Source: Elusimicrobiota bacterium (GTDB lineage Bacteria; Elusimicrobiota; Elusimicrobia; Elusimicrobiales; UBA9959). From it: DNA of 64,000 nucleotides. The translations under genes and the position numbers were made by a program. The stretch spans positions 1 through 64,000 of the forward strand of contig JAPLKI010000018.1 of assembly GCA_026388155.1 (NCBI GenBank), in the 5' to 3' direction. The notes under the pieces are model-generated. The model was not told where the DNA came from and did not search any database. It was given only the letters and a program-made list of their open reading frames with translations. How positions within the stretch are numbered: the stretch's first letter is position 1; each line of letters begins with the position of its first letter. Below, piece by piece: positions 1 to 64,000 of this stretch.

Positions 1-8
1 GCGGGAAC

Positions 9-200
9 GGGCGCCGGCGCTTTCCCCGCGCGCTCCGGGACCGGGTTTTAAAGAAGAATCCTGAAGTCTTCCGCCGGCTCCGGAACGCGTCTGAAAGACA
101 ATGCTTTCAGACTTGAACGGTCCTCACCGTCGCGGAGCGATCCGCTCCAGACTTCAGGATTAAACCCTTTAAGGAGCGCGCGGGGAAAACACCGCCGCCC
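9..200 (+). ncRNA. Structured element E, copy 1 (unrecognised family)
   Basis: A nested set of stems is visible. Positions 21-36 and 173-188 are a perfect 16-bp inverted repeat; 43-48 pairs with 162-167; 57-69 pairs with 149-161 (13 bp); inside are hairpins 89-97/104-112, 117-120/127-130 and 134-139/143-148. An outer extension 9-13/196-200 is possible. The element is homologous to 46758-46953 on the other strand: unpaired blocks such as CGCCGGCTCCGGAACGCG and TTGAACGGTCCTC are shared almost exactly, whereas stem sequences differ by compensatory changes. The plus strand is called because copy 2 read in the same sense aligns this way, but a strand-neutral DNA element is not excluded. I do not recognise it as RNase P RNA, tmRNA, SRP RNA or a known riboswitch. 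Confidence 0.7.
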
Positions 201-249
201 TTTGACTCTTCCCTTTTTTACAACAAGTTTCTCCCTTGAATAAATGGAG

Positions 250-372
250 CGGGTGCCGCCGGAACCGGGTTAGCGGGGCCTTCGCGAACCTGAGGCTTAC
301 GCAAGCGCCGAAGGTGAGTGATGGAAGCCGGCCACGGTGTGGACGGCTGTCCCCGCGTTCCGGTCCGGCGGC
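250..372 (+). ncRNA. Structured element C, copy 1
   Basis: Pairings: 255-262 with 365-372, 264-268 with 360-364, 273-278 with 351-356, a side hairpin 279-284/309-314 with inner 295-298/303-306, and a second hairpin 327-330/344-347 with 332-335/339-342. The same three-part layout (closing stem, one arm with a GCTT...AAGC tip, one arm with a CAC-GGT-GTG tip) occurs at 20855-20991 and 46437-46575 in the opposite orientation. Bases inside stems differ in a pairing-preserving way. It follows element E by about 50 bases, as at the 46.5 kb locus. Confidence 0.65.
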
Positions 373-377
373 AGGCC

Positions 378-456
378 CAGCCCTTTTGGCCCAGGAACCA
401 TGGCTAATTAGCTCCACCTTGTATAATTGACTGTTGCCGCGAAGCCAAAAGAGCTG
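378..456. repeat. CCTTTTGG / CCAAAAGA hairpin, copy 1
   Basis: Positions 378-390 pair with 444-456 over 12 bp with one C-A mismatch. The hairpin at 52201-52239 has the same geometry with the mismatch at the same place, while the base of the stem differs compensatorily (CAGC/GCTG here, CCCGC/GCGGG there). Both are followed by a similar GGACA..GCCCCTGA-like stretch. The loop is much longer here (53 bases) and contains a TATAAT at about 422-427. Confidence 0.5.
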
Positions 457-748
457 GACAGGCCCTGATAACCCGTAAGGCCGGCTGCCTGATAAAAACA
501 TTCCTCCCTCTCACACGTGAGGCACCCGGATTTCAAGAGGGTTACTAATGAAGAGACGATGATTTTTAGGGGGCCTGTGGAAGTCGGGAAATATACACTT
601 GGAATTATATCCGTATGAGGAAGAGCGGTTAAGCGTTTAATCGAAGTAAGATGCTGTGGACGAAGTGATGCGGGTTGCGAGGGGTTGCTGATTAAGAAAC
701 GTAAAGGTTTTTTTAAAAGCCCTCCTGGGAAAAGCTTGCACCTTTCAC

Positions 749-1519
749 TCACTTGCCGTCCGAACTGGCCAAATACTGGCCGTAGTCCGTGAAAAGCATG
801 TAGCCCTGTCTTACCACCGGCGTGTCTGTGCCGCTGTTCGGGGAAGGCTGGATTAAAGTGGAGCGCGGTTGGGCGCCGATTTCAAGCTTGACGAGTCCGG
901 AGGCGACCATAACCCGATCCGGAGCAAAACAGATTTGACTTATCTTTTGTTTAAACACGCCCGCTTTAGGCAAATTGACGGACGGATCGGCGTTCCAGGT
1001 GACGTCAACGGACATGGTTTTAACATCGAACTTGTAAGCGCCTATCAGGCTCTTGCGTGTTATGAACAGGCTGCCTACACTCCCATCCGTCAACGCCCGG
1101 CCGTCGGGAAAAGTCAGGTACCACCGGCTTTGGGTTATAGTCCTGAACGCGAGGAGCGCGGACTGTAAGTTGGGCAGATCCGCCGAACGGACGCCCAAAA
1201 CCGAAAATCCTTCGCTTTTTGTTCTGCCGCACTCTTCGCTGGACGTGCAGCACATAGAACCGCTGGGGTACGAAGCCTTCAGGCCGAGTCCCTTATCCAA
1301 CCCATTTGCCCAAGGCTGGTCTTCCTCAGCCGGAACCGCCGTTGGCGCCGGAATAGCCGTAAAATCCTGCGCGGCCGGGGCCCAGTTTTGCAGTTGTAAG
1401 AAAGAGCCTGCGGCATCGTTAAAACCGGCCTTCTTTGCGGGCGCCGCGTCGCGCTGAGCCGCCATAAGAAATGTCGGTGCCAGAACCAGAGCCAAAATGA
1501 GGGGCATTATTGTTTTCAT
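749..1519 (-). CDS. Secreted protein of unknown function
   Basis: 256 residues. The N-terminus (MKTIMPLILALVLAPTFLMA, cleavage likely after AxA near residue 21) is a clear signal peptide, so the product is exported. No domain is recognised. A Pro/Ala-rich stretch follows (about 25-70), then a CC...C cluster around residues 90-97 that could form a disulfide or bind metal, and a beta-rich C-terminal half. The start is supported by AGGAG six bases upstream. It stands alone, with hairpin-containing spacers on both sides. Product export is well supported; the function is unknown. Confidence 0.75.
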   Translation of the reverse strand: MKTIMPLILALVLAPTFLMAAQRDAAPAKKAGFNDAAGSFLQLQNWAPAAQDFTAIPAPTAVPAEEDQPWANGLDKGLGLKASYPSGSMCCTSSEECGRTKSEGFSVLGVRSADLPNLQSALLAFRTITQSRWYLTFPDGRALTDGSVGSLFITRKSLIGAYKFDVKTMSVDVTWNADPSVNLPKAGVFKQKISQICFAPDRVMVASGLVKLEIGAQPRSTLIQPSPNSGTDTPVVRQGYMLFTDYGQYLASSDGK

Positions 1520-1629
1520 AAGTTCTCCTGCTTATACTTTCTTGTACTTTTTAAATTCTTAATAATCATCCACCGTGTGTTGTTTGAGCTTCTGTTTAAA
1601 GTATAACACTGAGCGTCGGCATATGCATG

Positions 1630-1666
1630 GGGCCAAGGACCCATTTCCAATGAGACAAATGGCCCC
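1630..1666. repeat. Small inverted repeat in the promoter-side spacer
   Basis: GGGGCC at about 1630 and GGCCCC at about 1661 form a short hairpin with a second internal partial match (CATTT/AAATG). The spacer 1520-1750 separates two minus-strand genes. The hairpin may end transcription of neither gene in an obvious way because no T-run follows. A weak minus-strand TATACT (1600-1605) lies between it and the downstream gene. Confidence 0.3.
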
Positions 1667-1750
1667 GCATTTGGCGGCGGCAGGGGGTGTGTTTCAGACG
1701 AATGGCGGGGGGCTCTTCCAAGCGGAAAACACTCAGTAGTCTTATTTTGA

Positions 1751-3358
1751 TTACGGATTTTTTAAAGTCAGGGCGATGCGCCTGTATTTGTCGGCTTCTT
1801 TCAGGTCTCCGGTCTTCTGGAAGCAGAAAACAAGGATTTCGTAAGTTTTGCGCACTTCAGGTTCAATGGCTATTTTGAGTTTATAATACTCAATGGCGCG
1901 CGGGTAATCGCCCCTTGCCGCCATCAGATTGCCGATATTCTCTATTACTATCGCTTTCCCCGGAGTAAGTTTTAATTCGTCTTCGTAAAGCCTGAGCGCT
2001 TCATCGTAGCGTCCCGCCTGTTTGTATATGACGCCCAGGTTGGTGCGCGCGTCCGGGATCGAGGGGCTGCCGGTAATGACCTTCAGATAATATTTTTCCG
2101 CGCCGGCCATATCCCCGCGCAACTGGGCGGAGTAACCGAGTTCATAGGCGGCTTCTCCGCAGGAAGGGGAGACCGCGTACGCGTCAGCCCAGAAGACATC
2201 AGGGTCTTTGAAGCGGCGGAGAGAATGAAAAGTTATTGCGGCCAGGCAAAGGGCCGAAGCCGCCATCACAGCCAGTGTCAGCGCTCTTTTGGCGGGATAA
2301 AATATCCGCGCGGCTTCAGTTGCCGCCAGCGCGAAGAAAAAGACCGGCAGGTACAGCCTGTGAGGCAGGAACCGGTCGGAGAATGCCGAAGGAAGGATGA
2401 AAAGACAAAATGCCGCGAAAGCGCAGGGCAGCAGCTTTCCTTTCCGCGACTGCCATGCGGCGGCCAGCAGGATAAGGCCTGCCGTATCGGCAAGTATTAT
2501 CCGCATGGGTGACAGGTCGCTGAACCAGGCGAACACCGGGATATTAACGGGGACAAAAACGAAGGCGGCATAGGAGGCCGTTCTAAAAACAAGATCGTGT
2601 GTATTCGATAAAAGATTCGCGGGACCGCCCTTAAGCGCGCCGGTCCTCAGAAATAAATAAAGCCCTGCGCAAAATATCCAGCCCAGCGCCGCCGCCGCTT
2701 TTAATTTCCATTTTCCGGAGAGCGCGGAGTCCCTGTGGAAAACATAGATCCAGGCGGGGAAGAGAGGGAGCAGAACGGCGGCTGTTTCCTTCGTCAGCAG
2801 GGCGAGGAAAAAAGCAATAAGGTGGAGTATAAATAAGCCGGCGTTCCTGCGTTTGGCGGCCTCCGTTAAAAAAAGCAAAGCCAGGGCTGAAAAGGCAAAA
2901 AGAAGGGAGTCGTTCCGCCCGGGGATCCATCCGGAAGCAGCCGCGAGCGCCGGGTGCAGCGAAAAAAGCATGGCGCCCGCGGCGGCAAGTTCCGCCCCGT
3001 AGGCGAGCCGCGCCAGCAGAATAAAGCACAGCAGGGCGTTAAAAATATGGAGGAACAGATTGCTCCGGTGAAAGGGCGCCGGATCGAATTTGTCTCCGGA
3101 AAGGCGGGCGTCCGCTATGAAGGAAAGGGTGAGGACAGGGCGGTAAAAGGCGCCGGTTCCGAGATTAAAGACATCGTGTTTAAAGGCGTCCGGAAAGGAT
3201 CTGCCGGCTTTGAGGTTCCGCCATTTGTCGCTCAGGAGCTGCTGTTCGTCCAGATGTACCGGGGCGAAAGAAGTTGTCTGCCGGTAGACCAGGAAGTTGG
3301 CCAGCGCTATCGCCGCGCCCAGTGTCAAGTATTTTATTATTGAATGCGAGTCTCTCAT
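1751..3358 (-). CDS. Polytopic membrane protein with C-terminal TPRs (TMTC / ArnT-like GT-C type)
   Basis: 535 residues. The first about 380 residues hold some ten hydrophobic segments. Conserved-looking pieces resemble the TMTC/DUF1736 kind of GT-C fold proteins: GAFYRPVLTLSFIAD, FHRSNLFLHIFNALL, a SLHP loop, a GWIPGRNDSL loop and a LLTKE segment. The last about 130 residues form at least three tetratricopeptide repeats (AAYELGYSAQLRGDMAGAEKYY and following units). Members of this class are thought to transfer sugars from lipid carriers, often to Ser/Thr residues; that role is inference here. The gene follows rlmN on the same strand with about 65 bases between them. Confidence 0.7.
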   Translation of the reverse strand: MRDSHSIIKYLTLGAAIALANFLVYRQTTSFAPVHLDEQQLLSDKWRNLKAGRSFPDAFKHDVFNLGTGAFYRPVLTLSFIADARLSGDKFDPAPFHRSNLFLHIFNALLCFILLARLAYGAELAAAGAMLFSLHPALAAASGWIPGRNDSLLFAFSALALLFLTEAAKRRNAGLFILHLIAFFLALLTKETAAVLLPLFPAWIYVFHRDSALSGKWKLKAAAALGWIFCAGLYLFLRTGALKGGPANLLSNTHDLVFRTASYAAFVFVPVNIPVFAWFSDLSPMRIILADTAGLILLAAAWQSRKGKLLPCAFAAFCLFILPSAFSDRFLPHRLYLPVFFFALAATEAARIFYPAKRALTLAVMAASALCLAAITFHSLRRFKDPDVFWADAYAVSPSCGEAAYELGYSAQLRGDMAGAEKYYLKVITGSPSIPDARTNLGVIYKQAGRYDEALRLYEDELKLTPGKAIVIENIGNLMAARGDYPRAIEYYKLKIAIEPEVRKTYEILVFCFQKTGDLKEADKYRRIALTLKNP

Positions 3359-3422
3359 GCGGCTCCGGTATGGCGAACCTGAGCATCCCTTCCAGAGTTG
3401 ATCCGAAACGGCGGCGCGGATC

Positions 3423-4445
3423 CTATTTTCCGGCTAGTTGTCCGCAGGCGCCGTCTATGTCTTCGCCCAGGCTTTTGCGCAGGGTGACGGGAATCCCCAG
3501 TTCAAGCAGATACTCGTGAAAAGTACGGACTTTTTCTTTTGTCGGTTTCCTGAACTGTCCCCCCGTTTCGTTGTAGGGGATGAGATTTACATTGAAATAT
3601 TTAAGCGCTTCCACGTCTTTAAGCCAGTCAAGAAGCTTTTTGGCGGAGCTTTTGCTGTCGTTTACGTTCTCGAGCAGGACATATTCCAAAAACACGCGGC
3701 GCTTGGTGACGAACAAATAGTCCTTTAAAGCTTTTGCGATCTGGGGAAGCGGATATTTACGGTTTAAGGGCACCAAAGCGTCGCGAAGCCCGTTGTCGGC
3801 GGTTTGCAGCGATACCGCCAGGTTTATCTGCGGGAAATCCTTGGCGAAGCGCCTTATTCCGGGCACATGCCCGGCCGTGGATACCGACACATGCCGCTGC
3901 CCCATGCCTATCAGGGCGGGGTCTATAATGGTTTTAATGGCCGCGGCCACGGTGTCGTAGTTAAGGAAGGGTTCGCCCATGCCCATGAAAACCACGCTGT
4001 GTATTTTTTGCGCGTTTTCGGCTTTTAAATACGCGGCCGCCGACAGAAACTGGTCGGTTATTTCTTCCGGGGAAAGGTTGCGTTTAAGGCCTTTCCGGCC
4101 GGTGGCGCAGAAGGGGCAGCGCACCGGGCAGCCGGCCTGGGTGGAAACGCAGAGGCTCCATTTTTCCGCCATCAGATTTAACAGCACTGTCTCGATTTTA
4201 AGGCCGTCTTTGAGCAAAAAGGAAAATTTAACGGCGTCCCTTCTTTTTGAAACCTGCTGTTTGTCCGGGGTAAGGGAGGAAAAACGGAAATCGTATTTAA
4301 GCCTGGAGCGCAGGGCTTCCGGCAGCACGGTTATCTGGTCAAAACCGGAGGCGAAATTTTTATAAACCGCCGTTCGTATCTGGGTCAGCCTGAAAGCGGG
4401 CTGTGAATTTTCTTTCAAAAAAACGGCAAGATTCTTAAGGTCCAT
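3423..4445 (-). CDS. rlmN: 23S rRNA (adenine2503-C2)-methyltransferase RlmN
   Basis: 340 residues, the normal family length. A radical SAM enzyme that methylates C2 of A2503 in 23S rRNA and, in many bacteria, A37 of some tRNAs. The cluster-binding CxxxCxxC is at C106, C110 and C113 (AGCPVRCPFC). C99 and the C-terminal C334 (DGACGQ) fit the two mechanistic cysteines of the family, so the enzyme looks intact. GMGEP is present at about 155. The start at 4445 lies just inside the short, AT-rich gap to the divergent sulfatase gene, so both promoters must share about 50 bases. Confidence 0.95.
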   Translation of the reverse strand: MDLKNLAVFLKENSQPAFRLTQIRTAVYKNFASGFDQITVLPEALRSRLKYDFRFSSLTPDKQQVSKRRDAVKFSFLLKDGLKIETVLLNLMAEKWSLCVSTQAGCPVRCPFCATGRKGLKRNLSPEEITDQFLSAAAYLKAENAQKIHSVVFMGMGEPFLNYDTVAAAIKTIIDPALIGMGQRHVSVSTAGHVPGIRRFAKDFPQINLAVSLQTADNGLRDALVPLNRKYPLPQIAKALKDYLFVTKRRVFLEYVLLENVNDSKSSAKKLLDWLKDVEALKYFNVNLIPYNETGGQFRKPTKEKVRTFHEYLLELGIPVTLRKSLGEDIDGACGQLAGK

Positions 4446-4497
4446 AATTTTATAGAATCATTATATCATTATAGACCGTGCTTCAAGTTTTGTCACT

Positions 4498-6333
4498 ATG
4501 AAAACCCCCGTCTATGGCCGCCTGAGCGTCTACCTGGCCCTTAATTTCCTGCTGTCTTTGCTGTTCAGCACTTTTTATTTGTTTTTCGCCGGCTCAAACC
4601 CGCTTGGGCTGTTTTTTGCCGGGTCCGCGCTTATTTCAAACACTTTCATGTTTTACGCCGCCTTATCGCTTTTCGGTTTGGCGGTTTTCTGGCTGAAACC
4701 GGCCCGCTTTGTTTTCACGGGCCTGATCACGGTTTTCCAGCTGGCCCTGGTGACGGACGCGGCCATTTATAAAATTTTCAAGATGCACATAAATCCCATG
4801 GTGCTGAACCTTATTCTCACCCCGGGCGGGCTGAATTCCCTTGACCAGGGCTTCTGGATGAAGGCGCTGTTTTTTGCCATACTTCTCGGCCTGATAGCGC
4901 TTGAGGCGTGGTTTTACAGGCTTTCGGGAAAAGCGGCGCGAAAAGACCTCGCCGGCCCCGGATTTATTAAAAAGCGGCTGGCATCAGTACTTGGCGTTCT
5001 GTTATTTTTCCTGCTGCTTGATAAACTTCTGTTCGCCTGGGGCTCGGCCTATGACATTGTGAACATAACCAGGAACGCCAAATTATTCCCGCTTTACCAG
5101 CCGTTTACCGCACGGACGTTCATACAGAAGCATTTCCATACACGCCTGGATAAGCCGGTGAGTTTTAAACTGGATGTGAAGTCTTCAAGGCTTGATTACC
5201 CGAAAAAACCGCTTGAATTCGCCCCGGCAGACAAGCCGAATATCGTGTATATCGTGATCGATTCCTTCCGCGGCGATATGATGAACCCGGAGGTAACGCC
5301 GGAGTTGTGGGCGTTCTCAAAAAAGGCCGTGGTCTTTAAAAACCATTACAGCGGCGGGAATTGCACCCGGTTCGGCATCTTTTCGCTGATTTACGGGCTT
5401 TACGGCAGCTACTGGTTCCAGTTCGTGGCCGAAAGAAAGCCGCCCGTCATGATCCAGGCGCTGGAGGAACTTGGCTACGATTTCAGGCTTTACGCCGGCG
5501 TCAAGCTGAGCTTTCCGGAATTTGACAGGACCTGCTTTGTGGATATCCCGCACTCCAAAGTTTATGATGAGCCCGCGGCCGAAGGGAAGTCGGATAAAGA
5601 CGCCGAAATAACCGGAAAATTTATTGAATTCGCAAGGAACAGGGACAAGAAGAAACCGTATTTCGCTTTCATCTTTTACGACGCTTCGCACGGCACTTAT
5701 GAATATCCTCCGGAGTATGAGCGTTTCAAGCCGGCGGCTTCTTCGTTCAGCTATCTTACCGTGGAGAAAAAAAAGGTTCTGCCGATCTTCAATAAATACA
5801 AGAATTCAATTTACTACGACAGCAGCCTGGCGATGAAGATAATAAACGCGCTCTCCGCGGGCGGCGGCCTGAAAAACACGGCGGTTATAGTTACCGGCGA
5901 CCATGGCGAGCCGTTTTTTGAACACGGCCTCTACGGCCATAATCACGGCTATCCGCCGGAGGAGATAAAGGTTCCGCTGGTGTTTTATTGGCCGGGGCTT
6001 AAGCCCCGCTCCTATGAGGACTTTTCCAGCCATTTTGACGTGGCCCCCGGCGTGTTGAAGCTTTTAGGCGCTAAAAATCCGCCCTCCGATTACAGCAGCG
6101 GAACCGATCTGTTCAAGCCGGAAGCCAGGGACTTCCTGGCCGCTTTTTCCTGGGACACGGCGGCCATTGTGAAAAAAACAGGCACCCTGACGATGGCGCT
6201 TGAGGCCTACAGGCTTGGAGGGGTGAAGGTTTTCGACGCCGATTACCGCGAGGTGGCCGGCAAAAAGGCGGAGGCGGCCTTTACCGGAGATCTGCTCTCC
6301 TTCCAAAAAGAAGCAGTCAGGTTTTATAAATGA
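4498..6333 (+). CDS. Membrane-anchored sulfatase / LtaS-like phosphotransferase
   Basis: 611 residues. Five hydrophobic segments in residues 1-180 are followed by a large alkaline-phosphatase-superfamily domain from about residue 243 (PNIVYIVIDSFRGD). Metal and nucleophile motifs are visible: IDSF, GGNCTRFGIFSLIYG with the probable Thr nucleophile, and VTGDHGEPFFEHGLYGHNH near residue 467. This is the plan of LtaS, OpgE and EptA-type enzymes that move phospho-alcohol head groups from lipids to sugars on the outer face of the inner membrane. The exact acceptor cannot be told; lipid A or periplasmic glycan modification is plausible because the strain has lipid A genes. The start ATG follows the stop-free gap after rlmN. 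Confidence 0.8.
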   Translation: MKTPVYGRLSVYLALNFLLSLLFSTFYLFFAGSNPLGLFFAGSALISNTFMFYAALSLFGLAVFWLKPARFVFTGLITVFQLALVTDAAIYKIFKMHINPMVLNLILTPGGLNSLDQGFWMKALFFAILLGLIALEAWFYRLSGKAARKDLAGPGFIKKRLASVLGVLLFFLLLDKLLFAWGSAYDIVNITRNAKLFPLYQPFTARTFIQKHFHTRLDKPVSFKLDVKSSRLDYPKKPLEFAPADKPNIVYIVIDSFRGDMMNPEVTPELWAFSKKAVVFKNHYSGGNCTRFGIFSLIYGLYGSYWFQFVAERKPPVMIQALEELGYDFRLYAGVKLSFPEFDRTCFVDIPHSKVYDEPAAEGKSDKDAEITGKFIEFARNRDKKKPYFAFIFYDASHGTYEYPPEYERFKPAASSFSYLTVEKKKVLPIFNKYKNSIYYDSSLAMKIINALSAGGGLKNTAVIVTGDHGEPFFEHGLYGHNHGYPPEEIKVPLVFYWPGLKPRSYEDFSSHFDVAPGVLKLLGAKNPPSDYSSGTDLFKPEARDFLAAFSWDTAAIVKKTGTLTMALEAYRLGGVKVFDADYREVAGKKAEAAFTGDLLSFQKEAVRFYK

Positions 6334-6349
6334 AATAAAGTAGTATAAT
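6321..6349 (+). promoter_or_regulatory. Possible promoter for the outer-membrane barrel gene
   Basis: A perfect TATAAT lies at 6344-6349, just after the stop of the sulfatase gene and about 38 bases before the next start codon. The -35 region is poor. An AAGGAG ribosome site at about 6375-6380 precedes the ATG at 6387. Confidence 0.4.
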
Positions 6350-6386
6350 TGCTTTCCCAACTTCAGACAGATTTAAGGAGAATGTA

Positions 6387-7736
6387 ATGCGAAATATAGT
6401 CAGATTGCTTTTGTTGACGCTGTGTTTCGGGGCCGTTGACGTTCGCGCGATGTGGATCCCCATGTTCCAGATAGATGAGATGGAATACGTGGGGAATCCC
6501 CTGTTAAGGAGCGATTATTTTCAGTATATGGTCAGGCCTTACCGCGACCGGACCGAGCGCTTCCGCAGCGCCAGGGTTGAAGCCCTGCAAATGGGACTGG
6601 CGGTGAATGACGAGAGCGACCAGTTGACGCTTGAAAATTGGGGCGACAACCGCGCGGATATACGGTCAGGCTCTTCCATGCTCAAAGCGGGGGGCGGCGT
6701 TCTTAAAGGCACCACCTACAGCGGCTCTGCCAAGGACCAGGAATATTCCGGGAATGACGCCGGAGTTTACGGCCGTTTCGGAACGTTCGAGGCGGAGGGT
6801 TCGTATCTGCGGCAGAAGGCCAGGTATTCCGGGAGTTCCAGTAAAGATGAGTATGAAAAGACCGCCGCGGGAGCCGGGTTTTCCTTAGGGGGAGAAGGTG
6901 TTCGGCTGGGCCTGCATGGAAATATGAACGAAGGCAAAGACCCCGACAGCAAGCTGGAACTGCCGAATCAGTCGGCCGGCGCCGCGCTGGCTTTGCGCGC
7001 CGGCATTTTTGAACTTGGAACCACGGCGGATTATGTGGACAGGGGTGTGAAGATTTCCGGAAGCGATTTCGACATAAAGCGCAGCGGGCCGCAACTGGGT
7101 GCCCAGGCGATGATAAAACCGTTCAAAGGCCTTAAAGCCGCTCTTCGGGCTTCCGTGGCAAAACTATCCGGCGACTATAATAGCTTTGGATATAAAGCCG
7201 ATTTCGCCGGCGATAACACGGAGTTCGGCATGCGGGCCGAATGGAAGTTCGAGGCTGTTCCCCTTACTCTTGCTTTTGATTATGAAAAGCTTATGATGAC
7301 CCCTGAGTATAAGCAGGGAAATTTCAGTGAGAGAAATCAAACAGAAAACAGGCTTAAATCCTCCGCCGCCGCCTTCCACTTTTTTGGCGGCCGTTTCCTG
7401 CTGGGAGTAGAAGCGCAGGATCTGAAAATAGACTCCGACTTTTATAACAATAATATTTTTGCCTCGCACGAGCATACTACTTTGGTCACTTTCGCCGGCG
7501 GGACCGAGGTATGGCTGCTCCCCTGGTTCGGCGTGCGGGGCTCGTTTAAGAGGATGGACTTCCAGGACGATATTACCAAGGCGGAAACCTTTTACAACGC
7601 GATGGCCGCCGGAGTCGGGCTGAAAGGGAAGAAGCTGTCTCTGGATGTTTCCGCCCGCAAAATGACGGGGGATAATAAGGTCGTTAAGCAGAACGAGTTC
7701 ACCGACGTAAAAGCCACCCTGGCGTGCAGGTTCTAA
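6387..7736 (+). CDS. Predicted outer-membrane beta-barrel protein
   Basis: 449 residues with a signal peptide (about 1-21, ending DVRA). From about residue 75 the sequence alternates polar and hydrophobic residues with Gly and aromatic residues, as in transmembrane beta-strands, and the last residue is Phe (ATLACRF), the usual beta-signal for BAM-dependent insertion. No specific porin or transporter family is recognised. It has its own good ribosome site and possible promoter and is followed directly by a strong terminator, so it is probably transcribed alone. The barrel assignment is by pattern, not by family. Confidence 0.65.
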   Translation: MRNIVRLLLLTLCFGAVDVRAMWIPMFQIDEMEYVGNPLLRSDYFQYMVRPYRDRTERFRSARVEALQMGLAVNDESDQLTLENWGDNRADIRSGSSMLKAGGGVLKGTTYSGSAKDQEYSGNDAGVYGRFGTFEAEGSYLRQKARYSGSSSKDEYEKTAAGAGFSLGGEGVRLGLHGNMNEGKDPDSKLELPNQSAGAALALRAGIFELGTTADYVDRGVKISGSDFDIKRSGPQLGAQAMIKPFKGLKAALRASVAKLSGDYNSFGYKADFAGDNTEFGMRAEWKFEAVPLTLAFDYEKLMMTPEYKQGNFSERNQTENRLKSSAAAFHFFGGRFLLGVEAQDLKIDSDFYNNNIFASHEHTTLVTFAGGTEVWLLPWFGVRGSFKRMDFQDDITKAETFYNAMAAGVGLKGKKLSLDVSARKMTGDNKVVKQNEFTDVKATLACRF

Positions 7737-7750
7737 AGGCGCCGTAAGTT

Positions 7751-7780
7751 AAAAAAGGCCCCGGTAACGGGGCCTTTTTT
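7751..7780 (+). terminator. Rho-independent terminator after the barrel gene
   Basis: AAAAAAGGCCCCGG, a TAA loop, then CCGGGGCC-type complement and TTTTTT. The flanking A-run and T-run make it usable from both strands. Confidence 0.9.
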
Positions 7781-7885
7781 ATTGTCTTTCGCCGCTGCCT
7801 GCGTTTCTTTACGTGTTTATCCGCTTAAGAAATCGGGGACATAATACCCATATCTGCCGGTTGAATTCGTATTATCGGGGGTAAA

Positions 7886-7911
7886 TAAAAAGGCCGCCGG
7901 GCGGCGGCCTT
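7886..7911 (-). terminator. Rho-independent terminator for the secreted-protein gene
   Basis: On the minus strand AGGCCGCC, a short CCGG apex, GGCGGCCT and then TTTTTATTT. It sits about 20 bases after the stop at 7930 of the minus-strand gene and faces the previous terminator. Confidence 0.85.
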
Positions 7912-7929
7912 GCTGCGGTAAAAACCGGG

Positions 7930-8787
7930 TCAAAAAGGAGCGGAATCCTGTAAATTGTCCAGAGTGCCGCTTTTGGGCGGCACAGCCGGGGCCGCGCTTT
8001 TCTCGGCGTCGCGCCTGGCCTTGATCTGGGCCTGCACCGCGTCATTAAGTATCCTTTCCCCGCACCAGTCCCTGCCGCCGGCCTTGTAAAGGTAATCGTG
8101 CGTGCCCTTGTCAAAGTTATACCACCAGGTATACGCCGGCGCCAGCGTGTTGGCCCAGGCGTCAGCCACTATTTCGGCGCGGGTGTGTCCGTCGTCATAG
8201 ACGAAGCAAGGCGCCCAGTGCACTCCTCCGTAGAGGTCGTCGCGGATGCCGCGCCGGTCCGACACGGAGATCATATTGGCTGTTATCTCCTCGGTGTGCC
8301 AGCCGGGGAAGCGGCCGTCATTCTCCAGCGGGGCCATGGTTGCCGTAAGTTTAGCACTGCGGTCGGAGCAGAGGCGCGGCTCTACGGGAAGCCCCACATT
8401 CTGAATTATGTTACCGCCGGGCCCCCAGCCCAGCCTCTCATAAAGCGCGCGGCGCTCCCGCTCAAGCCGTATGACGAAATGCCACTGATTGCCGGGCAGT
8501 TTCGCCACTTCGCGGCGTATATTTTCTCCCTGTTTATCCAACTTGCCGCCGCGCAGCAGATGGTCCAGATCCCTTACTTCGGATTCGCGCGCGGACGGGG
8601 TTTCGGGCAGCTCCTCGGCGAAAGCCGCGGCCGGGCCGCCCCAGCGCCCGCCATTGGCGTCCAGAAAGGCGGCCAGCGCGGGAAAACGCCCCTCATCGAG
8701 GAGCTTGGAGAGTTCCCCGCGTTGATCCTCCGCCGCGCCCGCAGTTAAGGCGGCTGAAAGGAACATAAGCGTTAAAAGTGCGCGCAT
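7930..8787 (-). CDS. Secreted protein of unknown function
   Basis: 285 residues from the chosen start. An upstream in-frame ATG would add 45 residues, but they are Pro/Phe-rich and place the obvious signal peptide (MRALLTLMFLSAALTAGAA) internally, so the start at 8787 is preferred. The mature protein has an acidic helical N-terminal part and, from about residue 110, an LGWGPGGNIIQNVG segment, several Trp residues (GVHWAPCFVYDDGHTRAEI, AYTWWYNFDKG) and two cysteines. I do not recognise a family. It ends with its own terminator. Export is well supported. Confidence 0.7.
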   Translation of the reverse strand: MRALLTLMFLSAALTAGAAEDQRGELSKLLDEGRFPALAAFLDANGGRWGGPAAAFAEELPETPSARESEVRDLDHLLRGGKLDKQGENIRREVAKLPGNQWHFVIRLERERRALYERLGWGPGGNIIQNVGLPVEPRLCSDRSAKLTATMAPLENDGRFPGWHTEEITANMISVSDRRGIRDDLYGGVHWAPCFVYDDGHTRAEIVADAWANTLAPAYTWWYNFDKGTHDYLYKAGGRDWCGERILNDAVQAQIKARRDAEKSAAPAVPPKSGTLDNLQDSAPF

Positions 8788-8914
8788 TTTAATAGTATAA
8801 GGCCTAAAACTGATGCGCGCAAGGGGTAAAAAAAAGCCGGGCCGGAGAGGGGACTCCGAAAAATTGATAAAAACACCGCCGCTTTTTGGGGAAAAGGCAG
8901 CAGGAGCTTTTTTA

Positions 8915-9283
8915 TTAATCACTATTCTTCAGGCGCTGTTTTCGGATTTTGTCGGTTTTTCGCTTGCGGAGTTTTTTGAATTCTTTCAGGCGTCCGGAAG
9001 TGGAGGGGGAAACCTTTATTTCAATTTCATCCACCAGTTCCCTGAGAGCTATAAAGCGGTTCAGCGAACGCCGGCGTTCGCGCTGGCAGCGCACGATAAG
9101 CCCCAGCGGCGGGTATTTTAGCTGCACGGTATTCGAGGTTTTGTTTATCTTCTGACCGCCATGGCCGGAGCCGCGGATAAAATTTTCCTCCACCAGATCC
9201 AGGTTTATCTGCAGGCGGGCGATACGCGCCTTCAGAGCGTCAACCTTGGCCGGTGTGATTTCCGAAAATTCCGTGAAGTTCAT
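8915..9283 (-). CDS. Release-factor-like ribosome rescue protein (RF-1 domain, ArfB/YaeJ-like)
   Basis: 122 residues from MNFTEF. It holds the peptidyl-tRNA hydrolysis loop GSGHGGQKINKTSN, followed by a segment ending in a very basic tail (KEFKKLRKRKTDKIRKQRLKN), as in ArfB and the related PrfH/RF-like proteins. It lacks the codon-recognition domains of true RF1/RF2. The likely role is freeing stalled ribosomes. A longer frame of 182 residues exists upstream, but its first 60 residues run through a repeat-rich spacer and into the end of rel and look non-coding. No strong ribosome site precedes either candidate, so the start is uncertain. Confidence 0.8.
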   Translation of the reverse strand: MNFTEFSEITPAKVDALKARIARLQINLDLVEENFIRGSGHGGQKINKTSNTVQLKYPPLGLIVRCQRERRRSLNRFIALRELVDEIEIKVSPSTSGRLKEFKKLRKRKTDKIRKQRLKNSD

Positions 9284-9392
9284 AAAGAAGATGCGCAGAT
9301 GCATAGAGGCATAGATGTGTGGAAATGCGGATAAACTGGCGACAGAAATCGCTCTTGCTACGCATCTAAATTGCTGCGCGTCTATGCATCCT
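9284..9392. repeat. Word-repeat spacer (GCATAGAGGCATAGATG)
   Basis: The left part repeats GATGCATAGA and GGCATAGATG; the right part has GTCTATGCATCC and CGCATCTAAATT, its rough reverse complements. It belongs to the class of self-complementary spacers described in the findings and separates the release-factor-like gene from rel. Confidence 0.5.
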
Positions 9393-10835
9393 CTACTCCA
9401 AGGCCTGGCCGTGTTCCCGCAGGTACTTGCGGATGTGGGAGCGGGCGCCGGCGGTTTTAACAATACCCAGCCAATCCTTTTTCGGCGCGGAGTTCCTGCG
9501 GGTGAGTATCTCGCAGATGTCGCCGCTTTTCAGTTCGTGGTCGAGTCTTGCCATTTTATTGTTCACCTTGGCGCCCACGCAGGTGTTGCCCACTTCGGAG
9601 TGTATTATGTAGGCGAAATCAATGGGGGTGGCGTGCATGGGAAGCGACTTGACCTCGCCCTTCGGGGTAAAGATAAAGATCTGGTCCAGCTCAAGGTCGG
9701 TTTTAAAGCTTTCAATAAATTCCCTGGGGCTTGAAAGGTCCTGCAGCCACTCCATCCACTGGCGCAGCCAGTTGAGTTTCTCATTTAAGTGCGCGTCCTT
9801 GCCGCCCTCGCCCATCTTATAGCGCCAGTGCGCGGCTATGCCGTATTCCGAAGTGTGGTGCATCTCATCGGTGCGGATCTGTATTTCCACCAGCTCGCCC
9901 GATGAAGCCATCACGGTGGTGTGCAGGCTGCGATAAAAGTTCATCTTCGGCACCGCGATATAATCCGTAAATGAGCCGGCGAGCGGCTTGAACACCGAAT
10001 GAACCACGCCCAGAAGGGCGTAGCAGTTTATAACCGTGTCGGTGATAAGGCGCACGCCAAGAGCGTCCTGAATGTTCTCAAAGGACGTCTCCTGCTTTTC
10101 CATCTTGCGGTATATGGAATAAAGGTTTTTGGCTCTGGCAAGTATGCGGTAGGGGACCTGTGTCGGGGCCAGGTGCGCTTCCAGCTCCGCTTTGAAATTC
10201 TCAAGCAGTTTCTCGCGCTTGGCGAAACGCAGCTGCACCTTGGCCGAGAGGCTACTGAATTCGTCGGGGTGCATATATTTGAAAGACAGGTCTTCCAGCT
10301 CGGATTTTATCTGGAACATCCCCAGGCGCTGGGCGAGAGGCGCGTAAAGAGAAAGGGTTTCGTAGCCTATTTCAAGCTGTTTTTCGCGCGGGAGAAAATT
10401 GAGCGTGCGCATATTGTGCAGGCGGTCGGCCAGCTTTATTACGATAACGCGTATATCCTTGGCCGTGGCCAGCAGCATGCGCCGCCAGTTTTCGGCCTGC
10501 GCCACGTCGCGCGAGGAGAATTTAAGCGTTTCTATCTTTGTGACGCCCTGCACCAGGTCGCAGACTTCCTGGCCGAAGTCTTTTTTTATGGCTTCGGGCG
10601 TTATCGTTGTGTCTTCCAGCACATCGTGCATAAGGCCGGCCGCCACCGTTTCCTGGTCCATCCGGAATCCCGCAAGTATTTCCGCCACGGCCTGGCAATG
10701 CGTAAAGAACAGGTCGCCCGAGGCCCGTTTCTGCTGGGCATGGGCGTCTTTTGAAAAATTCCAGGCGAGCTCAAGCAGAGTTGTGTCCTGCGTGGAATAT
10801 TCCTTGAATTTTTTAAGCAAGTCTTCCATTTCCAT
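9393..10835 (-). CDS. Bifunctional (p)ppGpp synthetase/hydrolase Rel, C-terminally short
   Basis: 480 residues. The N-terminal HD hydrolase is intact in its key residues (H46 and H70-D71 in GLMHDVLEDT). The synthetase domain follows with RAKNLYSIYRKM, GVRLITD and YRSLHTTV, and then a TGS domain (IFIFTPKGEVKSLPMHATPIDFAYIIH). The protein stops soon after a short helical stretch (ARSHIRKYLRE) and lacks the zinc-finger and ACT domains that bring full-length Rel/SpoT to about 700 residues or more. The stop is not near any frameshift sign, so this looks like a natural short form. It likely sets alarmone levels; loss of the regulatory end should alter ribosome-linked control. Confidence 0.9.
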   Translation of the reverse strand: MEMEDLLKKFKEYSTQDTTLLELAWNFSKDAHAQQKRASGDLFFTHCQAVAEILAGFRMDQETVAAGLMHDVLEDTTITPEAIKKDFGQEVCDLVQGVTKIETLKFSSRDVAQAENWRRMLLATAKDIRVIVIKLADRLHNMRTLNFLPREKQLEIGYETLSLYAPLAQRLGMFQIKSELEDLSFKYMHPDEFSSLSAKVQLRFAKREKLLENFKAELEAHLAPTQVPYRILARAKNLYSIYRKMEKQETSFENIQDALGVRLITDTVINCYALLGVVHSVFKPLAGSFTDYIAVPKMNFYRSLHTTVMASSGELVEIQIRTDEMHHTSEYGIAAHWRYKMGEGGKDAHLNEKLNWLRQWMEWLQDLSSPREFIESFKTDLELDQIFIFTPKGEVKSLPMHATPIDFAYIIHSEVGNTCVGAKVNNKMARLDHELKSGDICEILTRRNSAPKKDWLGIVKTAGARSHIRKYLREHGQALE

Positions 10836-10845
10836 AGTATAAAAT

Positions 10846-10927
10846 CAGCGTAGAGGGGGCAGCGGTCAGGGGTGAGGGAAGGAGTTTCTTATTCCTCCCC
10901 CAACCGCTAGCCCCTCGCCCCTATTCC
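10846..10927. repeat. Word-repeat hairpin spacer
   Basis: Left arm built of GCGGTCAGGGGTGAGGG, apex AAGGAGTTTCTTATT, right arm CCGCTAGCCCCTCGCCCC: the arms are reverse complements with mismatches. The apex is shared with the spacers at 14838, 24178, 34596 and 50217. Confidence 0.6.
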
Positions 10928-11650
10928 CTACCCCAGAGCGGTTATGGCGAGCACCGCGCCGTAGCCGAGGGCGTAAAAAACCGGCGTAAGACGGTCGTAG
11001 GTTTTATGCAGCCCCGGTAAAATATCGGCCATGGCTATATAAAGAAAAGAGCCCCCGCTGATTCCGAGCAAAAGGGATTCGGTCCATGGGTTTACGCTCA
11101 GAAAAAAAGGTTCCACTATCAGCGCCCCAAGGGGCGTGGCGAGCGCCAGCAGCAGGCTTAAATACACGGCCCGCTTGACGGTGCGGCCTGAATGAAGCAG
11201 GAGCGAGATCAGGGCTATGCCGTCGGCGAGCTTGTGCAGGATAACGCCAAGCGAAATGTTAAAGCCGGCAAGCGAACCCGCTTTGAAACCTACGGCGATG
11301 TTGAAACCGTCAAGCACCGAGTGCACCGTCATGGCGGCCAGCGCGAAAGTGCCAAGCGCGTGTTCGTGCACTTCGCAGTTTTCCATATATTCGCCGGCGG
11401 AATTGATTACCGTGAAATTTTCAAGCGAGAAAAGGGAGAGCAGCGCCATCAGGCAGCCGTAGGCCGCGGCTCCGGGGTTCAGTCGCCACGCTTCGGGGAA
11501 AATGTCAAGGAAAGCCGCCGACAGCAGCACCCCCGCTGAAAAAGCCAGCGTGCGCGAAAGCAGGCGTTTGTTCACGGAGCCGAATCTGGCGGTCAGTCCC
11601 GCGCCAAGCATTGTGAAGGCCACGGCAATAAGGCTGAAAAGATAGATCAT
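10928..11650 (-). CDS. ZIP-family metal transporter
   Basis: 240 residues with about eight hydrophobic segments. The metal-path helices carry the ZIP signatures HSVLDGFNIAVG (about residue 110) and HKLADGIALISLLLHSG (about 135-150), with an acidic segment before them. These proteins move zinc, iron or manganese into the cytoplasm. The His-rich loop common in larger ZIPs is nearly absent (CEVHEHA only). It lies between rel and the msbA operon on the same strand, set off by word-repeat spacers on both sides. Confidence 0.88.
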   Translation of the reverse strand: MIYLFSLIAVAFTMLGAGLTARFGSVNKRLLSRTLAFSAGVLLSAAFLDIFPEAWRLNPGAAAYGCLMALLSLFSLENFTVINSAGEYMENCEVHEHALGTFALAAMTVHSVLDGFNIAVGFKAGSLAGFNISLGVILHKLADGIALISLLLHSGRTVKRAVYLSLLLALATPLGALIVEPFFLSVNPWTESLLLGISGGSFLYIAMADILPGLHKTYDRLTPVFYALGYGAVLAITALG

Positions 11651-11654
11651 AAAA

Positions 11655-11780
11655 ATTATCGTTACAGCATTAGTAGACAGAATTCAGTAGTTCAGAATTC
11701 AGAATAGTGGAACCGTTCCCGTTGCCGGTGTTTTCATTCTGACTACTGTATTCTGACTTCTGGCTACTTGAGCCGTTCCA
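11655..11780. repeat. Word-repeat hairpin spacer
   Basis: Left words of the type CAGAATTCAGTAGTTCAGAA, right words ATTCTGACTACTGTATTCTG; the two sides are imperfect reverse complements around a GC-rich middle. It separates the ZIP gene from msbA. Confidence 0.6.
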
Positions 11781-11783
11781 AAA

Positions 11784-13553
11784 TTAATTCTGCGCCTCGT
11801 ACAGCGTTTTGTAAACCCCGTTTTTAGCCAGCAGCTCTTCATGGCTGCCTGATTCGGCCAGCTCACCATGCTTTAACACAAAAATTTTATCCGCGTTCCT
11901 GACGGTGGACAGGCGGTGCGCCACCATTACCACCGTGCGCCCTTTCAAAATACGCTCTATGGCCGCCTGCACCACCTGCTCGCTTGCCGTGTCCAGGTTT
12001 GATGTGGCCTCGTCCAAAAGCAGGATCTCGGGTTTTTTTATTATGGCCCTCGCTATGGCAAGGCGCTGGCGCTGTCCGCCGGAAAGCTTCACGCCCCGCT
12101 CACCCAGGCGGGTATCGTACCCTTGCGGCATGTCCTTTATGAAGCCGTGTACGTCGGCCGCCGTGGCGGCTTCAATAACCTCATCCATTGAGGCGCCCGG
12201 CTTGCCTATGGTGATGTTTTTAAAAACGGTGTCGTCAAAGAGTATGGTGTCCTGCGTCACCAGGCCCATGTGGTCTTTCAGCTCTTTGGTGTCTATCTCG
12301 CGCAACTCCCGCCCGTCTATTAAAACCCGGCCGGAGACAGGGTCAAAAAACCTGAGCAGCAGGTGTATAATGGTGGTTTTTCCGGAGCCCGACGGCCCCA
12401 CGAAGGCGGCCACCTGCCCCGGCTCAATCGTAAAACTGAGGTTTTTAAGCACCTGCGTGTCGCGGGAGGGATACTTGTAGCCCAGGCTGTCAAATTCCAC
12501 GCGGCCCTGCACTGTGCCCAGGGGCTTCGGGTTATTTACTATGGTCACGGTCGGTTTTTCATCCAGGATCTGTAAAATGCGTTCCCAGGAAGCAAGGCCC
12601 AATTGCAGGTTTGAGTTTAGGTTCGCTATGTTCTTAAGAGGCATGTAGGCGGTAAAGAAAGCCGCGATAAATGAAAAGAAAGCGGCCGTGGTCATGGTGC
12701 CTTCAAAAATGGCGTGCCCTCCCAGGTAGATCATAACTACCAGGATGATGCTGCCTATAAATTCCATAAGCGGGCCGGTCATGGCGGCGGCGCGCAGATA
12801 ACGCATGGTTTTTCCGAAGTATTCGTTGTTTGAGGAACGGAATTTGGCTATGGCTTCTTCTTCGTAGTTAAAGGCCTTTACCACGGTCATGCCCTGCAGG
12901 CTTTCCTGGAAACGGTGGGAGATCTCGCTCACTATCACCTGGGATTCCATGCTGGACTTGCGCATTTTTCTGCCCAGTATTTTCATCGTGGAGGAGGTGA
13001 TAGGTATGATGATAAGCGAGATAAGCGCGAAGCGCCAGTTCACGTAGAAAAGAACGAATATCAGCGCCGACACGGTAAATGTGTCGCGGATAAGGTAAAG
13101 CGGCACGAACTGCACGGTGGACTGCACATTGTTCAGGTCGTTTATTACCCGGCTCATCACGTCCGAAGAGCGCTTGCGCCAGTAAAATTCTATGGACAGG
13201 CGGTGAATGTGGGTAAAAAGGTCGTCGCGGATCTGCTGGACCGCTTTCTGGCCGATCCAGCTCATCAGGTAGCCGTTGATGTATTCGGTCGTCATGCGCA
13301 GCGCGAACAGTATGGGCAGGCCTATAAGCACCAGGCGCAGCATGCGCAGGTTCTTCTCCATGAACACGCCCTGTATTACGGGGCCCATGAGATAAACCAC
13401 CCCGCCGCGCAGCGCGGCAAGCATTATCATGGAAAGCGCCGCATGCACAAATTGCTTCTTATAGGGTTTTATGTATTCGAAAAGGGCCTTAGCCAGGTAA
13501 GAGTTCTTTTTTTTGCGGTCTTGCGCATGGGCCGTGGGTTTTTTATCGGACAT
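11784..13553 (-). CDS. msbA: Lipid A export ABC transporter MsbA-like
   Basis: 589 residues, a half transporter with an N-terminal six-helix membrane domain and a C-terminal ATPase. ATPase motifs: Walker A GPSGSGKTTIIHLL, signature LSGGQRQRLAIARA, Walker B ILLLDEATSNLD and the switch His in VMVAHRLST. The first 20 residues are polar and Lys-rich. Position next to lpxB supports a role as the flippase for lipid A core across the inner membrane; by sequence alone it could also be another type IV exporter of lipids or peptides. Confidence 0.85.
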   Translation of the reverse strand: MSDKKPTAHAQDRKKKNSYLAKALFEYIKPYKKQFVHAALSMIMLAALRGGVVYLMGPVIQGVFMEKNLRMLRLVLIGLPILFALRMTTEYINGYLMSWIGQKAVQQIRDDLFTHIHRLSIEFYWRKRSSDVMSRVINDLNNVQSTVQFVPLYLIRDTFTVSALIFVLFYVNWRFALISLIIIPITSSTMKILGRKMRKSSMESQVIVSEISHRFQESLQGMTVVKAFNYEEEAIAKFRSSNNEYFGKTMRYLRAAAMTGPLMEFIGSIILVVMIYLGGHAIFEGTMTTAAFFSFIAAFFTAYMPLKNIANLNSNLQLGLASWERILQILDEKPTVTIVNNPKPLGTVQGRVEFDSLGYKYPSRDTQVLKNLSFTIEPGQVAAFVGPSGSGKTTIIHLLLRFFDPVSGRVLIDGRELREIDTKELKDHMGLVTQDTILFDDTVFKNITIGKPGASMDEVIEAATAADVHGFIKDMPQGYDTRLGERGVKLSGGQRQRLAIARAIIKKPEILLLDEATSNLDTASEQVVQAAIERILKGRTVVMVAHRLSTVRNADKIFVLKHGELAESGSHEELLAKNGVYKTLYEAQN

Positions 13554-13562
13554 ATCAAAGCG

Positions 13563-13685
13563 TAGATTGAAGATTCAAGATTTCAGATTGAAGACCAGAG
13601 GGGGAGTTTTAAATCTTAAATTTTGAATCATAAATTTTAAATCTTAAATCTGGAATCTTAAATCTTGAATCCTGTTCCTGTGTCC
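13563..13685. repeat. Word-repeat hairpin spacer
   Basis: Tandem variants of AGATTCAAGATTT on the left and AAATCTTGAATC, AAATCTTAAATC on the right. Positions 13572-13583 and 13660-13671 are a perfect 12-bp inverted repeat. Between msbA and lpxB. Confidence 0.65.
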
Positions 13686-14834
13686 CTAATTCAGGTAAGA
13701 AAGTATTTTTTCCGCCGCCCGCGTAGCTGCGCCAGGCGTTCCGAGCATGGCCCTTAAGGCGGAGAATTCCGCCCGCATGGCCGCCATTTTAGGGGGATTA
13801 TTGAACAGGGCGAAGGCTTCCCTGGCCAGAAATTCAACTGTGGCCTTTTCCTGGATAAGTTCTTTTACCGCCGGTTTTTTAAGCAGGATGTTTACGAGCG
13901 AAATGTAGGGGACCTTGATCACTTTGCGCGCCACTTCATACGTGAGACGGGGCACTTTGTAGGCCACCACCATAGGCACGCCAAGCAGGGCGTTTTCAAG
14001 GGTTGCCGTGCCTGAGCAGGTGAAAGCGAAGTCCAGGGCGGCGCGTTCTTTGTAGCCGTATTCGCGCACTATTTCAATATCCTTTGACCAGTATTTTTCC
14101 GCCCGTTCCAGGAAAGGCACCAGGTTTTCGTCCGGAAATTCCGGCACGGCAAACACTTTCGCTTTGGCGTTCGGACAGCTGGCCTTTATTTTGTAGAACG
14201 CGTTCAGGAAAATAGGCAGATGGCGCGAAATTTCGGTCTTTCTTGAGCCGGGCAATATGCCTATCTGCCAGGCATTGTCCGGCGGCGGGAAAGTTTTCTC
14301 CACCGGCTCGGGCAGCAGGTCTAAAAGCGGATGCCCCACAAAAGTGGCGTTGCCCCCGGCCTTTTTGTAGATGGTTTCTTCAAAAGGAAAGATGACAAAA
14401 AGCTCTTTCGTGAGTTTCGCGAGCTTGGCTGCCCGGCTCAGGCGCGAAGCCCACACTTGCGGGCTGATATAATAAAAAGCGGGAATATGGCGGTGAGCCG
14501 CAAGCCCCAGCATCTGGTGGTTGAAGCCATAAAAGTCAACGGCTATAACGCAGGCGGGACGTTTTTCCTCAAGATAGCGGCGCACCAGCTTCAGCAGTTT
14601 CAACCAGAGGAAAAAATGCTTGAAGGGTTCCGAAAAGCCCACGGCTCCCACAGAAACCAGGTTGTAAATAAAATGGGAGGACACCTCCTGCATGCGCACT
14701 CCGCCTATGGAGGTGACCGAAAGATCAGGGTCTTTCTCTTTCAGCGCCCTGATCAGGTTCGAGGCGTGCAGATCTCCCGACGGGTCGCCGGCGACTATAA
14801 GAATGTTTTTTGTTGTGGGAGCGATTTTGGACAT
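13686..14834 (-). CDS. lpxB: Lipid-A-disaccharide synthase LpxB
   Basis: 382 residues, family length. A GT-B glycosyltransferase (GT19) that joins UDP-2,3-diacylglucosamine and lipid X into the lipid A disaccharide at the inner membrane. The N-terminal family motif is present as AGDPSGDLHASNLIRAL, followed by SIGGVRMQ. Further typical pieces are YISPQVWASR, FPFEETIYKKAG, FVGHPLLD, LPGSRKTEI and a TCSGTATLENALLGVPMVVAYK segment. It sits between msbA and the Gfo/Idh gene on the same strand, in the gene order known from other bacteria that use LpxI. Confidence 0.95.
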   Translation of the reverse strand: MSKIAPTTKNILIVAGDPSGDLHASNLIRALKEKDPDLSVTSIGGVRMQEVSSHFIYNLVSVGAVGFSEPFKHFFLWLKLLKLVRRYLEEKRPACVIAVDFYGFNHQMLGLAAHRHIPAFYYISPQVWASRLSRAAKLAKLTKELFVIFPFEETIYKKAGGNATFVGHPLLDLLPEPVEKTFPPPDNAWQIGILPGSRKTEISRHLPIFLNAFYKIKASCPNAKAKVFAVPEFPDENLVPFLERAEKYWSKDIEIVREYGYKERAALDFAFTCSGTATLENALLGVPMVVAYKVPRLTYEVARKVIKVPYISLVNILLKKPAVKELIQEKATVEFLAREAFALFNNPPKMAAMRAEFSALRAMLGTPGAATRAAEKILSYLN

Positions 14835-14837
14835 ATA

Positions 14838-14930
14838 AAATCAGGGGCCAGGGGCTGGCGATTAGGGGTTGGGGAAGGAGTTCCTTATACCTACCTTATC
14901 CCCTAGCCTCTATACGCTAGCCGCTGCCGT
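14838..14930. repeat. Word-repeat hairpin spacer
   Basis: Left arm AGGGGCTGGCGATTAGGGGT, apex AAGGAGTTCCTTATA, right arm TATCCCCTAGCCTCTATACG. Same family as 10846, 34596 and 50217: the G-rich word and the apex are shared. Confidence 0.6.
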
Positions 14931-14931
14931 C

Positions 14932-16002
14932 TTACGACTTATCTATCCCGGCGTTTTTCAGGCCTTCTTCAACCACCATGCCGGCGGCATGGCCGATATC
15001 GGAAATGGAGCGGGCCAGGGACTGGCCGGGCTCATTCGTCGGCGAGCCGGAAACCTCAAAGCGCCTCATGGCTTCGGTTATGCTAAGCGCCAGGCGCATG
15101 GCTTTAAGACCTTTTTCTCCGCTGGGGGCCGGGGTCTTGGAGGTTTTTATGCAATCAATAAAGTGATAAAGCTCTTCTTTTATGGGCTCTTTTTTTTCCA
15201 GTTTTGGGAACAGTATCTCTATGTCTTTCAGGGATTTTACCACCGGAGTTTTCTTGTGGTAGATCTTAAGGCGGGCGCTCACATAGTCCACCGAGAGATA
15301 GGCGTCCTGCTGGTAGATGCGCATGCGGCGGGAGTTCTCCATGCTGACGCGGCTGGCGGTGATGTCGGCCACGCAGCCGTTTTTGAATTTAATGCGGACA
15401 TTGGAGATGTCCTCGTGATTGGAAAGTATGCTTGCGCCTATAGCTTCAAAGGAAGCCACTTCGGAATCTATCATGGTAAGGATGATGTCCAGATCGTGTA
15501 TCATCAGGTCCAGCGTCACGCCCGTAGCCGCCACGCGCGGGTCGTACGGGCCGAGGCGCTCTATGGTGACATAGCGGGGGTTTTTTACATGCTTCAGCGT
15601 TTCAACCACGGCGGAATTAAAGCGCTCTGAATGGCCCACCTGCAGGACCACATTGTTTTTTTCGGCAAGGGCCAGCAGGCGGCGGGCGCCTTCTTCAGAA
15701 TCGGCCAGGGGTTTTTCGATCAGCACATGGATGCCGGCTTCCAGGGCTTTAACGCCTATTTCCGCGTGATATTCCGTGGGGGCGGCTACAACCAGGGCGT
15801 CCACCTGTGTGAGCATGTCAAGATAGCTTTTGTAAGCCACACAATTATAGCGCCAGGCCAGCGTCTGCGCGCGCATAAGGTTCGGGTCGGAAACACCCAC
15901 AAGTTCAACTTCGGGCATTTTGGACAGGGTGCGCGTATGGAAGCCGCCGAGTTTTCCGGCGCCGGTCACGCCGAAACGCATTTTCTTTTCTTTTTCAGCC
16001 AT
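14932..16002 (-). CDS. Gfo/Idh/MocA-family oxidoreductase of the lipid A cluster
   Basis: 356 residues from MAEKEK. This start is chosen over one 12 codons upstream because AGAGGAC lies just before it. The N-terminus is an NAD(P)-binding Rossmann fold (MRFGVTGAGKLGGFHTR); the family lysine is in IEKPLADSEEGA (about residue 95). The C-terminal alpha/beta domain has GVTLDLMIHDLDIILTMI. The family oxidises or reduces sugars and sugar nucleotides. Its place between lpxI and lpxB is known from other bacteria; GnnA, which oxidises the 3-OH of UDP-GlcNAc for 3-amino lipid A, belongs to this family, so a GnnA-like role is possible but no GnnB-like aminotransferase is adjacent. Confidence 0.8.
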   Translation of the reverse strand: MAEKEKKMRFGVTGAGKLGGFHTRTLSKMPEVELVGVSDPNLMRAQTLAWRYNCVAYKSYLDMLTQVDALVVAAPTEYHAEIGVKALEAGIHVLIEKPLADSEEGARRLLALAEKNNVVLQVGHSERFNSAVVETLKHVKNPRYVTIERLGPYDPRVAATGVTLDLMIHDLDIILTMIDSEVASFEAIGASILSNHEDISNVRIKFKNGCVADITASRVSMENSRRMRIYQQDAYLSVDYVSARLKIYHKKTPVVKSLKDIEILFPKLEKKEPIKEELYHFIDCIKTSKTPAPSGEKGLKAMRLALSITEAMRRFEVSGSPTNEPGQSLARSISDIGHAAGMVVEEGLKNAGIDKS

Positions 16003-16203
16003 GGTGTCCTCTAAATCAAAATAAACCGCTGCCGGCATGAGGCCGGTCTTATATTATAATTCTACTAAATGTGCGGGTGATATGTGAGGTATGAGGAGGC
16101 TGTTTTTTAAATCCCGGCGTCACCCGGCGCACGAAGTATTTAATTTTTTATAAATCCCCGCCCTGCCGATACAGCCATTCGCGCCCTCAAGGCGGCTATG
16201 GGC

Positions 16204-19011
16204 CTACAGATCGTTAAGGGCGTCGAAGAAATCCATCGGGTCGGCGAACCTCTGCGACGGTTCCGGCTCCATCGCCCGGGTTATAAGCTCGTCAATTCCG
16301 CTCGGCAGCCAGGGCAGCATCCCGCTGACCTCGCGGAACTCCTTTTCGTTCTTCTGCTTCTGTATATCCCCTACGGTGAAAGGGAGCTTCCCCGTCAGCA
16401 TCTCGTAAAGGCATACGCCCATGGCGTAAATGTCGGATTCCCGCTTGACTATCCCCATATATTGTTCGGGCGCCATATAGGCGGGCGTTCCGGACGTGGT
16501 CTGGTGGGTCACTCTCGTGAGGCTTTCACGCAGTTCGCTCGCCAGCCCGAAATCCATCACCTTGGCGTTGCCGTTCTTGTCCAGCATGATGTTGGCAAGC
16601 TTCAGGTCCCTGTGGATGACGTTGCTCATGTGGGCGTAGTGGACCGCTCCGCACACGCCTTTAAAAATATCTTTACATTCCTGGAGCGGCAAACGCCCTT
16701 TTTCTTTCAGCAGGTCGGACAGGGTTTTGCCGTCCACATAGTCGAATATCAGGTATATTTCGTCTTCCTGTTCCACTATCGCCTGCACGCCCACGATGTT
16801 CGGGTGCTGTAGCCGGCTGACTATCTTGGCTTCCTGCACGAACCTCCCGTGTTCCTCGGGATATTTTTTGAGCCAGGAATGCATTTTTTTGATGGCCACT
16901 TTCCGGGCCATCTGCCTGTCCCAGCCTTCATAGACCGTGGCCATGCCGCCCTCTCCGAGTTCGCCTTTTATCTCGTATTTTCTGTCAAGCACCTTGCCGA
17001 AAAGCGAAACGCCGGAGCGGGTAAATTGCTGTCCTGCGGCCGCGCTGTTCTGCGCGGGCTGCGCGACGGTAACCAGAAGTCTGGCCTTCAGGTCTCCGTA
17101 ACGCGCGGAAACGTCCTTATAGCCGCCTAAGCCGGCGTCCAGCATGCAGCGGAAAATATCGCGCGCGAGTTCCGCGTCTTCCTTCTGCTCGCAAAATGCC
17201 GCCAGATTATAATACAGGGAGGCGTTCTCGTCCGCTTTAACGGACGCTTTCAGGGCTTCGAACAGGCCGCGGTGAATTATACGGGCCAAGCGGGTTTCTC
17301 CGTGCTCATGACAAAGGACGGCCAGGTTTTCATAATGCTGGATGTTCTCCGTAAGCAGCCTGTTCCCTTTGAGCGACTCAAAGATGTTGCCTGCCCTGGA
17401 GAAATCCCCGAGGCGTATATATATTTCGAAGAGCCTGGCCCTGTCCGCATCATCTATCTTAAACGTGGTTTTCCGGGAAAGAGTTTCAAGCGCTTCCTTA
17501 TAGTTTCCGGCCTCCATGAGGTTGCTGATCTGCACGGAGCGGTAAGAAGTGGCGTCCGGCTCCGCGCTTTTTACAGGTTCCGGCTTGGCTGCGGGCCCGG
17601 CTAAATTGCGCGTTTCCCCGGGGAAGGGCCTTTTGTCCGGGTGGAAACTTGGGGGAAATTGGCCGGCTTGAACTTCCCCTGAATTATCGTCCCTGCGGAC
17701 CGATTCGGCCTTCATGGAATAAGAGGCTAAAACACTTACACAGGAGACGGTGCCCGAGATCAGCAGCCCGGCCAGTATTTTTATCACGTTATCCAGGGGG
17801 AAGTTGAAGAAAATAAAACCGGCGGCCAGTGAACCCAGCGCCGAGTATATGGCCAGACTTATCAAAAGCTTGCCGTGGAACTCGCTTTCCGGAGGCATGA
17901 AAAAGCCGAAGAACATCCAGTGTATGTCCACGTTCATTTCTGTCGCCAGGGGCTGCAGCTCTTTCCGTATCCTGGCGTGATCGTCCTTGAAAGTCAGGTA
18001 TGTGACGCAGAGGAATATAGCCGCCGGCAGAAAAAATCCCGCAACACAATAAAGTATCCAGTCATTTTCGGCTGGTTTGCCGGCTTTCGAACGGCCGGTT
18101 TCAGCCCGGTCGACTGGCGTCTCCGGGGAGGTGAGGCTTTGGGAGGGTTTGGACCAGCTGGAGAAGCTTTGCGCATTTTGCGTGTCCGCTGTTGCGGTCT
18201 GACCGGCAACGGCCGTGTTCCGGAGGCTGACGGGTGTGACATCCGGCTGTATCCGGGGCGGCAGGTTGGAAGGACGCCTGGCCGGCGCGTTGAATGGCTT
18301 TCCGCTGATATTTTGCAGCCGGCCCAGCCACCCCGGCCTGCCGCGTTGCAGGCGGCCCTTCTTTTCCTCTTCAAGTTTTTGATACGCGGAGTCGCGGGTC
18401 TTGCGCGCGTCGTTAAAATCCGGCTGCACTCTGAGGGCCGCGTCAAAATCCGCTATAGCTCTCCTGTACTGCTTCTGCATGTAGAAAACGTCCCCTCGGT
18501 TGTTGTACGGCGCGGCGTCGCGGGGATTCAGCTCGATGGCCGCGCTGTAATCCTCAACGGCCCTGTCGTATTCCCCCTTTAGATAGTAGGCCGAGCCGCG
18601 GCCTGTGTAGGCGTTGGCTTTGGTTTCAGGGCCGTCGCAGGGCGACCAAAGGGCGAGCGCTTTGGTATAGTAATGTATCTTCGCGTCCGGGCCCTGAACG
18701 TTCATGGCGGAAGAAAGCGCGGGCTTGAAGAGCGACATCCCGCCTTTGCAGGCGCCGCCGCGATTCCCCGGCATTTCCCGGGGGGCGGCTCCTTTCGCAT
18801 CTATTATTTTAGGCTTATAAGCTTTGCGGGCGTCGTTCCACGGACGGCACCTCCACCCTCCGGAGAAGGACTCGCAGGAGTCGCCGTCCGCGCAGGCGAG
18901 GGACTGGCCCCCGGGAAGTCCCTCGCACAACTCCGCCCCGAAAACAGCCGGGACGCGGGAGATAAGCAATAAGCCGGCAAAAAAACATTTACCGGCAAAA
19001 TTAACACGCAT
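16204..19011 (-). CDS. Membrane Ser/Thr protein kinase with two TPR regions
   Basis: 935 residues from the chosen start. The upstream 36 in-frame residues are dropped because a signal peptide (MRVNFAGKCFFAGLLLISRV) begins here. Order: export signal; a Cys-containing stretch; TPRs (about 110-210: AYTGRGSAYYLKGEYDRAVEDY, PYNNRGDVFYMQKQYRRAIADF); a Pro-rich linker; hydrophobic helices (about 310-450); a second TPR/helical region; and a C-terminal kinase (about 670-930). The kinase has GELGEGGMATVYEG, VAIKKM, HRDLKLANIM (near 800), DFGLA and a TPAYMAPEQ activation segment, so it looks active. The topology suggests a periplasmic sensor part and a cytoplasmic kinase. Target unknown. It interrupts the lipid A gene order. 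Confidence 0.82.
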   Translation of the reverse strand: MRVNFAGKCFFAGLLLISRVPAVFGAELCEGLPGGQSLACADGDSCESFSGGWRCRPWNDARKAYKPKIIDAKGAAPREMPGNRGGACKGGMSLFKPALSSAMNVQGPDAKIHYYTKALALWSPCDGPETKANAYTGRGSAYYLKGEYDRAVEDYSAAIELNPRDAAPYNNRGDVFYMQKQYRRAIADFDAALRVQPDFNDARKTRDSAYQKLEEEKKGRLQRGRPGWLGRLQNISGKPFNAPARRPSNLPPRIQPDVTPVSLRNTAVAGQTATADTQNAQSFSSWSKPSQSLTSPETPVDRAETGRSKAGKPAENDWILYCVAGFFLPAAIFLCVTYLTFKDDHARIRKELQPLATEMNVDIHWMFFGFFMPPESEFHGKLLISLAIYSALGSLAAGFIFFNFPLDNVIKILAGLLISGTVSCVSVLASYSMKAESVRRDDNSGEVQAGQFPPSFHPDKRPFPGETRNLAGPAAKPEPVKSAEPDATSYRSVQISNLMEAGNYKEALETLSRKTTFKIDDADRARLFEIYIRLGDFSRAGNIFESLKGNRLLTENIQHYENLAVLCHEHGETRLARIIHRGLFEALKASVKADENASLYYNLAAFCEQKEDAELARDIFRCMLDAGLGGYKDVSARYGDLKARLLVTVAQPAQNSAAAGQQFTRSGVSLFGKVLDRKYEIKGELGEGGMATVYEGWDRQMARKVAIKKMHSWLKKYPEEHGRFVQEAKIVSRLQHPNIVGVQAIVEQEDEIYLIFDYVDGKTLSDLLKEKGRLPLQECKDIFKGVCGAVHYAHMSNVIHRDLKLANIMLDKNGNAKVMDFGLASELRESLTRVTHQTTSGTPAYMAPEQYMGIVKRESDIYAMGVCLYEMLTGKLPFTVGDIQKQKNEKEFREVSGMLPWLPSGIDELITRAMEPEPSQRFADPMDFFDALNDL

Positions 19012-19149
19012 AAAACTATTGTATAAAACTTTAATAACCTTAAAGTTGCCGGGGCTGGAAAATGCCGGCGGGATCGGTTCGCGGGGACCGGGAGTTTCAG
19101 CGCGCTTATGAGGGGTCAATTTTCAGGGGAAAGTCAACGCCGCGAGCCC

Positions 19150-19350
19150 TTATTTGCCGTTGTCCGTGGGAGAACTGAGAGTTTGGGCCGCGCCGCTTAT
19201 AAGGGTCTGTAATTGCGCAAATAGCTGGGGTATGTATCTTCTGAGAGCCGTGCCGGTGATCAACACCACCCCTGTTATAACGGCCAGCATCAGCAGATAT
19301 TCCACCGTATTCTGGCCTTTTCGGTGTCTAAATATCCTGTTCATTTTCAT
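19150..19350 (-). CDS. Short pilin-like protein with class III-type signal
   Basis: 66 residues. A basic leader (MKMNRIFRHRKGQ) precedes NTVEYLLMLAVITGVVLITG, a hydrophobic helix with Glu at about position 5 after the predicted cleavage site, as in Flp/Tad pilins and class III signal proteins. The rest is a short Ser/Thr-rich tail. It may be a minor pilin or pseudopilin; no secretion or pilus genes are close. It lies about 140 bases upstream of the kinase on the same strand and could share its transcript. Confidence 0.65.
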   Translation of the reverse strand: MKMNRIFRHRKGQNTVEYLLMLAVITGVVLITGTALRRYIPQLFAQLQTLISGAAQTLSSPTDNGK

Positions 19351-19607
19351 TGCACGGTTTCCTGCGGATTAATATAATTTAGCACTAAAAGCCGCGGTGT
19401 GCAATAGAAAAGTACCCTTGCCGCTGCGGGCAAACTCCGGCGGCAGGCCTCCACCCTATCGTGCGCCGCTTCTATAAGTATCTGAATGTTTCCCTGTGAT
19501 TCCATATAAAATAAACCGGCCCTGCCGTGGGACGGGAGCGGGTTATGTTTCGTTATTATGTAAAATACCAGTGTGTCTTTTACCTATGCCGCTGAAATGA
19601 GGATAAT

Positions 19608-20816
19608 ATGAATAACAATAACCTGTCTGATGGGGTGGAAAAAGAAGAAAATTTTGCCGAAATGTTTAATAATAACTCTATGGAAACGGACCGGCTGGAA
19701 CCGGGACAGAAGATAGAGGCCCCCATAGTAAAAATAACCGCGGAATGGGCGCTCCTTCAAGTGGGCGGGAAGGGCGAGGGGTATCTGGACAGGAAAGAAT
19801 TGCAGGACGAAAACGGCAATCTGACCGTAAAAGAAGGCGACAAGGTCCGTGCTTACTTCATGTTTTCGGAGAACGGCGAAATGCGCTTCACCACGAAAAT
19901 AGGGTCGGGCCCGGCTGCCCGCGCCCAGCTTGAAGACGCCTGGAAGAACGGCGTTCCCGTTGAGGGAACGGTAGCCAAAGAAATGAGGGGCGGCTTTGAA
20001 ATCAGCATCAGCGGGGAAACGCGCGCTTTCTGCCCGTTCTCGCAGATGGGGCTGCGGCGGGAGGAGAACAAGGAAAGTTATCTGGGAAAGGTCCTGATGT
20101 TTGAAATAATAGAGTGCGGCGAGAGGAATATCGTCCTTTCCCGCAAAGGCATCCTGGGGCGTGAGAGACAGGAAAGAACAGCGGTTCTTAAAGAAACGCT
20201 GAAAGAGGGCGCGAGAATAAAAGGGACCGTGACCTCCCTGCAGAAATTCGGCGCCTTTGTCGACATAGGAGGCGTGGAAGGCCTGCTGCCGGTTTCGGAA
20301 ATAGCCTGGAACCGGACTGAAAACGTGAGCGACATCCTCTCAGTCGGTCAGAAGGTGGAGGTGATAATCAAAAGCCTGGATTGGGAGAACGAAAAAATTT
20401 CCTTCAGTCTTAAAGATACGCTGCCGGACCCCTGGGATATGGCCGCGCAAAACTGGATCCCCGGTTCATATCACACAGGTATTGTATCCCGGCTTGTCCC
20501 GTTCGGCGCTTTCGTCACGCTGGGCGAAGGCGTGGACGGACTTATACATATCTCCCGCCTGGGCGGCGAGAGGCGGATACAGCATCCGGACGAGGTATTG
20601 AAGGCGGGCCAGTCCATTGAGGTGCGCGTGGAGTCGGTGGACCGGGAAAACAAGAAGATTTCGCTTATTCCCGCCGATGTCAGCCGCGAGGAAGAAGAAA
20701 CAGCGGCCACTTTGAAGCAGTACCAGCAGCGGGATCTATCGGAACCTCAGCTTATGGGTTCATTCGGGGATCTGATCGAACAGCAGCTGCAAAAAAAGGG
20801 GAAGCCTGAGGACTAA
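19608..20816 (+). CDS. S1-domain RNA-binding protein (ribosomal protein S1-like)
   Basis: 402 residues with four S1 repeats: an N-terminal divergent one (GQKIEAPIVKITAEWALLQVGG), a second less typical, then two clear ones (GTVTSLQKFGAFVDIGGVEGLLPVSEI; GIVSRLVPFGAFVTLGEGVDGLIHIS). Shorter than the six-domain S1 of E. coli but like the four-domain S1 proteins of Gram-positives and other phyla. It probably helps mRNA loading on the 30S subunit or acts as a general RNA chaperone. GAGG lies about seven bases before the ATG. It stands alone, divergent from the pilin-like gene. Whether it is the main S1 or a paralog cannot be told. Confidence 0.85.
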   Translation: MNNNNLSDGVEKEENFAEMFNNNSMETDRLEPGQKIEAPIVKITAEWALLQVGGKGEGYLDRKELQDENGNLTVKEGDKVRAYFMFSENGEMRFTTKIGSGPAARAQLEDAWKNGVPVEGTVAKEMRGGFEISISGETRAFCPFSQMGLRREENKESYLGKVLMFEIIECGERNIVLSRKGILGRERQERTAVLKETLKEGARIKGTVTSLQKFGAFVDIGGVEGLLPVSEIAWNRTENVSDILSVGQKVEVIIKSLDWENEKISFSLKDTLPDPWDMAAQNWIPGSYHTGIVSRLVPFGAFVTLGEGVDGLIHISRLGGERRIQHPDEVLKAGQSIEVRVESVDRENKKISLIPADVSREEEETAATLKQYQQRDLSEPQLMGSFGDLIEQQLQKKGKPED

Positions 20817-20854
20817 AAAGATTTAGGTTTATAGGGGAATTTTTTAACGAGTTC

Positions 20855-20991
20855 GCGGGTCCCGCCGGGGGAGTGGGTTCCAAAAACCAGGGTCGGGGCA
20901 CACCGTGCCCGCCCTTCCCTTCCTCGGTCTCGCCGCTTGCGCAAGTCTCGGCCTCCGGAGGGTTTTTTTCACCCACACCCCCGTCACCCGC
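20855..20991 (-). ncRNA. Structured element C, copy 2
   Basis: Pairings: 20855-20860 with 20986-20991; 20867-20871 with 20978-20982; 20873-20878 with 20971-20976; 20896-20901 with 20905-20910 (GGGCAC/GTGCCC); 20917-20923 with 20957-20962 (CCCTTCC/GGAGGG, one bulge); apex CTTGCGCAAG. Relative to copy 3 the paired bases change together (GGACAC/GTGTCC and CGCTTCC/GGAGCG there). Here it stands without element E. The sense is assigned by alignment with copy 1. Confidence 0.65.
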
Positions 20992-21031
20992 TCCATTGAT
21001 ATGTTTGCCGCGTTTAATATTCAATAATTTA

Positions 21032-21066
21032 CTAGCCCGAATCCTTCAATTGAAGGATCGAGCTAG
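21032..21066. repeat. Palindrome with CTTCAATTGAAG core, copy 1
   Basis: CTAGC ... GCTAG ends enclose ATCCTTCAATTGAAGGAT, a perfect 18-base palindrome (21041-21058) preceded by CCGA. The same core with longer perfect arms is at 44079-44114. No T-run follows, so it is not a standard terminator. Confidence 0.6.
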
Positions 21067-21146
21067 AGGTTATAAGATAATTTTCTTAACTTCAGCCTTC
21101 AGTCGCTGACAACACCATAGGCCAGCGACAGGCCAGTGTCACAGCC

Positions 21147-21803
21147 CTAAGCCTTCAGCCTGCATTCGTTGGCCAGGAGCTCTTCGGCTTCGGCGGTGAG
21201 CGTATTCAGGATGTTTTCAAGTTCCGCGGCTTTAGCTGCTACATCGTCGGTTTCCGCCACGGCAAACGGCGCGCCGTAAACGGCCTGGATGCGGCCGAAG
21301 GGGAGGGGGAACTGGTAGTGGTCCCAACTGGGGAGAATTTTCTTTTTTGAAAGGGCGCACGCGACCGGTATCAGCGGCGCGCCTGCTTTCTGCGCCAGAT
21401 ATACCACGCCGGGCTGCACCTTGAAGACGGGCCCGCGGGGGCCGTCGGGCGTGATGGCTATTGAGTAGCCGCCGCGCGCGGCTTTTATCAGGCCGCGCAG
21501 CGACATAAAACCGCCCGAAGTGGTGGACCCGCGGACAAAAGTAAAGCCGAAGCGCTTCAGTATGCGGGCCATATATTCTCCGTCTTTGCTCTTACTGACC
21601 AAGCCGCAGATACTGCGGTTCCTGTGCAGGTAAATCATCAATACTTCTTGGCGGTGCCAGAGGGCATAAATTGCCGTGCCGGGGTGGTTTTTTATGCCTT
21701 TTATTGAAATTTTGGAGGTAAGGCCTATCAGTTGTATGTAAAGCCAGGCAAGCCAGGAAAGCAGGGTGTGTGCGGGTGAGCGTTTGTAAAGAAGCTCGTT
21801 CAT
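21147..21803 (-). CDS. Lysophospholipid/lipid A acyltransferase family protein (DUF374)
   Basis: 218 residues. The segments ALWHRQEVLMIYL, LVSKSKDGEYMARILKRFGF, VRGSTTSGGFMSLRGLI and ITPDGPRGPVFKVQPGVVYLAQ match the DUF374/LpxL-related acyltransferases. One hydrophobic helix near the N-terminus anchors it in the inner membrane. The usual HX4D motif is replaced by the WHR...DGE arrangement of this subfamily. It likely adds a secondary acyl chain to lipid A or its Kdo-linked precursor. It ends the first lipid A block and follows lpxI across a word-repeat spacer. Confidence 0.82.
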   Translation of the reverse strand: MNELLYKRSPAHTLLSWLAWLYIQLIGLTSKISIKGIKNHPGTAIYALWHRQEVLMIYLHRNRSICGLVSKSKDGEYMARILKRFGFTFVRGSTTSGGFMSLRGLIKAARGGYSIAITPDGPRGPVFKVQPGVVYLAQKAGAPLIPVACALSKKKILPSWDHYQFPLPFGRIQAVYGAPFAVAETDDVAAKAAELENILNTLTAEAEELLANECRLKA

Positions 21804-21881
21804 AATAGGGAGCGAATAGTAAGAAAGCGAATAGCGAATAGTGAATAAAAAATTTCCTTAATCGCACTATTTGCTTTCTTA
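21804..21881. repeat. Word-repeat hairpin spacer
   Basis: Left words AATAGTAAGAAAGCGAATAG, right words TATTTGCTTTCTTACTATT (continuing to about 21896 inside lpxI). About 19 bp pair with one G-T wobble. The last codons of lpxI (GEANSK) are written in this repeat. Confidence 0.65.
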
Positions 21882-22751
21882 CTATTTGCTATTTGCTTCC
21901 CCAAACGACTGTTCGTTTTCGGCGCCAAAAACGGTTACCCCGGTCTCTTTGGCGGCGGCCAGAAAGTCTTCCAAGCCGAGTATCAGCGTTTTTCCGGCTT
22001 CGATCACCAGCGTGTCCGCGCCGGCGTCTTTCATGTTCCGCAGCGTGGGCGCGCCCACAACCGGCAGGTCAAAGCGCATGTCCTGGTCCGGGCGGGCCAC
22101 CTTAACAACCATCATGGCCGGGCCTTTACGCCCCTGCTCGCGCAGGCGGAGGAAAATTTCACCCGCCCGTTTTATGCAGGCGTCTGTGCCTTCCTGGGCT
22201 TCGGCCGCCAGCACTATACGGTCGCGCAACACCACGGTAAGGCCTATATCCAGGGCGGCCAGGGTCTTCGCGGCTTTCCAGCCGAACGCGGCGCATTTAA
22301 GGCTGTCGCCTGAAAGTTTCCTGCCGGCCATCAGGCCCGGCTTCATAAGAAGATGTTCCAGCAGAGTGGCGGAATTTACAAGCTCTATGCCGTCAGCGGC
22401 AAGTTCTTCGGCGACTGCGCCGAGGAGGGCGTTCGCTTTTTTATCTTTAAGTTTGAAAAGCAGTTTTGCGGCGCGCAGGTCCGGCATGATCCCCCCGAAG
22501 ATCGAGACATGCGGCACTGAGCCCGCCATCAGAACTTTTGTAACGCCGTGTTTTTTAAAGAATTCAATAGGTCCGCTTATCTGGCCCAGCTTAAAATAAG
22601 CGGTTCCCTCGGCGTACTTTTCTATCTCTTTCGGGGTAATGCCCTGAAGCCCTACGATAAATAACTTCCGTCCGGCCTTTTTAGCCTCAGCCGCGAACAG
22701 CAGCGGGAAAGAGCCTCCGCCGGATATCAGGCCTATTTTATCATCAGTCAT
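21882..22751 (-). CDS. lpxI: UDP-2,3-diacylglucosamine hydrolase LpxI
   Basis: 289 residues, DUF1009 family. It cleaves UDP-2,3-diacylglucosamine to lipid X and UMP and replaces LpxH. Family features: KIGLISGGGSFPLLFA at the N-terminus, GQISGPIEFFKKHGVTKVLMAGSV, and ALDIGLTVVLRDRIVLAAEAQEGTDA and PDQDMRFDLPVVG in the C-terminal domain. No LpxH-like gene is in the window. The start overlaps the end of lpxA by eight bases, pointing to translational coupling. The final residues EQSFGEANSK are encoded by spacer repeat sequence and are probably an added tail. Confidence 0.94.
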   Translation of the reverse strand: MTDDKIGLISGGGSFPLLFAAEAKKAGRKLFIVGLQGITPKEIEKYAEGTAYFKLGQISGPIEFFKKHGVTKVLMAGSVPHVSIFGGIMPDLRAAKLLFKLKDKKANALLGAVAEELAADGIELVNSATLLEHLLMKPGLMAGRKLSGDSLKCAAFGWKAAKTLAALDIGLTVVLRDRIVLAAEAQEGTDACIKRAGEIFLRLREQGRKGPAMMVVKVARPDQDMRFDLPVVGAPTLRNMKDAGADTLVIEAGKTLILGLEDFLAAAKETGVTVFGAENEQSFGEANSK

Positions 22752-23556
22752 TGGCGGTTTCAGAGAGAGCTTTTAAATCCCGGCGCGGGCGGGCTATGCC
22801 TCGCTTGGAACTTTCGCAGAAATCAAGTATAAGCGCGGCTTCCGGCGGAAGTTTTTCTCCGCGCAGGCGGGCTATGGCGTCTTTAAGGAGCAGGCCGCCG
22901 AAAAACAGCGTTTTAAAAACATGTTTTATGGATTTTATGCTTTCGCGGGATATGCCGTTTCGCCTCATCCCTACGAGGTTCAAGCCCACGGGTTTGGCCC
23001 GGTCGCCCTGGGCGATAACGTAGGGGATTATGTCCTGGTTGGCCATGGCGCCGCCTGAGAGCATAGCGAACTTCCCTATGCGGGTGAACTGGTGTATGCC
23101 GACAAGACCCGAGATGAGGGCGCGGTCGCCGATGTGCACATGCCCGGCGGCGGCGGCGGAATTTACCATTATTATATTGTCGCCCAGGCGGCAGTCGTGG
23201 CCCACATGGGAGTTGGCCATCAGCATGCAGCCCGAGCCCATTGAGGTGAGGTTTGTGGCGTGTGAGCCGCGATGCAGTGAAACGCCTTCGCGGATAATGT
23301 TCGAGTCGCCCATGGTGAAACGGGTGTGCTCGCCGTGATACGAGTAGTCCTGCGGGGGCATGCCTACGTAGGCGGCGCCGGTAAATTGGTTGTTCTTCCC
23401 GATGGTGGAGAATTCTATTATGCAGTGCGGACCGACATAAGTGCCCGATCCTATCCGGGTGTCGTCGCCTATTACGGTGTAAGGCCCTATTTCCACATCC
23501 TTGTCTATCTGGGCTTTGGGATGTATAACAGCCGTAGGGTGTATTTTGGTCGGCAT
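22744..23556 (-). CDS. lpxA: UDP-N-acetylglucosamine acyltransferase LpxA
   Basis: 270 residues from MPTKIHPT. An in-frame ATG 17 codons upstream is rejected because that part is spacer repeat and GGAG lies just before the chosen start. Left-handed beta-helix hexapeptide repeats fill residues 5-190, followed by the helical C-terminus. The catalytic His is in ANSHVGHDC (H117 and H120 match E. coli H122 and H125). HQFTRIGKFAML and YVIAQGDRAKPVGLN are family hallmarks. It transfers the first acyl chain to UDP-GlcNAc (or to a 3-amino analogue; see the Gfo/Idh gene). Confidence 0.95.
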   Translation of the reverse strand: MPTKIHPTAVIHPKAQIDKDVEIGPYTVIGDDTRIGSGTYVGPHCIIEFSTIGKNNQFTGAAYVGMPPQDYSYHGEHTRFTMGDSNIIREGVSLHRGSHATNLTSMGSGCMLMANSHVGHDCRLGDNIIMVNSAAAAGHVHIGDRALISGLVGIHQFTRIGKFAMLSGGAMANQDIIPYVIAQGDRAKPVGLNLVGMRRNGISRESIKSIKHVFKTLFFGGLLLKDAIARLRGEKLPPEAALILDFCESSKRGIARPRRDLKALSETAND

Positions 23557-23576
23557 TTTATGTCTCCGTAAAAAAT

Positions 23577-23694
23577 CCAGGCTGAAGGCTGAGGGCTGAA
23601 GGACCAAGGCTTAAAGTTTACCTCGTATTTTTTCCCAAAAGTGAGCCAAAGTACGGGGTTTATAAGATAATCGTTTCAACTTCAGCCTTCAGCC
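23577..23694. repeat. Word-repeat hairpin spacer
   Basis: Left arm CAGGCTGAAGGCTGAGGGCT, right arm CTTCAGCCTTCAGCCTTAAG. The right side also contains TTTATAAGATAATCGTTTCA, nearly identical to a stretch at about 21070. Between fabZ and lpxA. Confidence 0.65.
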
Positions 23695-24156
23695 TTAAGC
23701 CACCGCGAAGGTCAGTTCCGCCTCGGCCGCAAGCTCGTCTTCAACAAAGGCCCGGCCGCGCACCTTGCCCGCGCTGCCTTTGAAGCGCAGTATCTCAACG
23801 TAAAATTTAAGCACTTCTCCGGGCACCACCTGCCTGCGAAATTTGGCCGCTCTTATGCCTGCGAGGAAGGCGAAATGGCCCTTGATTTCCGGAAGGCCCA
23901 TCATCATCGCCGCCCCTGTCTGGGCCATGCCCTCAATGATCAGCACCCCCGGCATTATGGGTTTTTGCGGGAAATGGCCGTGGAAATAAAGTTCGTTGGC
24001 GGAGACGCATTTTACGCCTATGCAGCTTTTGTTTTCTTCGGTGATCTCTACCCGGTCCACCAGCAGAAAGGGATAGCGGTGCGGTATGAGTTTTAAAATT
24101 TCCTCGCAGAGAATGATCCTGACAGGTTTACGGGACGGCGGCTTGATTTCATTCAT
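23695..24156 (-). CDS. fabZ: 3-hydroxyacyl-ACP dehydratase FabZ
   Basis: 153 residues with a single hot-dog fold. The active-site helix is intact: HGHFPQKPIMPGVLIIEGMAQ with the catalytic His at 61 and Glu at 75. LIPHRYPFLLVDRV is the usual start of the fold. It dehydrates 3-hydroxyacyl-ACPs for fatty acid elongation; its place between lpxC and lpxA is a common arrangement because both pathways share the 3-hydroxyacyl-ACP pool. Confidence 0.95.
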   Translation of the reverse strand: MNEIKPPSRKPVRIILCEEILKLIPHRYPFLLVDRVEITEENKSCIGVKCVSANELYFHGHFPQKPIMPGVLIIEGMAQTGAAMMMGLPEIKGHFAFLAGIRAAKFRRQVVPGEVLKFYVEILRFKGSAGKVRGRAFVEDELAAEAELTFAVA

Positions 24157-24177
24157 AATATCAACCTTTAAACGAGA

Positions 24178-24268
24178 TATTGTTTGCCATAGGCCGTATG
24201 CTTTAGGCCATAAGCTTTTAAGGAATTCCTTAACAAGCCTATGGCGTATGGCTTAAAGCGTATGGCAA
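24178..24268. repeat. Word-repeat hairpin spacer with perfect 16-base apex palindrome
   Basis: Left arm TTGCCATAGGCCGTATGC, right arm GCGTATGGCTTAAAGCGTAT; the apex TTAAGGAATTCCTTAA (24218-24233) is a perfect palindrome related to the AAGGAGTTCCTTAT apex of other spacers. Between lpxC and fabZ. Confidence 0.65.
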
Positions 24269-25111
24269 TCATAGCGCTCTTGCGCTATGATTTACTAACA
24301 GTTTAGCAAAATTGACATTGCCCGCGTGTCCGGGACGTTCGGCTTCGATAATAAGGCCTTCAAAAAATAAACCTGTCAGCGCCAGGTCGCCGATAAGGTC
24401 CAGCAGTTTGTGCCTGGCGAATTCGTCGGCGAATCGCAGGCCGTTATGAGCGAGTATTTCCGTTTCGTCTATTAACACGGCGTTTTCAAGCGAGCCGCCT
24501 AAAGCGAGGCCCGCCGCTTTCAGGGCTTTTATTTCGTGGCTGAAGGCAAAGGTGCGCGCCGGGGCTATTTCTTTGAGGTATATTTCGGGTGAAAGGCAAA
24601 ACTCCACCGCCTGCCTGCCCACCAGAGGGTGCGGGTATTCATAAACCAGCCTGAAGGCAGCGCCGGAAGCCGCGGGTTCGGCGCGGTACCTGGTTTCGCC
24701 TTTTGAAAATTCCACCGGCGCGGCCAGGCGCGCGTATGAGCGCTTCGAACCGGGCTTGTCCCTCATGCCGGCTTCAAGCAGGGCTTTGGCAAATGGCAGG
24801 GCCGAGCCGTCCATGGCCGGAGGTTCCAAGCCGGAGATCTCAATATCCAGATCGTCCACGCCAAGGCCCGCGGCTGCGGAAAGCAAATGCTCAACAGTGT
24901 AAAGAATGTTTTTTCCGTCGCCTATATTGGTGCCGCGCGCCGTGCCGCTTACATTTTCAAGCAGGGCCGGTATGGGGCTGGAAAAAAGGGGGCTTATAAA
25001 GCGTATGCCTGATGAGCCGGGGGCGGGCAGGAAAGTTACGCGTGCCGGGGTTCCCTTGTGAAGGCCCGTTCCTTCAAGGGTTATTCTATTTTTGATCGTT
25101 TTTCGAAACAT
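24269..25111 (-). CDS. lpxC: UDP-3-O-acyl-N-acetylglucosamine deacetylase LpxC
   Basis: 280 residues, family length. The zinc enzyme that commits the pathway to lipid A. Zinc ligands are present: H75 (TVEHLLSA), H234 and D238 (FARHKLLDLIGDLAL). E74 and H262 (GHAGNVNF) fit the catalytic pair. IEISGLEPPAMDGSALPF is a family hallmark. The start overlaps the end of lpxD by 26 bases. It is not fused to fabZ, unlike in Bacteroidetes and some others. Confidence 0.95.
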   Translation of the reverse strand: MFRKTIKNRITLEGTGLHKGTPARVTFLPAPGSSGIRFISPLFSSPIPALLENVSGTARGTNIGDGKNILYTVEHLLSAAAGLGVDDLDIEISGLEPPAMDGSALPFAKALLEAGMRDKPGSKRSYARLAAPVEFSKGETRYRAEPAASGAAFRLVYEYPHPLVGRQAVEFCLSPEIYLKEIAPARTFAFSHEIKALKAAGLALGGSLENAVLIDETEILAHNGLRFADEFARHKLLDLIGDLALTGLFFEGLIIEAERPGHAGNVNFAKLLVNHSARAL

Positions 25112-26144
25112 CGGTAATTCCCAGATGTTTTTTTATTTTGCGGATGGCGGCGTGCATTTCCGGAAGTTTTGAAAGCAGGGCCTCTATTTTCATGGCCTGC
25201 AGGTGGGGTCTTGCGACATGCCCAAAAACTATCTGGTTGGGGCCCAAATCCGAGATAACGGCCGTTTTGCCCATTACCACCGTGTTGTCGCCTATGGTTA
25301 TGTGGTCTGAAACAGCGGCCTGGCCGGCGAGGACGGCGTTGTCCCCTATAACGGCGGAGCCGGCTATTCCGGCCTGCGCCAGAACAAGACAATTTTTCCC
25401 GACGCGCACATTATGGGCGATGTGCACCAGGTTGTCTATTTTTGTCCCGTCGCCTATTATTGTGGCTTCAAGGGCCGCCCGGTCTATGGCGGTGTTGGCG
25501 CCTATTTCAACGTCAGAACCAATAATTACCCTGCCTATCTGGGGGATTTTTTTATGCAATCCGCCGTCGGGCGTATAGCCGTAGCCGTCGGAGCCCGCAA
25601 CGGCGCCGGAGTGCAATATTGAGCGTTCTCCTATTTCACAGCCGTCCAGCACTTTTACACCCGGGTAAAGGCGGGCGTCAGAGCCTATTTTAGCCTTGGC
25701 GCCCACAAAGCATTGCGCGTCAATATAAGCTCTGTCGCCGATAACAGCGCCATCCTCAATTACGGTTAACGGACCTATATAAATATCTTTTCCAAGCCGC
25801 GCTGTTATGGAGATAATGGCGGAAGGGTGGCAAACACGCGCTTTAAGGGGGCGCAGTTCCTTCTCAAGCGCCGCAAGCGCAAGGCTGAAAGCCAGCTTGG
25901 GATTATTAACCAGGATCAACGTTCCCTGAAAATTCTTAAGCGTCTCCGCCGCCGTCGGGCTTGCCAGCAGGCAGCCGGCGTTTGAACGCCCGGCGAGCTC
26001 GGCATATTTGGCGTCCGCCAGGAAACTGAGGTCTTTCGGACCGGCTTTGTCAAGCGGGGCGGCGCCCGTTATTTCGGCGCTGATGCCTGCGCCGCGCAGC
26101 TCGCCGCCGGTCAGTTTCGCCACGGCTTCAGCCGTTAATTTCAT
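25086..26144 (-). CDS. lpxD: UDP-3-O-(3-hydroxyacyl)glucosamine N-acyltransferase LpxD
   Basis: 352 residues. The N-terminal uridine-binding domain (about 1-100, with LSFLADAKYAE) precedes a hexapeptide-repeat beta-helix and a C-terminal helix. The catalytic His motif is HIAHNVRVG (H241, H244), with GSDGYGY and NTAIDRAAL upstream as in other LpxD. It adds the second acyl chain at the amino group freed by LpxC. Overlaps of four bases with ompH and 26 with lpxC mark one operon. Confidence 0.95.
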   Translation of the reverse strand: MKLTAEAVAKLTGGELRGAGISAEITGAAPLDKAGPKDLSFLADAKYAELAGRSNAGCLLASPTAAETLKNFQGTLILVNNPKLAFSLALAALEKELRPLKARVCHPSAIISITARLGKDIYIGPLTVIEDGAVIGDRAYIDAQCFVGAKAKIGSDARLYPGVKVLDGCEIGERSILHSGAVAGSDGYGYTPDGGLHKKIPQIGRVIIGSDVEIGANTAIDRAALEATIIGDGTKIDNLVHIAHNVRVGKNCLVLAQAGIAGSAVIGDNAVLAGQAAVSDHITIGDNTVVMGKTAVISDLGPNQIVFGHVARPHLQAMKIEALLSKLPEMHAAIRKIKKHLGITDVSKNDQK

Positions 26145-27352
26145 ATCGGGCTTTCCTCAAGTTTTTTAATAAGTTTATCTGTCAGGTCAACCGCGGAATG
26201 GCCGAAAAGGATATTGCGCTTGTCCACTACCACGCTCACGCCCTCTTTCACCGCCAGCTCTTTAAGAGCCAGATAAATCCGGCCGAGTATTATCTCGCTT
26301 TTGTGGGTTTCATATTCCAAAAGTTCCCGCTCGGTCCGGTGCTGGGCTTGGCGCAGTTCTTCTTCTTTTTTTGAGAGTTCCGCTTCTTTGGCGGTTATAA
26401 CGACATCAATTTCCGCGGCTGAGGTCGAAACGGAAAATTTGAAGTAATTCAGCGGCACGCGACTGATGCCGGGCATGTCAATGCCGGCAAGTCCGGGCTG
26501 GCCGGTCGACGGGAACACCTCGTCCGCAGTGGAGGAGGCGGTGGAAATAAGGATGGCATTTACCGCGATGGTTGGTCCATTGATCTGCCCCAGGGCGGTG
26601 CCACTGGCGATGTCAGCAGTTGATATGTTTACCTGAACCGCCCCTGTTGAAATCTGTGGGGTTGCGGCTTTAACTGTTCGTGTTGAAAGTTGTACGGCGG
26701 CGGTGGAAGTTGTGACACTGGTCTGTCGCGGGCCATTGGCGCTGTCCGCGACTGTGACACTGGCCTGTCGCGGGCCACTGGCGCTGTCCGCGACTGAAAT
26801 TTGCGGGTTCGCGGCTTTAGTTGTTTGTGTTGAGGATTGTACGGCGGCGGTGGAAGTGGCAATCTGAGGATTTGCGTCGTTAGCCGTTTGTGTTGAAATC
26901 TGCGGGCTTGCATTTTCGGCGGCTTTGGCGACCGCGGCGGATATTTCCTCAGCCTGGCGCATGAGGCCGGGCAAAGTAAGGGCGAATGCGTGTTCCTGTT
27001 TCAGTTTTGCTATGTCGGCTTTCAGGGAAAAAATGGCCTGTTTTTTAATATTCAGGGCGTCTTCTTTCTTTTTTATTTCGGTTAAAAACTCCTCCCTGGC
27101 GTTTGAGGTGCCGGAAAAGTCCTTGAAAACACGGTCTATATCGACGTAACCTATGGTGCCGGATTCTCCCTTGTTTTCTTCAAGTGAAAGTTCAAGCGCC
27201 GCCGCGCGTGGGGCGGAGAAAAGGGTTAGCGCGGCACATGCGAATATCATAACGGCCGCGCGAATAAAAAACAATACAAATGTGTCCGGATATTCCCTCA
27301 ATTCGCGGTTATTCGCACGTCCTTTCATTCTCATCCCCGTTCGCATGTCCAT
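26141..27352 (-). CDS. OmpH/Skp-like periplasmic chaperone with a repeat insert
   Basis: 403 residues, over twice the usual 160-190. The N-terminus has a long hydrophobic stretch with AxA (SAPRAAALE near 52), so it is exported; the exact start among three close ATGs is uncertain. The Skp-like core is split: GYVDIDRVFKDFSGTSNAREEF and a coiled coil (about 70-125), then a 150-residue Ser/Thr/Ala/Gln-rich insert (about 130-290) with repeats such as STAAVQSSTQTTKAANPQIS and SVTVADSANGPRQ, then a second coiled coil ending KEGVSVVVDKRNILFGHSAVDLTDKLI. It likely escorts outer-membrane proteins to BamA next door. A nucleotide motif of the insert, CTGGCGCTGTCCGCGAC, recurs in bamA. Confidence 0.82.
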   Translation of the reverse strand: MDMRTGMRMKGRANNRELREYPDTFVLFFIRAAVMIFACAALTLFSAPRAAALELSLEENKGESGTIGYVDIDRVFKDFSGTSNAREEFLTEIKKKEDALNIKKQAIFSLKADIAKLKQEHAFALTLPGLMRQAEEISAAVAKAAENASPQISTQTANDANPQIATSTAAVQSSTQTTKAANPQISVADSASGPRQASVTVADSANGPRQTSVTTSTAAVQLSTRTVKAATPQISTGAVQVNISTADIASGTALGQINGPTIAVNAILISTASSTADEVFPSTGQPGLAGIDMPGISRVPLNYFKFSVSTSAAEIDVVITAKEAELSKKEEELRQAQHRTERELLEYETHKSEIILGRIYLALKELAVKEGVSVVVDKRNILFGHSAVDLTDKLIKKLEESPI

Positions 27353-27378
27353 AAATTTCCACCCGCTTTATTAAATTG

Positions 27379-29919
27379 CTAGAACAAATTCCCGAGCGTA
27401 AAATAAATATCCGAACGCTGCTCACCCGGCTTGTGGTTAAAGCCGTAACCCCAGTCAAGCCTTATTGGGAAAGCCGGCGTGGTGAAACGGATGCCGAAAC
27501 CGGCGCCCGCTTTCAGGGTATTCACGCCTGAGCCGCTGTGCAGGTTTACATTGTTGAAGTGGTTCCAGGAATTGCCCAGGTCAAAGAAGAAGGCCCATTG
27601 CACTATGGTGCGCTTGTGCTCCCTCGCGAGCGGGATTTTAAACTCTATATTCAGTATGTCGTAAACATTGCCGCCGTTGGGCGGGCCGATCTGGCCGTTG
27701 TTCGAGTAACCCCTTATCGTGTCGGCGCCGCCGATAAAATAACGTTCCGTAACGGGCACACTGCGGGTGGAGCCGAAATGCGCTATGTAACCCAGGCGGT
27801 TCGATGCCGCCAGCACGAACGGATAATCTTCTATGGAGAAAAGCTTGAGGTTATAAGTTGTAGTCAGGCTCGGCTTATAATAGTTCTCATCCCCTCCAAA
27901 AGGTCCGCCGGTAAAATCAAGCCCCAGCGCTATGCGCGAGCCGCGGGTGGGATCCCACACATTATCCCTGGTGTCGCGCGCGAATTCCACGTAAATTGAG
28001 GAAGTCACGCTGGTGCCTTCGGGCAGCTCTCCTGCGTATTGCGCTTCCACTGACGATATCCTCACCTTTTCATAGGTGTAGGAAGTGGTAAGGGTGTATT
28101 TGTCGTCCTGGAATCTTGGGGCGAGCGTCACCCTGCCGCCGGTGCGCTGCTCGGTATAGGCGGAAAGCGTGGTTTGGTAAGGCTTATAGCGGCGGGTATT
28201 GTAAAGATCCACGCCAAGCGTCATGGGGTGTTTTCCCACCCAGGGGGTGGACCAGCTAAGGGTATAATCATTCACCCTTTTACCGAAGCTCCATGACAGG
28301 GAGGTTTTGTAAGCCCGCCCGAAAAGGTTCAGGTGCGACAGAGAGAGCGTTCCCACCAGCCCGTCCGTAGAGGAGATCCCGGCGCCGGCCGTAAGCATGC
28401 CGGGCTTGCCTTCGGTGACATCAAAAACCAGGTCCACTTTGTCCGGATCGGAGGTGGGGTTTATCACGGGGCTCACATCGTCGATAAAACCCAGGTTAAA
28501 AATCCTTTCCTGGCTGCGTCTTATTTTTGAGGAGCTGAAAACCTCGCCTTCTTTTTGCGTTATTTCGCGCTTGAGCACATAGGTTTTGGTGGCCTTGTTG
28601 CCCTCCACATCCACGTGATCCACATAGATCGGGTTGTTTTCTGTAATGCCGAATTCAATATCCAGTCCGCCTGTTTTTTCGTTCGGCACTTTCGCGGGTT
28701 TTATCTGGGCCTTCAGGTAGCCTTTGTCGGCATATTTATCCTGGATGGCGCGCAGTGTTTCGTCAAAATTGTCCTGGTTGAAAACCTTGCCTTCGCGGTA
28801 TGCCACGGCCTCGGCGAGGTCCTTTGAAAGATAAACGGTATTGCCGGAAAAATAAGTGCCGCCGAAGCGCTGCCGCGCGCCTTCAGTTATGGCGATGCTT
28901 ATGAAAACCAGGCTTCTGTCCCCGTTGAACGAAACGGAAGATGAGGTTATTTTGAAATCGCTGTAGCCGTTGTTCTTGTAATAGGTTTCCAGAACTTTCA
29001 GGTCCGCGTCGAAATCCTGCGGAGAATAAATCTTTTTCGGACGGTTTTTCAGCTTTTTCACCAGTTTTTTGAGCTTAAAAGCTTTAGCTCCTTCCAGTTT
29101 TACCTCCGCCACCTTGGCTTTTTTGCCCTCGCTCACCGACACAGTAAGGAAACAGAGACGCGCGGCCGTGTCGTAACGGATTTCATAATCGGCCCTGGCG
29201 TCTATGAAGCCTTTTTCGTGGTATTTATCGGTTATTTTTATGAGGTCTTCCCGCATTTTCAGTTCGTCAAAAAAATCTTTTTCTTTCAGGGACATCTCAT
29301 TTTTTACGGAGGATTTTGAAAGTTCCTTGTTGCCCTTCAGCGCTATTTCCTTTATCATCGGTTTTTCCGAGACGATGTAAGTGATGCGCGCGGTCGCGCT
29401 TGAGGCCGACAGGGCGCTGAACTTGGCCGCCGAGGGCTTGTCGGGAAGTTCCGCGATATCCACTGAAACATTTTCCATGCTGCCAAGGCCTAAAATAGAC
29501 TCAATGTCCGAGTTAACGTAGTCAGTGTAGTAAAGAGCGCCTTTTTTAGCTTTGCCGGTTTTCAGCACAACTTTCGGTTTCACATTAATGGCGCCTTTCA
29601 CGGCGGTCTCATACACTTCCCAGGGGCCCTTATTCTTCTCCGCTGTTGTTTCAGCGGCGGGGAAGGCGGCGAGGCCGGGGAGGGCCGAAACGGCGGATGT
29701 GGTACTGGCGCTGTCCGCGACGACCGCGACCGGCTGTGAGGGGGGGGCAACAGGGGTTTCCGTAGATATCTCGACGGGAACCGGCTGGGCTATCGCGGAA
29801 GCGGGGGCGGTTGAGGCGCCGGCGGAAACTGCTGCTGCGGCCGGGGCCGGCGTTCCCTGGGCGGCGGAGAAAGAAGCGAAAGCGAAAGGTAAAAGCAGGA
29901 GCAGTATATGTTTTTTCAT
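27379..29919 (-). CDS. bamA: Outer-membrane protein assembly factor BamA
   Basis: 846 residues. A signal peptide (about 1-20) is followed by a long Ala/Pro/Val low-complexity stretch to about residue 100, then POTRA repeats (about 150-520; KEIALKGNKELSKSSVKNEM, VDHVDVEGNKATKTYVLKRE) and a C-terminal 16-strand barrel. The barrel has the VPVTERYFIGGADTIRGYS lid-loop motif (family VRGF/Y/IRGY) and ends in Phe (YFTLGNLF). It folds and inserts barrel proteins. First gene of the envelope operon, oriented away from phoH. The N-terminal low-complexity part is unusual. Confidence 0.94.
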   Translation of the reverse strand: MKKHILLLLLPFAFASFSAAQGTPAPAAAAVSAGASTAPASAIAQPVPVEISTETPVAPPSQPVAVVADSASTTSAVSALPGLAAFPAAETTAEKNKGPWEVYETAVKGAINVKPKVVLKTGKAKKGALYYTDYVNSDIESILGLGSMENVSVDIAELPDKPSAAKFSALSASSATARITYIVSEKPMIKEIALKGNKELSKSSVKNEMSLKEKDFFDELKMREDLIKITDKYHEKGFIDARADYEIRYDTAARLCFLTVSVSEGKKAKVAEVKLEGAKAFKLKKLVKKLKNRPKKIYSPQDFDADLKVLETYYKNNGYSDFKITSSSVSFNGDRSLVFISIAITEGARQRFGGTYFSGNTVYLSKDLAEAVAYREGKVFNQDNFDETLRAIQDKYADKGYLKAQIKPAKVPNEKTGGLDIEFGITENNPIYVDHVDVEGNKATKTYVLKREITQKEGEVFSSSKIRRSQERIFNLGFIDDVSPVINPTSDPDKVDLVFDVTEGKPGMLTAGAGISSTDGLVGTLSLSHLNLFGRAYKTSLSWSFGKRVNDYTLSWSTPWVGKHPMTLGVDLYNTRRYKPYQTTLSAYTEQRTGGRVTLAPRFQDDKYTLTTSYTYEKVRISSVEAQYAGELPEGTSVTSSIYVEFARDTRDNVWDPTRGSRIALGLDFTGGPFGGDENYYKPSLTTTYNLKLFSIEDYPFVLAASNRLGYIAHFGSTRSVPVTERYFIGGADTIRGYSNNGQIGPPNGGNVYDILNIEFKIPLAREHKRTIVQWAFFFDLGNSWNHFNNVNLHSGSGVNTLKAGAGFGIRFTTPAFPIRLDWGYGFNHKPGEQRSDIYFTLGNLF

Positions 29920-30277
29920 CTTATAATGGATTACGTGAAAACCTCTGAAATGGTTTCAAACGGTTTTTTTTGCGGCTGCCCGGGAAGCAAAAGATAAAAG
30001 AGGGCGATAACTTTTTTAAGCGCATAGCTGGCGGCCGGGGCGGGCTTTGGCTTCCGGCTTATCCTTATGGAGCCGCATTAGCGGAACGGGCGGCTTCCGA
30101 ATAATTAAGATATATAATACAAATTTTAGCCGCGGTTTTGGAAAGCCGGTGAAACCGTCTGTCCCTCATCTTTTTCGCTCCATCGCTGTATTGCGCGGCG
30201 GCTATTTGTTTTCATGCGCAAATAGACTATAATTTTACTGTTCAACGCGAAAGGCATGGAAAAATGGAAGGTTCACG
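29920..30277. promoter_or_regulatory. Divergent intergenic region of bamA and phoH
   Basis: 358 bases without a gene, between two divergent starts, so it must hold both promoters. A good plus-strand promoter is listed separately (30206-30233). A second plus-strand TATAAT lies at 30113-30118 without a good -35. For bamA the AT-rich stretch near 30105-30125 read on the minus strand (TTGTATTATATATC) is the best candidate, but it is weak. No repeat of the kinds seen elsewhere is obvious here. Confidence 0.5.
30206..30233 (+). promoter_or_regulatory. Sigma70-type promoter for the PIN-PhoH gene
   Basis: TTGTTT at 30206-30211, a 16-base gap and a perfect TATAAT at 30228-30233, about 45 bases before the start codon. 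Confidence 0.6.
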
Positions 30278-31579
30278 ATGAAAAAAACTTACATATTGGA
30301 CACCAATGTGCTCATTCACGATCCGCTTTCTTTCACCAAATTTGACGACAACACCGTTGTAATACCTATTTCCGTTCTGCAGGAGCTGGACACCTTTAAA
30401 ACCGCGGCCGACGAGCGCGGCAAGAGCGCGCGCGTGGTTTCGCGCCGTCTTGACGAGTATCGCGCCAAGGGCAAGCTTAATGTCGGCGTTAAACTTGAAA
30501 ACGGCGGCATATTGAAAATAGAGCTGGACCATCTGCAGGTGCTTCCGCCGGAGTTTAAGCTCAACGAGATGGATGATCGCATTCTTAACAGCGCTTTCTG
30601 GCTTGCCAAAGAAAAAAACAATGTGGTGCTGGTCACCAAAGACATTAACCTGCGCCTGAAATCCGACGCCGTAGGGATAAAGGCCGAGGATTACGAGGCG
30701 GGCAAAGTAAAAGTGGACGAGCTCTATCCGGGCCTCAGCCCCCGGGAGGTAAGCTCCGCCGTCATAGATAGGTTTTACAAAGACAAGTCCGTAAAAAACG
30801 AAGCGGCGGACCTGGCTCCTAATGAATTCGTTATTTTCAGGGCTAAGGAAGACCCCAAAAAAACAGCCATAGGCCGCTGTGACCCTGCGGACGGTTCGGT
30901 AATACGGGCGTTAAATCCCGAACCGTCGCCCTGGGGCATCAGGCCCATGAACAAGGAACAGCGCTGCGCCATGGAGCTTTTGCTGGACGATAATGTAAAA
31001 CTGGTAACCCTTATCGGCACGGCGGGCACGGGCAAAACGCTTATATCGCTGGCCTGCGGTCTGCAGAAAGCCGTTGACGACAATATTTACAAGCGGCTGA
31101 TCATCTGCCGTTCCGTGGTGCCCGTGGGGCGCGACATCGGTTTTTTGCCCGGCACCAAGGAAGAGAAACTTTCCACCTGGATGGGCGCCATTTACGACAA
31201 CCTTGAGATAATAATGGACAAGCGCCACCAGGAGGACTCCATGCAGAAGTTTGAATATCTCCTGCAGAACGAGAAGATCGAAATAGCCTCCGTCAGCCAC
31301 ATACGCGGCCGTTCGCTGCCGAAACAATACATGCTGGTGGACGACGCCCAGAACCTGAGTCCGCATGAAATTAAAACCATACTAAGCCGCGCGGGCGAGG
31401 GCACCAAAGTGGTGGTAACCGGCGACCCCTATCAGATAGACAACCCTTACCTTGACATCGCCTCGAACGGCCTTACCTATATAGTGGACCGCATGAAAGG
31501 CCAGAAGCTTTACGGCCACCTGACATTCACCAAAACCGAGCGCAGCCAGCTGGCGTCCCTGGTAGCGGAGCTGCTGTAA
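30278..31579 (+). CDS. PIN-domain PhoH-type ATPase (PhoH2-like)
   Basis: 433 residues. An N-terminal PIN RNase domain (YILDTNVLIHDP with the first acidic residue, LQELD, DDRILNSA, LVTKDINLR) is joined to a PhoH ATPase domain from about residue 225 (MNKEQRCAMELLLDD). Walker A is GTAGTGKTLISLA; the Walker B region reads YMLVDDAQNLS, where most members have DEAQN. PIN-PhoH proteins are thought to be RNA helicase-nucleases. It has its own promoter and is followed by a word-repeat hairpin spacer. Confidence 0.9.
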   Translation: MKKTYILDTNVLIHDPLSFTKFDDNTVVIPISVLQELDTFKTAADERGKSARVVSRRLDEYRAKGKLNVGVKLENGGILKIELDHLQVLPPEFKLNEMDDRILNSAFWLAKEKNNVVLVTKDINLRLKSDAVGIKAEDYEAGKVKVDELYPGLSPREVSSAVIDRFYKDKSVKNEAADLAPNEFVIFRAKEDPKKTAIGRCDPADGSVIRALNPEPSPWGIRPMNKEQRCAMELLLDDNVKLVTLIGTAGTGKTLISLACGLQKAVDDNIYKRLIICRSVVPVGRDIGFLPGTKEEKLSTWMGAIYDNLEIIMDKRHQEDSMQKFEYLLQNEKIEIASVSHIRGRSLPKQYMLVDDAQNLSPHEIKTILSRAGEGTKVVVTGDPYQIDNPYLDIASNGLTYIVDRMKGQKLYGHLTFTKTERSQLASLVAELL

Positions 31580-31584
31580 ACAGC

Positions 31585-31726
31585 GCACAAGAACATAGGA
31601 TCACAAGTCACAAGCAAGAGGCTAAAGAAGACGTGAGGGCACACGGCGCAACTGAAAGAGAATTGCGTCTTGTATCCCCGCACTCTTGTGATTTGTGCTC
31701 TTGTGCACTTGTGTGCTTGTGCTCTT
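31585..31726. repeat. Word-repeat hairpin spacer
   Basis: Left words CACAAGTCACAAGCAAGAG, right words CACTCTTGTGATTTGTGCTC and GTGCACTTGTGTGCTTGTG; the middle has GCGCAACT...AATTGCGT as an inner stem. The same word family appears inside the nifHD-like gene at 35531 and at the 3' end of the gene at 47732. Confidence 0.65.
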
Positions 31727-31728
31727 GC

Positions 31729-32556
31729 CTATGGGAACGGGCAATAGACCAGGCGGTCGACGCGTATTTTTTCAAGCTCTTTTTCTGAAGAATAAAACCT
31801 GCCGGGGAATTCGATAAAAACCGTGTTTCCCCGTATCAGAAGTTTTTCCTTTATCCAGGGGTGGGCTACTTCAAACGTGCAGGCGCGGCATTCGCGGAGG
31901 CAGTTTATGCCTTCTATCGACTGATGCGGCCTTATATCCTGCATCCCTACAAGGCAGGCGCGGGTGGTGGTCATGTTAAAGTAGGGGTAGTAAAACGTAA
32001 GGTTGAAATCCAGCTTTCCGAGACCATAGATCCTGCTGTTGAAATTTGAACTGAGGTCCCTTCCGGCTACGGAAACCTCGTAGCGTTTTATGCCAAGCGA
32101 GCTGAAGAGATCAAGGGCCTGGCGGCTGATCACCCCCACGTGTTTTTTTGACTGATCGACAACATTTTCGTAGAAGATCCTTCCGGCGGATATCTTAACG
32201 GCGATTTTACAGGCGCGGGCAAGTTCCAGGGCGGCAAAGTCATTGATACTCAGTTCCAGGCGTGAAAAATCCGCTTTTCCCGATTTTTCCAAAGCGCGAA
32301 GGACGGAAAAAATTTTTTTCAGCTTGAACACCCCTTTTTCGCTTAAAGGAGGTGTTAAAAGGCAGACCTTTTTGCCTTTTTTCTGGAAGCGGACTATGTC
32401 GCCGCAAAGGGTCTCTTCAAGCAGATTTTCGCAAAACTCGCCTCCAAGGTAAAACCAGCTGAAGCGGTCCAGCGCGTTTTCAAGGGCGCCGGTTTCTTCC
32501 AGGTCCGAAAAGCTCATAGTCCCGAGCCGTATGGCGTGTTCGAGCGGCATAATCAA
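31729..32556 (-). CDS. UbiV-like U32-family protein (partner subunit)
   Basis: 275 residues. It reads like the UbiV type of U32 proteins: an early WFYLGGEFCENLL (UbiV has YLGE..C), a KKVCLLTPPLSEKG strand, a ELSINDFAALEL piece and a SAGRIFYENVV barrel strand. Cysteines at the early motif and in INCLRECRACTFE could hold a 4Fe-4S cluster as in UbiV. Known UbiU-UbiV pairs carry out oxygen-independent hydroxylation; the substrate here is unknown and quinone synthesis genes are absent. It overlaps the next gene by four bases (ATGA type), as expected for subunits. A paralog is at 52340. Confidence 0.72.
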   Translation of the reverse strand: MIMPLEHAIRLGTMSFSDLEETGALENALDRFSWFYLGGEFCENLLEETLCGDIVRFQKKGKKVCLLTPPLSEKGVFKLKKIFSVLRALEKSGKADFSRLELSINDFAALELARACKIAVKISAGRIFYENVVDQSKKHVGVISRQALDLFSSLGIKRYEVSVAGRDLSSNFNSRIYGLGKLDFNLTFYYPYFNMTTTRACLVGMQDIRPHQSIEGINCLRECRACTFEVAHPWIKEKLLIRGNTVFIEFPGRFYSSEKELEKIRVDRLVYCPFP

Positions 32557-33503
32557 CTTCCCTTCCAGGCGGTCATTTTTTCTATAAATACATCCCTTGC
32601 CTTTTCGGTCCCGAGGTCGGCTGAAAGTTTTTCCGCCATATCGGCCATATCGCGCATCTGTCTGACCTTGCGGGTTTTAACGGCGGCGGGATCCTGGCGG
32701 GTGCCGTATTTCAGGTAGTTCACGCCCGCCGTTAAAAAATCGAAAAAAGCGGCGGCGTTGGCCATGCGCGGGGCACCGCCGCAAGCAAGTCTCGCGGACA
32801 GCCTTCTGGCTGCGGTTTTAGCGAGCGCCGCGTTCGTTTCGCCTTTTCCGGGATAGAGCGGTTTCAAGTGTTTGCCGACCGGGATATTGACGCGGCAAAG
32901 CGAGCCGTCCGGCACGTTGGCTTTCAGCGTGTGATATTCGGGCAGGTGCAGATGACAGCGGCCGTTTATGTAAGCGCAGCCGAAAAACCGGTAATCAAAA
33001 ATTTCGGTTTCAACCCCTTTTTTCCGGCAAAGCCGCAGCAGCGCTCCGGCTTCGCGCGGCGCCAGCTGGTTCGGCAGTATCAGCCGCGAAAATCCGAGAC
33101 GGATAAAAAAAGCGGCCGCCACGCTGTTAAAGCAGGGCTGTACGGAGCTTAAATGCAGCGCCGCCTTCGGCTTGAATTTGTAGTCCGCGAATATTTTAAG
33201 CGCGGAGATATTAGAAATTATGAACGCGTCCGCGCCGGCGGCTTCGGCCTCGGCGCAAAGGGCGGCCAGCCTTTGCGCCGAGGGGACGCTGCACTGCAGG
33301 CGCAGGGCGTTCACGGCCAGGCTGATCTTCAGCCCAAGGCTTCGTGCCCTGCTGGCGGCCCGTCTGAATTCAGCGAGGTTTTTGAGCGCCGAAGCTTCCC
33401 GGAAAGAGGGGAGAGGATTTACCGCGCAATAAAGCTCCGAGGCTCCCGCGGCGGCGAGCGGACCTATTTCTTCCAGGCTCGAAAAACAGGAAATGGTCTT
33501 CAT
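32553..33503 (-). CDS. UbiU-like U32-family protein
   Basis: 316 residues. U32 peptidase-family barrel: GPLAAAGASELYCAVNPL, SLAVNALRLQ, AEAAGADAFIISNISAL, LHLSSVQPCFNS, SRLILPNQLAPREAG. The family Cys region is present as FFGCAYINGRCHLH and DGSLCR. Despite the family name, studied members (UbiU, RlhA, TrhP) act in hydroxylation of quinones or RNA rather than proteolysis. The first Met is preceded by a word-repeat spacer with AAGGAG at about 33505. It heads a two-gene unit with the UbiV-like gene. Paralog of the gene at 51364. Confidence 0.75.
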   Translation of the reverse strand: MKTISCFSSLEEIGPLAAAGASELYCAVNPLPSFREASALKNLAEFRRAASRARSLGLKISLAVNALRLQCSVPSAQRLAALCAEAEAAGADAFIISNISALKIFADYKFKPKAALHLSSVQPCFNSVAAAFFIRLGFSRLILPNQLAPREAGALLRLCRKKGVETEIFDYRFFGCAYINGRCHLHLPEYHTLKANVPDGSLCRVNIPVGKHLKPLYPGKGETNAALAKTAARRLSARLACGGAPRMANAAAFFDFLTAGVNYLKYGTRQDPAAVKTRKVRQMRDMADMAEKLSADLGTEKARDVFIEKMTAWKGS

Positions 33504-33505
33504 AA

Positions 33506-33640
33506 AGGAGAGATTACAGTAAAGAGATTACGGCGATAAAACGGCGATTACAGTGATACTCATAGAGATTATAGTGACCGCTCATCTTTGCCATACTTTC
33601 TTCATCGTTGTAATCTCCTTCGCTATCGCCGTAATCTCCT
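33506..33640. repeat. Word-repeat hairpin spacer
   Basis: Positions 33524-33538 (GAGATTACGGCGATA) and 33624-33638 are a perfect 15-bp inverted repeat; around them GATTACAGT and TGTAATCTCC variants repeat. Confidence 0.7.
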
Positions 33641-33641
33641 C

Positions 33642-34562
33642 TTAAAATTTTTCCGGCTTTATGGAGAAGGGGTCTTTTTTTGAAGCCTTAAGTTCTTTGC
33701 CGCCGTGGACTTTCAGGTAATCCGGCCTGGCTCCGCAGCACGCGGGTTCAAGTCTGCAGCGCGCGCAGGCGGGATGCGGCGCTTTGGGATCTATGCCGCC
33801 TTCAAGCACCCTGTCGCCGCGGCGCCAGCGCTGGAATTCAAACGAAAACCCCTCAAAATTTTCCAGCGCGCAAAGCGGCATATTCTGCACCACCGCCTTG
33901 CGGCCTTTAAGTTTGAGCCTTGCCAGCGCCAGTTTTATGAACGGCGAAACCCGCGAGTAACGCGGCACTATCCCGGGGGCTTTCAGCGCCCGGCCTTTAT
34001 TGCGCACAAAAGTGAAATTTACGAACGCGGCGCGCGGAAAATTTTTCATGGTCCAGAGCGCGAACTCGGGCAGCAGGCGGTAGTTTTCGCTTGAGATGAT
34101 ATGGAAAAACCGTATTTTTTCCTCGGCGCCCAGGGCCTTGATGTTCGCCAGGCCTTTAAGGGCCATCGGGAATTTTACGCTGCGCGTGACGGAGGCGTAA
34201 ACCTCCGCGTGGTGAGAGGGGAAGTTGACGGTAAAAAAATCGATATCAGCGGCCGCTTTCCGGCAGAAAGCGCTGTCGGAGAGCGCCACGGCGTTGGTGG
34301 AAAGCATGAAATTTTTCACGCCGGCGGCTTTCAGCGCCTTTATCCAGGTGAAAAAATCCGGGCTGGCCGTAGGCTCGCCCGCGCCTTCAAGGCTTACGGC
34401 TTTTACCCCCGCGGTTTTTATCAGGGCCGCCGTTTTTAAAGGGTTTTTTTTTGCGCCGTCGGGCGGATTATGGCAGTAAAGGCAGTAGAGATTACAGGTG
34501 TGGGCCATGCTGACGCAGGACTGCTCGCTTATCCAGCCGGTTTTTTGTTCACGGTTCGCCAT
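33642..34562 (-). CDS. Radical SAM protein with C-terminal Cys cluster region
   Basis: 306 residues. The 4Fe-4S motif is HTCNLYCLYC (C23, C27, C30), with LEGAGEPTASPD as the SAM-binding GGE-type strand and NFPSHHAEVY in the barrel. The C-terminus has PACARCRLEPACCGARPDY, a partial SPASM-like auxiliary cluster site. Substrate unknown. It sits between the U32 pair and the nitrogenase-like genes, but with word-repeat spacers at both ends. The final residues (KPEKF) directly border the spacer. Confidence 0.82.
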   Translation of the reverse strand: MANREQKTGWISEQSCVSMAHTCNLYCLYCHNPPDGAKKNPLKTAALIKTAGVKAVSLEGAGEPTASPDFFTWIKALKAAGVKNFMLSTNAVALSDSAFCRKAAADIDFFTVNFPSHHAEVYASVTRSVKFPMALKGLANIKALGAEEKIRFFHIISSENYRLLPEFALWTMKNFPRAAFVNFTFVRNKGRALKAPGIVPRYSRVSPFIKLALARLKLKGRKAVVQNMPLCALENFEGFSFEFQRWRRGDRVLEGGIDPKAPHPACARCRLEPACCGARPDYLKVHGGKELKASKKDPFSIKPEKF

Positions 34563-34595
34563 ATCGCTGAATTTTATTATACCATGTATGCTGTA

Positions 34596-34690
34596 TAAAG
34601 GCAGAGGTTAGCGGCTAGGGGTTTAGGGTAGAAGATAGAGTTATAAGGAACTCCTGCCCTCACCCCTGTCCTCTGACCTCTAGCCCCTTG
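34596..34690. repeat. Word-repeat hairpin spacer
   Basis: Left arm AGAGGTTAGCGGCTAGGGGT, apex ATAAGGAACTCCT (the reverse complement of the common apex), right arm CTCTGACCTCTAGCCCC. Upstream of the nitrogenase-like genes. Confidence 0.6.
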
Positions 34691-34720
34691 ACTGAGCACA
34701 ATATCAGATTAAATTAACCC

Positions 34721-37246
34721 ATGGAAAGCATCGTATTCTTCGGCAAAGGCGGCATAGGCAAAAGCACCATCGCATCGAATATGTCGGTGATACTTGCATT
34801 CGGCGGACGGAAGGTGCTGCATGTCGGCTGTGACCCGAAGATGGATTGCTGCCTTTCTCTTATGCGCAGACACATACCGCCCTTTGCAGACAGGTCTGGC
34901 GGCGGCAATGAATCCGCTCTGCGCAAAAGCATTTACCCATCCGCCGTCAAAGGCGTTTACTGCATAGAAGCCGGCGGCCCCCAGCCCGGCGTGGGCTGCG
35001 CGGGAACCGGCATCGGTTCCATGCTCGACGCCATGAAAGACGGCGCCCTGATGGAAAAAGACGGCTACGACGCCGCGGTCTTTGACGTGCTGGGAGATGT
35101 GGTCTGCGGGGGGTTTGCCGCGCCGCTCAGGCGGGGCTTCGCGAAAAAAGCCGTTATTGTGACCTCGGAAGAGATCCTTTCCCTTTACGCGGCCAATAAA
35201 CTGATAATGATGATAAACAACTATGCGCGCAACGGCGTTTATCTGGCGGGCTTGGCGGTGAACGCCAAGAGCCCGGACGGCGTGCGCATGGCGGAGGATT
35301 TTGCCGGCATCGTTAACACCCGCGTGCTGGGCGTGATACTAAGGGACCCCGCCGTGGCCGCGGCTGAGCGCGAACATCGTCCCGCGGCGCTGGCCTTCCC
35401 TAAAAGTGATTTTGCCCTGCGCGCGGTGCGCCTTTGTTCAGCCCTAAGGACTGCCGGCGCGCCGGATACCCCGCCGCGTGCCATGCCGGACGCAGAGTTT
35501 TTTGTCTTCGCGGAAGGGCGACGGGAACAAAACAAGTTACAAGTCTCAAGTCACAAGTCTCAAGTCACAGGGCGCGGGTCACAGACCAAAGCGCACAGAT
35601 CAGCCGTTTCTCTTTTTGAGGCGGCCGGTTTTAAACCTTCCGGTATGGAAGGCGGCCAGATAATATGCGATTGGAAATCTTCAAAAGGCGTTTTCAAGAC
35701 CGTAATCGCTCCGGCTTCCGCCGCGCAGGAAGGCATGCCCCGCTTTTCCGACTGGGCCGTATGCTTTCATCCATCGGCAGGTAAAGACCCCGGAGCCTCT
35801 AACGCCGAACTGTTGGACGCGGCGGCGCAATTATCCTCCCTGCGTTTTGACGACATGCTTTCAACTTTTACGGGCATGAAAGATTTTTACGGTGCCCTGA
35901 TAGCCTTCGGCGGCCCGGAGGATAAGACTCTGGCCGCCCCCGACACGCCCAAACGCCCGCACATCGGTTTCGGGCAGTGGCAGCGTTTCATTTTCCCCGG
36001 CGGAGGGGTGAACGCCCGCATACCGCCCGGTTCCGTTATGGTGGAACACGGAGACAGCGAATGCCGTTTCAGCGGCTGCGCGGGCGGGGCGCTGGGCATA
36101 TTCAGCGAGAACGCCGGACTGAAATGTTCCGGCAGACAGTTCCGCGGGCCGTTGCTGCCGAAGAGCGACGCGTTCGTGGTCAACACAGAATTCCAGGCCC
36201 ATGACGCCGTTTTTGGCGACGAGGCTAAGATGCTTGAATCGCTTTACCGCGCGGCGGACCAGGCCGGTCCGGGGGGGCTGGTGGAATTTTACGTTGGCTG
36301 CTCCCCCATATTGTTATCCAGCGACGTCCGCGCTTTTGCGCGCAGGGTTGAGCGCGAGAAAAATGTGAAGGTGCAGCTTGAGAACTATAACAGTTTTGGT
36401 GAGCACGGCCCCGCCAAAGCCGCCGTGCGCGTGGAGTTTATGGCGTCCAGGCTGTCACGCGGGAAAGCCGGGAAGACGCGCGACGTCAATCTTATAGATT
36501 TCGGCGAATCAGCCGGCCGCATGTCCGCCCTGCTTGCCGGCCTGGAAATATCGGCGGGAGAACCGGGTCCGGATTTTTACGGAGCAGCGCGGGCTTCGCG
36601 CTTACAGGTGCTCTCAGAACCCGACACGGTGCTTGGACCCGCCTTCGACAAAGCCGGCATGAAGTGGATACTGCCGCCGGCGCCTTACGGTTTCGCCGGC
36701 ACCGACGCCTGGCTTGCCGCCGTAGCCGGCGCGCTGGGCTGGAAAAAAATAACGCCCGGCCCTTCAGCGGCCCAAAAGGCGGCCGCGCTGGAGCTTTGGC
36801 GCCGCGCCCGGGGTTACGCGGTTTGTTTCGTACTCGCGGCCGAAGAAACGGGCCTGCTGTCCGGAAGTCCCGCGCTCAGGATGGTGCCGGTGCTGCCGGT
36901 GTTGGCGGAAGCCGGGTTCGAGGTCCGCCTTTTTATAACGGGCGGCGGCTCTTATGGAAAGACCGGGGCGGATATTTCCGCGCTGAAGGCTTCTCTGCCG
37001 GGAAGGCGTTTATCCGCGGAATTCTTTAAAACGCCGCGGGAACTGGCCGCCCTGCTGCGCTCGGGCCCCGCGCTTCGCCTGGTCTATTCGGACATACGCA
37101 GCGACCCGCGCGTGGTTTCAGCCGGAAAAACCCCCTTTTCCGCGGCGCTTTTCGAGCCGGGCTATGACGGCGCGCTTGAAACCCGGCGCCGCCTGCTTGA
37201 ACTTTGCGAATGGAATTTTAATGAACGCTACCTCTCGTCAAAATAG
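34721..37246 (+). CDS. NifH-like / NifD-like fusion protein of a nitrogenase paralog
   Basis: 841 residues. Residues 1-265 are a NifH/BchL-type ATPase: P-loop GKGGIGKST (K14), GCDPKMD, and both bridging 4Fe-4S ligands, C93 in GPQPGVGCAGTG and C129 in DVLGDVVCGGFA. The Arg after the first ligand in NifH (CAGRG) is Thr here. Residues about 300-841 resemble nitrogenase component 1: ECRFSGC, and VEFYVGCSPILLSSDV matching the NifD Cys154 region. The linker (about 267-305, KLQVSSHKSQVTGRGS) is encoded by a spacer-type word repeat, so two genes may have fused. Dinitrogen fixation is unlikely since no nifE, nifN or nifB is seen; a role in reductive cofactor or metabolite synthesis is inference. Confidence 0.85.
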   Translation: MESIVFFGKGGIGKSTIASNMSVILAFGGRKVLHVGCDPKMDCCLSLMRRHIPPFADRSGGGNESALRKSIYPSAVKGVYCIEAGGPQPGVGCAGTGIGSMLDAMKDGALMEKDGYDAAVFDVLGDVVCGGFAAPLRRGFAKKAVIVTSEEILSLYAANKLIMMINNYARNGVYLAGLAVNAKSPDGVRMAEDFAGIVNTRVLGVILRDPAVAAAEREHRPAALAFPKSDFALRAVRLCSALRTAGAPDTPPRAMPDAEFFVFAEGRREQNKLQVSSHKSQVTGRGSQTKAHRSAVSLFEAAGFKPSGMEGGQIICDWKSSKGVFKTVIAPASAAQEGMPRFSDWAVCFHPSAGKDPGASNAELLDAAAQLSSLRFDDMLSTFTGMKDFYGALIAFGGPEDKTLAAPDTPKRPHIGFGQWQRFIFPGGGVNARIPPGSVMVEHGDSECRFSGCAGGALGIFSENAGLKCSGRQFRGPLLPKSDAFVVNTEFQAHDAVFGDEAKMLESLYRAADQAGPGGLVEFYVGCSPILLSSDVRAFARRVEREKNVKVQLENYNSFGEHGPAKAAVRVEFMASRLSRGKAGKTRDVNLIDFGESAGRMSALLAGLEISAGEPGPDFYGAARASRLQVLSEPDTVLGPAFDKAGMKWILPPAPYGFAGTDAWLAAVAGALGWKKITPGPSAAQKAAALELWRRARGYAVCFVLAAEETGLLSGSPALRMVPVLPVLAEAGFEVRLFITGGGSYGKTGADISALKASLPGRRLSAEFFKTPRELAALLRSGPALRLVYSDIRSDPRVVSAGKTPFSAALFEPGYDGALETRRRLLELCEWNFNERYLSSK
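35531..35582 (+). repeat. Word repeat inside the nifHD-like gene
   Basis: Tandem variants of ACAAGTCTCAAGTC encode the linker between the NifH-like and NifD-like parts. The same word forms the spacer at 31585-31726 and the 3' end of the gene at 47732. Only one arm is present, so no hairpin forms here. Confidence 0.7.
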
Positions 37247-38507
37247 GTTTAAAAAGGCCTTTAATATGCCCTACCAGCTGGGCATTTACCTGGCCGCCAA
37301 CGCGGTGTCGGACTGCTGCGTAGTGGTGGACGGGCTTAACTGTGTTATGCCGAAAATAGATTTTCTGGCCGGCAATCACGACCTGAATTCCACTTTGCTT
37401 TCGCCGGAGGGCAGGCACAGGGTCATTTGCACTATGACGGGGCCGCTGCCGCAGGGGAATAACCCGGAAAAAAAATTTTCAGCTCTGCTTGAAAGCGTGG
37501 CGGGCGCCGGCGACTTCGCCGTGATAATGGCGACCGGGCTGCCGTTTTTGAAACTGGCCGGCATGGATTATGAGGGTCTTGCCGCCGGAGTAAAAAGCGG
37601 CGTCCCGGTGGTGGACGTGCCGGCCAGATCTTTTGAGGCGGACTGGCTTGAAGGATACGCCTTGTCGCTTGACGCTTTAGCCCGCGCGCTGCCGGCGCGC
37701 AAGGTCAAAAAAAGAAAGCGGTCTGTGGCGCTCGTGGGGTATTTAATGGACCGCAATGAGCGCGACCACGCGGCCAATATCGAAGAACTTGGGCGCCTGC
37801 TTGAACTGTGCGGGCTGGAACTCTCCTGCGTTTTCCCTTCGGGCGGCAGTTTCGGGGACTTGTCCCGCGCGCTTGAGGCCGGGGTAATTGTTTCCCTGCC
37901 TTACGGGCGCAAGGCCGCCGCCCGGCTTGCCGCCAGGTCCGGCGCGGTACTTGTGGAAACAGGCCTGCCTCTGGGGCTTCAGGGTACCGCGCATTGGCTT
38001 GAAGCTGTGCGGCGCGCCGCGGGTATGAAGGGAGGGCTTCCCCCGGCCGTGAAAGTTCTGGAAAAACAGGCGGCCAAAGCCATAGCTCCGGCCCTGGGAG
38101 AGCTGGCCCACCGCAGCATAATTTACGCCGGAGATCCTTACCTTTTCGCGGCCTTCGCCGCATACGCCGCGGAACTTGGGATGCGCGTTAGCTGCGCCCT
38201 CATAGATTCTTTCATCAGGCCGCTTGACAGCGTCCGGCTTCCGGGAGAACTGCTGTTCTCTCCGGACACGGAAGAAGCGGCGGCGGTTGTAAAGGGCCTG
38301 GGCGGATATTTAAAACCGGACCTGGCGGTGGGAAATTCCTTCGCGGCTACGGAAGGCCTGTCCGCCGGCCTGCCTTTAACCGAACTGGGTTTTCCGTCGT
38401 ACGGGCATCATTGTCTCAGCGACGAGCCGTTTTTCGGCTTCGCGGGAGCGCGTACGCTGGCCGGCCGGCTGTTCAACTGTCTCCGATCGGAAAATCCCCG
38501 TGAGTAA
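37221..38507 (+). CDS. Nitrogenase component-1-like protein (NifK/NifE-like partner)
   Basis: 428 residues from MNATSRQ; a start at 37266 (MPYQLGIY) is also possible. The gene overlaps the end of the NifHD-like gene, so the two are coupled. AANAVSDCCVVVDGLNCVMPK and HRVICTMTGPLPQGNNPEKKF resemble the first P-cluster-side Cys region and the following loop of NifK/NifE. The position that carries the third Cys in NifD/NifK reads MATGLPFLKLAG with Thr instead. VALVGYLMDRNERDHAANIEELGRLL is the typical second-domain strand. It should form the catalytic component with the NifD-like half. Few conserved cysteines suggest one cluster shared with the partner. Confidence 0.78.
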   Translation: MNATSRQNRFKKAFNMPYQLGIYLAANAVSDCCVVVDGLNCVMPKIDFLAGNHDLNSTLLSPEGRHRVICTMTGPLPQGNNPEKKFSALLESVAGAGDFAVIMATGLPFLKLAGMDYEGLAAGVKSGVPVVDVPARSFEADWLEGYALSLDALARALPARKVKKRKRSVALVGYLMDRNERDHAANIEELGRLLELCGLELSCVFPSGGSFGDLSRALEAGVIVSLPYGRKAAARLAARSGAVLVETGLPLGLQGTAHWLEAVRRAAGMKGGLPPAVKVLEKQAAKAIAPALGELAHRSIIYAGDPYLFAAFAAYAAELGMRVSCALIDSFIRPLDSVRLPGELLFSPDTEEAAAVVKGLGGYLKPDLAVGNSFAATEGLSAGLPLTELGFPSYGHHCLSDEPFFGFAGARTLAGRLFNCLRSENPRE

Positions 38508-38534
38508 GGCTGAAGGCTGAAAGAGGGATTGAAG

Positions 38535-39353
38535 ATGCTTACAAAGTCTTGTTTTATTTTATCCTCTGCCCGATGCGCCAACCCCTCTACCCTGCTATCC
38601 TTGTGCCTATGTCTGTTTTGTCTGACCGCCGCGCGGGGTGAAGAGGTGAAATTTAAAACCAGCGATGGCTGCCTTATTGCCGCCTCTTACGGCGCTCCCG
38701 CCAAGGGGAAACTTGTTTTTGTCAATATTCACGGCCTTGGCTCAAATAAGGGCGAGTGGGGCGCCTTTGAAAAAATCCTTAAAGCGCGGAGCGCGGGCTG
38801 GCTTTCGCTTGACCTGAGGGGCCACGGGCAAAGCCTTGAGTGCGCGGGCATAAAAGCGGATTACAGGGCTTTCGGCCCCGGGGACTGGAATGCCGCCGCC
38901 AAAGATATAGCTGCCGCCGTTGACTGGCTGAAAAAAAGAAAAATCCCCGCTTCGAGAACGGCGCTTTGCGGCGCCAGCGTGGGGGCGAATCTGGCTTTAA
39001 AAGCGGCGGTTGATCATTCGCTTAAGCCGGCCGCGGTAATAATGCTTTCACCGGGACTTGTTTACGCCGGGGTTGGTATTGAGGAGTATTTTTTGCGGCC
39101 CCTGCCTTTTTCCCTGCTTTTGGCGGCCTCCCCCGACGATTATTATGCCTGGCAAAGCTCCATGCGCCTTTTTGAGGAGGCCCGGATTCAAAAGCTCCCC
39201 GCTTCTTCCAAACAACCGGCGGGGCATTCCGCGCCCGCCCATAGCGAAAAAGCCGTCTTCCGGCAGGGCGTGTCAGGCCATGGAGTCAATATGTTCTCCG
39301 GCGCCGGCGCGCCGTTAATGGAAGAAATAGCGCTTTGGGCGGCGGCCAGGTAA
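38535..39353 (+). CDS. Secreted alpha/beta hydrolase
   Basis: About 272 residues. An N-terminal signal region (STLLSLCLCLFCLTAARGEE) is followed by an alpha/beta hydrolase fold: FVNIHGLGSNKGEW as the oxyanion strand, LDLRGHGQS, the nucleophile elbow CGASVGANLAL (Ser) and a GHGVNM His near the C-terminus. It is probably an esterase or similar, acting in the periplasm. It lies about 27 bases after the NifK-like gene, across a short CTGAAGGCTGAA word repeat, and may be on the same transcript; no link to that system is evident. Confidence 0.78.
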   Translation: MLTKSCFILSSARCANPSTLLSLCLCLFCLTAARGEEVKFKTSDGCLIAASYGAPAKGKLVFVNIHGLGSNKGEWGAFEKILKARSAGWLSLDLRGHGQSLECAGIKADYRAFGPGDWNAAAKDIAAAVDWLKKRKIPASRTALCGASVGANLALKAAVDHSLKPAAVIMLSPGLVYAGVGIEEYFLRPLPFSLLLAASPDDYYAWQSSMRLFEEARIQKLPASSKQPAGHSAPAHSEKAVFRQGVSGHGVNMFSGAGAPLMEEIALWAAAR

Positions 39354-39523
39354 ATCTTTGGGGGGTATTGTGCCGTCAGTCAGATAAAATCGCTGCACTT
39401 CGTAAATGCCCCTTGAAAAGCCCGCGTTTATATATTAAGCTATAAAGTATCAAGACCCGCATGGAAAAAACCATCCGGGTACTTTGTTTGTCCGGCTTTT
39501 ACCCGGTAACACCAGGGGGGCTT

Positions 39524-40297
39524 ATGGAAAATGAAAAAGTTGTGGTTTTACAACTTAAACTGACCCAAAAGCGCTGCCTTTTTGTCCTGACGCTCGCTTT
39601 CCTGTGTTTTCACCCGCGGTCGCTTGGCTCGGAAACACTGACGCTTACCACTTACTATCCGGCCCCCTACGGCGGCTATGTCGGCCTGCTTACCACCAAT
39701 CAGACCCTGCTTGCCCGCGACGCCGGCAGTGTGGGCATCGGTCTGGGCTCGGGGGGGGTTCCGGTGCAGAAATTTCAGGTCAATAGCTCGGGAGTGAATT
39801 CATTCGTTGTCACTGCGGGGGGCAGTGTGGGGGTCGGGACTGCCGGTCCCGCCTATAAATTGACGGTAACAAATGGCGGAATAGGCGGCACCTACGCGCT
39901 GACCCCTAATTATATGAGTTGGGCCGCCTACGGCACCGGTGACGGAGGGGCGGCGATCTATAACGACGCTTCCGGCTTCAGGAAACTCATGATCGTGGGC
40001 AATAATTCCGCAGGCGGAAACAGGGAGGTCGGGATCTGGGACAACCTGACTGTCAGCAACAACCTCGCTATTGGCGGTATAATCACCGGCGTGTGTCAGC
40101 AGGTTGGTTACGGCGTGGGCGGCACAACCTGGTGTCCCAACGGCAATCAAAGGGTTTTTGGCTGGTATGCCGGCGGCGTTGGGGTATGCGGCATGCTTTT
40201 TACGGGTGGAGTTCTTCAAGACCCCGGCAGATGGACGCAGGGGGTGTGCGTTACCGGCGACCGTACCGGCACAATGAATTGCTGCAGGATACAATAA
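39524..40297 (+). CDS. Secreted protein with TYYPAPYG motif (tail-fibre-like repeats)
   Basis: 257 residues from the ATG at 39524, chosen because GGGGGG lies about six bases upstream; a start 21 codons earlier is possible. A hydrophobic export segment (FVLTLAFLCFHPRSLGS) is followed by LTLTTYYPAPYGGYVGL, a motif I associate with Elusimicrobiota secreted proteins. Then come Gly/Val/Asn-rich stretches (AGSVGIGLGSGG, GGSVGVGTAGPAYKLTVTN) like the collar or spike repeats of phage fibres and trimeric adhesins. The C-terminus has six cysteines. The stop overlaps the next start (TAATG), which ties it to the His-Xaa-Ser cluster. Confidence 0.7.
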   Translation: MENEKVVVLQLKLTQKRCLFVLTLAFLCFHPRSLGSETLTLTTYYPAPYGGYVGLLTTNQTLLARDAGSVGIGLGSGGVPVQKFQVNSSGVNSFVVTAGGSVGVGTAGPAYKLTVTNGGIGGTYALTPNYMSWAAYGTGDGGAAIYNDASGFRKLMIVGNNSAGGNREVGIWDNLTVSNNLAIGGIITGVCQQVGYGVGGTTWCPNGNQRVFGWYAGGVGVCGMLFTGGVLQDPGRWTQGVCVTGDRTGTMNCCRIQ

Positions 40298-40773
40298 TGG
40301 AAAAAGGCGTAAAAATACTTGTTGACACCAAAAAACATAGTGTTGAATCCGTCAGGTACGCCGGCTATTCGCTTAGCGGTGAGGCCTATGTTCTTTTAAA
40401 ACCGTCGGGAAGGGCGGAAACGACGGTGGAACTGGCGCCGAAAAACGGGGCGCGCGCGGATTCAGGTGGTTTAAAAAAAAGATTTTTAAGCGGACTTGAG
40501 GAGGAAAATAACAGGGAGGCTGTTTTCAAGTTCAACCTGGAGCTTCGCGAGTTCATGCTGCTTAAAGCGCTCTCTTACGAGGAAAAGGCTCCGGAGCCCA
40601 AGGATTCGGGGCTTAGCCCCGATCAGGAAAAAGAGCTGGACGCGCTTATTGCGCAGGTGGAGAACGAGCTGAAAGAGGAGTCCAAAAAGGCCTCCAGCCG
40701 CGATCCTCTCGGCATAACCAGGATCTGGGAAGAAAAAAATGATTCAAAGCGCTCTAAAAGCAAAAGCAAATAA
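40297..40773 (+). CDS. HxsD-like protein with charged C-terminal extension
   Basis: 158 residues. VKILVDTKKHSVESVRYAGYSLSGEAYVLLKP and the later VFKFNLELREFMLLKAL follow the HxsD pattern (beta-strand, SxExV...AY..S, then an N-x-x-LRE helix). A Lys/Glu-rich tail of about 60 residues follows. HxsD proteins accompany His-Xaa-Ser peptide maturation and may bind the peptide or the radical SAM enzyme. It overlaps hxsB by 35 bases. A more typical HxsD lies on the other side of hxsB, so this is a second, extended copy. Confidence 0.65.
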   Translation: MEKGVKILVDTKKHSVESVRYAGYSLSGEAYVLLKPSGRAETTVELAPKNGARADSGGLKKRFLSGLEEENNREAVFKFNLELREFMLLKALSYEEKAPEPKDSGLSPDQEKELDALIAQVENELKEESKKASSRDPLGITRIWEEKNDSKRSKSKSK

Positions 40774-42202
40774 GAAAATTTCCGAAACCAAGCCGCCGCA
40801 TTTCTACTGGGCAAGGCTTGGCGGGCGGGTTTTGCTTACCAATGACGCCGGCTGCAGCGTTTGGCTTAATGAGAAAGATTTCCGGAGCCTGCTTGGCGGC
40901 GGATTAAAGGAGGGAAATCCCTCTTTCGCCGAACTTTCTGAAAATGGTTTCATAAGAACGCAGCTTAATTTTGATGACCTCTCGCTCAAGTGCAAGAGAA
41001 AAGAGGCGCATTTGCAGGCGGGGCCGGGGCTGCACATTTTTGTAACTACGCTGCGCTGCAATCACAAGTGTCTTTATTGCCAGTCAGGCGCCATTAACCA
41101 GGCTTCAAAAGGCACCGACATGAGCTGGCCCACCGCTAAGAAAAGCGTGGATTTCGCCTTTGAAAGCCCGAGCCGCGGCATAACCATTGAATTTCAGGGG
41201 GGCGAGCCCCTGCTGAACTGGAAGACGGTTGAAAAAACAGTGCGTTACGCGCGGAAAAAGGAAAAAGACGAGGGCCGCGAGCTGGGGCTGGCTTTGGTGT
41301 CCAATTTCAGCCTGATGACCGAAGAAAAAGCCGCTTTCCTCATTGCCAATGAAGTTTCCGTCTGCGCTTCTCTTGACGGCCCCGAAGAGCTGCATAACAG
41401 AAACAGGCTTTATGCGGAAGGCAGCTCTTACAAACCTACGGTAAAGTGGCTTAAGTATTTTAGCGCCAAAAGCGAGAAACAGAAAGGGGAAAACAGGGTT
41501 TTCAGGCCGAGCGCGCTTCTTACCGTGACCAAGTATTCGCTGGGCAGGCACAAAGAAATAATCGACGAATACGTGAAGCTCGGCATGGATTATATTTTTG
41601 TCAGGTCGCTCGCGCCCATAGGATACGCCAAGAACCTTTGGGGCACTATAGGCTACAGCGCCGAGGAATTCGTAAAATTTTACAGGGACAGCCTTGCGTA
41701 TATAATCGAGCTCAACCTCAAAGGTACCGCGATAAAAGAAAAAATGGCGGTTATGATGCTCAAAAAAATAGTGAGGCAGGACGACCCGATGTTCGTCGAT
41801 CTGCGCTGCCCGTGCGGAGCGGGGATAGGCCAGTTGGCTTACGACTACAACGGGGATATCTATACCTGTGACGAGGGCCGGATGCTCGCCTGGGAAGGGG
41901 ATGAGCTGTTCAAGGCGGGCAATGTATTTAAAAGCAAGTACGCGGAGGTGATACTCAGCCCCGCGGTTAAAGCCTGCGCCGCCGCCTCGAACCTGGAGAT
42001 CCAGCCAGTTTGCTTCAGGTGCGTTTATAAGCCGTTCTGCGGAGTGTGCCCCGTGTATAACTACGAGGCTCAGGGGTCCCTTTGGGGGAGCATGCCCTCG
42101 AACGAGCGCTGCGCGGCGCTTAAGGGCATTTTTGAAACCGTTTTCCTCTCCCTGCGCGACAAAAAAAGCGGCGCTGTTCTGCGCTCATGGGTGGAAAAAT
42201 GA
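40739..42202 (+). CDS. hxsB: His-Xaa-Ser system radical SAM/SPASM maturase HxsB
   Basis: 487 residues. After an N-terminal domain of about 95 residues (FYWARLGGRVLLTNDAG), the radical SAM motif TLRCNHKCLYCQ gives C107, C111 and C114; IEFQGGEPLLNW and CASLDGPEELHNRN follow. The C-terminal SPASM-type region has CPCGAGIGQLAYDYNGDIYT, CDEGRMLAWEGD, and CFRCVYKPFCGVCPVY, giving ligands for auxiliary 4Fe-4S clusters. These match what I recall of HxsB. It likely modifies the Ser-His-Gly repeats of the peptide encoded at 43686, perhaps by cross-linking; the chemistry is not known to me. Confidence 0.88.
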   Translation: MIQSALKAKANKKISETKPPHFYWARLGGRVLLTNDAGCSVWLNEKDFRSLLGGGLKEGNPSFAELSENGFIRTQLNFDDLSLKCKRKEAHLQAGPGLHIFVTTLRCNHKCLYCQSGAINQASKGTDMSWPTAKKSVDFAFESPSRGITIEFQGGEPLLNWKTVEKTVRYARKKEKDEGRELGLALVSNFSLMTEEKAAFLIANEVSVCASLDGPEELHNRNRLYAEGSSYKPTVKWLKYFSAKSEKQKGENRVFRPSALLTVTKYSLGRHKEIIDEYVKLGMDYIFVRSLAPIGYAKNLWGTIGYSAEEFVKFYRDSLAYIIELNLKGTAIKEKMAVMMLKKIVRQDDPMFVDLRCPCGAGIGQLAYDYNGDIYTCDEGRMLAWEGDELFKAGNVFKSKYAEVILSPAVKACAAASNLEIQPVCFRCVYKPFCGVCPVYNYEAQGSLWGSMPSNERCAALKGIFETVFLSLRDKKSGAVLRSWVEK

Positions 42203-42236
42203 GGGAAGAGATCACAGTGATAAAGAAGGGATTACG

Positions 42237-42557
42237 GTGAAAAAGAAAGAAATAAAAACGAACGGCGTTTTTTTTGACGCGCGGTTTTACTCTCCTGAGG
42301 CGGTAAAGCTGGCCGCTGTAGTGTTTTCGGGTCGGCTGGGCGTCAGTTTGAAAAAAACGGCGCAAGGCACAATGGCGGTTTTCGGCGACGGAGAGGAGAG
42401 CATGGCCGCTCTGAGAGGGGAATTCATAAATGAGGCCCTGAACCAGCAATGCCGTATGGATTTGGGACGTAAAAATTCAAGGCTCGCGCGTATAGTGCTG
42501 ACCAAGGCTTTGCTTGCGGCCTGCGGCGACAAAATCAAGTCAGGGGGAAAAAAATGA
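42237..42557 (+). CDS. hxsD: His-Xaa-Ser system protein HxsD
   Basis: 106 residues from GTG. GTG is chosen because AGAAGGG precedes it and upstream codons run through a GATTACAGTGATAAAG spacer repeat. VFFDARFYSPEAVKLAAVVFSGRLGVSLK, GEFINEALNQQCR and RLARIVLTKALLAA fit HxsD. The protein is small and has one alpha/beta unit, similar in size to PqqD-like peptide-binding domains, so peptide handling is an attractive guess. It ends four bases inside the next gene. Confidence 0.75.
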   Translation: MKKKEIKTNGVFFDARFYSPEAVKLAAVVFSGRLGVSLKKTAQGTMAVFGDGEESMAALRGEFINEALNQQCRMDLGRKNSRLARIVLTKALLAACGDKIKSGGKK

Positions 42558-43669
42558 AGAAATGGGGAGCATTGACGATCGTTCTTATTTTAGGCGTTAT
42601 GCTGGTGCTGCAGTATTTCCTTAAAAAGAAAGAGGCGGGCGTTATCCCGCCGCCCGCGGCGACCGGGGGCTCAGGGACCGCGGGGGTGGCCTTGCCGGCC
42701 GGAAATCCCGCCGTCTCCGCGTATGACGCGCAGCACCCCCTCACTATGCCGGCAGCCGGCGGGGCATCCTCAACCTACGGTCCTCTGCCCACTATCAAGG
42801 GGGAAGATTTCCAGCGGGGAGAATGCAAAGACGGGGCGATGAACGACATTCTCAGCAGCCATGGAAAGATATGGGGCACCGCTCTCCCTACGGGGGGGTT
42901 CTCTGCCGGGGAAAGTGTGCAGATTTACAGCCTGCTCTCCAAATACTTTACCTGCGCCGCCTTTGCCAGGCATGACGTGTCGTTCTGTGATAATCTGCCC
43001 GCCGATGGAACGAGCGGGAAGGTAAAGATCGCTTTTGAACAGAGCCCGGACTACGCCTGCAGGAAGGGGTATACGGAAATCGCTTTTCTGGGTTTTATGG
43101 CCGGAAAAAGCGCGGACAATTCACCCTGCCAGCTGACGGTCGCCGAGGGCGCCCTTGAAAATATCCCGTCTATTTCCGGCACGGATTTTTGCGACGCGGC
43201 CGCCAAGGGCATGGAAAATGTTTGTCCAATACTGATGAAAAATGTTAAACCTGAACAGGCGAAAATGTGCGGGAAATTCTTTCCCGCCGGCAGAAACGAC
43301 TGCCGCGGAGATTCTCAATGCCTGTGGCGCTACGAGGTTTATAAAGCGATACAGTCGGGGAAAGCCGATAAATGTCCCAGGACAGATGAAGACTTCTGCC
43401 GGGCCTATATCTTAAGGACCGAGGCCCCCTGCGGCGGCATTTTAAAAGAACTGAGCCGCGCTTACTGCAGAGACCTTGCCCAGCTTATTAAGACCGTCAA
43501 GGGCCCGCCGGGACTTACGCAGGAAGAAGCAAAGGCGTGGGCGGCAAAAGAAGCCATGGATCTTGCCGAAAAAGAAAGGCTCAAGACGGAAAAGGCAAAA
43601 ATGCATCAGGAAGAACAAAAGACCATGGAAGACATAAATAAGAGCATCCGCGCCACAAAGGGCAAATAA
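42554..43669 (+). CDS. Membrane-anchored Cys-containing protein of the hxs cluster
   Basis: 371 residues. A single N-terminal helix (WGALTIVLILGVMLVLQYFL) followed by KKK suggests an anchored protein with an outside C-terminal part. A Pro/Gly/Ala linker leads to a domain with about 15 cysteines spread from residue 95 to 310 (FTCAAFARHDVSFCDNLP, CDAAAKGMENVCPILM), probably disulfide-bonded. The last 60 residues are a charged coiled coil. I do not recognise the family. It overlaps hxsD by four bases and precedes the hxsA-like gene by 16, so it likely belongs to the system, perhaps in export or display. Confidence 0.65.
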   Translation: MKKWGALTIVLILGVMLVLQYFLKKKEAGVIPPPAATGGSGTAGVALPAGNPAVSAYDAQHPLTMPAAGGASSTYGPLPTIKGEDFQRGECKDGAMNDILSSHGKIWGTALPTGGFSAGESVQIYSLLSKYFTCAAFARHDVSFCDNLPADGTSGKVKIAFEQSPDYACRKGYTEIAFLGFMAGKSADNSPCQLTVAEGALENIPSISGTDFCDAAAKGMENVCPILMKNVKPEQAKMCGKFFPAGRNDCRGDSQCLWRYEVYKAIQSGKADKCPRTDEDFCRAYILRTEAPCGGILKELSRAYCRDLAQLIKTVKGPPGLTQEEAKAWAAKEAMDLAEKERLKTEKAKMHQEEQKTMEDINKSIRATKGK

Positions 43670-43685
43670 CAGCGGGGGTATTTTT

Positions 43686-44027
43686 ATGACCAATAAAAAA
43701 TCACGCATAAAGAAAAATATAGGCCTTTTCCTGAACAGCGAAGAGGGGAAAATGCTGGACGCGGATATCGTGAAAACCGGAATTGCTTTGGGAATTCTTG
43801 GGGCCGCCATGGTGGATCAGGCGGCCGCGCAGACCACTTTCCACAGCAATTATTTCACCGCCTCAAGCCATGTAAGCCACCAGAGCCACGGCTCGCACGG
43901 CTCGCACGGCTCGCACGGCTCGCACGCGTCGCACGGCTCGCACGGCTCGCACGGCTCGCACGGCTCGCACGGCTCGCACGGCTCGCACGGCTCGCACGGC
44001 TCGCACGGCTCGCACGGCTCGTACTAG
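43686..44027 (+). CDS. hxsA: His-Xaa-Ser repeat peptide (HxsA-like RiPP precursor)
   Basis: 113 residues. The first about 45 residues act as a leader ([20 protein letters not shown], then [18 protein letters not shown]). From about 61 to the end there are 17 Ser-His-X units: SHV, SHQ, four SHG, SHA, ten SHG, then SY. The DNA is a 9-base tandem array of TCGCACGGC, with the last ten units identical. HxsA-type peptides are the presumed substrates of HxsB. Many His residues would bind metals; modification may link His or Ser side chains. GGGGG lies nine bases before the ATG. Confidence 0.85.
43878..44018 (+). repeat. 9-base tandem repeat in hxsA
   Basis: Fifteen or so units of the type TCGCACGGC, the last ten (43929-44018) identical. 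The length is likely to vary between strains by slippage. It encodes Ser-His-Gly. Confidence 0.9.
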
Positions 44028-44078
44028 GACGGCAGGGGATAGGGTTTAGGGCCGGGGGCCGGGAGCCCCGTATCTTTG

Positions 44079-44114
44079 TTAACCCGAATTCTTCAATTGA
44101 AGAATTCGGGTTAA
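44079..44114. repeat. Perfect 36-base palindrome with CTTCAATTGAAG core
   Basis: TTAACCCGAATTCTTCAA is followed by its exact reverse complement. The core matches the palindrome at 21032-21066 (CCGAATYCTTCAATTGAAG). It could end hxs transcription as a hairpin, but the T-tract after it is broken (GTTTAGTTTC). A GC hairpin GGGGC-CGGGA-GCCCC lies just before it at about 44056-44070. Confidence 0.75.
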
Positions 44115-44269
44115 GTTTAGTTTCTATCACCTTTTAATTTTCCGTGCTTCGGCAATACTTGCCCCGCTCTTTTGGCCGCAGAACGGACACCATGCAAGCC
44201 GGACATAAATTTACGACCAAACCTGCCGAACCCAAAGTGCGGGGCCCGCTGCGCCAAAAGCGCGGGGCT

Positions 44270-45436
44270 ATGCTTATCAGACGGCCGAAGTTCGCTTTTT
44301 ATTATTTCAATTCCAACCGCGACATAGGCCATGCCGTTCACCTTTTGCGCATTATTTCAGGCCTCCGGGGCCGGGGCTTAAAAAAAGAAGATCTGTCTCT
44401 TTTCTGCGAGCGGGCCGCGGGCTATCCGTTTGAAGACCTCCGCCGCCGGGCGCGCGTAATTATCCTTCCGCCGTTTAAAAAAAGATCCCTTAAAAAACGC
44501 CAGGCTATCATGCGCTCAGAGCTTCGCAGGCTCGGGCCCTGTTGGCTTATAACCGAGTTTTTTCCATTCGGCAGGCTTGAATGCGCGCCTGAAATCGGCA
44601 AACTGCTCGCATACGCGCGTGAAAAAAAAATTAAAATAGCCGCAAGCGTCCCCCTGCCCTATTTTACTCATCCGAGCTCCCGTCTCGGCGAATTGTTTCA
44701 AGCCGCCTTGTTTTACGACAAGCTCCTTGTGCATTGTCCAGGGGGCGCCGATCTGCGCCGCATGGCAAGGCACATAGCGCGCGAGCGCAGGCTTTCTCCC
44801 GGAGAATTTCTGCGGGCTTTTCTTAAGCTGGGAAGAAAAGTCTTTTTTACCGGCTATGTGCTGCCTCCCGCGCATGAAAAAATAAAGCCGCGGCCCCGCG
44901 GTTTTGTGCTGGTTCAGCGCGGGGGCGGCTCCACTTCTCCGCGCGTAATTACCTGCGCCATCCGCGCCAAAAAACTGCTTGGCGCCGGAGTTGAAATGAA
45001 AATATGCGCGGGCCCCGCTTCCGGCGCGTTCCATATGCGGCGCTGGGCGGAACTTATTAAAAAACTCGGCCTAAAAAACATTTCTCTCGAAAAAAGTCGC
45101 CCGGATCTGTTTTCCCTTATCGGTTCAAGCGCGGTTTGCGTCGGAACCGCCGGCGGCTCGGTTTATGAGATGCTTTATTTCAACAAACCGGCCGTGCTTA
45201 TCCCATATGAAGGTTCGCCGGGCAGGGAGCATAGCGATCAAGCGGCCAGGGCGGAGCTTTTGCGTGATTATTGCGGAGCCGCGGTTCTTGACTACTGCAC
45301 TCTGACGCCGAAGGGCCTTGCCCTTGAAATTAAACGCGCTATGGCCGGGACGGGCTCAAGCGGCGATCCCGTTCCCTCAAATTGGTTTAACGGGCTTGAA
45401 AACACGCTGGATTATCTTTTGCCATGCAAAAAATAA
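44270..45436 (+). CDS. GT-B-fold glycosyltransferase-like protein (family 28-like)
   Basis: 388 residues from MLIRRPKF, chosen because the 42 upstream in-frame residues are basic and low in pattern and because the fold starts here (FAFYYFNSNRDIGHAVHLLRI). The N-terminal half resembles the sugar-acceptor domain of MurG-like and related predicted glycosyltransferases; the C-terminal half has FVLVQRGGGSTSPRV and SSAVCVGTAGGSVYEMLYF plus AVLIPYEG, the nucleotide-sugar site pattern of that group. Acceptor unknown. It overlaps the radical SAM gene downstream by 13 bases. Confidence 0.7.
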   Translation: MLIRRPKFAFYYFNSNRDIGHAVHLLRIISGLRGRGLKKEDLSLFCERAAGYPFEDLRRRARVIILPPFKKRSLKKRQAIMRSELRRLGPCWLITEFFPFGRLECAPEIGKLLAYAREKKIKIAASVPLPYFTHPSSRLGELFQAALFYDKLLVHCPGGADLRRMARHIARERRLSPGEFLRAFLKLGRKVFFTGYVLPPAHEKIKPRPRGFVLVQRGGGSTSPRVITCAIRAKKLLGAGVEMKICAGPASGAFHMRRWAELIKKLGLKNISLEKSRPDLFSLIGSSAVCVGTAGGSVYEMLYFNKPAVLIPYEGSPGREHSDQAARAELLRDYCGAAVLDYCTLTPKGLALEIKRAMAGTGSSGDPVPSNWFNGLENTLDYLLPCKK

Positions 45437-46386
45437 AAACGGTCATGCTGGAGCTTACCTGGCGCTGTAATCTTGCCTGCGATTTTTGCTATCTCCGCCA
45501 TTTCGGGGTTTTAAACAAACCGGGCCCCGAAATGGATTTTAAAACTATCGCGGGTTTTATTGAAGGCTTCCGTGAAAAAACCCATTTTTATCTGAGCGGA
45601 GGAGAGCCGTTTTTAAGGGATGATATCTTTGAAATAGCTGCTTTGGCAAAGAAAAAAGGCCATGACTGCGGGATAAATACCAACGGCCTGCTCCTCGACA
45701 GACGCGCCGCCCTGCGCCTGCTAGAAAATCCGCCTGATTATGTCATTTTTTCCCTGCACGGTCCTGCCTCCGCGCACGACAGGATCACGGGGCTTAAAGG
45801 AACCTATAAAAAAATAATTTCAAACATGAAAACTTTCAGCGCTCTCGCCCGCGGGAAAACCGAGGTGATAGTAAATTGCGTTATTAACCGGGAAAACGCC
45901 GGCTTTTTGCCCGCGGTTTTCAGCGCGGCGGTGAAAGCCGGGGCCGACCGGGTGATCTTTGAGAATCTGCAATTTCTTAAAAAAAACGAGATGGCGCGGG
46001 GAAGCTGCGCTCCGATCACTCCGGTGATTGAAAGTTACAGGTTGAAAGCGGGGCTTGTGAGAGACGGATTAAAGCGCATCTCCGCGCTTGCGGCCGGAGG
46101 CAAAACCCATTTTGAAGTCAGACCTCTTATGACACGCGAAATGATCGATTCGTATTACAACGGACATATAAGGCCTGAAGGCTCCTGCGCCCGTATTCTT
46201 GACAGCGTTAATATTGAGCCGGACGGCTCAATAAGGATGTGCGTGCTGGCCGCCCGCAAAGTTTCTTCGGTGAACGATTTCAGCTGGAAAAAAATACTTG
46301 CCGCAAAGAAAAAGTTCGTTTCCGGCGGCCTGCCGTATTTATGCGCGCGCTGCTGCCACCGCTTTGATATTTTCAGGGTCTCCTGA
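45424..46386 (+). CDS. Radical SAM/SPASM-type protein
   Basis: 320 residues. The cluster motif comes right at the start: LTWRCNLACDFCYLR (C15, C19, C22). HFYLSGGEPFLRDD and SLHGPASAHDRITG follow, and the C-terminus has CARILDSVNIEPDGSIRMCV and CARCC, a SPASM-like auxiliary cluster site. It resembles other maturases or sugar-modifying SPASM enzymes. It is coupled to the glycosyltransferase gene by overlap. It was considered as the missing HxsC, but its layout is generic and an unrelated gene and a palindrome lie between. Confidence 0.82.
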   Translation: MQKIKTVMLELTWRCNLACDFCYLRHFGVLNKPGPEMDFKTIAGFIEGFREKTHFYLSGGEPFLRDDIFEIAALAKKKGHDCGINTNGLLLDRRAALRLLENPPDYVIFSLHGPASAHDRITGLKGTYKKIISNMKTFSALARGKTEVIVNCVINRENAGFLPAVFSAAVKAGADRVIFENLQFLKKNEMARGSCAPITPVIESYRLKAGLVRDGLKRISALAAGGKTHFEVRPLMTREMIDSYYNGHIRPEGSCARILDSVNIEPDGSIRMCVLAARKVSSVNDFSWKKILAAKKKFVSGGLPYLCARCCHRFDIFRVS

Positions 46387-46436
46387 CTTCCGCAATGGGA
46401 CACCTGAAACCTTAAACAGCGGCCTGTCCTATGTCG

Positions 46437-46575
46437 GCGCGGGGCCTGCCGGGGAGCTGGAACGCAAAACCAGGGTCGGGACACACCGTGTCCGCCCTTC
46501 GCTTCCTCGCCCTCCGCGCTTTGCAAGCGTCGGGCTCCGGAGCGTTTTGCTTATCCAGTTCCCCGTCACCCGCGC
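46437..46575 (-). ncRNA. Structured element C, copy 3
   Basis: Pairings: 46437-46443 with 46569-46575; 46451-46455 with 46560-46564; 46457-46460 with 46555-46558; 46464-46470 with 46544-46550 (GCAAAAC/GTTTTGC); 46479-46484 with 46488-46493 (GGACAC/GTGTCC); 46500-46506 with 46539-46544. Against copy 2 the arms change in pairs while the ACC apex and CCAGGGTCGGG, CCGCCCTTC blocks stay. It starts about 50 bases after the end of the radical SAM gene. Confidence 0.68.
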
Positions 46576-46757
46576 AGATTATAGTAGCGGCTTTGCTATG
46601 TTATAGATAATCCCGCCCTTATTGATGATACGGCGCGGTTGCCCGCCCATCGGCCGCAACCGGCTTATACAAAACAACTCTTATTCATTATTGGCGGGTA
46701 ATTATGCTTTACCTTAAAAGGGCGGGGACACCATATAAAAAAATCAACAGAGCATTT

Positions 46758-46953
46758 GGTTGCCGGTGGGTTCCCTTAGCGCTCCTTATAGGGTTTAATC
46801 CCGTGGTCTGGAGCGAATCCTTATCATTTAGGACGGCGAGGACCGTTCAAGCCGCCCCGCTATGCGGGCCGGCGCGTTCCGGAGCCGGCGCAAGACCACG
46901 GGATTCTTCTTCAAAACCCGGTCTTGGAGCGCTAAGGGAATCTGCCGGCAACC
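46758..46953 (-). ncRNA. Structured element E, copy 2
   Basis: Outer stem 46758-46766/46945-46953 (9 bp), then 46771-46785/46926-46940 (15 bp, perfect), 46791-46796/46914-46919, and 46797-46809/46893-46905 (13 bp, perfect). Internal hairpins match copy 1 in position but not in sequence: the stem written GTCTGAAAG/CTTTCAGAC in copy 1 is GCCG.CCCGC/GCGGG.CGGC here. On the minus strand it reads ...GACCGGGTTTTGAAGAAGAA and TTGAACGGTCCTC like copy 1. It ends 31 bases from the stop of the deacetylase-like gene. Confidence 0.72.
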
Positions 46954-46984
46954 ACTTTGGGGCGGTAGTGGAAGACGGGAGAAA

Positions 46985-47704
46985 TCAGTGTAATTTATCT
47001 TTAATCTGCGTAATCGCTTCTTTAAAAAGCGAAAATTCTATCAGCCCCCGCGCCCTCAAAGCTTCCAAAAAAGACAGGTAAGCCTTAAAAACCGCGAAGT
47101 TGGCCGCGTCAAAAGTATCATGGTGAAAATAGGCGCATATGTCGCCGCGGCTTTTCAGACGGTTTATGGTCTTTTGTTTCAGGCGTTCCAAATTAAGCGG
47201 CATTGGGCGTCCGTCCGGCGCGTAAACATTCACGTCAATATTGGCGGTTATAAAAAAAAGTCCCCGGCCCCCGGCCGGTATTCTTTTGCTGGCGGAAAAT
47301 CCCTTAAGCCCCGCCGCTTTTGCGGCGCGCAGGGTGTCAATATTGTACACATGGAAAGGCGGCACGAATACCGGAGTAAAAAGCTTCCCGAAATTTTTCT
47401 TGAGCAGCTTGAAACCTTTTAAAATATCTTGCTTCTGAGCGGCCGCCGGGGCCAGGTTGCCGAATTCCTGCCTGAGCCAGCGTGAACCGCGGTTTTTGTG
47501 GGTCCAGCCGTGCTGGAGAACTTCAAAAACCGTTCCGGCGCGGGCCTCGGCTTTTAAAAACCCAACAAGGTTTTCTTTCAGCTCCGCCGGAATTACGGCG
47601 TATGAAGCCGCCATCCCCTCCGCTTTCAGCAGACGGAAGGTTTTCATAAAACGCGCGTTCGCGGCCCCGGCGTCGTCGTCGCGCAGATAAAATTTTTTAA
47701 TCAT
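46985..47704 (-). CDS. Polysaccharide deacetylase-like protein (NodB-type fold)
   Basis: 239 residues. KFYLRDDDAGAAN near the start gives the metal-binding Asp-Asp pair, and LQHGWTHKNRG gives the HxxxH-type motif of carbohydrate esterase family 4 relatives (DUF2334-like). FVPPFHVYNIDTLRAAKAAGLKG and HHDTFDAANF are further barrel strands. No signal peptide, so it acts in the cytoplasm. It may deacetylate a sugar intermediate made by the neighbouring island. It follows the radical SAM gene at 47732 by a short word-repeat spacer. Confidence 0.75.
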   Translation of the reverse strand: MIKKFYLRDDDAGAANARFMKTFRLLKAEGMAASYAVIPAELKENLVGFLKAEARAGTVFEVLQHGWTHKNRGSRWLRQEFGNLAPAAAQKQDILKGFKLLKKNFGKLFTPVFVPPFHVYNIDTLRAAKAAGLKGFSASKRIPAGGRGLFFITANIDVNVYAPDGRPMPLNLERLKQKTINRLKSRGDICAYFHHDTFDAANFAVFKAYLSFLEALRARGLIEFSLFKEAITQIKDKLH

Positions 47705-47731
47705 ATTTTAATCTGTTGTTTTATCCGTCCG

Positions 47732-49072
47732 TCACTTGTGACCTGTGACCTGCAACTTGTGACTATCTTTAAGGTACGGGTCCTTTCCTGAATAATTCCC
47801 GCTCTCCGCCCGGGCCATGAAACGGCTGCCGCCCAGGCATCTTAATCGGAAAATGCAGCTGCGGCAGCTGCGAAGCCGGGCCGGGCCGCTTATGTTTTTC
47901 AAAAGGCGGCTGTTCCATGCTTTAAAGGGTTCCGCGCCCAGTTTTTTTTGAATGTAATAGCTCGGCTTGTAAAAACCCCGCGGGTCAAGCACCAGGCGGG
48001 TGTGACCGTCGTCAAAACTGGCTCCCAGAAAAAGCGGGGCCTGCCTTTTTTTAAAAAGGCAGAACGGGACCGGGTTCGCGAAAAGTGTCCGCGGCTTGAG
48101 CCCCAGGCGCGGCTCAAGGCGGCGGACCAGGCGGCGCAGGTCTTTTAGCGTTATCCGGAATTCTTTCGGGAGGCTGGTGTTTGACCCCATGGGCCTGTAA
48201 AGCTCCCATATTTCTGCCTTCAAGCCTTCAGCTAAAGCGCGGTATTTTTCAAAATTAGTTATCAGCTCTTTTGAAATAACAGTTCCAAGCCGCAAAACCC
48301 CTATGCCGGAGCGGCGAAGCAGGCGGATATTTTTTATTTTTTTTGAGAACAGGCCGCGCGTCCCGGTGGCGGCGGCCTCGCTTTCGGCGTCGCAGCCCTG
48401 CATGGACACCAGTATATTGTCTATAAATGGGGCGGCCTTCTTTATCAGTTTGGCGTCCAGCAGGGTGGCGTTCGTGTTCACCAGCACATAGAAACCCAGT
48501 TTTTTGGCCGCGGCCAGCGCCTCTAAAATTTTGGGATGAAGGAAAGGCTCTCCGCCGGTGAAACGGATGTTTTTCACTCCCAGCGCGCGCGCGGCCGCCA
48601 GATGAGAGCGTATTTCAGGCAGCGAAAGCTTGGCGGTAAGGGAACCGGAGGAGCAGACGGCGCAGGCAAGATTGCAGCGACGGTTCACTTCAATAACTAT
48701 TTCCAGCGGGATTTCAAGGACGGGTTTAAGGCCGATACCCGCCGGGCCCAGGAAAATAGAACCCGGCTCAAGGCCCGGGCAAAGCCGGCTAAGGCGGCAG
48801 CGGGAGCAAATATCCAGCCTTGCCGCTTTGCGCCGGGACGATTTCGGCCGCAAAATATGGTCGTAGGCATCCGGCAGGAAGCAGAAGGGGACGCCTTTTA
48901 CAAAAACGCTGAAACGGTTTTCATAGGTATTAAGAGCCCCGTAAAGGAAAGCGCGCGCGGTTTCAAGTTCCGTCCGCCCGGGGCGCACGGAGATGCATAG
49001 CGTTCTTTCTTTCCGGTTAATAAGCGCGCTTACCCCCGCCATAGGTTTTATAAGTTTTATTTCAGAGCCCAT
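47732..49072 (-). CDS. Radical SAM protein with N-terminal Cys-rich domain
   Basis: 446 residues. An N-terminal domain of about 120 residues ends with a DICSRCRLSRLCPG cluster (C89, C92, C98) and comes before the radical SAM motif VNRRCNLACAVC (C133, C137, C140). RFTGGEPFLHPK and LVSMQGCDAE follow, then a SPASM-like CRSCIFRLRC. The last residues (HKLQVTGHK) are translated spacer repeat. The order, with extra Cys sites on both sides, suggests at least two clusters. Start overlaps the stop of the gene at 49057 by 16 bases, so the two are coupled. Confidence 0.8.
   Translation of the reverse strand: MGSEIKLIKPMAGVSALINRKERTLCISVRPGRTELETARAFLYGALNTYENRFSVFVKGVPFCFLPDAYDHILRPKSSRRKAARLDICSRCRLSRLCPGLEPGSIFLGPAGIGLKPVLEIPLEIVIEVNRRCNLACAVCSSGSLTAKLSLPEIRSHLAAARALGVKNIRFTGGEPFLHPKILEALAAAKKLGFYVLVNTNATLLDAKLIKKAAPFIDNILVSMQGCDAESEAAATGTRGLFSKKIKNIRLLRRSGIGVLRLGTVISKELITNFEKYRALAEGLKAEIWELYRPMGSNTSLPKEFRITLKDLRRLVRRLEPRLGLKPRTLFANPVPFCLFKKRQAPLFLGASFDDGHTRLVLDPRGFYKPSYYIQKKLGAEPFKAWNSRLLKNISGPARLRSCRSCIFRLRCLGGSRFMARAESGNYSGKDPYLKDSHKLQVTGHK
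47735..47768. repeat. Word repeat at a gene end
   Basis: CACTTGTGACCTGTGACCTG and CAACTTGTGACTATC: the CACAAGTCACAAG word family in reverse. It encodes the C-terminal tail of the radical SAM protein. Confidence 0.6.
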
Positions 49073-50214
49073 AAATATTTTCCGCCCTTGAATTCGCGCG
49101 AGACAAGGCCTTTTTTAATTAATATCTGACCGGTGGACAGGACGCTTGCGCCGTCCCTGCAGTCGTGGCAGAGCGGCAGGCCTTTGGCTATTTCAAGCGC
49201 GCGCGTTGTGGACACGCGGCTTTCTTTTTTCAGTATTTCCATAAAACATTTTTCCATGTTGTTCAGGTAAACGCGTCCGGGGGCGGAGGCCGCAGTCCCC
49301 CTTGGGAGGGGCGGATCCCCGGCGGGATAAACGCTGCCGGCCGGAAAAAAATCAAAATAGCGCCTGTCAACTCCGAAGCAGCGCCGCCGCAGCCGGCAGG
49401 CCCGGCACTCTTTCAGGCGGACTTTTTCCCGCTTTACATTTTCGTCCAGGTCCCACGACTCTCCGGCGGGCGTTGAAACCACGGTGTTAAATTTGTAGCG
49501 GCCGGCGGCCCGGTCCTTATAGGGGCCAAGCAGACAGGGGGGGATATTCAAAACTTTTATTTCCTTAATAAGGCCGAGGGCCTTGAAACGGTCCAGGGCT
49601 TTTATGGCCTCGGGCGCCGCAATGCCCAGGGAAACCCCGAGTTCGGCGGCGTTTTCGGCCATATTCCCTGTATAAATAGGGTAGATCAGCACAAAGCTTG
49701 AAACTCCCTGGTCTAGAAAAAAATCGAGAGTGGCAACAAGGTCGCGGCAGTTAAGGCGGTTGATGAGTATGTTTACCCCAAGGCCCGCTTTAAGGGTCCG
49801 CATGTTTTTTAAGCCCGCAAGACTGCGCGCGAAAGAGCCTTTTTTTCCGGTAAGGCGGTTATGCACCGCCGCTTTGCTGCTTAAGAACGTGAACTTGCAG
49901 AGGGTGAGCCCCGCGTCCACCAGTTTTTTCGCCAGAGCCATGTCGGAGAGCCTTACGGCGTCGGTTTGAAGCCTTATGAATTTAAATCCCAGATGTCTGG
50001 CCGCGCCTATCAGTTTCGGCAGCTCGGGCCTGAGCAGCGCCTCGCCGCCTGAAAACCCCAGGCGCCTGTAACCCAGTTGTTTGGCCTTGTAAATTTCGGC
50101 TATCGCGGTTTTAAGCGGCTTGAAAAGCGCGGGGTTGAAATCCCCCTGTGAACAAAAGCGGCAGCGCAGGTCGCAGTTATAGTTGGTTACTATCTCGTAG
50201 CAGTCTTTGGGCAT
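49057..50214 (-). CDS. Radical SAM/SPASM protein with C-terminal winged-helix-like part
   Basis: 385 residues. TNYNCDLRCRFC (C14, C18, C21) at the start, GFSGGEALLRPE, then the TIM-barrel half. A SPASM-like ECRACRLRRRCFG is near residue 270. After a Pro/Ala linker (about 285-310) the last 75 residues (CFMEILKKESRVSTTRALEI, VLSTGQILIKKGLVSREFKG) look like a winged helix, as in the recognition elements of peptide- or nucleic-acid-binding radical SAM enzymes. Substrate unknown. Confidence 0.82.
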   Translation of the reverse strand: MPKDCYEIVTNYNCDLRCRFCSQGDFNPALFKPLKTAIAEIYKAKQLGYRRLGFSGGEALLRPELPKLIGAARHLGFKFIRLQTDAVRLSDMALAKKLVDAGLTLCKFTFLSSKAAVHNRLTGKKGSFARSLAGLKNMRTLKAGLGVNILINRLNCRDLVATLDFFLDQGVSSFVLIYPIYTGNMAENAAELGVSLGIAAPEAIKALDRFKALGLIKEIKVLNIPPCLLGPYKDRAAGRYKFNTVVSTPAGESWDLDENVKREKVRLKECRACRLRRRCFGVDRRYFDFFPAGSVYPAGDPPLPRGTAASAPGRVYLNNMEKCFMEILKKESRVSTTRALEIAKGLPLCHDCRDGASVLSTGQILIKKGLVSREFKGGKYLWALK

Positions 50215-50216
50215 AT

Positions 50217-50290
50217 GAATTAAGAGCGGTTAGCGAATAGCGTATAGAGGTTAGGGGTGGAGTTTCTTACTCTATTCGTTATTTTCTATT
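50217..50290. repeat. Word-repeat hairpin spacer
   Basis: Left AGAGCGGTTAGCGAATAGCG, apex GGAGTTTCTTAC, right CTATTTACTATTCGCCGC, running slightly into the end of the next gene. It mixes the TTAGGGG and GCGAATAG word families. Confidence 0.6.
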
Positions 50291-51208
50291 TACTATTCGC
50301 CGCTTTTTAAAATCGGTGACGGGGACGAATTCTTTCCAACCGTAAATTCCGGGATATTCCCGCCAGGGGCCCTCGCAAATTTCAAAATACTTGCATTCGG
50401 GGCAGCGCGGGCCCTTCGCTTTGCCCTCCGTTCTGCGGTACTCTCCGTAGTTTTCTATGAATTTATCCGCGTCGGCCACCGGGCCGTCCGGTATCATGCG
50501 TTCGGCTACGCAGGCTTCGTAGCCCTTCATCAGGCAGAATGGTATGGCTTCCGTGAAACAGGGAACCCCGTTTTTTATGCCGACATCAAGGCCCTTTTTG
50601 ACCCAGGGCATTATGTCGGTTTTTTGGGGCACTATCCATTTTTTGTTTTCCAGGGCGGTGCCTACTATGTGGATGAACGCGAACTGGTACTGGCTGGCGC
50701 CCAGGGAAACCAGAATTGAAGCCAGCTCCGGCAGCTCGCGGTAATTAAGGGAAGTTATTACGCTGTTGGTTATCACATTGAAACCCATCTGAGCCGCGTT
50801 TTTTATGCCCGTGATGGTCTGAATGAAACTGCCGGGCGAATGGGTAAGGGCGTCGTGCGTAGCGGGTTTTGCCCCGTGCAGGGAGGGGCCAATTTCATTG
50901 GCCCCGGCTTTTTTAAGGTTTTCCAAAAGGCTTTTGTAAGTGAAAGCCCGGCCGTTGGTCTGCAATTGTATGGTTTTGTATCCTAGCTTTTTGGCCTTTG
51001 CCACGAAGTCTATTATATTTGAATGCAGCGTGGGTTCCCCGCCGGTAAAAACAACGCCGCGGACGCCTTTCTTATAAGCGGCGGCCAGTTCCGCGTAAAC
51101 GCGGGCCTTCGTGCGGTCCGCGTACATATCGCGTTTGTGTCCCTGGGCGCAAAAATCGCATTTATTGTTGCACCTGAAAGTGATCTTTATGTCTATTCGT
51201 GTGTACAT
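50279..51208 (-). CDS. Radical SAM protein
   Basis: 309 residues. KITFRCNNKCDFCAQG (C13, C17, C20), VVFTGGEPTLHSN, and the SLHGAKPATHDALT barrel strand are all typical. The C-terminus has PRCPECKYFEICEGPWREY, a short SPASM-like site. It resembles the other CSQG/CAQG-type radical SAM protein next to it (gene at 49057), so the two may be old duplicates acting in sequence. First gene of the minus-strand group 51208 to 46985. Confidence 0.84.
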   Translation of the reverse strand: MYTRIDIKITFRCNNKCDFCAQGHKRDMYADRTKARVYAELAAAYKKGVRGVVFTGGEPTLHSNIIDFVAKAKKLGYKTIQLQTNGRAFTYKSLLENLKKAGANEIGPSLHGAKPATHDALTHSPGSFIQTITGIKNAAQMGFNVITNSVITSLNYRELPELASILVSLGASQYQFAFIHIVGTALENKKWIVPQKTDIMPWVKKGLDVGIKNGVPCFTEAIPFCLMKGYEACVAERMIPDGPVADADKFIENYGEYRRTEGKAKGPRCPECKYFEICEGPWREYPGIYGWKEFVPVTDFKKRRIVNRK

Positions 51209-51290
51209 GAGAGAGTTTGCCTTTAAAACAGCCGTTCTTTACATTTTACCATTGAAGATTGAGTTGTGACCATAGCCCGCTATTTATGCT

Positions 51291-51321
51291 TTGATTAATA
51301 TTTTCTTAATAGTTATATAAT
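51291..51321 (+). promoter_or_regulatory. Promoter for the second U32 pair
   Basis: TTGATT at 51291-51296, 19-base gap, TATAAT at 51316-51321, in an AT-rich stretch 40 bases before the start codon. The gap is slightly long. Confidence 0.45.
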
Positions 51322-51363
51322 ATTCGCAAAGGCGGAAATTTTCGGTTTATTTACCTTTTCATT

Positions 51364-52182
51364 ATGATCATAGTGGCCGGGGCGAAAAATTTCAAAGAGG
51401 CCGAATGGCTTTTTTCCAACGGGGCTGACGAGATCTATTGCGGCCTCGTGGACATCCCGAACCACAGGCGGGATTCCCTGTCCATACGGGACGAAAGGGA
51501 ATTCTTCAAGATCATAAACCTGGCTAAAAAGAAGGGGAAAAGGTCCCTGCTGCTGATAAACGAGGCCGGCGCCCCGGATAAATACCCGAAGCTGGCGGAA
51601 AAGGCGAAAAAGATCGTCGAGCGCGGCGTCGGGGGGCTGGTGGTAAAAGACGTGTCGCTGATAGAGTACCTTCAGAATTACGGGGTAAAGAGCTATTACA
51701 TACTCAGCAGCCTGGCCCTGGCCTTCAACTCAAGGACGCTTGAATTTTTCAAGAAATACAACGTAAAAAGGGTCATCTTACCCTATCACCTGCCCCCCGC
51801 CGAGGCCGGGAAGATAATAAAGAACAAGTGCGGCATAGAGACCGAAATGTTCTATTACCCCAGCCACTTCTGCCAGAACGTGGACCCGCTGTGCAAATTC
51901 TGCGACTGGAGCCGGGATTATAAGCCGTGCAAGATACGCCTTGACAGCGAAGGCGGCTATTTTACCATGCCTTCCCCGGACGCTTCCGGGCTTGCGGATA
52001 TAATGTATGACGGCCACCGGGCCGGAGTTCAATACCTGAAGATACCGCGCACGCTGGATTTCAACGGGCTGAAGAGCTTCCTGGGTGATGCCAGGCGCCT
52101 GCTTTGCCTGCTGGACGGCGGCGTTTCGCGCAAAGAGTTCAGGAATTTTTTTAAAAACGTTTACAGCAGCAGCAGGGTTTGA
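51364..52182 (+). CDS. UbiU-like U32-family protein, second copy
   Basis: 272 residues. WLFSNGADEIYCGLVDIPN, a RGVGGLVVKDVSLIEYLQNYG strand and KRVILPYHLPPAEAGKI are U32-barrel pieces. The Fe-S region is FCQNVDPLCKFCDWSRDYKPC, with four cysteines. It is shorter than the copy at 32553 and diverged, but paired in the same way with a UbiV-like partner downstream. Expected role: subunit of an oxygen-independent hydroxylase or related enzyme; the substrate is not known. Confidence 0.76.
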   Translation: MIIVAGAKNFKEAEWLFSNGADEIYCGLVDIPNHRRDSLSIRDEREFFKIINLAKKKGKRSLLLINEAGAPDKYPKLAEKAKKIVERGVGGLVVKDVSLIEYLQNYGVKSYYILSSLALAFNSRTLEFFKKYNVKRVILPYHLPPAEAGKIIKNKCGIETEMFYYPSHFCQNVDPLCKFCDWSRDYKPCKIRLDSEGGYFTMPSPDASGLADIMYDGHRAGVQYLKIPRTLDFNGLKSFLGDARRLLCLLDGGVSRKEFRNFFKNVYSSSRV

Positions 52183-52200
52183 CCGTCTGAAGGGCATAGC

Positions 52201-52239
52201 CCCGCCCTTTTGGGCTGAACATTAATCCAAAAGAGCGGG
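52201..52239. repeat. CCTTTTGG / CCAAAAGA hairpin, copy 2
   Basis: 13-base arms with a single C-A mismatch at the same place as in 378-456. Preceded by CATAGCCCCG and followed by CATAGCCCCTG, a direct repeat. Confidence 0.5.
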
Positions 52240-52252
52240 ACATAGCCCCTGA

Positions 52253-52310
52253 CCCCGCCACCCGCTTGCAAATCTGAGATTTGCCTTCGGCAAATAAACA
52301 GGTGGTGGGG
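52253..52310. repeat. CCCCACCACC hairpin family, copy 1
   Basis: CCCCGCCACC pairs with GGTGGTGGGG (one G-T wobble). In reverse complement, 56595-56654 has the same flanks (CCTGACCCC before, CAGGTGGTGGGG at the end) and a different loop. Confidence 0.55.
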
Positions 52311-52339
52311 CGATACGGCACAGCCATAGGCTGAAAATA

Positions 52340-53029
52340 ATGCAGACCGGAATAATATTGAACGGCAGGCGCTTCTTCGCCAGGTATTCGGGTTTAAAGA
52401 ACGATCTGATATACCTCGGCAGCGAATTCTGCCGGAACCTGCTCCCCGGCCCGGAGGAGTTCGGCCGGGCTTTAAAGACCTTTAAAAAACGCGTGGTCCT
52501 CGTAACCCCGTTCCTGACCGACAGGTCTTTCAGGGGTATAGAGGCGATAATACGGAAATATTCCGGCAGGGACGGCAGGCTGGAGATAGTGGCCAACGAC
52601 CTGGGGCTTATACATCTGATCCGGGAAAAATACTCCTCCAAGGCGCAAATTTCCCTTGGCAGAATACTGGGCAATGTCCTGAAATCTTCCCGCGACGCTT
52701 TCATAGCCAGGTTCCTCGCTGAGAACGGGATAACACGGATAGAGGCCGACTCCACGGACCTGCCGGTCAGGTACGGCCGGTTCGAGGGGGTGTCCTGCAC
52801 TTACCATATCCCGTACTCGTACATGGCCGTCACCCGGTTTTGTCCATGGGAAAAACACTGGGTGGACCAAAAATGCCGCTATACCTGCTTTGGAGCGGGG
52901 AAAAAGCTGACAAGCAGGCTTATGCCCGGGCCGCTGCGCCTTTTAAACTGCGGATATTTTATGGACGGCGGAAAGCCGGTGAAGAACGGGAATATAGACA
53001 GGATAGTTTACCAGCCTTCGGTTTATTGA
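52340..53029 (+). CDS. UbiV-like U32-family protein, second copy
   Basis: 229 residues. LIYLGSEFCRNLLPG, VVLVTPFLTDRSFRG, LEIVANDLGLIHLI and AQISLGRILGNVLK follow the UbiV pattern more clearly than the paralog at 31729. Cysteines: the early SEFC and later FCPWEKHWVDQKCRYTCFG, enough for a 4Fe-4S cluster. One base separates its stop from the following cobalamin-type radical SAM gene, so the three genes are likely one transcript. Confidence 0.76.
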   Translation: MQTGIILNGRRFFARYSGLKNDLIYLGSEFCRNLLPGPEEFGRALKTFKKRVVLVTPFLTDRSFRGIEAIIRKYSGRDGRLEIVANDLGLIHLIREKYSSKAQISLGRILGNVLKSSRDAFIARFLAENGITRIEADSTDLPVRYGRFEGVSCTYHIPYSYMAVTRFCPWEKHWVDQKCRYTCFGAGKKLTSRLMPGPLRLLNCGYFMDGGKPVKNGNIDRIVYQPSVY

Positions 53030-53030
53030 T

Positions 53031-54833
53031 ATGGACTCGCCTCAAAAACCGCTCAAAGTTACCCTGATATATCCACCCGGGGAACAGAAGATCTCGGAGC
53101 CGATACCTCCGCCGAACATGACCATCGCCGTGCTTGCCGGCGCTTTAATTAAAAACGGCCACGAGGTTTTTCAAATTGACGCGGAAAAAGACTGGTTCGA
53201 CAGAATACAATATCTGTTCAGCCGGAAACAGCTGTCTCTTTTATACGATAAAGATTCCGTGGGTTCATACGTAAACGGCAAAGCCTCAAAAAAACTCCTG
53301 GCTGAATATGACCGGATAGGGGAGATGTTCCTTAAAGGATTGGATATTAAACGGTCCGATCTTGTGGGGATAACGCTGGTCGATATAAGAGCGGAGCCGC
53401 TAATAATAAATTTTTCCGCCCTGATGGCGTATGCGGTCAAAAAGAAATTCAAGGCGAAAACGGTCATCGGCTACAGGGGCCTGCCGAAAGAGGCGTTTTT
53501 TTATCTGATGAGGAGATATCCCTGTTTTGACTATGGCGTATATGCCGAATGGGGGGAAAAAGCTCTTCTGGAGATCTTAAAGGACGCGGCCGGAGAAAAG
53601 GCCGGCCTTGTCGGAACTGTCGCGCGAAAAGGCGGTAAATTGCGGAATTATCAGGGCGACGGGATCCGCAGGCCTTATGCCCCGCGCCCTCATTATGAGG
53701 ATCATATCCTTGAAAAATACAGGGTCCGCGACCGCGAATTGTTTGCCAGCTATAATTCAAATTTCCCCTTTATCAAAAAACTGATCAAAAATGATAAAAA
53801 ATACCTGGTTGTGCCGTATGCTTTTGAGCTTACCTGCACCGGCGCCTGCGCTTTTTGTGAAAACAACAACAAATTGCCTTCGGATATGAAATCCGCGGAT
53901 CAGATCATAGACGAACTTTCCGGACTGAAAGAAAAAGGCGCCACCGGAATTTATTTTGTGAACTCCTCTTTTAACAATCACTATAAATTCGCCGAAGAGC
54001 TTTGTGACAGGATGATCAAATACAAATTAAACCTTAAATGGTTCGATTGCGCGAACCTGAGGATGATGGACGAGCGCCTGCTCGATAAAATGAAGGCCGC
54101 CGGGGCCGTAAAGCTGACGTTCGGAGTGGAGACAGGCAGCCAGAGGCTGCTGGATTATGTGAAAAAGGGCGTTACGGTCGAGAAGGCCCGCAAGTACCTT
54201 GAATATTCCCACAAAATAGGCATCTGGAACCATATCGAACTGATCGCGGGATTTCCCACCGAGAGCCCGAGGGATGTGGAAGCCACCGTAAATTCCATAG
54301 ACAGTATTAAGGATTTTGTGGACATATACACGCTTAATCCTTTTTATTTATATCCCAATTCAAGATTCTACCGTGAACAGGAAAAATTCGGGGTTAAGGT
54401 GGTCCCTTATCCGCCCATGCAGTTCATGAACTTTTTTTATCCGTTGTACCGGATCGTGGAACAGTACTCTTTAAAATTTGACGAGGTCGGCGGGCTGAAG
54501 TGGGAGGAGAAAAACAGACAAATCATTGAGTCTACGAAAGCTGTCGCCGGTAAAATAGACTCCATCGCGACTTTCAGGGCGATAGGGAATGAACATCTGT
54601 ATTTGCTGATGTGCCTTTATGATAAGCTCGGGCACGAGAATAAAGAGCTGATCAGAAAAATGGTCCGGATCTTAACCCTTAAATTCAGGCCCTATAATTT
54701 AAACTTTTTCCTTGGGGATTTCAGGACAAGCTTCAGCAAGGAAAAAGACCTGCGTATCTTTTTGCCTATTAAGACCACGTCATTTCTGGGAAAATTCCGT
54801 CCTCCGCGCGTCAAGCACTTCGCGCGCCGTTGA
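53031..54833 (+). CDS. Cobalamin-binding-type radical SAM protein (BchE/B12-rSAM class)
   Basis: 600 residues. The N-terminal part (about 1-200) has the B12-domain fold of this class (VTLIYPPGEQK, MTIAVLAGALIKNGHEVFQID, LVGITLVDIRA); the usual DxHxxG is not clear, so cobalamin may bind base-off without a His ligand. The radical SAM motif is LTCTGACAFCE (C269, C273, C276), then FGVETGSQRLLDYVKKG and GFPTESPRDVEATVNSI. The class contains methyltransferases and ring-forming enzymes such as BchE. Its last 54 bases overlap the convergent deacetylase gene. Confidence 0.86.
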   Translation: MDSPQKPLKVTLIYPPGEQKISEPIPPPNMTIAVLAGALIKNGHEVFQIDAEKDWFDRIQYLFSRKQLSLLYDKDSVGSYVNGKASKKLLAEYDRIGEMFLKGLDIKRSDLVGITLVDIRAEPLIINFSALMAYAVKKKFKAKTVIGYRGLPKEAFFYLMRRYPCFDYGVYAEWGEKALLEILKDAAGEKAGLVGTVARKGGKLRNYQGDGIRRPYAPRPHYEDHILEKYRVRDRELFASYNSNFPFIKKLIKNDKKYLVVPYAFELTCTGACAFCENNNKLPSDMKSADQIIDELSGLKEKGATGIYFVNSSFNNHYKFAEELCDRMIKYKLNLKWFDCANLRMMDERLLDKMKAAGAVKLTFGVETGSQRLLDYVKKGVTVEKARKYLEYSHKIGIWNHIELIAGFPTESPRDVEATVNSIDSIKDFVDIYTLNPFYLYPNSRFYREQEKFGVKVVPYPPMQFMNFFYPLYRIVEQYSLKFDEVGGLKWEEKNRQIIESTKAVAGKIDSIATFRAIGNEHLYLLMCLYDKLGHENKELIRKMVRILTLKFRPYNLNFFLGDFRTSFSKEKDLRIFLPIKTTSFLGKFRPPRVKHFARR

Positions 54834-55598
54834 GAAGCTGAACCCGCCAAAAAGCCGCTCTATTTTCTCCCGCACACTTGAAAGGTTTGAAAATTGTACG
54901 GCCCGCTTCCAGGCGGGGACCGGCGGCGCCTTGAGGTCCATCTCCCAGGTGTGAAAATACAGCATTCCGGGCAGGCCCGCGGAGTTAAGGCGGCGCAGGT
55001 TCGCATGGATAAACTTAAGCGGCAGCAGCCTTAAAAAAGTTCCGCCTAAAAAGGGGACGGGCGGCAGCGGGCACCGCGCCACCGAAAGCGGGTATTCCCG
55101 GAACCCCGGCAGGATTTCATGCGGCCCCCGGGGTATTTTTCTGCCCGAAAAAATTCTCAGCGGATAAAGGCTTGAGTCGTAGCTGTACCCGGCTCTTTGA
55201 AGTATTTCCATATGGGCCCGTTCCCGCGAATATATGGAGAAGGTGGGGGCGCGGTAACCCACGGGCGCGTAACCCGAGATATCAAAAAGCAGTTTTTTTG
55301 AGTCCGCCGCGGTTTTTTCAAATTCCTCCAGGCTGAGCGAGTTAACGCTTGCGTGCGTCATACCGTGGCTGGCTATTTCGTGCCCGGCGCGCGCTATGGC
55401 TTTTACCGTGTCGGGATATTTTTGAGCCGCTGAGCCGAGAATAAAAAAAGTGGCTTTAACGGAAAAACGGTCGAAAAGCTCAAGTATTTCCAGCGTGTTT
55501 TCCGGCAGGGCCGTGAGCCGGCCGCGCAGTTCATCACTTTTGCCGAAAAGCACGGTGTCGTGCCATTCTTCCACGTCAACCGAAACGGCGTTCAGCAT
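54780..55598 (-). CDS. Polysaccharide deacetylase family protein
   Basis: 272 residues. SVDVEEWHD near the start, KATFFILGSAAQKYPDTVKA, ASHGMTHASVN with the metal-binding His pair, and GYRAPTFSIY define the NodB/CE4 fold. It is close to the type found with exopolysaccharide and PEP-CTERM gene sets (DUF3473-like end). No signal peptide is seen. It overlaps the end of the convergent radical SAM gene by 54 bases and follows the radical SAM gene at 55601 by two bases on its own strand. Confidence 0.85.
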   Translation of the reverse strand: MLNAVSVDVEEWHDTVLFGKSDELRGRLTALPENTLEILELFDRFSVKATFFILGSAAQKYPDTVKAIARAGHEIASHGMTHASVNSLSLEEFEKTAADSKKLLFDISGYAPVGYRAPTFSIYSRERAHMEILQRAGYSYDSSLYPLRIFSGRKIPRGPHEILPGFREYPLSVARCPLPPVPFLGGTFLRLLPLKFIHANLRRLNSAGLPGMLYFHTWEMDLKAPPVPAWKRAVQFSNLSSVREKIERLFGGFSFSTAREVLDARRTEFSQK

Positions 55599-55600
55599 AA

Positions 55601-56707
55601 TCAGGAACCTGTGTAGGGCACGCGCCCGCAGCGCGAGCAGACCGGAAGAAAGCCGCCGGCGGCGAGCAGCTTTTCCCTGAATTCGTTATAAGCGCGGCCA
55701 TCGTAAACCTTGCGCCAAGCCCTGTCTTTTATGGAGCCGAATTTAAGGCCGAGCGGCTGACATGATAAAACTTCCCCGCCGGGGGAGAGCCAGAGAGAGT
55801 TCCATTGGCCGGAGCAGCAACCGCTTTTCCTTTTTAATTCGCCGGAAGAATACCATTTTCTAAAATCCTTCAGGGCCAGGTCCGGGTAAAACTTAACTTT
55901 TGGGTCTTTTTCTTTTTTTATTTCAAGTAGCTGGCGCCAGAGCGCGGCCTTGTTTAGCCCCCTAAGCAGGCTCTGGGATGGTTCGAGCTTTATTACCTTC
56001 CCTAAAATAGCGCCGGTTTTTTTAATGTCCGCGGCGCGCGCGAATTCCAGGTGATTAAAGGCTATTATGTCGGGCCGGAGCTTTTTGACGCATATATACA
56101 GCTCGTGAAGCCGCGCGTGGTTGGCAGCGTTTATAGTACACCATATATTTATGGCCGGGCGGCCGTTTTTGCCGGCCATGCGCAGAAGGCGGATAGCTTT
56201 CGCTGCGCGGTAGAAAGAGCCGTTTGCCGCGGTAATTTTGTCGTGCTCGTGCGGCAGCCCGTGCAGGGAGATCACAATTTCATCGGCTCCGCTTTTTGCC
56301 AGGGAAAAGGCTTTTTGCCGGTCAAGCAGCCAGGCGTTGGTGGTTATAAGTACTGAATGCCCCTGTTTCTTTATGTGCGAAACTATGCCGGAAAGGTCCT
56401 TTCTCAGCAGCGGTTCTCCGCCGGTGAGGTAGAACTGGCGCGGTTTTCCTTTCAGAGAATCAATAAACGCCCTGAGCTGCGGCAGGGACAGCTCATTTCC
56501 GGGGCCGGAGCGCAGCTTGTTGGTTTTTACAAAGCAGAAAGGGCAGGAGAAGCCGCACCTGTAAGTGAGGTCAATGGCTATATAGCGCGGGTCACCCCAC
56601 CACCTGCTTACCCGACTTTGGCGGGCCCTTGTGGTCCCGAAGCGGGTGGTGGGGTCAGGCCCGGCGTTTTTTGAAAAATCTTTCGATGGCGCTACAGACA
56701 TAATCAA
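55601..56707 (-). CDS. Radical SAM protein with repeat-encoded N-terminus
   Basis: 368 residues from the only usable upstream ATG. LTYRCGFSCPFCFVK gives C51, C55 and C58; FYLTGGEPLLRKD and SLHGLPHEHDKIT follow; the C-terminus has GCCSGQWNSLWLSPGGEVLSC and CSRCGRVPY (SPASM-like). Residues about 15-42 are encoded by a hairpin repeat (56595-56654), and the first codons lie inside the DegT gene. No ATG, GTG or TTG lies in frame between the repeat and the catalytic core, so either the odd leader is translated or a rare start is used. Confidence 0.82.
   Translation of the reverse strand: MIMSVAPSKDFSKNAGPDPTTRFGTTRARQSRVSRWWGDPRYIAIDLTYRCGFSCPFCFVKTNKLRSGPGNELSLPQLRAFIDSLKGKPRQFYLTGGEPLLRKDLSGIVSHIKKQGHSVLITTNAWLLDRQKAFSLAKSGADEIVISLHGLPHEHDKITAANGSFYRAAKAIRLLRMAGKNGRPAINIWCTINAANHARLHELYICVKKLRPDIIAFNHLEFARAADIKKTGAILGKVIKLEPSQSLLRGLNKAALWRQLLEIKKEKDPKVKFYPDLALKDFRKWYSSGELKRKSGCCSGQWNSLWLSPGGEVLSCQPLGLKFGSIKDRAWRKVYDGRAYNEFREKLLAAGGFLPVCSRCGRVPYTGS
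56595..56654. repeat. CCCCACCACC hairpin family, copy 2
   Basis: 56595-56604 pairs with 56645-56654 (10 bp, perfect). It begins right after the stop codon of the DegT gene read on the minus strand. Flanks match 52253-52310 in reverse complement. Confidence 0.6.
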
Positions 56708-57695
56708 TTTCGCTTTCAGTCATTTTACAATAAACCGGCAGGTGCAGCGCCCGCTCGCGGTAAAGTGCGCTTACCTGGTATGAGCTGTCGGCAAGCCCAA
56801 GTTGAGTGTGGAAAGGGGTGTATTTCCTTTCAGGCTTTATGCCCGCCTTATCAAGAAAGGCCGAGAGACCGGCCGCGGACCCGCTATTCACGAATAACGG
56901 TATTTCCTGCGCGGCCGCTCCGGCGCCGGCGAGGCGCAGCTGCGGTATTTTTTTAAGGCGCGCCCTGAAGCGGGCGTTCGATCCTTTCAGGTCAAGGAGA
57001 ATGAGCGGGAGATTTTTCAGCTTTACCTTCAGCATTGGCGCTGCGGCTTCAAGGCCGGGCGGGAGCTCCGGCGCGCCGGGGGGGAGGAGCCGGTAATATT
57101 TGTCGTCGTCAAATAATAAGGCGCCGGCTTTTATTCCCATGCGGGAAACCGGTTTATACGGGGAAAGAGATAAAACGCTTATGTCACCGAAGCTTCCCAA
57201 AGGCTTTCCGGCGTATTTCAGCCCTATGGCCTGAGAGGCGTCTTCAAGCGTTTTTATGCCGCGCTCAAGGCAAAGAGTTTTTATAGCTCTGACATCGCCG
57301 CCGCAGGCGAACATGTGCGCCAATAAAAGTATGTCTGCGTCTTTGGCAAGTTTTTTAAAACTGTCGGAGCCGGGGTTTAAGGTTCGGGGCCCTGCTTCCA
57401 CAGGCAGGGGTCTGGCCTTGCTTTTTAGTACGGCTTCAAGCAGCGAATGGTGGGTGAGATTGTTTAAAACCACGGTTTTTCCGCGCCCCGAGCCCAGCGC
57501 CGCCAGCCCCGCCGCAATAGCGGCTCTTCCGCTGTCCGTAAAAACACAATGTTTTCTGCCGGAAAGCCGGGCCAGGTCGCGGCCCAGGCCGGCTATATAT
57601 CGTTCCGCGCCCATGCGTTCAAGCGAACGCGCCTCGGCCGCTTCCTCTCCGGCCAGCAGCGCGTCAATGCGGTAGGGGTCAAATATTCCGCTCAT
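56655..57695 (-). CDS. DegT/DnrJ/EryC1-family PLP aminotransferase
   Basis: 346 residues. Fold type I pattern: SGRAAIAAGLAALG (PLP phosphate loop), THHSLLEAVL, LEDASQAIG with D152, and the Schiff-base Lys in LSPYKPVSRMG (K181). The family makes amino sugars from keto-sugar nucleotides. Together with the methyltransferase, SDR and epimerase next to it, it suggests synthesis of a modified amino sugar. Some members only act as scaffolds or regulators when the Lys is lost; here it is kept. Confidence 0.88.
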   Translation of the reverse strand: MSGIFDPYRIDALLAGEEAAEARSLERMGAERYIAGLGRDLARLSGRKHCVFTDSGRAAIAAGLAALGSGRGKTVVLNNLTHHSLLEAVLKSKARPLPVEAGPRTLNPGSDSFKKLAKDADILLLAHMFACGGDVRAIKTLCLERGIKTLEDASQAIGLKYAGKPLGSFGDISVLSLSPYKPVSRMGIKAGALLFDDDKYYRLLPPGAPELPPGLEAAAPMLKVKLKNLPLILLDLKGSNARFRARLKKIPQLRLAGAGAAAQEIPLFVNSGSAAGLSAFLDKAGIKPERKYTPFHTQLGLADSSYQVSALYRERALHLPVYCKMTESEIDYVCSAIERFFKKRRA

Positions 57696-57727
57696 ATTTT
57701 TCCGGTTTCAAGAAAGTAAACATATTC

Positions 57728-58591
57728 TCATTCCCGCCTGGAGCAGAGGCAGACAGTATTGCCCAGGCCCAGTGGCAGGTCCGCTTTGGTCAGCCTGGCG
57801 CAAAGCGACATGGCCTTCAAATAGAACGGGAGCTCTTTTTTTATGGTCAGGAACAGCCTGTCTTCGTCCCCGGCTATGCTCAGCCGGCTCATCTTTTCTA
57901 TATTCAGGCCGGACCGCTCAATCAGACAGCGGAGCGAGCTTTCCGTGAAAAAATTGATGTGGCCGTGATGTACCGGCTCTCCTTTGTACAGGCCGAGGAA
58001 TTTCCTTGCGCCCGCTCTCAGCCTTAAAAGCGATTCGTCCGGAACTTCCAGGTAGAAGAGCCCTCCTTTTTTCAGGAAGCTTTTGGCCTCTTTCATGAAA
58101 TCAAGAGGCTTGTCGGTGAACTGCAGGATGTCCACCGCTATCAAAAGGTCAAAATGTTCTTCGTATTCGGCCCCTGGCAGGAGGGTGTTTAGAACTTTCC
58201 CTGAAAGGCTTTTGAAATTTTCAAGCTGGAAGCCGTGGAAAACGGAAGAGGGTTCGGTGCCCAGATATTGGCCGGCGGAGCCCGCCAACTGGGAGGCCAG
58301 GCAGCCCAGTCCCGTGCCAAGTTCCAGGATTTTAAGTTCAGAGAAGTCTCCGCCCGTCAGCTTCTTTATCCGTCCGGCCCTTTTTGAGTCCACCCGCAGC
58401 CTGGCTTCCAGGAAGGCCGGGTCGGAAAGCCTGTCTATGCACCTGTCCGGGCAGGCCGCGCATTTGGCGGAAACGCAGCCATTGTACGGATACCTGGACA
58501 TGAAGCCGCAGTCCGGACATTTAACTATGCCCGAGTTTTTGGACAGGAATATCTTTTTCAGGCGGCTTCCGCCGCACAGCAGGCAGCCCAT
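57728..58591 (-). CDS. SAM-dependent methyltransferase with N-terminal zinc ribbon
   Basis: 287 residues. An N-terminal Cys-rich part (CLLCGG, KCPDCGFMSRYP, CAACPDRC) is followed by a class I methyltransferase fold: LKILELGTGLGCLASQL for SAM binding, LLIAVDILQFTDKPLDFM and KGGLFYLEVPDES. This is the layout of sugar C-methyltransferases and SAM-binding proteins that act on keto sugars, seen in deoxysugar gene sets. It ends four bases after the SDR gene starts... in direction of transcription the SDR gene lies just upstream, with four bases between. Confidence 0.84.
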   Translation of the reverse strand: MGCLLCGGSRLKKIFLSKNSGIVKCPDCGFMSRYPYNGCVSAKCAACPDRCIDRLSDPAFLEARLRVDSKRAGRIKKLTGGDFSELKILELGTGLGCLASQLAGSAGQYLGTEPSSVFHGFQLENFKSLSGKVLNTLLPGAEYEEHFDLLIAVDILQFTDKPLDFMKEAKSFLKKGGLFYLEVPDESLLRLRAGARKFLGLYKGEPVHHGHINFFTESSLRCLIERSGLNIEKMSRLSIAGDEDRLFLTIKKELPFYLKAMSLCARLTKADLPLGLGNTVCLCSRRE

Positions 58592-58594
58592 AAA

Positions 58595-59305
58595 TTATTT
58601 GAAAGGTTTCAGGAGCCGGTCGTGCCACTTGGCCATTTTTTCGTGCAGAAGGTCCGGAATGTTCCTGTAAAGAGCGGCCAAAAACCTCCAGCGCGACGGG
58701 GTGTACACGTTCCGGCGCTTTTTCAGTACGGCCTTAAATATGTCGCGGGCCGAGCTTTCCTCTTTTCCCGCGATGTAGGCGGGTATGACATTGGTCACGG
58801 AGATATCCGCGCCGGAGAGAGCCGCCGCCTGCCGCAGTCCCTCAAGATAATTGGAGATAAAAGCCTTTGAGGCGTTGTAAGCCGGGCAGGCGCCGTGGCC
58901 CCTGATGGCTCCGATAGAGGAGACCCCGGCTAGCCGCCCGGACCCTTTTTTTAGAAAATATCCGAAAGCGGCGTTCAGGACGCCGGCGCAGCCGAGGGCG
59001 TTTATCTCTATGGCTTTCTTCTCTATTTCCCAGTCGGTTTTGCGGTCCCATTCAAAATGCCCGGCGCTTACAATAACGGCGTCCGTCCCGCCAGGCTGTT
59101 CGGCCAGTTCCAGAAAATCTTTTCTGCTTTTCTCAGGGTCGGAGAGGTCCATCTTCCTGACCGTGACGCCGGGGTATAGCGCGCTGAAATCCTTTATGGA
59201 CTCATCCCGCGTTCCCGTGACCGCTACTTCCCACTTGTTGAATAGGAACACCCCGGCCAGAGCCCTGCCCAGCCCCGAAGTTCCCCCGATAATGATAACT
59301 TTCAT
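58595..59305 (-). CDS. Short-chain dehydrogenase/reductase
   Basis: 236 residues. NAD(P)-binding IIIGGTSGLGRALAG, DAVIVSAG, the catalytic Ser in GVSSIGAIRGHG and the YNASK motif are all present, so it is active. SDRs of this kind reduce or oxidise hydroxyl groups on sugars or lipids. First gene of the minus-strand set SDR, methyltransferase, DegT aminotransferase, radical SAM, deacetylase, all tightly spaced (2-53 bases, with one overlap). Confidence 0.9.
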   Translation of the reverse strand: MKVIIIGGTSGLGRALAGVFLFNKWEVAVTGTRDESIKDFSALYPGVTVRKMDLSDPEKSRKDFLELAEQPGGTDAVIVSAGHFEWDRKTDWEIEKKAIEINALGCAGVLNAAFGYFLKKGSGRLAGVSSIGAIRGHGACPAYNASKAFISNYLEGLRQAAALSGADISVTNVIPAYIAGKEESSARDIFKAVLKKRRNVYTPSRWRFLAALYRNIPDLLHEKMAKWHDRLLKPFK

Positions 59306-59451
59306 ATAAATAAGATTCTATAAATTAAACAGGGACAGCGGCCGTTTTTTTCGTCGTTTCATAGGGGAATTGCGCTTGGAACCCCACCTCGGATATTGTA
59401 TTATTTACCTTGCTCCTTCATTGCGGCGGACTCAGCTCCGGGGTGTAGAAC

Positions 59452-60453
59452 ATGGGGATAACTTTAGTCACAGGCGCGGCGGGTTTTATCGGCTCCCATC
59501 TGACGGAAGCGCTTATAAAGTCGGGCAGGAAGGTACGGGCTTTCGTGCAGACGGACAGCCGGCACCTGGACTATATACGGGGTCTGGGCGCCGAGATATT
59601 TTACGGCGACCTGCTGGACAAAGAAAGCCTGGCCAAAGCTCTTGACGGAGTGGACGAGGTATTCCACCTGGCCGCCAATGTCCGCCCGCAGCACTGGTTC
59701 TATTCAAGGACGGGTCTCGCCAGAGAGTTCGACAAGGTTAACAACATCGGCACCAGGAACCTGGCCGACCTCTCCAAAGGCAAAGTTAAAACATTTGTTT
59801 ACTATAGCAGCATAGCCGCGGCCGGAGTGCGTTCCCTGATGGACGAGACCTGCGACGCCCTGCCCGAAACTGAATACGGGGCTAGCAAGTATGACGCGGA
59901 ACAATACCTGCTTGAACTGCACAAAAAAGAGGGCTTCCCGGTGAAGGTGGTGCGCCCCGGCTCCGTTTACGGCCCCCGCAACCTCAACATGGCCATGGTG
60001 TTCAAGTTCCTGAAATACTCGATTTTCCCGTTTTTCGGCAAAGGGAATAATTCGGTGCCGTTCACTTATGTGGAGAACCTGGTAGACGCCACAATGTTCG
60101 TGGCCGAAAAGGCGCCGTACGGTGAAAAATATTTTGTGGTGGAAGACCCGCTGACCATGAGGGAGTTCTTCGGGGGGCTGGCCTCCGGGATAGACGGGCG
60201 GCTGTCCGGTTTTTATGTGCCGATGTGGCTTATCTACAGCGGTTTATTCGTGAAGGAAGCCCTGGAGCGCCTGTTCTTTTTCAGGTTCTTCCCCATGCGC
60301 ATGGATATACGCCTGAACACTGCCCAAGTGCCCTGCAGCGACTGGATCTGCAGCAATGAAAAAATAAAAAAGCTGGGCTGGAAGCCGGCGGTGGGCCGCG
60401 AAGAAAGCCTGCGCAGGACCGCCCGCTGGTACAAGGACAACGGCTTAGTGTAG
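59452..60453 (+). CDS. NAD-dependent epimerase/dehydratase
   Basis: 333 residues. Extended SDR: LVTGAAGFIGSHLTEALIKSG (NAD), GDLLDKESL, VFHLAANV, the Ser in YYSSIAAAGV and YGASKYDAEQ with Tyr and Lys catalytic residues, then RPGSVYGPRN. It probably acts on a nucleotide sugar or a lipid-linked one; a hydrophobic C-terminal segment (YVPMWLIYSGLFV) could tie it to the membrane, as in 3-beta-HSD-like members. It is divergent from the SDR and opens the last plus-strand operon. Its stop codon lies in a short inverted repeat. Confidence 0.87.
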   Translation: MGITLVTGAAGFIGSHLTEALIKSGRKVRAFVQTDSRHLDYIRGLGAEIFYGDLLDKESLAKALDGVDEVFHLAANVRPQHWFYSRTGLAREFDKVNNIGTRNLADLSKGKVKTFVYYSSIAAAGVRSLMDETCDALPETEYGASKYDAEQYLLELHKKEGFPVKVVRPGSVYGPRNLNMAMVFKFLKYSIFPFFGKGNNSVPFTYVENLVDATMFVAEKAPYGEKYFVVEDPLTMREFFGGLASGIDGRLSGFYVPMWLIYSGLFVKEALERLFFFRFFPMRMDIRLNTAQVPCSDWICSNEKIKKLGWKPAVGREESLRRTARWYKDNGLV

Positions 60454-60536
60454 TGTCCCGCTATGCGTGCTCTTCGTTCCTTGTTTCTCTCCAAAACTCG
60501 GTCAGTCAAAGGTCTAGCTATTTGCGGGACACTCCA
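60451..60536. repeat. Hairpin with TGTCCCGC / GCGGGACA ends
   Basis: 60452-60461 and 60524-60533 are a perfect 10-bp inverted repeat (AGTGTCCCGC/GCGGGACACT), with a 62-base interior. It includes the stop codon of the epimerase and spans the gap to the next gene. Ends of this type recall REP-like or small hairpin elements moved by Y1 transposases. Confidence 0.5.
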
Positions 60537-60545
60537 CTACCTTAT

Positions 60546-61547
60546 ATGTATTTTGAAACTTCGCTCAAAGAAAAGGTCCTTAAATTTATCCGGCTTGTCT
60601 CAAAAAGTTACGCTTACCCTCCCCGCGACATAACCATCGAGGTGTCTACCGTCTGCGGCCAGAAATGCGCCATGTGTTTCAGGTCTCCCCTGGGGGTCTC
60701 CGAAAGAACGATGAGCCTTGAGCTTTTTACCGGAGTCCTCTCCGGTATAAAACTCGCTTTCGCAGGCAAACAGCCCGGGTATCTTAATTTTGTGGGGTTG
60801 GGAGAGCCTTTCTGTAACGGGGCTCTTAAAGAGATACTCAGGCTCACCAAAAAAACTTTTCCCGATACCGCCCTGAACCTTGCCACCAGCCTTTCGGTTT
60901 TCGACCGGACGCTCATGGCGGACCTGGCGGCGGAAAAGATAATAAACCGGATGAGCGTTTCCATAGACAGCCTGGACGCGGGCGGTCCGCTGCACTCCTT
61001 TACCGGCGAGATCCGGAAAAACCTCGGGCTTTTGAAAGAAATGAAAGCCTCCGGGGGATTTAAAATAAGGGTGCAGACCCTGATAAGCTCAAAAGAGCGG
61101 GTTGAGGAAGTGATAAAGTTCGCGGCTGGGGCCGGGGCGGACGAGATACAACTGATGCGCATAGACCTGCACGCCTTCAAGGGCGAGCCCCCCGTAGGGC
61201 GGCCCTCCCTGCGGGAAGAGAGGAGCATAGTGCGCTCCGCGGCGCGCCTGGCCGGCCAATCCGGGCTCCGCTGCGTGAACAACAATTCCTACAATATTTT
61301 TATGGATCTCGCCTCGGCCTGGGACAGGTATTGCCTGACTACGGATGACCATATTTTCATTGATGTGGACGGCAATGTGCTGCCCTGCTTTTATCTTAGG
61401 GATATCTCTTTCGGGAACCTGGCGCGCCAGCCGCTGGCGGAAATAAGCGAAAAAAAACGGAGCCTGTCTTTTTATAACAAGCAGAAGCGGCTCTGCGCGG
61501 GCTGCGATATCTACAAAAGAAAACATTCCGGGGGCTCAGGCGCATGA
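60546..61547 (+). CDS. Radical SAM/SPASM protein
   Basis: 333 residues from MYFETS. The 31 in-frame residues before it are spacer hairpin sequence and are left out; no strong ribosome site precedes the ATG. STVCGQKCAMCFRSP gives C37, C41 and C44. VGLGEPFCNGAL is the GGE-type motif. IFIDVDGNVLPCFYLR and CAGCDIY form a SPASM-like auxiliary site. It is coupled by a four-base overlap (ATGA) to the cobalamin-type radical SAM gene downstream. Confidence 0.85.
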   Translation: MYFETSLKEKVLKFIRLVSKSYAYPPRDITIEVSTVCGQKCAMCFRSPLGVSERTMSLELFTGVLSGIKLAFAGKQPGYLNFVGLGEPFCNGALKEILRLTKKTFPDTALNLATSLSVFDRTLMADLAAEKIINRMSVSIDSLDAGGPLHSFTGEIRKNLGLLKEMKASGGFKIRVQTLISSKERVEEVIKFAAGAGADEIQLMRIDLHAFKGEPPVGRPSLREERSIVRSAARLAGQSGLRCVNNNSYNIFMDLASAWDRYCLTTDDHIFIDVDGNVLPCFYLRDISFGNLARQPLAEISEKKRSLSFYNKQKRLCAGCDIYKRKHSGGSGA

Positions 61548-62971
61548 AAGTCCTTCTTATAAATCCTCCCCAGGAAATGGGCCCGGCCCAACGGGCTCTT
61601 GAGAACCTGATGCCGCCTTTGAACCTGATGTATCTGGCTTCGTATCTCAAGAAGGCGGGCCATGAGGTTAAGATACTGGACCTTTACGCCGGTCCGCTTC
61701 CGAAAGAAGAGGCTCTGCGGGAGGTCAAAAATTTCAATCCTTTTTTAACGGGCTTTGCCACGTATCCCGGCGGCATGGACGAAGTTTACGCGCTTTCAAA
61801 AGAAATAAAAGCGCTTTTGCCCTCCTCTTATATCGTTCTGGGCGGGCTCTACGCGAGCTACCTGCCGGAGATCTGCCTTGAACAATGCCCGGCGGACGCG
61901 GTTGTAATGGGGGAAGGCGAAGCGGTACTTTCGGAACTCGTTTCCGCGCTGGAAAAGAAAGATGACCTCTCGGGGGTGGCCGGCATCTGCTACCGGAAGA
62001 ACGGCTCCCCCGCCCGCACCGGGGCCGGAGCTATAATTGAGGACATGGACGTTTTGCCCTGGCCGGCTTATGAGCTGATAAATTTTGACCTCTACCGCCT
62101 GCCGCCGACCCGGGCTGTGCGGTACGGGCGCGTCTCCTCCATTTTATCCGCGCGGGGTTGCAATTACAACTGCAGCTTCTGCAGCCATCACTACGGCTAC
62201 AACTGCCGGGTGCGTCTAAGGAGCCCGGAAAATGTGGTGGAGGAAATGGCTTACGTGGCGGAAAAGTACGGCGTCACCGAATTCCGTTTTGAGGACTGCA
62301 CTTTCACTGCCGACCCCGCCAGAGTGAAAAAAATATGCGCTCTGATAACCGAGCACAAGCTGCCCGTGGTATGGAACTGCGACGTGCGGGCCGACACGGC
62401 CTCGGACGGGCTTTTCGCCGTCATGCGCCGGGCGGGCTGCCGGAGGATTTTTATCGGGGTGGAATCGGGCTCCCAGAAACTGCTCGGGAGTATCTCCGCC
62501 AACAAGGATATCCGGCTGGACCAGGTAAGGAACGCCGTGAAACTGGCCAGGAAGCACGGTCTCAGGACAAACTGTTCGTTCGTGCTGGGCCTTCCCGGCG
62601 AAACGCGCGAGACCGCCATGGAAACTTTCAACTTCGCCCTGGAGCTGGACCCGGATTACGCTATGTTCTCCGTGCTGGCGCCCGTGGTGGGCTCAAAGCT
62701 TTTTGAGCAGGCGGTCAAAGAGGGCAAGATAGACGTGCCCGGCTACCGGGGCGCCCATTACCTTTCCGCCTACTCAAAAAAGATAGACGTGGTGGAGATG
62801 TCGGAATTGAAAGCGGAAGAGCTTGTGAAGCTGATGAAAACCTTTAATAAGAAGTTTTATTCCAGGCCGGGTTATCTGCTGAAGCGGTTCCTGGCTATTG
62901 AATCCCTGGCCGAGGCAAAATATCTGGCCTGGGGCTTTATGCATATCTTCGGCCGGAGACGGGGGAAGTGA
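61544..62971 (+). CDS. Cobalamin-binding-type radical SAM protein
   Basis: 475 residues. N-terminal B12-domain fold (KVLLINPPQEMG, PLNLMYLASYLKKAGHEVKIL, YIVLGGLYASYLPE, VMGEGEAVLSELV), then ARGCNYNCSFCSHH (C206, C210, C213), FRFEDCTFTADPARVKKI and FIGVESGSQKLL. The C-terminal tail is basic and helical and may touch the membrane. The class includes hopanoid, antibiotic and sugar methyltransferases. It is the last gene of its operon; a long inverted repeat follows. Confidence 0.88.
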   Translation: MKVLLINPPQEMGPAQRALENLMPPLNLMYLASYLKKAGHEVKILDLYAGPLPKEEALREVKNFNPFLTGFATYPGGMDEVYALSKEIKALLPSSYIVLGGLYASYLPEICLEQCPADAVVMGEGEAVLSELVSALEKKDDLSGVAGICYRKNGSPARTGAGAIIEDMDVLPWPAYELINFDLYRLPPTRAVRYGRVSSILSARGCNYNCSFCSHHYGYNCRVRLRSPENVVEEMAYVAEKYGVTEFRFEDCTFTADPARVKKICALITEHKLPVVWNCDVRADTASDGLFAVMRRAGCRRIFIGVESGSQKLLGSISANKDIRLDQVRNAVKLARKHGLRTNCSFVLGLPGETRETAMETFNFALELDPDYAMFSVLAPVVGSKLFEQAVKEGKIDVPGYRGAHYLSAYSKKIDVVEMSELKAEELVKLMKTFNKKFYSRPGYLLKRFLAIESLAEAKYLAWGFMHIFGRRRGK

Positions 62972-63014
62972 CGGAGCCTTCCGCCAAAACGCAAAAGGGG
63001 AATTGCGGAATTTG

Positions 63015-63108
63015 GGGACGCTGCACGATAACTTGATTATTCTTGCCTCACTGTAATGCTTTGGGTTTACAAGGGGTTTAAAGTTATCGAGTTATCGTGC
63101 AGCGTCCC
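63015..63108. repeat. Inverted-repeat element, perfect 19-bp ends
   Basis: 63015-63033 (GGGACGCTGCACGATAACT) and 63090-63108 are exact reverse complements; the interior holds a smaller repeat (AAAGTTATCGAGTTATCG). It looks like a non-autonomous hairpin element of the REP or MITE kind, at the border between the biosynthetic island and AT-rich DNA. It may also act as terminator of the preceding operon. Confidence 0.7.
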
Positions 63109-63195
63109 GTATTTCCGTATTTCTAGAATAGTATTATATCATTGGAAAATCGTTATTTTACGAAGTAATTTTTTATAAGTTATATAATTTAATCT

Positions 63196-64000
63196 ATGGA
63201 ATTTCAGACCCTTGAAACACAAGAAGTTGTTCGAATCCATGAATTACTCGTAGACGAGTTTGCAAACACACCTAATCCCATATTTCCCCCAGGAGTAAAA
63301 GACATGAACATGTTGTCCTCCGCAGTGTCCAGGCAACATGCGGGGTTTGGGGCTTTTGATAAATACTCAACCCCTACTCGAAATGCGGCCACGTTAACTT
63401 TTGGCATATGCTGCAATCACCCTTTTCATAACGGCAATAAACGAACTGCATTAGTGTCATTATTAGCACATTTGGAGAAAAATAGACTTACGATTCGAGG
63501 CACATCACACAAAGAATTGGAGGCCATGATAATTAACATTGCCACACATTCATTAATCAACACTCTGCATCCTAAACAACAGACCCAGTGTCGCTCCGCA
63601 TCTTCCCAAGACACCGAGGTTGCCGCAATAGACATGTACTTAAAAGAGCGTGTGGATACTGTTAAACGTGGGGAGCGACCTATCACATATAGGCGCCTTG
63701 AAGAAATTTTAAAGAAACATGGTTATGGCCTGAAAAACCAGGATGGAAGGCATATCGATATAATTAAGTTTGAAACACACCAAAAGCTTTTTAGCAAAAA
63801 GATCGAAACGACCGAACATAAAATTGGAAGTATTTCTTTCCAAGGGACCACCGCCACTGTAAGCCCCCATACAATAAAACAGACAAGAAGGTTTTGTGGA
63901 TTAAGAGAAGAAGATGGTCACGATAGTACCTCTTTCTACGACGATGAAGCTGTAATTGATAGTTTTATTAACACTTACCGAAAAATTCTACATAGACTAG
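63196..64000 (+). CDS. Fic/Doc-family protein, cut by the window end
   Basis: At least 268 residues; the frame is open to the last base. The Fic motif is HPFHNGNKRTA at residues 75-85. It keeps the first His and the GNKR loop, but the acidic residue of HxFx(D/E)GN is Asn and the second Arg is missing, as in Doc, so phosphorylation rather than AMPylation is possible. The C-terminal half (from about 120) is not recognised. Base use is visibly richer in A and T than in all other genes here, which points to recent transfer; a toxin or defence role is plausible. No antitoxin is seen upstream. Confidence 0.78.
   Translation, partial: MEFQTLETQEVVRIHELLVDEFANTPNPIFPPGVKDMNMLSSAVSRQHAGFGAFDKYSTPTRNAATLTFGICCNHPFHNGNKRTALVSLLAHLEKNRLTIRGTSHKELEAMIINIATHSLINTLHPKQQTQCRSASSQDTEVAAIDMYLKERVDTVKRGERPITYRRLEEILKKHGYGLKNQDGRHIDIIKFETHQKLFSKKIETTEHKIGSISFQGTTATVSPHTIKQTRRFCGLREEDGHDSTSFYDDEAVIDSFINTYRKILHRL

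Follow-up and report, generated by a model that had tools for sequence, protein, structure and literature searches.

This contig begins with a palindromic stretch that raises a question of cause: do the paired changes in its stems reflect selection on an RNA fold, or do they mark a hairpin-forming element that moves? An earlier note on the window (the whole stretch of DNA analysed, 64,000 nucleotides from an Elusimicrobiota bacterium) had described two diverged copies, one at positions 9-200, at the very beginning of the contig (C18:1), and one in the reverse complement of 46758-46953, and had read them as a selected fold or a hairpin-transposing element outside any named family. The letters at both places are as it quoted them, and copy 2 could be aligned to copy 1 by BLAST (query 13-194, 74% identity, E 4e-27). 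Also as described there, the 13-bp stem is replaced on both sides, AATCCTGAAGTCT in copy 1 against AATCCCGTGGTCT in copy 2, and the inner hairpin is likewise replaced. The blocks that it took to be unpaired are indeed nearly identical, but in a wider alignment they partly form short conserved helices (CGGC/GCCG, GGA/UCC), and one of them, AATCC, belongs in the 13-bp stem. Both copies were predicted to be far more stable than 200 dinucleotide shuffles (folding energy z -7.4 and -8.6), and in both the pairing continues in arms beyond the core (Table 1). In the near-identical copy L034, 3 of the 21 positions of the copy 1 outer arm (9-29/180-200) are not Watson-Crick pairs.

Table 1. Parts of the two window copies, in window coordinates
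Feature	Position	Strand	Basis
Copy 1 conserved core	30..179	- (folded strand = minus)	R1 match C18:30-179:-, 162 bits
Copy 1 outer arm, low-coordinate side	9..29	.	pairs with 180-200
Copy 1 outer arm, high-coordinate side	180..200	.	pairs with 9-29
Copy 1 helix GGGTTT	43..48, partner 162-167	-	helix 2: 6 pairs, 98% of cells paired, 74 copies
Copy 1 13-bp stem AATCCTGAAGTCT	57..69, partner 149-161	-	helix 3: both-sided changes in 13/13 pairs
Copy 1 tip: GGA/UCC helix, asymmetric loop, inner hairpin 89-97/104-112	82..123	-	helices 7, 8
Copy 1 second small hairpin TCGC/GCGA	130..140	-	helix 5: both-sided changes in 4/4 pairs
Copy 2 conserved core	46779..46932	+ (folded strand = plus)	R1 match C18:46779-46932:+, 170 bits
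Copy 2 outer arm	46757..46778	.	22-bp arm TGGTTGCCGGTGGGTTCCCTTA, 3 G.U (L031)
Copy 2 outer arm, other side	46933..46954	.	L031

The window copies belong to a hairpin family with about 20 copies in the source genome, where a DNA search of the same assembly gave 23 matches and a covariance model built on 13 intact copies gave 22, contig-end fragments included. A refined model, run on 341 Elusimicrobiota genomes, found matches in 41; a single family accounts for 36 of these, and the remaining 5 belong to others. In the genomes with fuller listings the copies numbered 22 (source), 8, 9, 7, 24, 17, 13, 7, 26, 20, 5 and 5. The covariance-model search of Elusimicrobia genomes thus returned many copies, far beyond the two from which the question had started. 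The element is about 200-320 bp long and, by crude ORF calls, nearly all tested copies are intergenic. An exact-pattern scan of named genomes hit Elusimicrobia records only (GWA2_51_34, UBA9634, RA.bin131), no match to window copy 1 was found on sequenced plasmids or phages, and the tip is conserved in several Elusimicrobia families.

A viral contig (L314) holds the central motif twice (8980-9083 and 10216-10380, E 1e-6 and 1.5e-5), followed by a hairpin such as TTTTCTTTGGTTACTTTTCTTTTTGGCGAGACAAAAGAAAGTAACC, and a similar hairpin follows the element in f23/f25 Elusimicrobia copies. We take the neighbours on that contig to be a gene for a MurB-like protein and a Mu-like transposase, which suggests a proteobacterial prophage.

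From the outside inward, the fold consists of the outer arm, a GGGUUU/AAACCC helix, the 13-bp helix and a junction bearing two hairpins; in one of these an asymmetric loop, UGUYUGA facing GA, is conserved beside the GGA/UCC and CGGC/GCCG helices. Across 74 distinct copies, 96.3% of cells were standard pairs and 41 of 47 pairs showed changes on both sides, counts that are biased towards the model, to which the alignments were fitted, and that cover the model alone, of which the outer arms are not part. The covariation score was 0.426, against 0.128 when shuffled and 0.05-0.09 with the partners slid (74 copies; 54 sequences in an earlier alignment). Tandem G.A pairs recur in the inner hairpin. 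The tip loop comes in two concerted forms, TGAG with CGAG (59 copies) and CAAG with CGCG (30 copies), mixtures being almost absent; copy 1 has the latter form on its folded strand. Such a concerted switch is not predicted by copying from arm to arm. Judging from its sequence, the conserved loop may be kink-turn-like.

A palindrome constrained only as duplex DNA is expected to show symmetrical mismatch types. On strand M, as we term the folded strand (minus for copy 1, plus for copy 2), the mismatches among 1,699 arm pairs from 114 copies were G.U 96 times against A.C 14, G.A 42 against C.T 2, and G.G 19 against C.C 1, figures that are not event counts, since the copies share ancestry. Wobble and G.A mismatches thus lie almost all on one strand, so that what is constrained is a folded single strand, in copy 1 the minus strand: the fold of one strand is under constraint.

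Outward of the core, most copies carry arms that pair perfectly or nearly so, as a rule over 17-25 bp, and that often differ from those of other copies. Between orthologues with flanks 79-96% identical, the arms had undergone 39 double changes, 25 of them via transversion, and 9 one-sided changes to G.U. Stepwise compensation is expected to leave more intermediates, and double changes by transversion with so few G.U intermediates fit DNA-level copying of an arm from its partner; replication-time copying of one arm from the other is the simplest account of their co-change. The compensatory stems probably have two causes: correction at the DNA level, most pronounced in the arms, and selection on one strand, best seen in the loops and in the types of mismatch. 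The initial reading of a selected fold or a hairpin-transposing element therefore stands as regards the missing Rfam family, the many copies and the strong covariation, but the paired changes on which it drew are by themselves no proof of RNA. An origin of the private arms by inverted target duplication at insertion, to which L023 had pointed, was set aside as unproven, since L023 can equally be read as the deletion of a hairpin between CTTT repeats and most empty sites have no arm.

Comparison of orthologous sites bears on movement. Between the genes that we take to be tgt and yajC (the names are our own reading), the element is present in G129 and G148 and missing in at least 14 congeners, and further sites that hold it in G129 lack it in G148, G130, G126 or G135. 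The empty-site species are 5-20% diverged, which blurs the exact junctions and makes loss and gain inseparable at some sites; no target duplication was seen at the compared occupied and empty sites, in relatives too diverged for exact junctions. Several species share some occupied sites, and transposition is thus infrequent. At one locus (L132) the cores of G148 and G130 lie the other way round from that of G129, the flanks matching at 0.79-0.90 identity only if the core is taken as inverted, and at another (L129) the core of G126 is inverted as judged by eye. Inversion in place argues against a role tied to the transcription of one neighbour. In 24 of 29 cases (crude gene calls, orthologous loci included), the next gene past the 3' side of strand M was directed towards the element. 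At the tgt-yajC site of G130 (L163), an unrelated palindrome, GGGGACGCTGCTTAGTTTTTGAGTTGTTTG with an inverted copy, stands where G129 and G148 hold the element.

The copies also sit among other repeats. Copy 1 and copy L020 are enclosed by a larger repeat (window 1-590 in the case of copy 1) with the ends CTGACTTCCGCAATG...GCGGAAGTC and a palindromic interior, and a matching end lies near copy 2 (window about 46380-46640). The source genome yields 18 matches to the interior (window 230-600), and window about 46380-46650 has many in two congeners; the larger repeat may have carried the near-identical copies of the source genome. A second structured hairpin family, GAGGCTTGCGTAAGCGC...GCCACGGTGTGGC...GTACCCGGAGA, resembles this interior. 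In other species it stands at the same sites in place of the element (L303, L310, L311, L296), and at L299 it is nested within the element, so that several hairpin families share sites and nest. Some g1, g9 and g13 copies have in common a GC-box and TATA-like stretch directly 5' of the folded strand, and the g12 copies showed no upstream sequence in common.

Several further repeats were recorded. At L010, L014, L017, L021 and L269 the element contains a small nested insert with inverted repeats, AATACTTGCGTAGGTGCCGTATC...GATACGGCACC. Just 5' of the folded strand, many g1/g9 copies (L005, L006, L009, L024, L267 and others) have the stretch GGGYGGGTAAATAT..GATGTATCG..GGGYGGGGACATATTATAAA, which could be a promoter or a portion of a longer element. 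Two congeners match a short tract at window about 47733-47766, CACTTGTGACCTGTGACCTGCAACTTGTGAC, dozens of times. We also considered whether pairs of inverted copies (L155, L160) delimit autonomous units, but the genes enclosed look ordinary.

We lean towards the reading that these are non-autonomous, MITE-like mobile structured repeats, one strand of which folds into a long hairpin whose branched tip is conserved. It draws on the number of copies (about 20 at home, up to 26 elsewhere), the empty and occupied sites and the inverted cores, and equally on the strand-asymmetric mismatches, the covariation, the concerted loop switch and the double arm changes. The folded strand, as RNA or as single-stranded DNA exposed in replication, would be recognised through its tip by a mobilising enzyme encoded elsewhere, and the fold would be maintained because it serves mobility, not for the sake of an adjacent gene. 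The outer arms would stay complementary largely by template-directed copying from the partner arm, and the inversions would come from exchange between the inverted arms. No mobilising enzyme was found among the Y1 transposases tested, which do not track the element. Probably, then, the element is not the regulator of one gene but a small mobile repeat of a new variety. A broader version strikes us as speculative, though worth keeping in mind: an undescribed superfamily of mobile structured hairpins, with a kink-turn-like tip common to several Elusimicrobia families and at least one proteobacterial-looking contig, in which a factor would bind the folded strand, either as RNA in a SINE-like process or as single-stranded DNA, and the hairpins would nest, swap sites with other hairpins and flip between self-correcting arms.

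Much of the same evidence could be claimed for a multicopy structured noncoding RNA that acts as RNA, from its own gene or within mRNAs, through a kink-turn-like protein-binding tip, with mobility incidental. The wobble and tandem G.A pairs confined to one strand, the concerted non-canonical pairs, the tip kept in several families and the GC-box/TATA-like stretch of some g1, g9 and g13 copies all speak for it; yet the core flips relative to the same genes, the g12 copies lack a common upstream sequence and most orthologous sites are empty, and we think such an RNA unlikely. As to the chemistry of the folded strand, G.U and tandem G.A pairs fit RNA best, and flipping, together with the lack of common upstream sequence in g12, fits DNA best. 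The flips also weigh against a cis-acting element of the neighbouring genes, be it a terminator, an attenuator or a 3'-end stabiliser, because its orientation is not fixed at orthologous loci. Most copies have no T run after the arm, the neighbours are unrelated and the sites are mostly empty in relatives, so that a cis role appears very improbable, even with nearly all tested copies intergenic and most genes 3' of the folded strand directed towards it (both by crude ORF calls).

That the palindromes merely look structured, their paired changes arising wholly by template switching while the fold goes unselected, would account for the double arm changes by transversion without intermediates. 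It leaves the conserved loops, the one-strand mismatch bias and the concerted non-canonical pairs unexplained, and the strand asymmetry contradicts it unless that asymmetry is mutational; we regard it as quite improbable. We hold it to be highly unlikely that the element is a HEARO/omega RNA or belongs, as a REP-type repeat, to an IS200/IS605-like Y1 (RAYT) transposase. Y1 transposase genes do occur in 49 of 59 genomes of the family, and a truncated Y1-like ORF (Pfam score below cut-off) was found about 80 bp away from one f23 copy, but none of 20 Y1 genes had the element within about 1.5 kb, and no Y1 gene was found in G157, which has 24 copies, or in G158. With no such linkage, Y1/RAYT was rejected as the mobiliser. 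The comparison with Rfam proposed in the earlier note matched no known family: across the whole window no Rfam 15 family reached its gathering threshold, and permissive E-values (up to 1-5) gave no match either, HEARO included.

For the favoured reading of a mobile structured repeat, the large comparative set matters in that it allows two usually confounded causes of paired change to be separated, selection on one strand and arm-to-arm copying of DNA. Covariation alone, commonly accepted as proof that an RNA is structured, can also come about in mobile palindromes. Should the folded strand be the mobile substrate, the family would be a new type of non-autonomous element in a phylum with little experimental work, and its conserved tip would offer a concrete bait for enzyme discovery.

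A limited open-access search of the literature on the motif and on Elusimicrobia palindromes returned nothing relevant, and within such a search we know of no description of an element in which selection on one strand, concerted non-canonical pairs, private self-correcting arms and flipping in place occur together. Integron attC sites, whose folded bottom strand is the substrate, lie in arrays beside an integron integrase; copies of the element are dispersed instead. HEARO/omega RNAs of IscB/TnpB systems, which had been kept as a candidate at the outset, are likewise structured, dispersed and often without a gene, but the element gave no covariance-model match to them, and no IscB/TnpB-like gene was recognised among the neighbouring ORFs read beside inspected copies. 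REP palindromes carry a GTAG or CGTC tag. The REP/REPIN and RAYT system (PMC3733652) resembles the present one in its dispersed palindromes within genomes that also hold Y1 transposases; its palindromes are 20-40 bp long, against about 200 bp here with a branched tip (core about 150 nt) and no linkage to Y1 genes. Small inversions at hairpins are known from chloroplast genomes (PMC9887819), where too related genomes differ in the orientation of the loop region that the inverted arms enclose; the hairpins there are ordinary intergenic ones, whereas the present family is dispersed and its core is conserved. Small mobile bacterial repeats such as ERIC/IRU, RUP, Correia/NEMIS, YPAL and RPE (PMC2229807), most of about 100-200 bp, are like the element non-coding, intergenic and multicopy, with inverted arms, long stem-loops and no transposase of their own. 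In keeping with such MITE-like repeats, its copies are dispersed and intergenic, have terminal inverted repeats and a stable stem-loop, and show insertion polymorphism; no target duplication was seen, and a transposase search that covered Y1 turned up no parent IS. The sequence of its terminal arms is mostly private to each copy, and what sets it apart from those repeats is that the arms differ between copies and co-change, together with one-strand selection, concerted non-canonical pairs and cores that flip in place.

Follow-up and report, generated by a model that had tools for sequence, protein, structure and literature searches.

Many intergenic spacers of an Elusimicrobia genome hold hairpins in which one arm is written in tandem variants of a short word and the other in its reverse complement (word hairpins). 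They resemble decayed remnants of small mobile elements; in its full version such an element carries the gene of the 23S rRNA intervening-sequence protein (IVP), which until now has been known chiefly from insertions in bacterial rRNA. We consider it likely that they belong to a family of small elements, widespread and probably selfish, in which full forms carry a gene and short forms have lost it by deletion. Direct support comes from IVP genes enclosed by word arms, from short copies that in two families are deletion derivatives, from the many copies found within a genome, from turnover among sister species, from an empty site, and from purifying selection on IVP.

Word hairpins in the window and across the genome

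The window, a stretch of 64,000 nt, comes from a draft genome of Elusimicrobia (G000; 3.36 Mb, 25 contigs). Its LpxB is 95% identical to that of MAG UBA9634 and 91% identical to that of MAG GWA2_51_34, and two genomes of the same genus (G001 and G002) represent sister species. An earlier note had listed 12 spacers of the window as word hairpins, among them those of a dense stretch at 9 to 25 kb that includes relA/spoT, an msbA-like gene, lpxB, an lpxI-like gene, and fabZ. Here, each of the 12 was given explicit coordinates and compared with 200 dinucleotide shuffles. The hairpins that the note had named were confirmed: all 12 folded better than shuffled sequence of equal composition (MFE z = −2.8 to −8.5; in no case did more than 1 of the 200 shuffles reach the same stability). 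Ten of the 12 had a 7-base period (lag-7 self-match z = 2.9 to 7.4). The exceptions were the hairpin at 9284, with 8-base words (best lag 16), and that at 33506, with a best lag of 9. The words of 7, 8, and 13 letters described earlier are mostly a single 7-base period in differing phase. Scoring of the whole spacer gave weaker values at 9284 (MFE z −2.5), 13563 (−1.9), and 50217 (−0.8), because the spacer is long or an arm enters an open reading frame (ORF).

The focal hairpin (13563 to 13672; word AGATTCA/AGATTTA; MFE z −3.5, lag-7 z 7.4) had 19 matches in G000, itself included, with a similar loop in L002 and L006. Its orthologous spacer in G001 and G002 holds a GGTTCAC-word element in place of AGATTCA words, and no IVP-bearing parent was found for the AGATTCA word. 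The hairpin at 11655 is a short derivative of an IVP element (11668 to 11775, minus strand; word CAGAAGT/CAGAATT), as judged from an alignment with 12 other copies and from its parent, IVP gene L075; it retains the IVP start, MKTPAT, from 11737 down to 11720. Hairpins of the TAGGGGT class lie at 10846 to 10932 (MFE z −3.4, lag-7 z 6.1), 14843 to 14928 (apex AAGGAGTTCCTTA; −3.6 and 5.4), and 34600 to 34695 (−5.0 and 5.8). By eye, words like those of the 10846 hairpin stand 5′ of the G000 IVP gene L091, and spacers orthologous to that of the 14843 hairpin carry GATTACA and CACAAGT elements. The word TAGCGAA makes up the hairpin at 21808 to 21898 (−8.5 and 4.3), whose spacer in G001 contains a GxxExxY gene flanked by GATTACACAGATT arms, and occurs together with TAGGGGT at 50217 to 50300 (−3.9 and 4.9), where the right arm extends into the next ORF. 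The word AAGGCTG was found at 23577 to 23706 (−6.4 and 4.9). Four further hairpins have words that also flank genes elsewhere: CATAGGC at 24180 to 24270 (apex AAGGAATTCCTTA; MFE z −6.6, lag-14 z 4.8) at IVP gene L077 of G000; CACAAGT at 31590 to 31728 (MFE z −2.8, lag-7 z 2.9, best lag 8) at IVP gene L097 of G002; the 9-base word GATTACAGTGA at 33508 to 33645 (MFE z −4.8, best lag 9) at GxxExxY gene L086 of G002; and the 8-base-period word GATGCATAGAGGCATAG at 9290 to 9396 (MFE z −4.3, best lag 16), the kind of which stands at IVP gene L272 of a distant genome.

Genome-wide, we scored 188 spacers of 50 to 300 nt in 464 kb of G000, or ∼14% of the genome (the window plus 20 stretches of 20 kb, 400 kb, at spread positions, 2 of the 20 having been picked for an IVP gene there). 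The MFE z fell below −3 in 72 spacers. The mean lag z of these was 2.70 at lag 7, 2.21 at lag 14, and 1.21 at lag 21; the other lags tested all gave means from −0.59 to 0.53. Fifty-one of the 188 spacers passed both cutoffs (fold and lag). Chance or composition as the source of the hairpins was ruled out by shuffles and lag statistics. The 5′ arm was the more purine-rich in 43 of the 51 word hairpins, compared to 16 of 32 other hairpin spacers, and a central apex of the A(A/G)GGA...TCCTT type was present in 15 of the 51 (1.4 expected in shuffles; 1 of 65 nonhairpin spacers). When the heptads of the right arm were shuffled, a median of 64% of the excess stability was retained, and only 11 of 48 real hairpins exceeded this control by two standard deviations: the arms agree in word more than in exact word order.

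Repeats of other kinds were also seen. Positions 43887 to 44021 of the window consist of 15 tandem copies of the 9-base unit CACGGCTCG, inside or ending an ORF. A different dispersed palindrome, AACCCGAATTCTTCAATTGAAGAATTCGGGTT, occurs with its variants at ∼21030 to 21070 and ∼44080 to 44120 of the window and at ∼4600 to 4640 of L119.

IVP genes between word arms and their deleted forms

The PF05635 profile (23S rRNA IVP) matched in 11 of 25 genomes and at six places in G000, one of which adjoins a reverse transcriptase. The product of the full-form gene is TIGR02436, "23S rRNA intervening-sequence protein" (scores of 130 and 119 against a cutoff of 24), a four-helix-bundle protein and a relative of the solved XCC0516 of Xanthomonas campestris (PDB 2gsc). 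We examined 50 of the 60 listed PF05635 matches. Read by eye, the own and sister-genus loci have inverted word arms around most IVP genes, with the 5′ arm adjoining the start codon. The Elusimicrobia IVP genes viewed seem to lie between protein genes and not in a 23S rRNA helix; likewise, all 12 window hairpins have protein genes on both sides, and none is in such a helix.

Inverted 7-mers proved too short to discriminate, and 10-mers were used instead. Among 45 usable IVP genes (five were dropped for long frames or short flanks), 26 had an inverted 10-mer common to both flanks; the corresponding figures were 22 of 289 for control genes and 58 of 1,774 for cross-genome flank pairings. The 5′ side was more purine-rich in 38 of the 45, compared to 142 of 289 controls. 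The mean flank signal of 41 of the 50 loci, leaving out those that were Avd-like, fused, partial, or short, had a period of 7/14/21. A phylum-wide search of 119 genomes, 39 with matches, then supplied a held-out set of 24 new IVP loci from 24 further genomes, all of which were analyzed. Matching inverted 10-mers flanked 19 of the 24 (27 of 552 cross pairs), and the 5′ side was purine-rich in 22; the best lag was 7, 14, or 21 in 11 genes, and for the remaining genes it was mostly 8 or 9. Inverted 10-mers were absent from the flanks of 19 of the 45 first-set genes and 5 of the 24 held-out genes. At the third position, the orthologous IVP genes L094 and L098 differ at 25 of 117 sites, compared to 8 of 234 at positions 1 and 2, a pattern indicating that IVP is under purifying selection. 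At two loci, L059 (G001:C26:20497) and L065 (G004:C133:16494), the IVP gene is apparently fused in frame to a longer frame (436 to 437 amino acids), and at L059 the right word arm is seemingly translated.

Word hairpins also tracked the presence of IVP genes. Nine IVP-negative genomes (G005, G008, G013, G014, G025, G026, G029, G033, and G035) had 1 word hairpin in 86 spacers, unconvincing by eye, and 11 IVP-positive relatives had 22 in 145. This correlation follows phylogeny in part, and the genome points are not independent: family f2 is uniformly IVP-negative, and within family f1 the comparison is 1 of 57 spacers versus 22 of 145.

Short copies were compared with gene-bearing ones at the DNA level. 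The G001 IVP gene L075 has CAGAAGT arms, and its start (ATGAAGATGCCGGCGACTAG) and end are retained without the middle in short copies of G000, with such copies at 11 sites. What remains of the IVP gene in the copy L237 is 20 nt from the 5′ end together with 24 nt from the 3′ end; in L243 it is 44 nt from the 3′ end (E = 1.6 × 10^−16). In a second family (GGTTCAC), the G001 gene L095 matches L114:10098-10197 of G000 over 49 nt of the ORF end (E = 2 × 10^−8) and, over 29 nt (97% identity), the copy that G001 itself has in the spacer orthologous to the focal one. Searched in six frames, 74 word-hairpin loops and 15 loops of family copies gave no IVP-profile signal above shuffles; descent is therefore established at the DNA level for two word families only. 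In these two, judged from the retained ends, short forms are internally deleted IVP elements. For the other words, common arms would point to the same descent. A candidate IVP motif in the loop at 23577 was dropped after the profile search.

GxxExxY genes of Elusimicrobia carry the same kind of word arms as IVP genes; at six such loci the flanks were word-like, with mean lag peaks at 8 and 9. A division of 7-base words to IVP and 9-base words to GxxExxY was ruled out by held-out IVP genes at lags 7, 8, and 9. Since GxxExxY genes share this type of arm, it may not be proper to IVP. The hairpin could have come first, as an independent repeat family in whose loops IVP and GxxExxY genes are secondary inserts, preferring hairpin loops as in rRNA helices. 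Two unrelated gene families in the same kind of arms would suit such an origin, as would the excess of short forms over ORF forms (51 word hairpins in the 14% sample versus six PF05635 matches genome-wide). We nevertheless regard it as unlikely: pieces of the IVP gene remain in short CAGAAGT and GGTTCAC copies, the purine-rich arm adjoins the start codon like a ribosome-binding site, and word hairpins follow IVP across genomes. A gene-bearing element with deleted derivatives remains our preferred reading, and the earlier suggestion of a dedicated element is supported.

The only genes seen inside elements were those for IVP or GxxExxY; no transposase or recombinase was seen there. A reverse transcriptase as the motor was not supported: PF00078 was not found in the IVP-bearing draft genomes G002, G003, G006, and G011, of which the first three have word hairpins as well as IVP genes. 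Separately, a reverse transcriptase with an adjacent four-helix-bundle gene was noted at G000:C17:45666-48012 and on contigs C23 and C221 of G007; these loci are probably diversity-generating retroelements with Avd. Avd is a four-helix bundle related to IVP, and the reverse transcriptase-adjacent loci L092, L107, and L108 had 0, 1, and 5 inverted 7-mers, respectively, common to both flanks, which puts them low in the range for IVP loci.

Word families and their turnover between sister species

The earlier note held that the word differs between spacers. This is so locally, but genome-wide the words belong to a limited set of dispersed families. Sixteen of the 51 hairpins were of the TAGGGG class, 8 of CATAAGC, 5 of CAGAAGT, 5 of TAGCGAA, and 4 of GTAGAGT; eight fell into small classes, and 5 were unclassified. 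The CAGAAGT hairpin L124:12713-12807 had many matching places in G000, G001, and G002, and the CATAAGC hairpin L119:7017-7116 had several in G000 and more in G002.

Turnover was assessed in orthologous spacers of G000, G001, and G002 in three regions. Across 19 orthologous word-hairpin pairs, the median share of common 8-mers was 0.00 (at least 0.25 in 2 pairs), and the proteins flanking the compared spacers were about 75 to 94% identical, so that words do turn over faster than flanking genes, the check that the earlier note had set. By eye, 33 of 40 filled orthologous pairs had different words. One spacer (L124:12672|12826) contains a CAGAAGT element in G000, a GATTACACAGATT element in G001, and nothing in G002, where it is 37 nt long; at this single empty site no target-site duplication is readable, the flanks being too diverged. 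A terminus like GTAACTRCTCAGG is not general to all elements; reading by eye placed it in the CAGAAGT family, in part of the GGTTCAC copies, and in two elements of the GxxExxY class. Common outer ends like GTAACTRCTCAG...CTGAGYAGTTAC were noted in the GxxExxY elements L084 and L088 (G015) and the CAGAAGT elements L237, L239, and L240.

These families bear on self-templated copying, the other origin offered in the earlier note, whereby polymerase template switching within a hairpin makes and renews the arms and any spacer grows its own word without a mobile element. The agreement of arms in word over order fits slippage, and slippage also predicts strongly unequal arms, such as those of a G002 spacer with about ten CTGACTC units. 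Against this, the same imperfect arms recur across 13 aligned copies of the CAGAAGT family, which therefore spread by whole-element copying and not by the remaking of one arm from the other at each event; in addition, families are dispersed in many copies, and genes are present inside arms. As a general origin of the hairpins we find self-templated copying distinctly improbable, but it may still account for the drift of words within an existing element.

The hairpins could also be ordinary regulatory or mRNA-processing structures under selection, such as terminators or stabilizers. Flanking genes were co-directional for 46 of the 51 word hairpins (139 of all 188 spacers), as such a role would have it. 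However, terminator-like sites (GC stem plus T run) at 9000 to 25500 of the window numbered 27 versus 24.5 expected, no excess, in agreement with the earlier view that these are not terminators; the hairpins matched no Rfam family; and sequence is swapped wholesale between sister species, with one spacer empty. These observations leave a regulatory role very unlikely. A PADLOC search likewise returned no defense-system match.

Movement by REP-associated (Y1) transposases, as in a REP/RAYT-type system, deserves hardly any credence: Y1 genes do occur in G000 (C21:73623, C20:96641, C16:190295, and C22:284568; L190 to L193) and in both same-genus genomes, G001 and G002, but there was no lag-7 signal at 20 Y1 loci, which have their own nonperiodic flanking repeats, and the IVP-negative genomes G005, G008, and G013 have Y1 genes yet only 1 word hairpin in 46 spacers. 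The hairpins are thus distinct from known REP families, as noted earlier. Many Y1 genes are flanked by repeats such as AAAAGGTAGCAGGTACCTTTTT, a hairpin family separate from the word hairpins.

Proposed element and comparison with known systems

In the element that we propose, a full copy would consist of a 5′ arm of tandem words, one small gene, and a 3′ arm of inverse words. The arm words would have 7 bases, sometimes 8 or 9, and the purine-rich 5′ arm, adjoining the start codon, could act as a ribosome-binding site. The gene inside would encode the IVP four-helix-bundle protein or, in a second class, the GxxExxY protein. Most copies would be short forms, in which internal deletion has removed the gene and left the arms; the hairpin at 11655 is one of them, and by extension the others in the window would be too. 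The RNA of elements between co-directional genes would fold into a stem, which, by analogy with 23S rRNA intervening sequences, would probably be cut by RNase III, and the element may thereby be excised from the RNA. Each family would inherit its own word, which it could keep because the arms need only match each other, and repeat slippage together with drift may create new words. The simplest account is whole-element copying, with word drift and slippage between events. Such elements may be actively mobile; IVP, acting in trans on short copies, would be the most likely driver, with perhaps an even chance of being so.

Two old puzzles may be one, namely, the nature of heptamer repeats in bacterial spacers and the role of IVP in 23S rRNA intervening sequences (IVS); should the hairpins prove to be IVP elements and products of their deletion, both become testable in a single system. 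An element conserved in the period and mutual complementarity of its arms, and not in sequence, would be unusual among mobile DNAs; conservation without sequence identity would explain why similarity searches missed the family.

Miniature inverted-repeat elements of the MITE type are short, multicopy sequences with terminal inverted repeats that arise by internal deletion. Word hairpins resemble them in being short and multicopy with inverted termini and, in two families, in having an internally deleted, ORF-bearing parent. Unlike in MITEs, the parent has no known transposase (only IVP or GxxExxY), and the end sequences vary. No target duplication was readable at the one empty site, whose flanks are too diverged.

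The STRR heptamer repeats of cyanobacteria, reportedly going back to Mazel in 1990, resemble word hairpins in their tandem 7-base units in spacers. For STRR, the available part of one source (PMC2670836) describes such units with hairpins and names no carrier gene, whereas we found IVP genes of cyanobacterial plasmids between such arms. Intergenic tandem heptamers are also described in Xanthomonas and Nostoc (PMC4692102, with 70 and 75 convergent pairs in Xanthomonas), Beggiatoaceae (PMC4679880), and Geobacter metallireducens (PMC2700814). In those papers they are treated as regulatory or G-quadruplex sites, unlike the word elements here, and the accessible literature on cyanobacterial, Xanthomonas, Beggiatoaceae, and Geobacter heptamers names no carrier gene. 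Xanthomonas campestris also has the solved IVP homolog XCC0516 (PDB 2gsc).

The 23S rRNA IVS of Coxiella and Leptospira, IVP-bearing hairpins in 23S rRNA (PMC4990558), are likewise among the closest known systems: they have the same IVP/S23 protein family and inverted arms forming a stem. In Coxiella, heptamers stand just 5′ of the start codon of IVP (S23p), in a number varying between strains (PMC4990558). Among the word elements, full forms but not short forms have the IVP/S23 protein, and stem-forming terminal inverted repeats are present. They differ from the 23S rRNA IVS in lying between protein genes, in many copies, with family-specific words and many gene-less short forms. Apart from the Coxiella heptamers, we found no link between heptamer repeats and IVP/S23 genes in the literature covered, which is largely that outside subscription journals.

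A wider reading is possible, and we hold it tentatively, at somewhat less than an even chance: a single class of mobile element would extend across several phyla, and its recognition would depend on how the arms pair and on their period, no fixed sequence being required, so that the word is free to drift and each word family is one lineage of the element. The 23S IVS, the cyanobacterial STRR, and the Xanthomonas, Geobacter, and Beggiatoaceae heptamers would then be its forms or remains, driven by IVP-like proteins.

IVP relatives were found in 29 plasmid records, of which we examined 14, mostly from other phyla, including cyanobacteria and Bacteroidota. Inverted 10-mers were common to the flanks of 9 of the 14 genes; the mean lag-7 z was 4.68, and lag 7 was best in 10 (Anabaena, Calothrix NIES-22, two Nostoc, N. 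edaphicum, Pseudanabaena, Geminocystis, Stanieria, Trichormus, and Riemerella). The remainder comprised a third Nostoc (lags 6/14/7), Gemmatirosa (8), Calothrix PCC 7716 (none), and Azospirillum (weak). By eye, the Azospirillum copy lies in 23S-like sequence and has heptad-like arms. The flanking words of the Nostoc HK-01 and Pseudanabaena plasmid genes run in the same direction and are not inverted. For GxxExxY plasmid genes, no common 10-mers were present in the 3 examined of 8 records. On plasmids of Anabaena sp. 90 (L210) and Pseudanabaena (L216), an IVP gene with word-repeat flanks was observed between cas6 and cas4.

Follow-up and report, generated by a model that had tools for sequence, protein, structure and literature searches.

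We describe here a short repeated element of groundwater Elusimicrobia, present in three copies in the 64,000-nucleotide stretch of DNA that was analysed (the window), which is probably a non-autonomous, non-coding mobile repeat, recognised through its folded single strand. Its letters change in matched pairs that leave the two-armed fold intact. Evolution thus preserves the folded single strand, which is most likely RNA. Selection that keeps the fold while the letters drift points to an agent that recognises the strand in its folded form and acts on it. An earlier interpretation, made from the letters of the window alone (the sequence-only reading), had proposed that the element is likely to be a dispersed repeat structured at the RNA level. 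The further copies, the covariation and the one-strand wobble bias presented below support this proposal, in which the choice of RNA over single-stranded DNA is one that we infer.

R1, a covariance model built from 12 copies and run with its filters off, matches the window at exactly three cores: copy 1, of a divergent subfamily, at 245-385 on the plus strand (85.0 bits, E 5.7e-15); copy 2, the element under study, at 20851-20995 on the minus strand (146.7 bits, E 3.6e-27); and copy 3 at 46435-46577, also on the minus strand (153.0 bits, E 2.1e-28). The next match, on the reverse strand of copy 3, has an E value of 0.05. Since copies 2 and 3 helped to train R1, the match to copy 1 (E 6e-15) is the one that the training did not influence. 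The sequence-only reading had placed all three copies correctly in position and strand (R1 E 2e-28 to 6e-15), but had drawn their boundaries too tightly, as the model reaches about 4 bases further out.

The core is about 140 nt long, and the strand that we call C corresponds to the minus strand at 20855-20991. From 5' to 3', this strand is predicted to form a closing stem (GCGGG/CCCGC), a shaft of several helices and two arms, with a GGA bulge on the 3' side. In copy 2, all on the minus strand, the 5' and 3' halves of the closing stem would lie at 20987-20991 (GCGGG) and 20855-20859 (CCCGC), the shaft helix GTGGGT at 20971-20976 with its partner ACCCAC at 20873-20878, arm 1 at 20917-20962, and arm 2, with the apex CACGGTGTG, at 20889-20915. 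Arm 1 carries GA dinucleotides that face each other in two internal loops (GGA...GA opposite GA...GA), forming G-A/A-G mismatches. These two tandem G-A loops hold the best-conserved unpaired letters of the element (82-95%), and only seven paired positions reach 90% conservation.

Covariation is the evidence for the fold. When 12 copies were aligned by sequence alone, RNAalifold predicted 47 pairs, 17 of which are changed on both sides. A fit of 76 copies to the model gives 94.9% paired cells over the 47 pairs, and double changes in 47 of 47 pairs, counts that the fit to the structure somewhat inflates, the 17 double changes of the 12-copy alignment standing apart from it. The covariation score of these 76 copies is 0.579 against 0.167 after shuffling, a value that none of 500 shuffles reached, in a test that is inflated by the relatedness of the copies; with the partners slid, the score was at most 0.119. 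A second set of 99 copies, gathered from GTDB contigs with an exact pattern of arm 2, gave 94.5% of cells paired, 41 of 47 pairs doubly changed and a score of 0.570 against 0.146 shuffled, its arm-2 counts being biased towards invariance because the set was chosen on arm 2. The covariation effect far exceeds both this selection bias and the inflation due to relatedness. The switched stem pairs of copies 2 and 3 from which covariation had been claimed, GGGCAC/GTGCCC versus GGACAC/GTGTCC, CCCTTCC/GGAGGG versus CGCTTCC/GGAGCG, and GTGGGT/ACCCAC versus CTGG..GCAAAAC/GTTTTGC..CCAG, are all present in the sequence. Their reading as covariation, which stems that failed to covary in further members would have overturned, is upheld by the 76 copies, in which every pair covaries, and by the 99 that were scanned separately.

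The same alignments reveal which strand is constrained. G-U combinations outnumber A-C combinations by 113 to 27 and by 165 to 43 in the two fitted alignments. Because the model itself favours G-U, the recount was limited to copies at least 85% identical, whose alignment is not in doubt, and it gave 33 G-U against 11 A-C, with 144 double changes. The folding energy is lower on the C strand in 128 of 139 copies, with means of -87.0 kcal/mol for the C strand and -78.5 kcal/mol for its reverse; a sequence-only strand test in one large cluster offered only 9 comparable pairs. A cruciform in double-stranded DNA would give no such asymmetry, and the C strand is therefore constrained as a single-stranded form. 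A covarying fold with strand asymmetry, the feature of functional RNAs that was looked for, was thus found. For the constrained strand, RNA would be a simpler reading than single-stranded DNA, although the asymmetry alone is no proof of it, since G-T is tolerated better than A-C in DNA also.

In the 3.36 Mb genome, R1 finds 44 copies at E<1e-4, and a separate search of about 370 kb of stretches returned the same copies as the genome-scan list; at least one further core, beside the Y1 gene on C20, was missed by the genome scan. About 767 kb of genome stretches were read for this analysis. The hundreds of copies per genome that had been extrapolated from the window were too many, the count being in the dozens, while the claim of a dispersed repeat, which a lack of further copies would have undone, is borne out both here and in 27 of 61 related genomes. 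All 27 fall within one family of Elusimicrobiales; no cores were found in the sister family among these 61 genomes, nor outside that one family in 149 genomes drawn across the phylum. The named GTDB records that carry the element are mostly labelled Elusimicrobia or Elusimicrobiales, and the rest 'bacterium'. No match to the arm-2 pattern was found in IMG/VR viral contigs. Rfam release 15 gave 0 matches in the window at gathering thresholds, and a permissive search gave only sub-threshold matches, to copy 2 and two other copies; the Rfam RNA library holds no such family. We found no description of Elusimicrobia repeats or structured RNAs in the open-access literature.

Other features share the window with the three cores. 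Another short repeat family, at 21093-21152 and 26711-26803, has many copies on both strands in the congeners G001 and G002. A further dispersed repeat at 24185-24295 has copies in G002 and G010, and a dispersed repeat of about 190 bp at 46759-46953, adjoining copy 3, recurs many times, at 74-88% identity, in each of the two congeners. At 34721-38507, an 841 aa gene with NifH-like and nitrogenase component 1-like parts comes before another component 1-like gene and radical SAM genes.

Orthologous sites were compared with the congeners at three loci (copy 2, L029 and L034), and occupancy by the element varies. At the copy 2 site, the orthologous gap, which separates the S1 gene from the adjacent one, holds no element in either G001 or G002. 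At L029, the same stop codon in G002 is accompanied by a different repeat, the absence of the element being clear in G002 only, and at L034 the element and one whole extra gene are both missing from G001. Two non-orthologous cores from different species, L029 and L057, are 96% identical in a match that stops at TGGAG and GAAC; orthologous genes of the window region are mostly 77-88% identical between species. The ends of the element are imperfectly inverted and its unit boundaries differ between subfamilies. Comparison of these boundaries, with L293 and L294 as the G001 copies, fixed no terminal inverted repeat or target duplication family-wide, and no transposase could be tied to the element by examining the Y1 loci and the distribution of Y1 genes and cores across genomes. 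Mobility is what dispersal and turnover together suggest.

Some copies belong to a larger repeated unit. Around copy 3 this unit of about 265 bp (46387-46653, minus strand) comprises an upstream module, an AT-rich stretch, the core and a 3' tail, and it recurs in G001, where five places share 83-84% identity along alignments of about 235-255 bp. The module of copy 3, GGGCGGG-N-GGGCGGG, lies at 46611-46648 on the minus strand, about 34 bp before the core and in the same orientation. Genome-wide, 9 of 11 matches to GGGYGGG-N-GGGYGGG are followed by a core in the same orientation, with AT-rich, promoter-like sequence between them; in the remaining 2 the core also follows, interrupted by another structured repeat, and the backwards control pattern gave 0. 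This arrangement would suit small non-coding RNA genes that serve the host, have been dispersed by duplication and have their own promoters in the GGGYGGG/AT-rich module, and so would the conservation pattern, since the most conserved letters are unpaired, in the tandem G-A loops, and the stems vary freely, as in functional RNAs. However, at the three sites compared the copies are not shared with the congeners, the module was not seen before the cores examined in genus g4, and no clear common terminator was seen, so that we regard host RNA genes as an unlikely, if credible, explanation.

Cores also harbour other repeats. In L322 and L325 a second structured repeat (ACATAGCGGATGGGAGG...GGGAAACCACGGGAGGGTTTCC), nested in the shaft, stands in place of the arms, and a hairpin repeat, AGGCCGTCTG...ATAGGCC, occupies the same internal loop in three cores and the arm-2 apex in a fourth (L041, L042, L094, L007).

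The genes used to assess placement were called with a simple open-frame method, which may err in individual cases. By these calls, 38 of the 41 copies examined in this genome are intergenic. Convergent gaps hold 13 of them, tandem gaps 23 and divergent gaps 2, the background numbers of such gaps being 61, 256 and 67, respectively (Fisher p 0.005 for convergent versus divergent). Copies thus avoid promoters. In a wider set, the 3'-side gene points towards the element in 105 of 156 cases, and the nearest such gene often ends 0-60 bp away. It is tempting to see here a cis-acting element of gene 3' ends, namely a terminator, an RNase barrier or an mRNA stabiliser, as proposed for REP sequences, and the preference for convergent over divergent gaps would agree with it. 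Nevertheless, most mRNAs would then carry the reverse strand, with its poorer fold and fewer tolerated wobble pairs, and in tandem gaps the antisense orientation exceeds the sense one by 16 to 7, which makes this function improbable. Some copies are also close neighbours: 80 loci include 13 pairs whose cores are no more than 100 bp apart, all 13 head to head with their 5' ends facing, 8 of them spaced by 28-48 bp, and several of the spacers are alike across loci.

These pairs recall BIMEs, and like the element, REP, BIME and REPIN sequences are extragenic palindromes, often in inverted pairs; the foot of the element, GGAGCGGG...CCCGCGAA, is similar to REPs of Pseudomonas, for example TGTGGGAGCGGGTTtACCCGCGAA (PMC2817692). 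As this genome has four Y1 transposase genes, one could propose that the element is of the REP/REPIN type and that a Y1 (RAYT) enzyme spreads it as single-stranded DNA. We consider this very improbable. The element is about 140 nt long with two arms, against a REP hairpin of 20-40 nt, and has no GTAG/GTGG head, the bases before its stem being mostly TGGA or CTGC. It does not adjoin the RAYT genes: inverted copies do not flank them, only one core lies in the four Y1 loci, about 950 bp away, and other palindromes, such as AAAAGGTAGCGTCTACCTTTTT, flank the Y1 genes instead. Nor is RAYT presence linked to copy number, as no Y1 match was obtained for G032 and G035, with 45 and 48 cores, or for G025 and G029, which also have cores, and G006 has 9 Y1 matches and no core, all of these absences being uncertain in draft genomes. 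Finally, GC skew indicated no replication-strand bias in the orientation of the copies (19 versus 18). The four Y1 (RAYT-like) genes, at L104-L107, are flanked by palindromes of their own, of the AAAAGGTAGCGTCTACCTTTTT type in at least two. This palindrome was also tried as an end of the element and was rejected, as it lies upstream of a core in only 3 of 12 copies.

One copy does match PrrB/RsmZ weakly (17.5 bits, below the gathering score of 44), which might suggest a CsrA/RsmA sponge RNA acting through GGA-containing loops, but this genome and every element-bearing relative searched lack a CsrA gene, and the sponge is thereby ruled out.

We return, then, to a mobile repeat with a recognised fold. 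Like MITE- or bcr-type repeats, the element is short and proteinless, with many intergenic copies whose presence varies at orthologous sites (the three loci above). By description, its nearest known kind would be the bcr group: bcr1-bcr18 of the Bacillus cereus group are likewise short, intergenic, numerous and without protein, some families being MITE-like and others structure-conserved and transcribed (PMC3446304). In contrast to bcr, the element is confined to one Elusimicrobiales family, has a larger, two-armed fold that covaries in every pair, and forms head-to-head pairs. ERIC and other bacterial stem-loop repeats, imperfect palindromes of about 130 bp between genes for which we know of no enzyme, also resemble it by description, in a different lineage.

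In this mobile repeat the C strand folds as one piece, with its closing stem, long shaft and two arms, and we propose that the folded single strand is RNA. An enzyme supplied in trans may then copy or move the element by means of this fold and the ends TGGAGCGGGTG ... CAGGACCCGCGAAC, and the copies near gene ends would be survivors that did little harm. More tentatively, we could speculate that the element's own folded RNA is the form in which it spreads or acts, in which case it would be a SINE-like structured RNA family, often arranged head to head, whose copies admit other structured repeats into their loops while the fold is kept.

Most intergenic repeats of bacteria are simple palindromes linked to a DNA transposase, and the phylum in which this one occurs has few cultured members. 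In this element, a two-armed fold of 47 pairs, every one of which covaries among the 76 copies, together with conserved non-canonical loops, gives the signature of a functional RNA to something that behaves as a mobile repeat. With many natural variants in each genome, the family would offer a test of whether RNA structure can drive the spread of repeats in bacteria.
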